IMG/VR virus record: IMGVR_UViG_3300042504_000478
Coordinates: 1-22,313 of that record
Strand: one strand, 5' to 3'
DNA: 22,313 nt
Origin: a virus
The notes beneath the pieces were generated by a model that did no database searches, had not been told where the DNA came from, and saw only the letters and a program-made list of their open reading frames with translations. Shown piece by piece: positions 1 to 22,313 of this stretch (positions within the stretch are counted from its first letter, which is position 1; each line of letters opens with the position of its first letter). The position numbers were made by a program, and so were the translations under genes.

Positions 1-414
1 AACCAGACGGATATCGCTATATCGCGTATCAGCGTCTCGACCTACTCTACGCTGCCCAACAAGCTCCAGCAAGCCCGCCCGCTGCAATACTTCGTTCGTC
101 GCGGAGTGGATGCCCCTACGGTCACGCTGTGGCCGGTGCCCGACACGTCGCAGACTTACACGCTGGTCTACTGGCGGCTGCGCCGCATCCAAGACGCTGG
201 CAGCGGCACCAACACGATGGACGTGCCCTTCCGCTTCATGCCCTGCATGGTGGCGGGGTTGGCGTACTACCTTGCGATCAAGCGGCCTGAGAGCATGGAC
301 CGCGTCCAGATGCTCAAGATGCAGTACGACGAGGCTTGGCAGCTGGCTTCGGACGAGGACCGGGAGAAGGCGTCGGTGAGGTTCCTGCCGCGCTTCTCCC
401 CGATGGGGAGATGA
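1..414 (+). CDS. Head-tail adaptor-like protein (5' end cut off)
   Basis: The frame is open from base 1 and ends at a TGA at 412-414, so the gene begins upstream of the window. The GTG at 106 is internal, because the in-frame sequence before it (including LPNKLQQARPLQYFVRRG) is equally protein-like. The visible 137 residues have a beta-rich middle (TVTLWPVPD, TYTLVYWRL) and a helical tail with a pattern common in phage adaptor/connector proteins: a hydrophobic helix (MVAGLAYYLAIKRPE), a second helix ending in YDEAW, then DREKAS and a short basic end. Proteins of this type (SU10-adaptor or P22 gp4-like) bridge portal and tail. A gene of related type follows at 1133, with three small genes between. 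The family assignment rests on pattern memory, not a search; it could instead be another connector-ring component. Confidence 0.55.
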   Translation, partial: NQTDIAISRISVSTYSTLPNKLQQARPLQYFVRRGVDAPTVTLWPVPDTSQTYTLVYWRLRRIQDAGSGTNTMDVPFRFMPCMVAGLAYYLAIKRPESMDRVQMLKMQYDEAWQLASDEDREKASVRFLPRFSPMGR

Positions 415-417
415 GCT

Positions 418-801
418 ATGCCCCAGCCGTTCGCGTCAGGCAAGCACTCTATCGCGGAGTGCGACCGCTGCGGGTTTCGCTTCAAGCTACGTCAGCTTAA
501 GCAGCTGACGATCAAGTTCACGCAAGTGAACATCATGGTCTGCCGCGAGTGCTGGGAGGCCAGTCACCCTCAACTGCTGCTTGGTACGTTCCCGGTCAGC
601 GACCCGCAGGCGGTGCGCAACCCTCGGCCGGATCGCAGCTACGTCGCCTCGGGGCTCAACGTGCTGGGCAACCCCGGCGACGGCAGTCGCATCACACAGT
701 GGGGGTGGGCTCCGGTGGGCGGTGCCCGCAACGACGATGACGGCTTGACGCCAAACTACTTGGTGAGCCGCGCAGAACTCGGTACAGTCACGGTATCTTA
801 G
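418..801 (+). CDS. Small zinc-ribbon protein in the head-tail module
   Basis: The protein has 127 residues and starts at ATG 418, three bases after the previous stop. Two CxxC knuckles (C15/C18 in CDRCGF and C42/C45 in CRECWE) are spaced as in a four-cysteine zinc ribbon, with a basic stretch between them (KLRQLKQLTIKF). The C-terminal half is polar and rich in Gly, Asn and Asp, with no catalytic motif I can see. Zinc binding is inferred from the cysteines. It sits among adaptor genes, so it may be a structural or assembly protein; a nucleic-acid-binding or HNH-like role is possible, but no HNH signature is visible. Similar proteins are found in environmental phages without a known function. 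Confidence 0.6.
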   Translation: MPQPFASGKHSIAECDRCGFRFKLRQLKQLTIKFTQVNIMVCRECWEASHPQLLLGTFPVSDPQAVRNPRPDRSYVASGLNVLGNPGDGSRITQWGWAPVGGARNDDDGLTPNYLVSRAELGTVTVS

Positions 802-805
802 CCTC

Positions 806-811
806 GGAGGG
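806..811 (+). promoter_or_regulatory. Ribosome binding site of the 816 micro-ORF
   Basis: GGAGGG ends four bases before ATG 816. This strong Shine-Dalgarno sequence supports the 50-residue micro-ORF as a real gene. Confidence 0.6.
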
Positions 812-815
812 CTAC

Positions 816-968
816 ATGAACAAGATGAAGAAGGTCGCATCGGCTGAAGTCAAGAAGCACGAACAGCGGATGCACAAGATGGCCAAGGGCGGTGTCACGT
901 CCGCGATGGCTCAGCAGATGGGCCGCAACATGGCCCGCGTCAAGAACCAAGGCAAGGTGGGGAAATGA
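816..968 (+). CDS. Conserved basic micro-protein (50 aa) with MAKGG motif
   Basis: ATG 816 to TGA 968 encodes a 50-residue, very basic protein with a strong ribosome binding site just upstream. It has a lysine-rich helical N-terminus, a central MAKGG at residues 22-26, and an end of the form GRNMARVKNQG. Micro-proteins with this MAKGGVTS...GRNxARV layout recur in environmental tailed phages; the function is unknown. Its stop overlaps the next start by four bases (ATGA at 965-968), which suggests translational coupling. Its charge would suit contact with DNA or an acidic partner, but that is speculation. The AKGG motif recurs in larger virion proteins downstream. Confidence 0.65.
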   Translation: MNKMKKVASAEVKKHEQRMHKMAKGGVTSAMAQQMGRNMARVKNQGKVGK

Positions 969-1129
969 AAACGCCTGCACAGAAGCCTGAGCCGACCCTC
1001 CAGAACCTGCGGGTGACGGTGGGGCCGTACTCCAACAAAGCGTGCCCGGAGCCGAAGACTTCGGGCGTCAAGACGCGCGGCAACGGCGCGGCTACCAAGG
1101 GCACCACGGCGCGTGGACCGATGGCGTAA
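965..1129 (+). CDS. Conserved basic micro-protein (54 aa), TRGNGAATKG type
   Basis: ATG 965 lies inside the stop of the previous micro-gene, and TAA is at 1127-1129, giving 54 residues. The C-terminal half is a low-complexity basic stretch (KTSGVKTRGNGAATKG, ending RGPMA). This end pattern is familiar from small proteins of environmental phages that sit next to head-tail genes, but no function is established. The protein is probably disordered and could bind DNA or a connector ring. The coupled start, tight packing and recognisable end support a real gene. The following adaptor gene starts three bases after the stop. Confidence 0.65.
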   Translation: MKTPAQKPEPTLQNLRVTVGPYSNKACPEPKTSGVKTRGNGAATKGTTARGPMA

Positions 1130-1132
1130 GAC

Positions 1133-1789
1133 ATGACCTACACCGAGCTTGTCGCGGCCCTACAGGGGTTCTTGGAGAACACGTTCGACACGGTGGATGT
1201 GAACACCTGCATCAAGCAGGCTGAGCAGCGCATCTACCTGACGATTGGGTTCGCCGCAACTCGGAAGGCTGCGACGTTGACGGCCACGATCTCGTCGCCG
1301 TACGTCACCTGCCCGTCGGACTTTCTATCTGCCCACTCCCTCGCCGTGGTGCCCGCCTCTGGCGTCTACACCTACCTGCTGAACAAAGACCCCAGCTTCA
1401 TCCGCGAAGCGTACCCGACGGTGGCTGCTGTCGGGTTGCCCAAGGTGTACGGCATCTACGGGGTCGATCAGGCAGATGCGAAGGAGCTTCGGTTTATCCT
1501 CGGACCGACGCCCGATCTGGCCTACAGCCTAGCGCTGGAGTATTACCACTACCCCGAGTCGATCACGACGGCTGCAACGGGTCGGACATGGCTGGGCGAC
1601 AACGTGGACTCCGTGCTGTTGTACGGTGCGCTGGTCGAGTGCTACACCTTCCTCAAGGGTGAAGCGGACCTCATCAAGCTGTACGATGACAAGTATAAGG
1701 AAGCGCTGCTGCTCGCCAAGCGGTTGGGTGACGGTGCGGAGAAGCAGGATCAGTACCGCTCAGGCTTCCAGAAGACCCCGGTGAGGTGA
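1133..1789 (+). CDS. Phage head-tail adaptor (SU10 adaptor-like)
   Basis: A complete gene of 218 residues from ATG 1133. The N-terminus (MTYTELVAALQGFLEN, then VDVNTCIKQAEQRIYL) matches the start of SU10-type adaptor proteins, in which an early helix with an A-E-x-R-I element precedes a beta-rich core. The middle is a beta sandwich (ATLTATI, YVTCPSDFL, LRFILGPTPD, LALEYYHYPE). The C-terminus is helical (LLYGALVECYTFLKGE, then LYDDKYKEALLLAKR), as in the truncated gene at the window start. Such proteins form a ring below the portal and connect it to the tail. The next gene starts one base after the stop. Function is fairly sure at the class level; the exact family name comes from recall. Confidence 0.7.
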   Translation: MTYTELVAALQGFLENTFDTVDVNTCIKQAEQRIYLTIGFAATRKAATLTATISSPYVTCPSDFLSAHSLAVVPASGVYTYLLNKDPSFIREAYPTVAAVGLPKVYGIYGVDQADAKELRFILGPTPDLAYSLALEYYHYPESITTAATGRTWLGDNVDSVLLYGALVECYTFLKGEADLIKLYDDKYKEALLLAKRLGDGAEKQDQYRSGFQKTPVR

Positions 1790-1790
1790 C

Positions 1791-2219
1791 ATGCCGATCT
1801 CCCAAGGACTCACCACATCGTTCAAGGTCGGCCTGCTCACAGCGTCGTTCAACTTCAACGCCGGCACCTACAAGCTCGCGCTCTATGGCGCGACGGCTGA
1901 CATCGGGCCGAGCACCACAGCCTACACAGCCGTGGGCGAGATCTCGGGCACGGGCTACACGGCTGGCGGGGCCATCATCACGGTCACGACTGCGCCGACC
2001 TCCACGGGCACGACGGCGTTCTTCGGCTTCAGCAACGCCACATGGACGGGCGCGTCGTTCGTTGCACGCGGCGGGCTTATCTACCTCGCCAACGGGACCA
2101 CCAACCCGAGCATCGCGGTGCTGGACTTCGGTTCTGACAAGGTGGCGACTCCGGCTGTGCCGTTCGTGGTGACGATGCCGCCGCCCACTGCAACCTCTGC
2201 CCTCATTCGACTGCCATGA
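1791..2219 (+). CDS. Small beta-rich virion-type protein
   Basis: The protein has 142 residues from ATG 1791. It is threonine/glycine-rich and alternating hydrophobic, suggesting a beta sandwich: TYKLALYGATADI, AYTAVGEISGTGY, ATWTGASFVARGGLIYL, then IAVLDFGSDK. This layout (short Y-x-ALY strand, E-x-SGTGYTAGG, ALIY, AVLDFG) is widespread in phages as a small structural or tail-associated protein of unknown role. Its stop overlaps the next start by four bases (ATGA at 2216-2219), coupling it to the fibre gene, so it may be a fibre-base or decoration subunit. There are no catalytic signatures. Confidence 0.6.
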   Translation: MPISQGLTTSFKVGLLTASFNFNAGTYKLALYGATADIGPSTTAYTAVGEISGTGYTAGGAIITVTTAPTSTGTTAFFGFSNATWTGASFVARGGLIYLANGTTNPSIAVLDFGSDKVATPAVPFVVTMPPPTATSALIRLP

Positions 2220-3739
2220 CGACATACACGACGAATCTTGGGCTTGCGCTGCCGGTCACGGGCGACCTGACTGGCACTTGGGGCGACACGGTCAACAATG
2301 CCATCACGAGCCTTCTGGACTCGGCTGTGGCGGGCACGACCACGCTCAGCAGCGATGCTGACGTGACGCTGACGGACACGACGGGCGCGGCCAACCAAGC
2401 AAGGCAGGCGATCATCCTCTGGACGGCGGGGGGCACGGTCACACGCAACATCACGGCTCCGGCGCGCACCAAGGCGTACATCGTCATCAACGCAACCAGC
2501 AGCACGCAGAGCATCGTGCTGCGCGGAGCGGGGCCTACGACGGGTGTCACCGTGGTGGCCGGCGAGCGCTGCCTTGTGGCGTGGAACGGCACCGACTTCG
2601 TGAAGGTCGGATCGACCGTCTTCTCGGGCACCTTGGGCGTCGCCAACGGCGGCACGGGCGCAACCTCGCTCACGCTCAACAACGTCTTGCTGGGCAACGG
2701 CACCTCGGCCGTTCAGGTTGTCGCGCCGGGTACGAATGGCAACGTACTCACGAGCGACGGCACAACGTGGACAAGCGCGGCTGCGCCGGGTGGTGCCAAC
2801 CTCCAAGTCTTCAGTTCGTCCGGCACATGGACGAAGCCTAGCGGCGCTCAGTTCGTGATGGTGGAACTCTGGGGCGGCGGCGGCGGTGGAGCAAGTGGGC
2901 GTCGCGGTGCAACATCAACAACGCGCGGCGGCGGCTCGGGAGGTGGCGGCGGGGCATTTAATACGCGAGTATTCCTTGCTTCTGACCTGACATCGACTGT
3001 TTCCGTCACGGTTGGCGCGGGCGGGACGGGCGGCGCTGCAATCACTGCCGACAATACAAGCGGAAACAACGGCAGCGCAGGCGGCACAACTTCGTTTGGT
3101 TCATACCTGGACGCGGGAGGCGGCGGCGCTGGTGCAGGCGGCGCAACCTCCGATTATGCAGGGCTGGGAAGTGCGGGTGGAAATGGCGGCACCATCGGAT
3201 CACGCGTCAACACTGCCTCGCCGGTTGTCGGCTTTCCGGGCGGGAGTGGTGGAGGTAGTACCATATCCCAGCAGGCTGGCAATGGTGGGGGATATGGTGG
3301 CGGCGGCGGCTCGTCAACAATGGGCGACACTCTTACAAACGTTGGTAACGGCGGTGGCCGTTCGGCCTTTGGTGGCGGCGGTGGCGGTGCAGGCGGCTCG
3401 ATAGCGTCTAACAACACCCCGCGTTCTCCAACGGTGGGCGGCGGTATTCTTGATTCGACAAACAGCCAAATTGGCGGCGGCGGGGCGGTTGGCACAAATC
3501 CTAACATCAACGTTAGTAATACTGGAACCGATAGCGGCACGGCGGGTGCGGCTGGCTCAACTAAGATTGGCGGTGGTGGCGGCGCTCCGGGGTCTGGGGA
3601 CGGCGGGACGGGCGGCGCTGGTGGTGCGGGCGGTAGTCAAGGCGGCGGCGGCGGTGGCGGCGGTGCAGCGCTAAACGGTAACAATACTGGCGCAGGCGGC
3701 GCTGGTGGCGCAGGCTACGCCCGCATCTACTCGTGGTGA
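2216..3739 (+). CDS. Tail fibre/adhesin with glycine-rich C-terminal domain
   Basis: The protein has 507 residues. The N-terminal half (1-135) begins NLGLALPVTGDLTGTWGDTV, a common virion-attachment start in phage fibres, and has beta strands plus a WNGTDFVKV segment. A linker follows with GVANGGTGATSL and VLTSDGTTWTS, the fibre shaft repeats seen in many phages. From residue 219 (ELWGGGGGG) to the end the sequence is dominated by runs of four to eight glycines separated by short Ser/Thr/Asn/Ala loops, preceded by the typical FSSSGTWTKPSGAQ entry. Glycine-rich domains of this kind (as in phage S16 gp38) can pack as polyglycine-II helices and carry receptor-binding loops. I infer a receptor-binding role. 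The glycine region is richer in A/T at loop codons than the N-terminal half, which suggests loop variation or exchange. Confidence 0.75.
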   Translation: MTTYTTNLGLALPVTGDLTGTWGDTVNNAITSLLDSAVAGTTTLSSDADVTLTDTTGAANQARQAIILWTAGGTVTRNITAPARTKAYIVINATSSTQSIVLRGAGPTTGVTVVAGERCLVAWNGTDFVKVGSTVFSGTLGVANGGTGATSLTLNNVLLGNGTSAVQVVAPGTNGNVLTSDGTTWTSAAAPGGANLQVFSSSGTWTKPSGAQFVMVELWGGGGGGASGRRGATSTTRGGGSGGGGGAFNTRVFLASDLTSTVSVTVGAGGTGGAAITADNTSGNNGSAGGTTSFGSYLDAGGGGAGAGGATSDYAGLGSAGGNGGTIGSRVNTASPVVGFPGGSGGGSTISQQAGNGGGYGGGGGSSTMGDTLTNVGNGGGRSAFGGGGGGAGGSIASNNTPRSPTVGGGILDSTNSQIGGGGAVGTNPNINVSNTGTDSGTAGAAGSTKIGGGGGAPGSGDGGTGGAGGAGGSQGGGGGGGGAALNGNNTGAGGAGGAGYARIYSW

Positions 3740-3744
3740 GCGAC

Positions 3745-4254
3745 ATGAGATACGCGATCATTCAAGGCGGAATCGTCGTCAACGTGGTGCTGGCCGAGCC
3801 CGAGTTCGCGGCCGAGCAGGGATGGATTGCAGCGCCCGACGAGGTATCGACCGGGTGGCTCTACGACGGGTCCACCTTCAGCCCGCCGCCGCCCGTGGTC
3901 AAGCCGCCCGAGGAGTGGCACAAGGAGATCAAGGCCGAGCGCGACCGCCGCACACTTGAAGGCGGCTACCCCGTCGCGGGCAAGTGGTTCCATTCCGACA
4001 CCGTGAGCCGCACGCAGCAGCTTGGGCTGGTCATGATGGGTGCGAACCTGCCGGCGGGCATCCAGTGGAAGACGATGGATGGCACCTTCGTGACGATGAC
4101 CCCGGCGCTCGCGCAGCTACTGTTTCAGGCCGCAACCGTGCAGGACACCACGACGTTCGCCGCCGCGCAGCAGGCCATCGCACAAGCCACCGCCGACCCG
4201 GTTGGCTTCAACTTGGCCACCATCGCGTGGCCCGCCATCTACACCCCGTCATGA
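3745..4254 (+). CDS. DUF4376-type tail fibre accessory/assembly protein
   Basis: I chose ATG 3745 (169 residues) over the in-frame GTGs at 3733 and 3736, which overlap the previous stop; GGTGAG at 3735-3740 serves as a weak ribosome binding site. The N-terminus (MRYAIIQGGIVVNVVLAE) resembles tail-fibre assembly or accessory proteins, followed by a proline-rich hinge (FSPPPPVVKPPEE). The second half fits DUF4376: IKAERDRRTLEGGY, GKWFHSDTVSRTQQ, W-x-T-MDGTFVTMT, then a long Ala/Gln helix. Proteins with this domain usually lie directly after a fibre gene and probably help fibre folding or attachment, consistent with its place here. The stop overlaps the next start (ATGA at 4251-4254). Confidence 0.7.
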   Translation: MRYAIIQGGIVVNVVLAEPEFAAEQGWIAAPDEVSTGWLYDGSTFSPPPPVVKPPEEWHKEIKAERDRRTLEGGYPVAGKWFHSDTVSRTQQLGLVMMGANLPAGIQWKTMDGTFVTMTPALAQLLFQAATVQDTTTFAAAQQAIAQATADPVGFNLATIAWPAIYTPS

Positions 4255-4565
4255 GACGCATCTGGGCGCATCAGGTCTTCGTGGCGCTGGATCAACTGGC
4301 CAACGCCATCCTCGCCGGCTGGGCGGATGAGACCATCTCCGCACGGTCTTTCCGGCTGGGCCATCGGGACAAGAAGGCCAACCGCTGGGGGCGCTGGCGC
4401 GTCATGTGGGTGCTGGTGGATGTGCTGTTCTGGCCGCAGGATCTGTGGCTGTACTTCCGCGACGGCGCGTGGCCGCTCGTCAAACATTGCGAGCGTGCTT
4501 ACATCAGCGAGTGCGACAGGCTGGGCCTGCCGCCTGAGTACCGGGACAAAAAACACCATGCTTGA
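4251..4565 (+). CDS. Conserved hypothetical protein before the holin
   Basis: I chose ATG 4251, which overlaps the previous stop, giving 104 residues; the frame extends further upstream but would then overlap the DUF4376 gene fully. Recognisable features are LDQLANAIL, GWADETISARSFRL, a WGRWRVMW/VLVDVLFW aromatic stretch, then HCERAYISE and LPPEYRDKK at the end. This combination recurs in small phage proteins beside lysis genes; I know of no proven function. Hydrophobic residues around 46-62 are interrupted by charges, so it is not a clear membrane protein. It overlaps the holin-like gene by eight bases, so a lysis or late-assembly role is plausible but unproven. Confidence 0.55.
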   Translation: MRRIWAHQVFVALDQLANAILAGWADETISARSFRLGHRDKKANRWGRWRVMWVLVDVLFWPQDLWLYFRDGAWPLVKHCERAYISECDRLGLPPEYRDKKHHA

Positions 4566-5115
4566 GATCCTATCCTTCATCACGGGCTTTCTCGGCCCTG
4601 TCGTACCGCAGGTCTTCAAGTGGTTCGAGCGCAAGCAGGAGTACCAGCACGAACTCGCCCTGATGGAACTGCGGATGAAGCAGGGCGCTCAGGAGCACCT
4701 GTGGCGTATGGAGTCGATCAACGCCTCGGCCGACATTGCCGAGATGCAGACCCTGCGCACACCGCAGACATCGTTCGGGGTGCAACTGCTCGACGCTGCC
4801 AAGGAATGGGTGAGCGACACCCGATGGGGCGCAGCAGTCATAGTGCCGGTGTTCTACCTGTTCGCGCTGCTGGACTTCGTGCTTGGCATGGTGCGGCCTG
4901 TCATCACCTACGCCGCGTTCGGGTTCTACATGGTCTACAAGTGGACCCTGTTCCAATCGCTCGCCGCCAACACCACCAAAGAAGCTGCCATCCTCGCCAC
5001 TTGGACCGATCAGGACTGGGCGGTGCTGCTGCTCGTTCTGGGCTACTACTTCGGCCAGCGCAGCATGAAGGCGGCATTCGGTGGGTCAACCCAAACGGAT
5101 AAGCGTGCCAACTGA
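4558..5115 (+). CDS. Holin-like membrane protein (GTA 3TM holin-like)
   Basis: ATG 4558 gives 185 residues; upstream in-frame codons overlap the previous gene in another frame and are not protein-like. A short hydrophobic N-terminus (LEILSFITGFLGPVVPQVF) is followed by a charged amphipathic helix (residues 21-68, with KQEYQHELALMELRMKQ). Hydrophobic segments then lie at about 91-111 (AVIVPVFYLFALLDFVLGM), 113-127 and 154-165 (WAVLLLVLGYYF). A soluble helix followed by two or three C-terminal membrane segments fits the GTA_holin_3TM type. Its position immediately before an endolysin gene, two bases away, supports a holin that lets the lysozyme reach the cell wall. The family name is from recall; the membrane protein call is solid. 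Confidence 0.65.
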   Translation: MLEILSFITGFLGPVVPQVFKWFERKQEYQHELALMELRMKQGAQEHLWRMESINASADIAEMQTLRTPQTSFGVQLLDAAKEWVSDTRWGAAVIVPVFYLFALLDFVLGMVRPVITYAAFGFYMVYKWTLFQSLAANTTKEAAILATWTDQDWAVLLLVLGYYFGQRSMKAAFGGSTQTDKRAN

Positions 5116-5117
5116 CT

Positions 5118-5591
5118 ATGAGCGGTCGCTGGCTGCACCTCGCCCGTGATCTCGGCCACGAGTTCGAGGGCTTGCATCGGGTCGGCAAGGATGGGTTGAT
5201 CTACCCGTACCACGACCCGGTGGGGTTCCCCACGCAGGGCTGGGGCCGGCTGTTGAGCCGCAACAAATGGGAGTCGCTGAGCAAGTATCACGCGATCACC
5301 CGCGCCGAGGCCGACGAATGGTTTGAGCGCGATCTCGCCCGCCACGCTCGCGCTGTGTGGGCTCTGTGCCCGGTGCCTATGACGCCGGGGCAGTTTGCGG
5401 CGCTCACGGACTTCTCTTTCAACGCCGGTCCGGGTAACCTAGAGATCAGTGCGCTGCGCCGCCGCCTGCTGCGGGGGGACTACGAGGGTGCGGCCAACGA
5501 ATTCCCGCGCTGGGTCTACGCGCAAGGTATCAAACTCCCCGGCCTCGTGCGCCGTCGTGCGGCTGAGCGCGACCTGTTCCTGAAGGAGTAG
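5118..5591 (+). CDS. Endolysin, GH24 lysozyme
   Basis: The protein has 157 residues, about the size of T4 lysozyme. It cleaves the glycan chain of peptidoglycan between N-acetylmuramic acid and N-acetylglucosamine. The GH24 active site is visible: E17 in EFEGL, D33 in YHDPVG and T39 in FPTQGWG, with the D-to-T spacing of six as in T4 lysozyme (D20, T26) and a longer E-to-D loop (16 versus 9). Further family signatures are FAALTDFSFNAG (helix before the substrate cleft), LRRRLLRGDYEGAANEF and the closing GLVRRRAAERDLF. There is no signal or SAR helix, so release should depend on the holin just upstream. No spanin gene is visible nearby. The ribosome binding site is weak, and coupling to the holin stop two bases upstream is likely. 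Confidence 0.93.
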   Translation: MSGRWLHLARDLGHEFEGLHRVGKDGLIYPYHDPVGFPTQGWGRLLSRNKWESLSKYHAITRAEADEWFERDLARHARAVWALCPVPMTPGQFAALTDFSFNAGPGNLEISALRRRLLRGDYEGAANEFPRWVYAQGIKLPGLVRRRAAERDLFLKE

Positions 5592-5601
5592 TCGTGCTAG
5601 C

Positions 5602-6324
5602 TTATTGCTCTGCTTTGCGCTTAGCCCAGTACGCTTTCATGGCTTCGGATTGGCGTCGTCGCTGTTCGGGGGATCTAAGCGTAGCCGCACGCTTGGCAGC
5701 GATGGTTGGATCGCTGTTAAGTACCTTGTGGTACTCGCGCATGGGATTGCTAGGATCTAGCAGTCGCTCCCTGCGGCGCTGTTTTTCTTCATCTGAGTGC
5801 AGCGGCCTTCCTAGCTTCTTGGCTAACATCATAGTGCGATACTCAGGATCAGCCCACTTAGCTTTTATTTTTGCGCGAACTTCTTCTCGTTTAGCGGGGT
5901 TGGCATCGCCTGCAAACTTCTCGCGAATATCAGCGTCTTTCATGCGCTTTGCTTGTTTGGCTCTGGCAGCTTCCCCCCTAATCGGATGGTTAGGGTCTAG
6001 TAAGGCTTGTCTCAACTTCTCTATGTGTTCGGCAGAACGAGGGTGAGCACCTTGACCTCCCGGCATCAGATTAGTAAGCGTTCCAGTGCCCATCTGTATA
6101 CGCCCATACAGTTCGATAAGTTGCGTTTCCACACGAGTGCCTTCTTCAATGCTGGCCACCGGGCGAAGTTCAACTACAATCCTGTCTACCCCAACTTCGA
6201 GCATTTTTTGCCGACACAGCCAATTCCTGTTACCTTCATTACGGGGGTTGGTGCGCCTGCGGTTTTTTGTAAACCCGACGTAGAATGGAGAGCCTTCGGG
6301 CGTTTTCCAGATGTAGACGTACAA
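5602..6324 (-). CDS. GIY-YIG homing endonuclease (free-standing, antisense)
   Basis: This is the only convincing minus-strand gene. The frame stays open to 6468, but I place the start at TTG 6324: AAGGAG lies six bases upstream, the product then begins MYVYIW, the usual start of this subfamily, and the overlap with the + strand gene at 6364 disappears. The 240-residue product has the nuclease core YVYIW (2-6), FYVGFTKNRRR (14-24) and a catalytic-Glu helix RVETQLIELYGR (E66). A long basic tail carries repeated helical units with LLDPNHPIR and LLDPSNPMR, like the DNA-binding NUMOD-type repeats of homing enzymes. Such enzymes nick or cut specific sites to spread their own gene. GC is about half in the rows I counted (28/60 at 6181-6240), below the neighbours, which suggests recent arrival. 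It ends ten bases after the endolysin stop. Confidence 0.88.
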   Translation of the reverse strand: MYVYIWKTPEGSPFYVGFTKNRRRTNPRNEGNRNWLCRQKMLEVGVDRIVVELRPVASIEEGTRVETQLIELYGRIQMGTGTLTNLMPGGQGAHPRSAEHIEKLRQALLDPNHPIRGEAARAKQAKRMKDADIREKFAGDANPAKREEVRAKIKAKWADPEYRTMMLAKKLGRPLHSDEEKQRRRERLLDPSNPMREYHKVLNSDPTIAAKRAATLRSPEQRRRQSEAMKAYWAKRKAEQ

Positions 6325-6330
6325 GATGTT

Positions 6331-6336
6331 CTCCTT
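6331..6336 (-). promoter_or_regulatory. Ribosome binding site that fixes a TTG start
   Basis: On the minus strand AAGGAG is followed by a six-base spacer and TTG at 6324-6322. It is the best-placed Shine-Dalgarno for the GIY-YIG gene and argues against the longer version that would run into the start of the opposite gene at 6364. Confidence 0.7.
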
Positions 6337-6363
6337 GTTGGTGGCCGGTAGGGGGAGTGTACC

Positions 6364-8487
6364 ATGGGCCTTGTGAAAGTCAAATTCTCTTCCGGCGTTA
6401 ATCGCGAAAATACCCGCTACACCACCGAAGGGGGCTGGTACGACTGCGACAAGATTCGCTTTCGTCAAGGCACACCTGAGCAGATAGGCGGCTGGGCGCG
6501 TATATCAGCCAACACGTTCATCGGCATCTGCCGCTCGCTTTGGAACTGGGTCACGCTGGGGGCGCTCAATCTCATGGGCGTGGGCACCAACCGCAAGTTC
6601 TACATCGAGCTTGGGGGTGCGTACAACGATGTCACGCCGATCCGCTCTACCGCCACGCTGACCAACCCCTTCACGGCCACCAACGGCTCCTCCACCATCA
6701 CGGTTGCGCACATTGCGCACGGCGCTGCCACGGGCGACTACGTCACGTTCATGGGTGCCGGCATCACGGGGCTCGGCGGCAACATCACGGCTGCGCTGCT
6801 CAAAGGCGAGTTCCAGATCACGGTCACCACCGCCAACGCCTACACCATCACAGTGGGGGCCACAGCCAACGCCACGGACGCTGCAGGCTCGCCCGGCGGC
6901 GGGACGGTCATTGCGCAGTATCAGGTCAACTCCGGCGAGACGGCTACGGTGCCGCTGGTGGGCTGGGGCTCGGGCGGCTGGGGTATCTCCTCGTGGGGCG
7001 GCAACGGCCCCGCGCCGTTGAACCCGACAGCGCCTGCTCTGCGCATCTGGAACCAGCAGAACTTCGGCGAAGACCTCGTGTACGGCCCCAACGGCGGGCC
7101 GCTGTACTACTGGGATGCCACCAAGGGCGTGGCCCCGAGCACGGTCACCATCACCATCGCGTCTCCCGGCGTCGTCACGTTCGGCTTTGCGCCCAACAAC
7201 GGCATGGTGGTGTCCTTCACCACGACGGGGGCGCTGCCCACGGGTCTGTCGGTCGGGACGTACTACTACATCGTCAACGCTGCGGGCTTCACGGGGCAGC
7301 TTTCGTTGACCTACAACGGCACACCGATCAACACCTCGGGCTCGCAGTCGGGCACGCACTCGCTGTCGGTGCGTGGGGTGCCGCTGTCGTCCATGCCCGG
7401 TGCCTCGAACACGCCGACCTTCGTGAACTACGCGCTGGTCTCGGACATCAGCCGGTTCGTCTTCGCCTTCGGCACCAATGAGCTTGGCGGGACGGTGGTT
7501 GACCCGATGCTGGTGCGCTGGTCCGATCAGGAGGATGCGGCCAACTGGACGCCCTCGGCCACGACGCAGGCTGGGTTCACTCGGCTGTCCAACGGCTCGT
7601 TGATCCAGACGGCCATCCAGACCCGGCAGGAGATCGTCGTTTTCACCGACTCGGCGCTGTACTCGTTCCAGTACGTCGGCCCCCCGTATGTGTGGTCATC
7701 GCAGATCCTGTCGGCCAACATCTCGGTCATCAGTTCACGCGCAGGCGCTTTGGCCTCGGGCGTCGTCTACTGGATGGGGATTGACAAGTTCTACAAGTAC
7801 GACGGTCGGGTGCAGACCCTGCGCTGCGATCTGCGGCAGTACATCTACACCGACATCAACCTCAGTCAGACTCCGCAGGTGTTTGCCAGCACCAACGAAG
7901 GGTTCAACGAGGTCTGGTGGTTCTACTGCTCGGCGGCAAGCAGCACGGTGGACCGCTACGTCGTGTACAACTACGGCGAAGACATCTGGTACTACGGTAC
8001 GCTGGCGCGTACGGCGTGGATCGACTCCCCGCTGCGGCCCAATCCGCAGGCTGCGACCTACCTGAACAACCTCGTCTCGCACGAGTTCGGTACGGATGAC
8101 AACGACACCGGCACGCCGGCTGCGATCAATTCGTACATCCAGTCCTCTGAGTTTGACATCGGCGACGGGCACAACTTCGGCTACATCTGGCGGGTGCTGC
8201 CTGACATTACGTTCCGTGGCTCGACGGCCGGCTCGCCCACCGCCACGCTCACGCTGTTCACGCTGAAGAACTCGGGCTCGGGCTACACCAGCCCTGCGTC
8301 GCAAGGCGGCACCAACACAGCCAGCATCGTCCGCACGGCCACCCTGCCGGTCGAGGTGTACACCGGACAGGTCTACACGCGGGTGCGTGGTCGGCAGATT
8401 TCGCTGAAGGTCTCCAGCGCTCAGGTGGGCACGACGTGGCAGCTTGGCGCACCGCGCCTCGACATCAAGCCGGATGGGAGGAAGTAG
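6364..8487 (+). CDS. P22 gp10-like tail accessory/DNA stabilisation protein
   Basis: The protein has 707 residues from ATG 6364, with GGGGGAG at 6350-6356 as ribosome binding site. It opens FSSGVNRENTRYTTEGGWYDCDKIRFRQG, then has repeated beta blades: LNLMGVGTNRKFYIE, VDPMLVRWSDQED, a long QTRQEIVVFTDSALYSFQYVG stretch, VYWMGIDKFYKYDG and DRYVVYNYGEDIWYYGTL. This order is typical of the phage stabilisation (P22 gp10-like) family, which forms a propeller that plugs the tail base after packaging. Two modules look inserted: about residues 97-190 (NPFTATNGSSTITV...YTITVGA) and 259-337 (VSFTTTGALPTGL...YYYIVNA), both small Ig/beta-like units often found in phage surface proteins. GC is very high (47/60 at 6961-7020). 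Certain as a virion protein; the gp10 link is from recalled motif order. Confidence 0.65.
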   Translation: MGLVKVKFSSGVNRENTRYTTEGGWYDCDKIRFRQGTPEQIGGWARISANTFIGICRSLWNWVTLGALNLMGVGTNRKFYIELGGAYNDVTPIRSTATLTNPFTATNGSSTITVAHIAHGAATGDYVTFMGAGITGLGGNITAALLKGEFQITVTTANAYTITVGATANATDAAGSPGGGTVIAQYQVNSGETATVPLVGWGSGGWGISSWGGNGPAPLNPTAPALRIWNQQNFGEDLVYGPNGGPLYYWDATKGVAPSTVTITIASPGVVTFGFAPNNGMVVSFTTTGALPTGLSVGTYYYIVNAAGFTGQLSLTYNGTPINTSGSQSGTHSLSVRGVPLSSMPGASNTPTFVNYALVSDISRFVFAFGTNELGGTVVDPMLVRWSDQEDAANWTPSATTQAGFTRLSNGSLIQTAIQTRQEIVVFTDSALYSFQYVGPPYVWSSQILSANISVISSRAGALASGVVYWMGIDKFYKYDGRVQTLRCDLRQYIYTDINLSQTPQVFASTNEGFNEVWWFYCSAASSTVDRYVVYNYGEDIWYYGTLARTAWIDSPLRPNPQAATYLNNLVSHEFGTDDNDTGTPAAINSYIQSSEFDIGDGHNFGYIWRVLPDITFRGSTAGSPTATLTLFTLKNSGSGYTSPASQGGTNTASIVRTATLPVEVYTGQVYTRVRGRQISLKVSSAQVGTTWQLGAPRLDIKPDGRK

Positions 8488-9096
8488 ATGGGACAGCTAC
8501 TCCCGCCGCGCGCTCCTAACCTGCCGCTTGCACCCACCGACTACAGTTCTGCGCATCAAGAGAAGCTGACCAACGCGCTGCGGCTGTACTTCAACCAGCT
8601 GGACGGGTCTTTGCAGCAGTTGCTGCGCGGGTTCAACAACTACGGCACGTTCTACAGTACGGTTACGCAGACCAACCCGGTAGCGTCAGCTGTAAACCTA
8701 GTAACGTACAACAACACGTCAGAAGCGTTCGGCGTAGACTATGACCCAGCAAATCCGTCGCGCGTGCGCGTGACGATGGCGGGGGTATACAACTTTCAGT
8801 TCTCTGCGCAACTAGACCACACAGGCGGCGGTAATGTAGATTTTTTTATATGGTTTCGCGTCAACGGTACCAATATACCTAATAGCGCGACCAAGGTGGT
8901 TGTTGCGGGGCCGAATGACGAAACCGTAGCCTCTTGGAACTATCTAACTTCTATGGCGGCTGGGGACTACTTCGAGTTGGTCTGGAGTTCCCCAAACACA
9001 GGCGCTAGAATATTGGCAGAGCCTGCCGCTGCGCCGATCCCTGCGATCCCTTCCGTCATCATGACGGCGACTTACGCCTACCCGGCGGACAATTGA
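8488..9096 (+). CDS. Jelly-roll (C1q/TNF-like) virion protein
   Basis: The protein has 202 residues from ATG 8488, immediately after the previous stop, with GGGAGG at 8476-8481 as ribosome binding site. The N-terminus (LPLAPTDYSSAHQEKLTNALRLYFNQLD) is a short virion-anchor helix common in small phage structural proteins. From residue 50 the protein is a beta sandwich: NLVTYNNTSEAFGVDYD, VTMAGVYNFQFSAQL, FFIWFRVNGTNIP, a YFELVWSS strand and a final VIMTATYAYP. The GVYNFQFS...VNG...YFELVW order fits the C1q/TNF-like fold used in fibre tips and decoration proteins. The beta domain is coded by strikingly AT-rich DNA for this genome (25/60 GC at 8821-8880) while the first 150 bases are not, suggesting the domain was exchanged. 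Likely host-recognition or capsid/tail decoration. Confidence 0.65.
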   Translation: MGQLLPPRAPNLPLAPTDYSSAHQEKLTNALRLYFNQLDGSLQQLLRGFNNYGTFYSTVTQTNPVASAVNLVTYNNTSEAFGVDYDPANPSRVRVTMAGVYNFQFSAQLDHTGGGNVDFFIWFRVNGTNIPNSATKVVVAGPNDETVASWNYLTSMAAGDYFELVWSSPNTGARILAEPAAAPIPAIPSVIMTATYAYPADN

Positions 9097-9103
9097 GGTA
9101 CCC

Positions 9104-11881
9104 ATGAGCCTCGCAACGATTGCTCAGGAACTCGCCACCAAGGGACGCCACGGCGACTCGACGCTGGTGCACATGACCCCTGCCGAAGTGGCGGGCCTTG
9201 CGGCTATCGCCCGCGCGCACGGTGGCGACATCACGATCAACCCCGACACGGGCCTGCCGGAAGCGAACTTCCTCAAGAAGATCCTCCCCGCGCTTGCAGG
9301 GGCGGCTGTGGGCAGCATCACCGGGATGAACCCGTTCATGTCCAGCCTGCTGGTGGGCGGCGCGACGGGTCTGGCTTCAGGCAGTCTGAGCAAGGGTCTC
9401 GCGGCGGGGCTCGGTGCCTACAGCGGTGCCAGTCTGGCGGGAGGTCTTTCGACGCTGGGCGAGCAGGCTATGGCTTCGCAGGCGCTTCGCGGCGCAAGCG
9501 ACGAGGTCTTTGCGGAGGGACTGTCGCCTCAGCAGATTGCGGGAACCGCTAATGCTTCCCCGTTCGACAAGCTCAGCGCGGGGTTCAACCGTTTGACAGA
9601 GAAAGGCGGGCCGCAGGCGTTCGTCAACGCCATGGGCGGCAACAAGGCGCTGATGCAGGCGGGGTTGGCTGGGCTTGCCGGCGCTTCGATGATGGCCCCG
9701 CAGCGGACGGTGCCTACGGTGACTCAGCAGCCCTCGCTCATCCGCCCCATGGTGATGCAGCGCGAGCAGCGCCCGTGGTACGAGGCCCACCGGACGGGGC
9801 AGCACTTCAATGAGTCGCTCACGCCCATGACGCCTTACCAAGCGGCCGAGGGCGGCGAGGTTCCGAGCACAGATGCGGAGCCCGTGCAGATGTACGCCGA
9901 TGGGGGCCAGACGCTCGACATGAACCGCCTGCGCGGCATGCAGCAGACCGACGCCATCAACTACCTGCGAGGCATTGCTCCCGGCCAACTCAACATCACC
10001 AGTGCGCAGAACCCCAGCGAGGGCGGGGGCATGTTCTACACCGCACCGGGGGGGCTTCCCGGAGGCGGGGATATGCTGCGACCGATCTACACGGGCGGTT
10101 CAGGAGAGGGCGAAGCACAGACGCTCACAGGGTTCACACGCCCGCTAACCCCTGAGTTCGATCCGACGTATGCGGGGGGGCGCTTCGGGCAGTATTTCGG
10201 TAACTACGACCCGCAGGGGCAGCTGCGCGACATCACGTTCAATCCGCAAGAACGGCATGGTGGGTTCCTCAACGAGAACCAAGACCTTATAGCAAACTTG
10301 GCGATTGGTGCTCTGGCAGGGCCGGGGCTTGCATCCCTGTTCAACGGCGGGCTTGGCGGTGCGCTTGCTTCTGGAGCGATACTGGGAGGCGGCTCCGGGG
10401 CTATGAACGCGCTTACCAATGATCAGAACATCCTTCGCGGTGCACTGCGCGGTGCAGCTACAGGGGCTGCAGGTTCTGGCCTGTCGTATGGGGTCGGGCA
10501 ACTGACCAATAACGCCAATCTTGGAGGTGCTGACTCAGTTGGCGACGGCGGTGCGGGCGGGCCGTCGGTAGAGTCGGCTATTGACGAGGCTTTCCCTAGG
10601 GGAGACTACGACGCCTACACTCGCGCTGCGTTGGACGCTGCCAATACTGGCGCTACAGGTTCTAGTCTTACCGATCTAGCACGGCGCGCTGGCACGTCTG
10701 TTGCCGACTTCGTGCGCAACAACTCCACGCTTACGGCGCTCGGGGTCGCTGGCCTTGCAGGCGCAGCCGCAGACACGCCGGATCAGCGGCAGACGACGGG
10801 CACCGGCACGACCATCCCGACGAACACCAACCCCATCATCACATCGACGGGGGGTACGACCAACACCACGCAGGCGGGTGGGAACCGGCCGGGCATGCGT
10901 ACGCAGTCCGAGATCGCATTCGACTATCTCATGGGCCGCAGGCCCACGTCCCGTGCGACAGAGGCGGATCTCTCGACGCAAGGGCTGATCGATCTGTACA
11001 ACCAACGTGGCAACATGTCGGAGGCCGATTTCGTTCGTCTGATGCAGCAGCGCGGCGTCACCAACGACCAACTCCTGCTGGCGCGGAACACGGCGCTTGA
11101 CCGGCGCAACGCCACGCTTGCGCAGCCCACGGTGAACAGCCTCACGGATGCCTATCGCCAGCAAGTCGCTGCCGGTGGGTCGGAGCGCAACATTGTGGAC
11201 AACATGCGCAACCAAGGCGTGTCGGTTGCCTCCATGAACGAAGCGCGCAACGCGATGCTGGGCCTGCCGGCCAGCACGTCGTGGGATGAAGCCAACCGAC
11301 TCTATGCGGAACGGCAAGCGGCTGAACAGCAAGCAGCAGCTATTGCTGCGGCACGGCAAGCCTCTGAGCGTCAGGGGGCTGAACAGCAAGCGGCGCAGCG
11401 GGCGGCGACCTACACCCCGGAGTCGATTGCGGACGCTTACCGTCAGTCGGTTGGTACGGGCGCTGCCACTGAAGAGCAGTTCGTGGACTACGCCAAGTCG
11501 CTGGGCATCACCAAGGATCAGTTGATGGCCGCACGGGGTATGTTGGCTTCGGGTGGCATCGCCTCACTTGCGCGCGGCGGCATGCCCCGTGACGGGCATC
11601 TTGGGGACTACTCGGACGGTGGGCGACTGCTGCGTGGCCCCGGCGATGGGGTGTCGGATTCGATCCCGGCGAGCATCAACGGACGTCGGCCGGCGCGGCT
11701 TGCAGATGGGGAGTTCGTGTTCCCCGCACGCATCGTGTCGGAGCTTGGCAACGGGTCCACGGAGGCCGGTGCACGGCGGCTGTACGCAATGATGGATCGC
11801 ATCCAGAAGCGCAGGCGTAAGACTGTGGGCCGCAACGCTGTCGCAGTAGACTCCAAAGCGCACAAACTCCTGCCTGCCTGA
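9104..11881 (+). CDS. Large internal/ejection-type virion protein
   Basis: The protein has 925 residues, with GAGGT at 9095-9099 as ribosome binding site. The start (KGRHGDSTLVHMTPAEVAGL, then HGGDITINPDTGLPE) is a recurrent N-terminus in environmental phage proteins. Hydrophobic Gly/Ala stretches lie at about 57-115 and 395-436 and could insert into membranes. Residues 628-814 hold three copies of a roughly 40-residue helical repeat. An Ala/Gln/Arg helix spans about 737-767. The C-terminus has a known phage pattern at 843-902: LRGPGDGVSDSIPA, then LADGEFVFPARIVSELGNGS and a helix LYAMMDRIQ. AEGG, YADGG, LASGG and YSDGG motifs occur at 248, 264, 814 and 836. It resembles proteins packaged in the capsid and ejected with DNA; a tape-measure role is the alternative. 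No peptidase or lytic motif is visible. Confidence 0.6.
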   Translation: MSLATIAQELATKGRHGDSTLVHMTPAEVAGLAAIARAHGGDITINPDTGLPEANFLKKILPALAGAAVGSITGMNPFMSSLLVGGATGLASGSLSKGLAAGLGAYSGASLAGGLSTLGEQAMASQALRGASDEVFAEGLSPQQIAGTANASPFDKLSAGFNRLTEKGGPQAFVNAMGGNKALMQAGLAGLAGASMMAPQRTVPTVTQQPSLIRPMVMQREQRPWYEAHRTGQHFNESLTPMTPYQAAEGGEVPSTDAEPVQMYADGGQTLDMNRLRGMQQTDAINYLRGIAPGQLNITSAQNPSEGGGMFYTAPGGLPGGGDMLRPIYTGGSGEGEAQTLTGFTRPLTPEFDPTYAGGRFGQYFGNYDPQGQLRDITFNPQERHGGFLNENQDLIANLAIGALAGPGLASLFNGGLGGALASGAILGGGSGAMNALTNDQNILRGALRGAATGAAGSGLSYGVGQLTNNANLGGADSVGDGGAGGPSVESAIDEAFPRGDYDAYTRAALDAANTGATGSSLTDLARRAGTSVADFVRNNSTLTALGVAGLAGAAADTPDQRQTTGTGTTIPTNTNPIITSTGGTTNTTQAGGNRPGMRTQSEIAFDYLMGRRPTSRATEADLSTQGLIDLYNQRGNMSEADFVRLMQQRGVTNDQLLLARNTALDRRNATLAQPTVNSLTDAYRQQVAAGGSERNIVDNMRNQGVSVASMNEARNAMLGLPASTSWDEANRLYAERQAAEQQAAAIAAARQASERQGAEQQAAQRAATYTPESIADAYRQSVGTGAATEEQFVDYAKSLGITKDQLMAARGMLASGGIASLARGGMPRDGHLGDYSDGGRLLRGPGDGVSDSIPASINGRRPARLADGEFVFPARIVSELGNGSTEAGARRLYAMMDRIQKRRRKTVGRNAVAVDSKAHKLLPA
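10985..11545 (+). repeat. Three diverged copies of a ~40-aa helical repeat in the ejection-type protein
   Basis: Copies are at 10985-11098 (38 codons), 11138-11260 (41) and 11423-11545 (41). Each begins with a short helix, (L/S)xDxYxQ or DAYRQ, has an acidic start of a second helix (SEADFV, SERNIV, TEEQFV), then G-V/I-(T/S) and a closing (D/A)-(Q/S)-(L/M)-xxARNxxL-type helix. The copies share pattern but not base identity, so the duplication is old. Confidence 0.7.
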
Positions 11882-11888
11882 GGACATC

Positions 11889-13049
11889 ATGGCTGACGCA
11901 ACCACTTCAGTTGTCGAACAAACCAACATCCCGTCGTATGCGCGGCCCTACGTCGAGGAGATGCTCGGCGCAACGGCTGGGCAGATCTTCGACTATCAGA
12001 TGGCTCCCAACCCGCAAACGGGACGGATGGAGCCGGTTCTGGACTCTACAGGGCGTCCTAGAATTGCTGGGTTCCGCCCGCAGGAAACCTACAGCGGCGA
12101 GCGCTTCGCGCAGTTCACGCCCCTGCAGATGCAGTCCTATCAGGGCGCGCAGAACCTTGGCGTCGCGCCTCAGTTGGGTGCCGCTACTGGGTTGGCTACC
12201 GCCGCAGGGCTAGGTGCGCTGGGTCAGCAGTATCAGGCGGGCACGTTCAATCCGCAGCAGATCGCCACGGGCACGTTCGGTCAGCCGCAGGCCGAGCAGT
12301 ACATGAGCCCGTACATGCAGAGTGTCACCGACATTCAGCAACGGGAAGCGCAGCGGCAAGCAGACATCGCACGCACTCAGCTGCATGCGCAAGCCACGCG
12401 CTCGGGAGCCTTTGGCGGTGGGCGGCACGGCATCATGGAGGCCGAAGCCAATCGCAACCTCGCGCTTCAGCTTGGCGACATCCAAGCCACCGGCCTGCAA
12501 GCGGCCTACCAGAACGCGCAACAGCAGTTCAACGCGGATCAGAACCGCCGCCTCCAAGCCGCCATGGCGAACCAGCAGACTGGGATGCAAGGCCAGCAAC
12601 TGGGGGAGCAGTCGCGCCAGTTCGGTGCCGGTCTCGGTATGCAGGGCGCGGGGCTCGGGCTGCAAGCCGCTGGGACGCTTGGGCAGCTTGGTCAGACGCA
12701 GTTTGGCCAGCAGACCGGAGCCCTTGGGATGCAGAACCAGTTCGGCACCCAGCAGCAACAGCAGGTGCAGAACATCCTTGGTCAGCAGTATCAGGAGTTC
12801 ATGGAGCAGCGCGACAACCCGTACAATCGTCTCGGGTTCATGTCGAACATGCTGCGCGGCCTGCCGCTGGCGCAGACGACTCAGATGAGTACTCCCGCTC
12901 AACCCAGCACTTTGAACCAGCTGCTTGGCATTGGTGTTGGCGCTGCCGGTCTTAGCCGGATGTTTGCGGAAGGCGGTACGGTCGAAGATGACAACGCTAA
13001 CGCTGGCCTGTACGACCTGATGCTGGCGCAAGTACGAGGAGCCGAGTGA
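11889..13049 (+). CDS. Glutamine-rich internal virion protein
   Basis: The protein has 386 residues from ATG 11889, with GAGGA at 11880-11884 as ribosome binding site. It opens with PSYARPYVEEMLGATAGQIF, then ETYSGERFAQFTPLQ. A long helical centre (residues ~135-330) is rich in Gln, Ala and Gly: YMSPYMQSVTDIQQREAQRQ, then ATRSGAFGGGRHGIMEAEA and repeated LGxQ/GxQ steps (GQQLGEQSRQFGAGLGMQ). The YMxPYMQxVxDIQ...GAFGGxR pattern is familiar from podovirus and pelagiphage-like internal proteins. The end has RMFAEGGTVEDD (AEGG at 360-363), a motif shared with neighbours. I infer a packaged, DNA-ejection or internal core protein; it could also be a tail-tube-lining protein. The stop overlaps the next start by one base (TGATG). 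Confidence 0.6.
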   Translation: MADATTSVVEQTNIPSYARPYVEEMLGATAGQIFDYQMAPNPQTGRMEPVLDSTGRPRIAGFRPQETYSGERFAQFTPLQMQSYQGAQNLGVAPQLGAATGLATAAGLGALGQQYQAGTFNPQQIATGTFGQPQAEQYMSPYMQSVTDIQQREAQRQADIARTQLHAQATRSGAFGGGRHGIMEAEANRNLALQLGDIQATGLQAAYQNAQQQFNADQNRRLQAAMANQQTGMQGQQLGEQSRQFGAGLGMQGAGLGLQAAGTLGQLGQTQFGQQTGALGMQNQFGTQQQQQVQNILGQQYQEFMEQRDNPYNRLGFMSNMLRGLPLAQTTQMSTPAQPSTLNQLLGIGVGAAGLSRMFAEGGTVEDDNANAGLYDLMLAQVRGAE

Positions 13050-14647
13050 TGAATAAGTTTGCCATTAGCGCGCTCATCCCTAAGCTGCAAGACGAAGTAT
13101 TAAAGCAGATTGCGCAAAAACGCAACCCGCTGGAGTCCCCTCTTGCGCTTGTGGAGCTTAACCGTCGTCAACAGATGCGACTGGAAAGCGCTGCGCCCGA
13201 TGCACCGTCACACGGCCCCACCGTGTTCGATAGCCAAATGTCGAGGCTTGCTGGTACAGGACTTGGTCGGATTGCGCCCAATAACGTAGCGGTGATGGCT
13301 AAAGGCGGACTGGCTGCGCTTGCTGAAGATGACGATGATGTGCCGCGCTACAACGGGTCGCAAGAGCAGCTGGTGCGTGAGTGGAACGCCTTGCCGCCTG
13401 TACAGCGAGGAGCAGCCAGTAGCTTGGGAGAGTTGTTTGGCAATCTGTTTTCTAGAGACGATCAGCGTATCGACCCTGAGACGCGAGAGCCGATCAGCTT
13501 TGCGGAGTTCCTGCGACGTAAAGAAGCGCGGCAGCTGACGGCACCGACTGCAGGTGCAGCTGGCGGCTATGATGATACACAGCGGTTGGCCAAGCGTGCG
13601 GCAACCGCCGCTGGCGAGCGCACTACCGGCGCTCCTGCCCCTGCTCCGGCTGGGGGTCGTCGGCCTGCGGGCCCGGCACTAGCGCCGGCAGCGGCTCCTG
13701 CTGCGCCGGCAGCGGCTCCTGTTGCGGCTGCGCCTACAGACTATGGCGCTCAGTTCGCTTCTGTGCTGGGCAAGTTGCCTGATCCGTTTGAAGCAGACCG
13801 CAATGCGCAGTTGGGGCGCGAAGCGGATGTAGCACAGCGTACGCTAAGAGCGCGTGAAGCGGTAAGCGCAAGGGCCGAAGAACTGTTCGGGGAACGCGGG
13901 CGGCGTTTGCAAGAAGATGAGCGTAACCTGTCAAAGCAGCGCAATCAAAATGTGGCGATGTCGCTCATTCAGGCAGGTGCAGCGATTGCTACGACGCCGG
14001 GCCCGGCCATGGCAGCTATTGCGCGCGGTATGGGCGTGGGTGCTAAGCAGTATGAGTCGGGGCTTGTTGAACTGAACAAGTCCCAGCAGTTGCTACGCGC
14101 GTCGCGTGAACGTCTGGAAGATGCGCGTCTCGGCAATGAGCGTGAGAAGGCAATGGCGGGCGTAGAAGCCGAGCGTATGATCGCTGAAGCGCATGCACGC
14201 CGGTTGGCCGGCATTCAGGCTGTGTATAACGTCAACGTGCAGACTGCGCGTACTATCCTGTCTGAAGGGGCTCAAGATGTCAGGCATCAAAAAGACATCA
14301 CGTCGCGCGAGCAGATAGCGCGTGAAGGTCACAAAGTGCAGCGTGAAGGTCACTCAGCGCAACTTAAAGCTGCCGGTATGGGCGCTGCCCCTCGTGATGC
14401 TGTTTCGTTGCTGGCTAACTCGATGAATATTCCGTACCATCAGGCGTTCCAGTACATGCAAACCGTTCAAGGTAAGCAGGCAGCGCTCAAGTACCTGTCG
14501 GATGATTGGGAAAAGAACGCGCAGCAGATCAGGATGAAGTTCCCCAACATCCAGTCGTTTGCGGACTATGCTGCTGCGCAAGGGATGCCGTTGGCCGGCG
14601 GTGCTGCGGGTTCTTCGCTACAATTTGAAGGCAAGCTGCCCAAGTAA
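13049..14647 (+). CDS. Coiled-coil internal virion protein with Ala/Pro linker
   Basis: I chose ATG 13049, overlapping the previous stop by one base, with CGAGGAG just upstream; an in-frame GTG at 13046 is less likely. The protein has 532 residues. The N-terminal helical part (PKLQDEVLKQIAQKRNPLES) leads to MAKGGLAALAEDDDD at 83-97, a motif shared with neighbouring genes, then NGSQEQLVREWNALP and an Ala/Pro linker at about 190-230 coded partly by a 21-base tandem repeat. Residues 250-470 are largely helical, with heptad-like RERLEDARLGNEREKAMAGVE. A hydrophobic stretch with SLIQAGAAIATTPGPAMAAI precedes a conserved-looking GMGVGAKQYESGL. It is fairly AT-rich compared with the genes before it. 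It looks like an internal or ejection protein; I know of no enzyme motif in it. Confidence 0.55.
   Translation: MNKFAISALIPKLQDEVLKQIAQKRNPLESPLALVELNRRQQMRLESAAPDAPSHGPTVFDSQMSRLAGTGLGRIAPNNVAVMAKGGLAALAEDDDDVPRYNGSQEQLVREWNALPPVQRGAASSLGELFGNLFSRDDQRIDPETREPISFAEFLRRKEARQLTAPTAGAAGGYDDTQRLAKRAATAAGERTTGAPAPAPAGGRRPAGPALAPAAAPAAPAAAPVAAAPTDYGAQFASVLGKLPDPFEADRNAQLGREADVAQRTLRAREAVSARAEELFGERGRRLQEDERNLSKQRNQNVAMSLIQAGAAIATTPGPAMAAIARGMGVGAKQYESGLVELNKSQQLLRASRERLEDARLGNEREKAMAGVEAERMIAEAHARRLAGIQAVYNVNVQTARTILSEGAQDVRHQKDITSREQIAREGHKVQREGHSAQLKAAGMGAAPRDAVSLLANSMNIPYHQAFQYMQTVQGKQAALKYLSDDWEKNAQQIRMKFPNIQSFADYAAAQGMPLAGGAAGSSLQFEGKLPK
13682..13723 (+). repeat. Two-copy 21-base tandem repeat in an Ala/Pro linker
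   Basis: Units 13682-13702 and 13703-13723 differ by a single base (CTGCT versus CTGTT at the end). Each codes for a seven-residue Ala/Pro block, so the linker length can change in frame by slippage. Confidence 0.8.
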
Positions 14648-14659
14648 GGACACGCCCCC

Positions 14660-17600
14660 ATGCAGACCTACGACGTAAAAGGCCCGGACGGACGCATCTA
14701 TCGCTTCAAGGGCCCGGAAGGCGTCCCTCAAGAAGAACTTGAGGCTGCGGCGCGCAGGGAGTACCTGCGCCAGCCGGCCCCCGACAAGTCGAAGGAGGGG
14801 TTCTTTGCTGCGGCCAAGGCGGGCACTCAGCGCTTGGCTGGGGAAGCTGCGCTTACGGCCGGCAAGATGGGCATCATCGAGCCGGAGCGCGCCGAGCAGA
14901 TCTACGCTGCGCAGCAACAGCGGGCGGCGGAACGGTTTCGCCCCACCGAAGATTCATGGCTGGAATCGCCACTGCTCAAGCTGAAGGAGCTTGCGGGCGG
15001 ATCGGTTCCGTACATGATGGCCCCTGTGGCGGTAGGCGGTCTCGGGGCGTTGGCGGCAACTGGTGTGGGGGCACCGGCTGCAGCGGGGATTGCTGCGCTG
15101 GGCGGTGCAGGGCTTACGTCCCTCACGCAGTTCACCGGCAGCAACCTTGCGCGTAACGTCGAAGAAGGCAAGCGTCTCGCTGAGACCAGCGGTGCGGGTG
15201 CGGTAGCAGCGGCCATCCCCCAAGCGGCCCTTGACGTTGTGTCTCTGCGGATGCTGCCCGGCATCGGGCGCATCTTCAACCGCGCAGGCGTCGAGATCAG
15301 CGAAGAGACGGCGCATCGTATTGCTCAGCAGAAGTTGCGCGAGCGCGTAGCAGACTACACGCTGGCCACCGGCAAGGCGGCAGGCATCGAAGGCACCACG
15401 GAAGCCGCGCAGCAAGTGCTGGAGCGGCTGCAGGCCGGGCTGAGCATCACCGACGCCGACGCGCGGAAAGAGTACTTCGAGAGCTTCATCGGCGGTGCGG
15501 TGCTGGGCGGAGCGATTGCGCCTGTCGGTACGGCGCTGGATCGTGGTCGTGCGGTGCGTGAAGGCACGCGCATGGGTGAAGAGCGGTTGAAGACTGGGCT
15601 GGAGATGGGTCCGCCAGACCTGCCCGCGCTGCTAGCTGGCCCGCCGGATCTTAGCGGTGCGTTTGGCCCGCCGACATGGGCCAAGGGGCTGGAGTCGGCT
15701 GGAGCACCTCCGCTCAAACTGGGGCTTTCCGAGACGCCTGACCAGCGACGCTCGCGTGTCGAGCAAGGGATTGCCGGCATCGAAGCCGAGCTTCAAGCGC
15801 GTGCGCAGGGCACAGAGCCCCTCACGCCGGAGCAGATCATCGCGCTCGATGCGCAGATGGAGCCCAAACGGCAGCAACTGGAAGCGCTCAAACAAGAGCT
15901 TGCCGAGATCGGCCCGCCTCCGCCGGCCCCGCCGCCCATGGCCTCGCTTCAGCAGCAGGAAACGAAGCTGCTGCAAGAGATCGAAGCGGCGCGTGGGCGC
16001 GGTGACCTGTCGCTGCAGGCACGGCTTGCGCGCAGGCTTGTCGAGGTGCGCCGGCTGATGGGCAAGGCCCCGACCGAAGAGGCGATGCCGACGGCCACGG
16101 CGGAGACGCCAACGCCTGAAGTGCCGACCGTCGAAACGCCGCAGCCTACGGAAGCCGAGGCGCTGTATCAGCGCGCAGTCGAGGCGGTGCAGGCGTCGGG
16201 CAAGGCCAGCGTCTCCAGCATCCAGCAGGCGCTCACAATCGGGTACAAGCCCGCTGCCAAGCTGCTCAAGCAGATGGAGGAGGCGGGTGTCGTCAGCCCG
16301 CCGCAGGCCAATGGCCGACGCACGGTGCTGCAGCCTGCGCAGACGGCAGAGCCCGCCGAAGCCGTCAAGCCGGAGCCCACCGAGGCGCTGCCTGCGCCGA
16401 CCACGCCTGCAGCAGAGACCACCGAGTTGACTGCGGCAGCGGAAACGACTGCCCCTGAGCCGACTGCCCCTGCCGAGAAGCCTACCAAACCCGCCAAGGC
16501 AGCACAAGCTGTTGCGCCGGCCGAGGAGCAGGCCGAAGCGCCGCTGCCGGAGTACAAGACGTGGCCCCCGACGCAAGAGCCGGCTGAAGGTGCACCGAAA
16601 GGCGAGCAGTACTGGGGACCGCCGAAGATCACACCGACACGGGAGAAGCGCACCGATGAGTACGAGCGCAACCTGCTGGGGGCGCTGCGCCGGCTGACCA
16701 ACTATTTCGAGCCGAGGAAGGGCATCAACCCGCAGACGCAGGCGGTCGAGATGATGCGCCCCGAGCCCACCGAGGCGCAAGTCGAGGCAGTCACGGAGCT
16801 TCTCACCCGAGGTCTGGAGCGTGGCAATCTGCGTGCCGAGGCACAGCGCGCAACGCGCGCGCAGGGGATGGCGGACGAGGAGCCGCGCATGCGCGGCGTC
16901 AACATCGACGCGGTCCGGGAACTCGTCAACGACATCGCCAAGAGCCCCGAGAAGCGCCAAGCCGTGCAGAAGGCGCTGCGTGACCCGGCAGGGTCCGACT
17001 TCTTCGACACGCTCAGCAAGCGCCTGTTGACGCGCGAGCGTCGGGAGTACCCCGTTCGCAAGCCGTCGCCTACACCCGCGAAAGCGGACAGCCCTGTCAG
17101 GCGGCTGAGCAGCGCGTACAAGCAGGCCGCTGGAGCCAAGCTGGGGGACGAAGACGCTGCGCTCATGCAGCAGTTGCGGCCCTTGCTGCCGCGCATCGCC
17201 ACGGCTACGCCGGAGGTCGGAGATACCGACACGCGCGAGGTGGTGTCCAAGTGGCTGTCGTCAGCCGCGCAGGGCAAAGCGTCGGCCACAGCCCGCGCGC
17301 AAGTGGCCAAGATCGTGCAGTCGTACGGGGAGAAAGCCCCGCCCAAGCCCACCAAGGCGCAGCAGGTCGCTGAGAAGAAGCGGGCCGAGGCGCAGGCCAA
17401 GGCCGACAAGGAACTGGAGCAGGCGCACGCGGCGCTGGAGAAGGCCACCGCACCGCTGAAGGAGAAGCTCGCTGCGCTGCAGGATGCAGCCGCCAAGCTC
17501 GTGCAGGCGCGTGACCTTGAAGGCAAAGCCGCTGCGCAGAAGCGCAACGAGGCCATCACCGGCCTGATGAAAGCCGAGAAGGCGTTGGAGCAGCTACGTC

Positions 17601-20600
17601 TGGAGATTGCCGCGCCGTTTGCCAAGCAGGCGTCCAAGGTGCTTCCCGGCTGGCGTGCACAGGCCATGAGCGCCGACTACTCGGCCGCGCAGCAACTGAT
17701 CCGCGTCTTCGAGCGTGCCACTGAGCAGGCGGCAGAGCAGCTGTTCACTTCGCGCTCGGGCATGACGGAGGCGCAGCTTCAGAACAGCATCTCCCTGCGC
17801 GAGGCGATCTCTGAGCTTCGGCAGGCGTACGAGTCCCCGGACAGCACCGCGCAGATCCGCAGTGATGCCGTCAAGGCGGTCGAGAACGCGCTGACCTACG
17901 TCCGCAACGCGGGACTGCCCAATGACAGCGTGAAGCGCATACGGCGTTTTGACGAGATGCTGGAGCTTGCGGACAGCGCTGCGAAGCGCTACGTCGAGCG
18001 TATGGGTCGGTTTGCCAACATCCAGCAGACGCTGCGTGACATTGACGCGGCGCGGTTCATGGCGCTGTCGGTGCAGCACGCTGTCACGAAAGGCAACGCG
18101 GACAGGCTGATCGAAGCGCAGGAAGCGGTGGTGCAGGCCAAGCAGGAGGCCGACCTTGCGCAAGAGAGCATGAACGCTCTGGCCACGCAGCCTATGGAAG
18201 AGCAGCTGGGGCCGCTCCGCAAAGAGATTCGTCAACTGCGTGCCAAGCTGGACGACGCTGTCAAGGCCCTGTCAGTCACTCGCGACAAGAAGTCTGGCCC
18301 GCTCAGCGGCCAGCTTGGCAAAGCGCTGCTGCAGCTGAACGAAGATGTCATCATCGCCATCGATCCGTTGAAGCCGTCCGAGATGACGAAGACGGATGAT
18401 GGATGGGCGCTGAACTTCGAAGAGCGCACCGTCCGCGCGATCATGCATACGGCGTCTCCGCAGGCTATTGCCCGGCTGGAAGCCAAGTACGGCAAGGAAG
18501 CGCGTGAAGCTGACGAGCAGGCAGTGCGCCGCGTGTACGGCGATGTGTACGGCGCTGACGGTGTTACGCCTGTTTCTAGGCGACGTATTGAGTTCCAGCG
18601 CGGGCTTTCACCTAAAGAAGAGGCGCGTATCGCTGCGCTCGAAGAAAAGTATGCAGACCTGCTGGCTCAACGCTTTACTGGCGATTCTGTCAATGACAAG
18701 CTGCTCAGCGAAGCGCGCGAAGCAGTAAAAGCCAAGATTGAAACGTACAACAACAAGGCCACGGAGCGTCAGAAAAAACTGGAGAACGCTTATGCAACGA
18801 TGATCGCCTCGCGCAAACAACTGGAAGATGCCTTCGCTCAGACCACCACAGAGTTCAATCAAGAACGCGACCCGCTGCTTGCCGAAAAAGACAGGCTACT
18901 GCAAGAACTAACTGTTGAACGCACGGCTGAGCAGATCAAAGCCATTCTTGGGCTCAAGAAAGACTTCTCGCTGGAGGTGCTAAAGGCGCGTCTCGACGCT
19001 AGTTACGCCAGCCGCATTGACAAGCTAGACGCCAAGATTAAAAAGTTCGAAGACGCGTACAGTGCTAAACAGGACAAAACCATCACAGAGCTAGCCAAAG
19101 TCAATACGGCTTTTGAGCGAGATCGTGGCGTTTTTCGTACTACGTTGCCGACACGCGCCGAAATCGCGGCTGCACGCGGTAGCGTGACGCGCGCCGCCGA
19201 GAAGAAGCACATCGACGTGCTTCGCGGGCAGATCGAACTAGCTATGCTCATCACGCACAAAGCGGTAGAGCGTATTGCGGCCACGCAGCATAAACGTCGT
19301 GTCAGTTCACCGCTCATGCGTAAACTTAGCACGCTTGCCCAGTTCTACACAGGCGTAGGACGCTCTCAAAAAGGCGGCGATGGGCGCGGGCGGCTGCTTG
19401 AAAGCACACGCGTTAGTGAACGAGACGTGCCGTTTAGCGCGTTTGAAATTCGACAAATCAATGAGCTTACAGACGCCATCACTGGCAAACCCGCACTTAA
19501 GCGTTCGGAAGCGCAAGCGCCGTACGTCGCAGGCGAACAGCCGACGATTAAGCGCGCAGCCGCCACGACGCTTGAGTCTTTCTTGACTGAAGCCGAAGCA
19601 ACGGTGCTGGCGCGTACAGACATCAAGATGTCGGAAGTTAGCAGCATCATCACTGACGCAATCGATCTGACAACAGAACGCAGTTCAGCAGTTGGACGTG
19701 CTTTCTTTTCTGGCAAGCTGAATAAGCTACTGACCGGCCCCGCGCTTAAAGGCGAATCGGGCTCAGCCGTCGAGGCAGCCCTGAGGCGTTTGTACTCAAT
19801 AGCGGCAGGTGAAACTGCCGGCACTCGTAGACCGCTGACAGAAGCCGAGCGTCTTGCACAAGATGCTGAATTCTTGTCAAGTTCAGCCGTTGAACGACGT
19901 GCGATGTCCGTGGCACGGCAGCAGAAGATTGCCGAGCGTATGAAGCCTCGACCTATCAATGACGAAGAAGCCAGCGCGCTGCGAGACGACAACGACTTCT
20001 ACGCTCGGCAGACTGTCAATGATGTGAGCGCGGATGTGCAGCAGGCGTTGGAGAGCAACGACCTGCCCGCAGCGCTTCGTCTGCTCAGCGAGAACGCCAG
20101 CAGCCCTGAGAACCGCGAGACGGCGCGCCGCCTCCTCGACAACATCGAGGGTGTGCGCGTGGTGGTCGCCGACGAAGTGACGCTCGATGGCAAGGCGGTC
20201 GAAGGCAAGTACAACCCGCAGTCGCTGACAATCACGCTCGACCGGGCACTGCTGAGCGAAGAGACGCTTCTGCACGAGGCCGCGCACCCGGCCACACTGA
20301 GCAGCCTCGACGCGCCGAAAGGCGAGCAGGCGCAGGCGGCGCGCGCCGAGCTTGAGAAGCTCTACAGCGAGGTCAAGGCCGATCCGAAGTTCGCCAAGGA
20401 GTACGCCTCGACCGACCTCAAGGAGTTCGTCTCCGAGCTTCTGTCCAACGCCGATCTGCGCAACAAGCTCGACGCCCGCGAGGGGCTGCTCAAACGCGTC
20501 TACAGGGCGCTGATGCGCCTGCTCGGGTTCGACACCCAGACCGCGTCGCAGAAGGCCATGGCGCAGGCGTACAAGCTGTTCCAGCCGGCAAGCGCCGCGA

Positions 20601-22313
20601 GCGCCGATAAAACCATTGGCTCTGCCGGTAGAGTCAAAGACGCTGCAGTTACTTTCAGGGGGCGTCGAGGACACGCAAGCAACGAATCGGTTATCGCGTC
20701 TTTGCGCGTTATTGACGAAGATGACGACATAGCGTTTGAGTACCCAAAGCGTGTTGGCGCAGTAATGTTGGAGAACATCTATCGAGTAGACAAAGGCGAA
20801 ACCGGACGAGCTACTCCACTACTGCAGTCAATAGCCAACTGGGCAGACGCTAACGGTAAAAAACTGGTGTTGATGCCGTCTGGGGAGATTGCTAACTCCA
20901 GAGCCGCGTTAAAAAATTGGTATGAACGCAACGGCTTTGTTTCAAAAGCGGACGGAGCCATGGAACGTGAACCTGTCCGACGTGTTCTTGCTTCTGCCGT
21001 ACGCGCGCGTGGCATCAACGCTGTGATGAACGGCGTCTTCCCCGGCACCAAGCCGGTTGCTGCGGCCAGTGTCGGTTCTGATGTCGCGGATGCGGTCTCG
21101 CGGGTTGTGGGGCGCAACGCCTCGCTGGGGGACAAGTACACAGCCTTCACTGCCGGCCTCACCGTGCGGCAGGCCATGTTGGATCGGTGGGCGTCTGTCG
21201 AGCACATCCTCAAGCAAGGCATCGCCAAAGGCAAGATCGACGAGACGCGTGCCCTGCAGCTGCGCGTTAACATGCGACTGCACGACCAAGTCAACCAGAT
21301 CACGAGCGCTGGCCTGACGCGTGGTGGCATTCAGTTGACAACGGACAAAGAAAGCAAGGGGGTCAAGTACGTCGAGGCAGTTGGCGGAGCCAACGCCATC
21401 CAGATGGCCAACGCGCTGCGCAAAGCCAAGGTAGGCAACGAGCAGTTCACCGAGCAGCTGTTCACGACGTGGCTCGCTGTCAAACGCGCCGAGTCCATGG
21501 AGGGCGGCTACCGCAAGCTGAACTTCGGTGTTGATGCGAAGGGCAATCGCCTGTTTGACGCGCAAGACGGTGCAGCCATCAAGGCAAAGGTCAACTCCGA
21601 CCCCGCCACGCGTGAGGCGTTCGAGGAGGCTCGGCGCATCTACCGCGAGTACAACGACGGTCTCATCACGCTGCTTGAAAAGTCTGGTGTGATCGACTCG
21701 ACCAAAGCGGCGGAACTGAAGAAGGGCGACTTCGTTCCGTTCTATCGCATCTCGGGCGACGTGGTGGAACTCGACATCGGCGCGTCGCGTCCTGTCACCA
21801 TCGGCAACGTCATCGACCAGCCCTACCTGCGCGAGCTTGTGGGCGGCGAAGACAAGATCATGCCTGTGTTCTCCAGCATGGCGCGCAACACCGGGCTGCT
21901 GGTGCAGCTGTCCCTGCGCAATCTGCAGGCCAAAGACGTGGCCAACATGCTGCAAGAGACGGGGCTTGCCACCATCGTCTCCAAGCGCATTGAACAGAAC
22001 GGACGCATCATTCGGTTCAAGTACGGCGGCAAAGAGTGGTCTGCTGTGCTTGACGCTGCGGCTTTCAAAGAGCAGGGCCTGACGCCTGAGATGGTTGTGC
22101 AGGGGCTGCAGGGCGTGAAGACCGCCATCCCTGCGGTGGTTCAAGCGATGTCCTACCCGGCGTCGCTGCTGCGCAAGTCCATCACGCGCACGCCTGTCTA
22201 CGTCGTGCGGCAGATGATCCGTGACCCGCTCAACGCGTGGCTCACCACAGGCGGGGACATCAACCCGCTGAAAGTGGCGGCGGGCGGCATCAAGAACATG
22301 TTCTCGACCAAGT
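14660..22313 (+). CDS. Giant polyvalent (ejected-type) protein, 3' end cut off
   Basis: One frame runs from ATG 14660 (TAAGGA at 14645-14650 upstream) to the window end: at least 2551 codons, no stop. N-terminus: YDVKGPDGRIYRF, PEG (4-21), a common phage virion start. Gly/Ala hydrophobic stretches at ~116-155, 178-203 and 272-290 could cross membranes; between them EGTTEAAQQVLERL (244-257) recurs in large phage and mobile-element proteins. Residues 501-559 resemble the FtsK gamma winged helix, followed by a Pro/Ala/Glu linker to ~655. Long coiled-coil stretches lie at ~894-994 and 1316-1481. HEAAH at 1872-1876 with E1922/E1926 fits a zincin-like metalloprotease. Residues ~1990-2095 look like a GNAT acetyltransferase. 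From ~2115 the helical region with RQMIRDPLNAW resembles polyvalent-associated (LPD38-like) domains. I infer an ejected multi-domain protein; every domain call needs profile confirmation. Confidence 0.75.
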   Translation, partial: MQTYDVKGPDGRIYRFKGPEGVPQEELEAAARREYLRQPAPDKSKEGFFAAAKAGTQRLAGEAALTAGKMGIIEPERAEQIYAAQQQRAAERFRPTEDSWLESPLLKLKELAGGSVPYMMAPVAVGGLGALAATGVGAPAAAGIAALGGAGLTSLTQFTGSNLARNVEEGKRLAETSGAGAVAAAIPQAALDVVSLRMLPGIGRIFNRAGVEISEETAHRIAQQKLRERVADYTLATGKAAGIEGTTEAAQQVLERLQAGLSITDADARKEYFESFIGGAVLGGAIAPVGTALDRGRAVREGTRMGEERLKTGLEMGPPDLPALLAGPPDLSGAFGPPTWAKGLESAGAPPLKLGLSETPDQRRSRVEQGIAGIEAELQARAQGTEPLTPEQIIALDAQMEPKRQQLEALKQELAEIGPPPPAPPPMASLQQQETKLLQEIEAARGRGDLSLQARLARRLVEVRRLMGKAPTEEAMPTATAETPTPEVPTVETPQPTEAEALYQRAVEAVQASGKASVSSIQQALTIGYKPAAKLLKQMEEAGVVSPPQANGRRTVLQPAQTAEPAEAVKPEPTEALPAPTTPAAETTELTAAAETTAPEPTAPAEKPTKPAKAAQAVAPAEEQAEAPLPEYKTWPPTQEPAEGAPKGEQYWGPPKITPTREKRTDEYERNLLGALRRLTNYFEPRKGINPQTQAVEMMRPEPTEAQVEAVTELLTRGLERGNLRAEAQRATRAQGMADEEPRMRGVNIDAVRELVNDIAKSPEKRQAVQKALRDPAGSDFFDTLSKRLLTRERREYPVRKPSPTPAKADSPVRRLSSAYKQAAGAKLGDEDAALMQQLRPLLPRIATATPEVGDTDTREVVSKWLSSAAQGKASATARAQVAKIVQSYGEKAPPKPTKAQQVAEKKRAEAQAKADKELEQAHAALEKATAPLKEKLAALQDAAAKLVQARDLEGKAAAQKRNEAITGLMKAEKALEQLRLEIAAPFAKQASKVLPGWRAQAMSADYSAAQQLIRVFERATEQAAEQLFTSRSGMTEAQLQNSISLREAISELRQAYESPDSTAQIRSDAVKAVENALTYVRNAGLPNDSVKRIRRFDEMLELADSAAKRYVERMGRFANIQQTLRDIDAARFMALSVQHAVTKGNADRLIEAQEAVVQAKQEADLAQESMNALATQPMEEQLGPLRKEIRQLRAKLDDAVKALSVTRDKKSGPLSGQLGKALLQLNEDVIIAIDPLKPSEMTKTDDGWALNFEERTVRAIMHTASPQAIARLEAKYGKEAREADEQAVRRVYGDVYGADGVTPVSRRRIEFQRGLSPKEEARIAALEEKYADLLAQRFTGDSVNDKLLSEAREAVKAKIETYNNKATERQKKLENAYATMIASRKQLEDAFAQTTTEFNQERDPLLAEKDRLLQELTVERTAEQIKAILGLKKDFSLEVLKARLDASYASRIDKLDAKIKKFEDAYSAKQDKTITELAKVNTAFERDRGVFRTTLPTRAEIAAARGSVTRAAEKKHIDVLRGQIELAMLITHKAVERIAATQHKRRVSSPLMRKLSTLAQFYTGVGRSQKGGDGRGRLLESTRVSERDVPFSAFEIRQINELTDAITGKPALKRSEAQAPYVAGEQPTIKRAAATTLESFLTEAEATVLARTDIKMSEVSSIITDAIDLTTERSSAVGRAFFSGKLNKLLTGPALKGESGSAVEAALRRLYSIAAGETAGTRRPLTEAERLAQDAEFLSSSAVERRAMSVARQQKIAERMKPRPINDEEASALRDDNDFYARQTVNDVSADVQQALESNDLPAALRLLSENASSPENRETARRLLDNIEGVRVVVADEVTLDGKAVEGKYNPQSLTITLDRALLSEETLLHEAAHPATLSSLDAPKGEQAQAARAELEKLYSEVKADPKFAKEYASTDLKEFVSELLSNADLRNKLDAREGLLKRVYRALMRLLGFDTQTASQKAMAQAYKLFQPASAASADKTIGSAGRVKDAAVTFRGRRGHASNESVIASLRVIDEDDDIAFEYPKRVGAVMLENIYRVDKGETGRATPLLQSIANWADANGKKLVLMPSGEIANSRAALKNWYERNGFVSKADGAMEREPVRRVLASAVRARGINAVMNGVFPGTKPVAAASVGSDVADAVSRVVGRNASLGDKYTAFTAGLTVRQAMLDRWASVEHILKQGIAKGKIDETRALQLRVNMRLHDQVNQITSAGLTRGGIQLTTDKESKGVKYVEAVGGANAIQMANALRKAKVGNEQFTEQLFTTWLAVKRAESMEGGYRKLNFGVDAKGNRLFDAQDGAAIKAKVNSDPATREAFEEARRIYREYNDGLITLLEKSGVIDSTKAAELKKGDFVPFYRISGDVVELDIGASRPVTIGNVIDQPYLRELVGGEDKIMPVFSSMARNTGLLVQLSLRNLQAKDVANMLQETGLATIVSKRIEQNGRIIRFKYGGKEWSAVLDAAAFKEQGLTPEMVVQGLQGVKTAIPAVVQAMSYPASLLRKSITRTPVYVVRQMIRDPLNAWLTTGGDINPLKVAAGGIKNMFSTK
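16160..16336 (+). other. FtsK gamma-like winged-helix domain in the giant protein
   Basis: Residues 501-559. ALYQRAVEAV, GKASVSSIQQ, TIGYKPAAKLLKQMEEAGVV and the NGRRTVL closing strand align end to end with the gamma domain of FtsK, whose E. coli version contains KASISGVQR, IGYNRAARIIEQME and NGNREVL. The length, about 59 residues, matches. The domain sits between Pro/Thr/Glu-rich linkers, as it does at the end of FtsK. Confidence 0.8.
20222..20500 (+). other. Zincin-like metalloprotease segment (HEAAH) in the giant protein
   Basis: TLLHEAAHPATLSSL (H1872, E1873, H1876) gives the HExxH zinc motif after a beta strand (SLTITLDRALL). About 46-50 residues later DLKEFVSELLSN supplies a candidate third ligand and the EFV-x-E signature seen with such motifs in large phage polyvalent proteins. 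Zinc binding and activity are inferred. Confidence 0.65.
20607..20960 (+). other. GNAT-like acetyltransferase segment in AT-richer DNA
   Basis: A strand-turn-helix with GETGRATPLLQSIANWAD (acetyl-CoA pyrophosphate-loop-like, from residue 2046), a strand KKLVLMP and ALKNWYERNGFV (the usual GNAT end, Y2088 to F2093) fit the GNAT fold. Base composition drops here (28/60 GC at 20881-20940 versus 40/60 at 20041-20100), so the segment looks spliced into the older frame. Confidence 0.6.

Follow-up and report, generated by a model that had tools for sequence, protein, structure and literature searches.

The window analysed here is a stretch of 22,313 bases from a single IMG/VR virus record and covers a run of head-tail genes. 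On its plus strand it carries the gene of a basic micro-protein of 50 amino acids (816..968), and further along it holds genes for an SU10-type adaptor (1133-1789, PF24175), a tail-fibre-like protein (2216-3739), a lysozyme (5118-5591) and a homologue of virion structural 'stabilisation' proteins (6364-8487, phrog_3287). These are followed, again on the plus strand, by the genes of a 925-residue ejection or tape-measure-like protein (9104..11881), a 386-residue DNA-ejection-type protein (11889..13049) and a 533-residue helix-rich protein (13046..14647), and by the start of a giant gene (14660-22312) that is cut by the window end. A contig of 57 kb (G001) represents the same virus, with a 9104 protein that is 100% identical; it prolongs the gene map upstream by portal, capsid and terminase genes and contains the giant gene at its length of 2996 residues. 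In the related contig G003, the region homologous to the giant gene is split over two reading frames. The tail-fibre-like protein is extremely glycine-rich, with 62 GG pairs and a GVANGGTGAT repeat. Between the lysozyme and stabilisation genes stands a lone minus-strand reading frame of 288 residues (5602-6468) that looks like a putative GIY-YIG-type homing endonuclease and a relative of which adjoins the stabilisation gene in G015. The annotated relatives, the lake metagenome phage DSL-LC04 and Synechococcus phage MinM2, arrange their stabilisation, tape-measure-like, ejection and giant genes in the same order as the window, and the phages as a whole form a large, mostly uncultured group with a podovirus-like gene order.

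Several of these genes have in common a short peptide whose core is formed by five residues, (Met/Phe/Tyr)-Ala-any-Gly-Gly, often with an aliphatic residue next. In the window, all copies are encoded on the plus strand. The micro-protein carries MAKGG (879-893) at residue 22 of 50, the 11889 protein carries MFAEGG (12960-12977) at residue 359 of 386, which is 28 residues from its C-terminus, and the 13046 protein carries MAKGG (13295-13309) in the context GLGRIAPNNVAVMAKGGLAAL at residue 84 of 533. In the 9104 protein, motif copies lie at residues 264-836 of 925; the gene encodes MYADGG (9890-9907), LASGG (11543-11557), LARGG (11567-11581) and YSDGG (11609-11623), the last of which opens a near-invariant C-terminal domain, as well as a looser copy, AAEGG (9842-9856). 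LARGG is an addition to the copies listed in the original prediction, all of which were found in frame and correctly placed when checked against the sequence.

The frequency of the motif was determined in 23 genomes, namely 21 related contigs of 50-68 kb together with MinM2 and DSL-LC04, in which genes were called with a simple purpose-made codon-usage caller, each genome was divided into its morphogenesis (head and tail) module and the rest, and expected counts were obtained from within-protein shuffles. The pattern [MFY]A[^P]GG occurs 188 times inside the module against 26.2 expected and 5 times outside it against 7.0 expected, and its count lies above all 100 shuffles in 19 of the 23 genomes. 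Restricted to a polar or charged middle residue, the pattern occurs 119 times inside (9.6 expected) and 2 times outside (1.8 expected). The two counts amount to an enrichment of about 7- to 12-fold within the module and to chance level elsewhere. The reversed motif is found 3 times against 10.1 expected, and five permuted motifs 1-21 times against 9-10, most of them near or below chance, while module proteins with less than 10% glycine still hold 38 copies against 7.8 expected. Since the 23 genomes are related and their counts are not independent, the test on a single genome and the number of families involved outweigh the pooled count. In the morphogenesis module of G001, 7 copies stand against 1.10 expected and none of 2000 shuffles reaches 7; these copies are spread over 6 motif-bearing proteins against 1.04 expected (maximum of 4 in 500 shuffles). 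Within these genomes, the comparison of virion with non-virion proteins that had been proposed for the motif gives an enrichment over composition-matched chance inside the module and chance level outside, and the equal frequency in replication genes that would have spoken against a virion tag is not seen, the motif having no recurrence there. The codons used at the motif are diverse, with all four Ala codons represented and Gly encoded mainly by GGC and GGT, so that the constraint lies on the amino acids and not on the DNA; this rules out a DNA-level signal such as a recombination or packaging site. When residue preferences were taken without bias over all isolated GG pairs, positions -3 (M/Y/F) and -2 (A) were only modestly prominent, presumably because most GG pairs of the module, for example those in tail fibres, are not this motif. 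Two sequences were treated as distinct from the motif: the GVANGGTGAT-type repeats of the tail fibres, and LSKGG[ST], which is encoded by a small HNH-like gene next to the helicase.

The sites are concentrated in the 9104-like, 11889-like and 13046-like proteins, in small basic proteins with KGKTKG-type tails, in an 'RGMG' family and in the micro-protein, with up to seven motif-bearing proteins per genome and five such module proteins in DSL-LC04. In the related genomes, no copy was found in 43,150 residues of giant proteins or in terminases, capsid proteins and adaptors, and a single copy was found in 22 portals. No strict copy occurs in the virion proteins of T7 and P22 either. The motif is therefore not a general virion feature, since most structural proteins of these phages lack it, as do T7 and P22. 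Among cultured phages, Roseobacter phage CRP-9 and Pelagibacter phage HTVC103P contain looser [MFY][ANS]xGG copies, several of them in one portal-adjacent protein, with no enrichment of the strict motif. HTVC034P and Lederberg contain no strict copy. The residue directly before the GG pair is free (K, E, D, G, S, N or R), and some relatives keep GG without the [MFY]A part. The often acidic surroundings described in the original prediction apply to the large proteins, whose sites are mildly acidic (mean net charge -1.7), but not to the small proteins, whose sites are strongly basic (+4.2).

The 9104 family comprises 77 relatives, of which 72 contain [MFY]A.GG somewhere and 70 contain YSDGG; the DSL-LC04 member is annotated as 'tail tape measure protein'. 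Counterparts of MYADGG are LYADGG at residue 262 in G003 and QYADGG at residue 242 in G008. The conserved C-terminal domain (GDYSDGGRLLRGPGDGVSDSIPA...ADGEFVFPA...LYAMMDRI, 11597..11878, plus strand) reaches a mean column identity of 57% over 53 sequences. Homologues such as that at G003:41704-46542 vary greatly in length, from about 220 to 1612 residues; their internal repeats are akin to residues 620-815 of the protein encoded in the window.

By profile comparison, the 11889 protein would belong to the DNA ejection proteins, as its residues 65-358 match phrog_4287 (E 3.4e-11), which also likens it to the podovirus ejection proteins of the P22 gp7/gp16/gp20 type. Of the 29 non-fused proteins of its family, 18 have [MFY]A.GG at a distance of 17-32 residues from the C-terminus (a fraction of 0.020 expected by shuffling), and all 29 have GG within their last 45 residues. 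In the family alignment, conservation of the tail columns is highest at the two glycines (42/42 and 41/42 residues present), the columns beside them have diverged, and the motif comes immediately after a hydrophobic, helix-like Gly/Ala stretch. The 13046 gene, with 35 relatives found by profile and no match for a relative in a tblastn search of the phage collection, probably encodes a third ejection protein; [MFY]A.GG lies inside residues 40-170 in 25 of 28 relatives (a fraction of 0.017 expected by shuffling). The three ejection-type genes precede the giant gene in the window, as they do in DSL-LC04 and MinM2. Homologues of the 11889 and 13046 proteins are fused in many relatives (G004, G011, G012, G019, G020 and others) into proteins of about 770-900 residues, for example L133:12531-14981, which suggests that they act together. 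Tandem copies 8-9 residues apart also occur, as in FADGGIVAFADGGDVERYQVGG.

In an AlphaFold2 model of the fused relative L133, the motif sites at residues 354, 363 and 435 fall into stretches with pLDDT <50 (320-368 and 420-455) that flank a confident helical mini-domain (371-416), and in the poor model of the 9104 C-terminal domain the motif part has a pLDDT of about 50 or below. The low values at the motif in these two models are consistent with disorder but may equally reflect shallow alignments. As modelled, the sites stand beside and not inside confidently predicted domains, which would fit flexible linkers. A Foldseek search with the fused model found further phage proteins, mostly from uncultured phages, but no relative of solved structure, and sequence searches of the PDB with the 11889 and 9104 proteins and two small proteins gave nothing credible.

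The micro-protein has 54 related loci, down to 53% identity, and every full-length relative retains [ML]A[KQ]GG; a tblastn search of the phage collection with the micro-protein gave no match. Its motif joins a variable N-terminal half to a conserved VTSAMAQQMGRNMARV half. Such exchange is common among the small proteins, which are mosaics in which unrelated flanks are swapped at the motif, common tails such as VTRADGCAxKGKTKG follow it, and one downstream half can stand behind up to eight different upstream contexts; conversely, the KHEQRMHK-MAKGG start of the micro-protein family precedes three different continuations. Two reading frames of 112 residues (L055 and L056) combine within a single protein a phrog_16759-type start, the micro-protein start and a RADGCAxKGKTKG tail; a GG motif closes each of these segments, and two of the modules are joined at MAKGG. 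The domain phrog_16759 forms the N-terminus of some small motif proteins; it also begins two PHROGs families annotated as virion structural and occurs in a small gene of phiKZ. This distribution speaks for the small proteins being part of the particle.

The motif thus recurs above chance and at conserved places in unrelated proteins, as is characteristic of short linear motifs. The original prediction had seen in it a sorting, docking or cleavage tag common to otherwise unrelated proteins of the virion region. Enrichment, conserved position and presumably poorly ordered linkers all fit a tag, with docking or packaging the better guess for its type, while the cleavage version has been weakened. 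The reading we prefer, tentatively and at a likelihood somewhat short of even, is that of a short linear motif in flexible linkers by which internal virion proteins would be docked onto a common assembly partner. The motif would be displayed in the flexible linkers and tails of the three ejection-type proteins (9104, 11889 and 13046) and of the small basic head-region proteins, all of them probably made for the interior of the particle. There it might act as a docking peptide for one common partner, be it the scaffold, the portal lumen or the inner capsid wall; binding to this partner would gather the motif proteins and carry them into the procapsid, and avidity would increase with the number of copies, whether these stand in tandem or on different proteins. 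A counterpoint is the giant protein, which is probably also internal and yet lacks the motif. A more specific version, in which one five-residue address label on up to seven proteins per genome loads the ejection and small basic proteins into the procapsid via a single receptor, is conceivable if somewhat unlikely.

The closest functional analogue is the capsid targeting sequence of T4, about ten N-terminal residues common to different proteins that suffice for packaging into the prohead and are then cut off (PMC7697877). Both are short peptides common to different proteins, and that of T4 brings its proteins into the prohead; however, the T4 sequence is N-terminal and removed by the head protease, whereas the present motif lies inside the protein or towards its C-terminus and is often repeated, and in the window it begins no protein (residues 22 of 50, 84 of 533, 359 of 386 and 264-836 of 925). 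It cannot be filed as a T4-type targeting sequence but, by analogy, could work like one. The literature searched, which most subscription journals lay outside, contained no earlier description of the motif or of linear motifs in ejection proteins.

Among other explanations, the motif could be a local structural element that needs no specific partner, namely a helix end-cap followed by a Gly-Gly hinge, which we consider somewhat unlikely. The succession of a hydrophobic residue, Ala, any residue, Gly, Gly and an aliphatic residue fits a Schellman-type C-cap, the motif of the 11889 family directly follows its helix-like stretch, the modelled sites lie at domain borders, and a flexible hinge between helical segments would suit proteins that have to be unfolded and extruded. 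However, helical proteins of every kind have such caps, whereas the motif stays at chance level elsewhere and is absent from the giant proteins, and tandem copies as closely spaced as those in FADGGIVAFADGGDVERYQVGG cannot each cap a helix.

A further alternative is proteolytic processing, in which a protease of the phage or its host would cut at or after Gly-Gly as the head or tail matures. In T5 and lambda, assembly of the tail involves cleavage of the tape measure protein (PMC10038345; PMC3224144), the P22 record notes that a host protease removes 20 N-terminal residues of gp7, and in the fused relatives the domain at the fusion point is bordered by motifs. Lambda gpH, the only lambda protein with the strict motif, has two copies, FATGG and YATGG, near its C-terminus, where a GEFVF...G.G...LY.LM stretch can be aligned, at low similarity, with the 9104 C-terminal domain; this match, not reported by hmmsearch and given by hhalign in a single comparison an E of 0.007 and a probability of 5.5% over 26 columns, is not significant, and the likeness is too weak to claim homology. 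Against processing, the T5 cut is after Arg1127 and not after Gly-Gly (PMC10038345), the residue at -1 ranges over the seven amino acids named above, and a series of copies spaced 8-10 residues apart is hard to explain as cleavage sites. Pfam and PHROGs scans of most, not all, head-module genes of G001 recognised no separate maturation protease; they gave for its capsid protein a weak similarity to families of fused major head protein and protease. Taken together, we regard processing as quite improbable.

The motif might also be a relic of shared descent, left by a small gene segment that was duplicated and shuffled among neighbouring genes and kept by homology and not for a function. The mosaic small proteins with their common tails behind the motif, and the joining of two modules at MAKGG in L055 and L056, speak for such a history, but the three large proteins have nothing beyond the five-residue core in common, their flanks being entirely different, in the 11889 tails the columns beside the invariant GG have diverged, and synonymous codons at the motif in general are scattered, so that selection must hold the core; this origin is accordingly held to be distinctly unlikely. 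Chance occurrence in Gly/Ala-rich proteins has in its favour that the 9104 protein is glycine-rich and that its looser variants by themselves would not be conspicuous, but it is so improbable as to be ruled out by the shuffles, the reversed and permuted controls, the low-glycine proteins and the positional conservation.

How ejection proteins of podoviruses are recruited into procapsids is poorly understood, and a conserved, portable peptide that marks these proteins would make the question testable. It would also make internal virion proteins easier to identify in environmental phages that lack annotation, and could be put to use as a tag for loading cargo into phage capsids. If the docking reading in its single-receptor form is true, these phages would possess a packaging code that differs from the signal used by T4, which is N-terminal and cleaved.

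Follow-up and report, generated by a model that had tools for sequence, protein, structure and literature searches.

The window analyzed here, the whole stretch of 22,313 bases that makes up the record of an uncultured virus of bacteria, contains a nuclease gene in antisense orientation between an endolysin gene and a virion structural gene. We consider it very probable (about 0.85) that this gene belongs to a one-site family of free-standing GIY-YIG homing genes aimed at the first codons of the virion structural gene directly after the endolysin, for which a mechanism is proposed below. Comparison of related loci shows a single insertion site, empty alleles, independent movement together with a short 5' tract, a promoter motif, purifying selection and decay. 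The features of the locus are collected in Table 1.

Table 1. Features at the endolysin/structural-gene junction of the window.
Feature	Position	Strand	Evidence and remarks
GIY-YIG homing endonuclease gene	5602..6324	-	240 aa, TTG start, TAA stop; ORF, PF01541, PHROG 314, I-TevI fold
Endolysin (phage lysozyme)	5118..5591	+	PF00959, E 1.2e-32
Virion structural ("phage stabilization") protein, 707 aa	6364..8487	+	PHROG 3287, E 3.2e-61; relatives annotated as stabilization protein
AAGGAG ribosome binding site of the homing gene	6331..6336	-	Sequence; GGAGAAC-type at the same place in most homologues
Putative extended -10, TGG TACACT	6356..6364	-	TGG overlaps the start codon of the structural gene; motif kept in homologues
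-35-like TTGACT	6378..6383	-	Within the structural gene, with 16 nt between it and the downstream -10; read in the window sequence
Former GTG start codon of the structural gene	5594..5596	+	Window stop+TC+GTG corresponds to stop+CC+GTG of empty L002
New start region of the structural gene, GGGGGAG + ATG	6350..6366	+	Insert-borne; absent from L002
Inferred target / co-transferred 5' end of the structural gene	6364..6393, by analogy to about 6447	+	Drop of identity to L002; tracts in other pairs

Alleles of the endolysin junction

A preliminary description of the locus had reported an antisense gene between two late genes, with an exact fit in the gap and a GC content below that of the neighbours, and these points were reproduced. 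The minus-strand ORF 5602-6324 is located between the endolysin and the structural gene, and its stop codon (5602-5604) lies ten bases past the endolysin stop (5591). The TTG (6324-6322) follows 6 bases after AAGGAG (6336-6331), and with this start 39 bases separate the TTG from the ATG at 6364. The GC content of the homing gene is 51.9% (GC3 50.6%), compared with 66.5% and 63.8% for the neighbours (GC3 82% and 86%).

Two further reading frames of the window were recorded in passing. Positions 14660-22312 form one uninterrupted reading frame that is truncated by the end of the record and spans at least 2,551 codons. In Pfam it matched only an FtsK gamma domain (residues 498-557, E 3e-18), an unexpected domain for a phage protein encoded among virion genes. 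Positions 2216-3739 encode a glycine-rich protein (Gly_rich_2, E 3.6e-9), probably a part of a tail fibre or appendage.

For the analysis of the insertion site the loci L082-L127 were fetched by the nuclease sequence alone, with the flanks playing no part. In all 46 of these loci and in all 43 further ones the nuclease gene is located antisense directly before the structural gene (89 of 89 examined); L128, with a homing-gene fragment at the contig end, was set aside from this count. The nuclease copy of L082 is identical to that of the window. Searches for relatives yielded 113 loci in one case and at least 600 in another, and 80 were kept from each. Eight duplicate loci (L082, L111-L113, L118, L124, L129 and L130) were dropped before counting. 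The remaining distinct structural-gene starts, 144 in all, comprised 46 occupied and 98 unoccupied ones, the latter including the contig-end fragment of L128. The gap measured at most 48 nt in 52 of the 66 unoccupied loci having an endolysin match.

The preliminary description had proposed a comparison of the junction with related phages lacking the gene, and had predicted an empty allele in which the uninserted version is continuous. Such alleles were found rather than a fixed presence of the gene in all relatives: the 98 unoccupied starts include those of L002 and L067, and in both the junction is continuous. In L002, the nearest relative of the window among the matches listed, the endolysin stop and the second codon of the structural gene are only 5 nt apart (CC plus the GTG start), whereas in the window the endolysin stop is followed by TC, GTG and then the insert. 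The former start codon has thus been left on the upstream side of the insert, which contributes a new ATG. L089 versus L027 and L126 versus L026 show this replacement of the start as well. The structural gene starts with ATG at all 29 distinct occupied junctions, and with ATG (37) or GTG (6) at the 43 empty ones; a Shine-Dalgarno sequence of this gene was present at 19/29 occupied versus 27/43 empty junctions, which is no clear difference. The abandoned GTG of the window opens a plus-strand frame of 150 codons across the nuclease gene (5594-6046), probably a by-product of the insertion.

A group I intron was rejected as an explanation, as the empty junction is continuous and an Rfam search of 5100-6900 with E values up to 1 gave no match. 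The structural ORF is uninterrupted and the nuclease gene is intergenic, so that it is free-standing, with neither intron nor intein.

Some of the other loci are arranged differently. L136 has a different neighbour, and the gaps of L137, L141, L163 and L173 hold ORFs resembling other virion genes, not nucleases; the gaps of L139, L140, L164, L166 and L193 have about the same length as these. The ORFs in the gap of L187 likewise read as non-nuclease, and the gap of L190 is equal in length. Phage DSL-LC04, described as metagenome-assembled (PMC10611076), is empty at the junction and has an endolysin of another type. A 70-aa Cys-rich ORF in the gap of L176/L177 appears zinc-ribbon-like by eye, and DSL-LC04 has an annotated zinc ribbon gene slightly upstream of the junction.

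The nuclease and its antisense promoter motif

The GIY-YIG profile PF01541 scored 24.6 bits in the genome search and 22.5 bits with the trimmed protein (Pfam cut-off 22.6), which makes the domain match borderline, and the homing protein matched the homing endonuclease family PHROG 314 with an E value of 7.6e-5. Comparison of an AlphaFold2 model (pLDDT 83.6, pTM 0.42) with the catalytic domain of I-TevI using VIA-align gave a Z score of 10.4 and an rmsd of 2.3 over 87 residues. The residues Y4, Y15, G17, R24, E66 and N85 are invariant across 22 homologues, and their order presumably follows that of the catalytic residues of I-TevI. The domain match, the I-TevI-like fold and the empty alleles in relatives agree with the earlier assignment as a homing nuclease of the GIY-YIG type; the homing function is supported by comparison, and cleavage by the protein is predicted. 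Helical repeats are predicted for the C-terminal part, in which neither a NUMOD3-like module nor another Pfam match was found. Within the family the C-terminal halves vary as modules (total lengths of about 200-284 aa) next to a constant catalytic half, and this variation may track target specificity.

The best annotated relative is the Seg-like homing endonuclease of Rhizobium phage RHph_X2_25 (MW960032), with 28.5% identity over 85% of the protein. Among 50,697 phage records just two remote relatives of the nuclease were present, and no similarity at the DNA level was detected in the phage collection. A PDB sequence search with the homing protein returned nothing relevant, and 49 pattern matches in 84,980 bacterial and archaeal genomes included no confirmed relative. 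The homologues are 32-73% identical, with omega values of 0.03-0.14 in pairs with finite dS. These values exclude a chance ORF and indicate strong purifying selection on the nuclease gene in the pairs measured.

The TTG start of the earlier annotation was compared with the homologues using a pattern for the conserved codons 2-6, which located the place in 86 of the 89 occupied loci. The preceding codon is ATG in 73 loci and GTG in 4, and only the window (1 locus) has TTG; the remaining 8 loci have a non-start codon there (GCG in 7, CAC in 1), and two of them, L048 and L121, begin upstream when read through. Because homologues carry ATG or GTG at the identical codon, the TTG start is well supported even without protein sequencing. 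An upstream TTG at 6468, which would give 288 aa, was rejected, since homologues begin at the codon corresponding to 6324 of the window.

In 26 of 30 distinct leaders the minus-strand motif TGnTAnnnT occurs about 33-47 nt before codon 2, whereas 2000 mononucleotide shuffles of the leaders gave a mean of 2.8 and a maximum of 8 of 30. Scored relative to the structural-gene start, the motif was present at 25 of 29 distinct occupied junctions and at none of the 43 distinct empty ones; with the further loci included, the occupied count rose to 45 of 56 distinct junctions. All these counts are drawn from related sequences and not from independent trials. Most of the 11 junctions lacking it show a TATAAT-like hexamer without the TG (read by eye). 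The nuclease family therefore seems to carry its own antisense promoter, with probable promoter activity at the extended -10. The earlier statement that the gene has no partner genes misses this insert-borne promoter-like element and the new start codon of the neighbour. A minus-strand terminator was not found in 5000-6800, and phage RNA polymerase (PF00940) had no match in the 57-kb contig, a search in which the controls likewise matched nowhere.

Movement between phages and the co-transferred tract

A FastTree phylogeny was calculated from 121 structural proteins (41 occupied, 80 not) after removal of the first 40 residues; 19 loci with another gene order or distant sequences were left out, as were rows shorter than 250 residues. 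The distribution of the nuclease gene on this tree requires a minimum of 18 gains or losses, of which 16 are imposed by supported branches, compared with 34 in shuffles, and the copy of the window falls among empty alleles. Pairwise comparisons pointed in the same direction. The nuclease genes of L071 and L115 are 98% identical and their structural genes 45% (nt 200-800); the corresponding values are 100% and 72% for L218/L220, 99.7% and 70% for L211/L212, and 99.5% and 71% for L210/L214. The reverse case is L071/L076, with 70.6% identity of the nuclease and 93% of the structural gene. By these comparisons the nuclease and the structural gene have different histories, and the nuclease gene moves independently of its neighbours.

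The extent of the transferred sequence can be read from closely related alleles. Between L071 and the empty L067, 52 of 90 positions of the structural gene are identical in nt 1-90 and 761 of 810 thereafter, and the last difference of the 5' stretch lies at nt 84 (read from the sequences). On the endolysin side the last 60 nt are identical to L067 in L069 and L072 (60/60), and L071 matches at 6 of 15 positions next to the junction and then at 45 of 45. Tracts shared between carriers end in the structural gene at nt 29 (L210/L214), 71 (L071/L115), 79 (L211/L212), 95 (L218/L220) and 101 (L084/L086); in L238/L239 (nuclease 96%) mismatches are scattered from nt 4 onward and the tract has no clear end. 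In the window, 15 of 30 nt at the start of the structural gene are identical to L002 and 52 of the next 60, with p values of 0.0003 against these 60 nt and 0.007 against the next 870 for a break chosen after looking. This signal is weak because the nearest empty relative among the matches listed is only 82% identical. The loci are metagenome contigs, phylogenetically non-independent and with many near-copies, so that the Fisher values of the comparisons are too optimistic.

According to these alignments, 29 to about 100 nt from the 5' end of the structural gene are transferred along with the nuclease gene. The cut site of a homing enzyme normally lies inside the replaced tract, and for this reason we expect it 29-84 nt from the insert. 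Transfer tracts reach only the side of the structural gene, so that the likely target is within the first 29-84 nt of that gene. The preliminary description had named the endolysin/tail-gene junction as target; it was right about the locus, and the tracts move the likely site into the structural gene. The block of this gene after about nt 84 is strongly conserved, and the tract ends may mark where conservation permits recombination rather than the cut.

This conservation would also suit an enzyme that cuts far away from its own gene, with the short tract marking no more than crossovers in the conserved block. For the free-standing enzymes of T4, the part of PMC2988022 available to us gives such distances, hundreds to thousands of bp, as the rule. 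We nevertheless regard a distant site as unlikely in this family: the independent tracts end at nt 29, 71, 79, 95 and 101, all near the insert, a distant site would require a long converted tract to avoid recutting, and L069 and L072 show no tract on the endolysin side in comparison with L067.

Several alleles agree with repeated invasion and loss. L036 has a 48-nt scar which keeps the leader and the new start without the gene; both flanks are like those of the occupied L125, and the structural proteins of the two are 99.6% identical. The nuclease copy of L127 is frameshifted. L035 carries an HNH gene (1099-1842; PHROG 3377, E 9.9e-47) in this place, likewise antisense, with the 3' end of the endolysin gene duplicated on its far side and TATAAT upstream, and therefore a second type of nuclease entered this junction at least once. 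A different GIY-YIG-like ORF was read from the sequence of L035 before the endolysin (115-711).

The scar and the frameshifted copy, together with the at least 16 gains or losses and the near-identical phages without the gene (L067 versus L069/L071; L050 versus L048), make it quite improbable that the gene is domesticated, i.e. retained because the nuclease or its antisense transcript controls lysis or virion genes and not through homing, although the strong purifying selection in the measured pairs and a promoter motif overlying the start of the neighbour would fit such a role. There is equally little to recommend a passive cargo swapped by ordinary recombination between related phages without drive by the nuclease. 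Homologous flanks would let general recombination exchange the block, but the occurrence at one site in 89/89 loci, the tracts ending just past the insert and the complete conserved catalytic site would be left unexplained. A transposon-like insertion, which the lower GC content and the antisense orientation alone would permit, can practically be dismissed, as neither terminal repeats nor a target-site duplication were found in 5560-6480 and the insertion sites are without variety (89/89 the same).

Proposed mechanism and relation to known homing genes

For a homing gene aimed at the first codons of the structural gene we propose the following course of events. During co-infection by two related phages the nuclease would be made from its own antisense promoter and would cut the structural gene of the uninserted allele close to its start. 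Carrier-templated repair would then copy the nuclease gene into the recipient, along with the 5' end of the carrier's own structural gene (29 to about 100 nt). The foreign 5' end should escape further cutting because its sequence differs, and the structural gene would stay expressed because the insert supplies a new start codon. Both the position of the cut and the immunity through an altered 5' end are what we infer from the alignments. The first 30-90 nt of the structural gene are diverged in carriers. Of the 29 distinct carrier N-termini 11 do not match the motif G[VI]N[RK]E[NG]TRYT, and neither do 19 of the 69 from empty alleles, these 19 including several distant relatives; 18 of the 29 occupied N-termini keep the common motif, and an altered GVN motif occurs in 8 of the 29, in about three nuclease lineages.

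Somewhat speculatively, the insert may represent a mobile cassette of fixed address with three functions in one: the nuclease, an antisense early promoter over the virion start codon, and a replacement 5' end that would provide the start signal, the upstream region of the promoter and immunity. Late sense transcription would then switch the nuclease off. If this tentative reading is true, the layout itself times the nuclease to early infection, and homing reshuffles the N-terminus of the structural protein across phages.

Judged by its sequence, the gene of the window is a free-standing Seg-type GIY-YIG homing gene in an unusual antisense layout, seemingly with its own promoter. We file it as a variant of the free-standing GIY-YIG homing genes because of the antisense orientation, the seemingly own promoter and the close target deduced above. 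With the Seg enzymes of T4 the family shares an intergenic nuclease, empty alleles in relatives and a co-converted flank. According to the available part of PMC2988022 all homing genes of T4 run with their neighbours except segD; compared with the other seg genes, the window family is antisense (89/89) and its likely target is only 29-84 nt away. SegD is similar in being a free-standing GIY-YIG enzyme encoded antisense between late virion genes (23 and 24), but that part of PMC2988022 states that no specific promoter was found for segD and that its transcript is thought to be vanishingly low. The window family differs by its conserved promoter motif, a distinction that follows from the description of SegD and not from its sequence. 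The catalytic domain has the fold of I-TevI, but in contrast to I-TevI the nuclease is found without a group I intron, and its helical C-terminal part belongs to no recognised family. The homing endonuclease gene of RHph_X2_25 is located in another gene context and on the same strand as most of its neighbours. The literature searches made here turned up no report of this junction-specific antisense GIY-YIG family.

In T4 the only antisense homing gene, segD, was considered almost silent because it lacks a promoter, whereas the antisense family described here keeps a promoter-like element across 89 loci. Empty, occupied, decayed and scar alleles occur side by side, so that the homing cycle, antisense timing and the immunity of carriers can be tested at one locus. 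The family shows a selfish gene that repeatedly replaces the first codons of a virion gene, whose function is seemingly spared.
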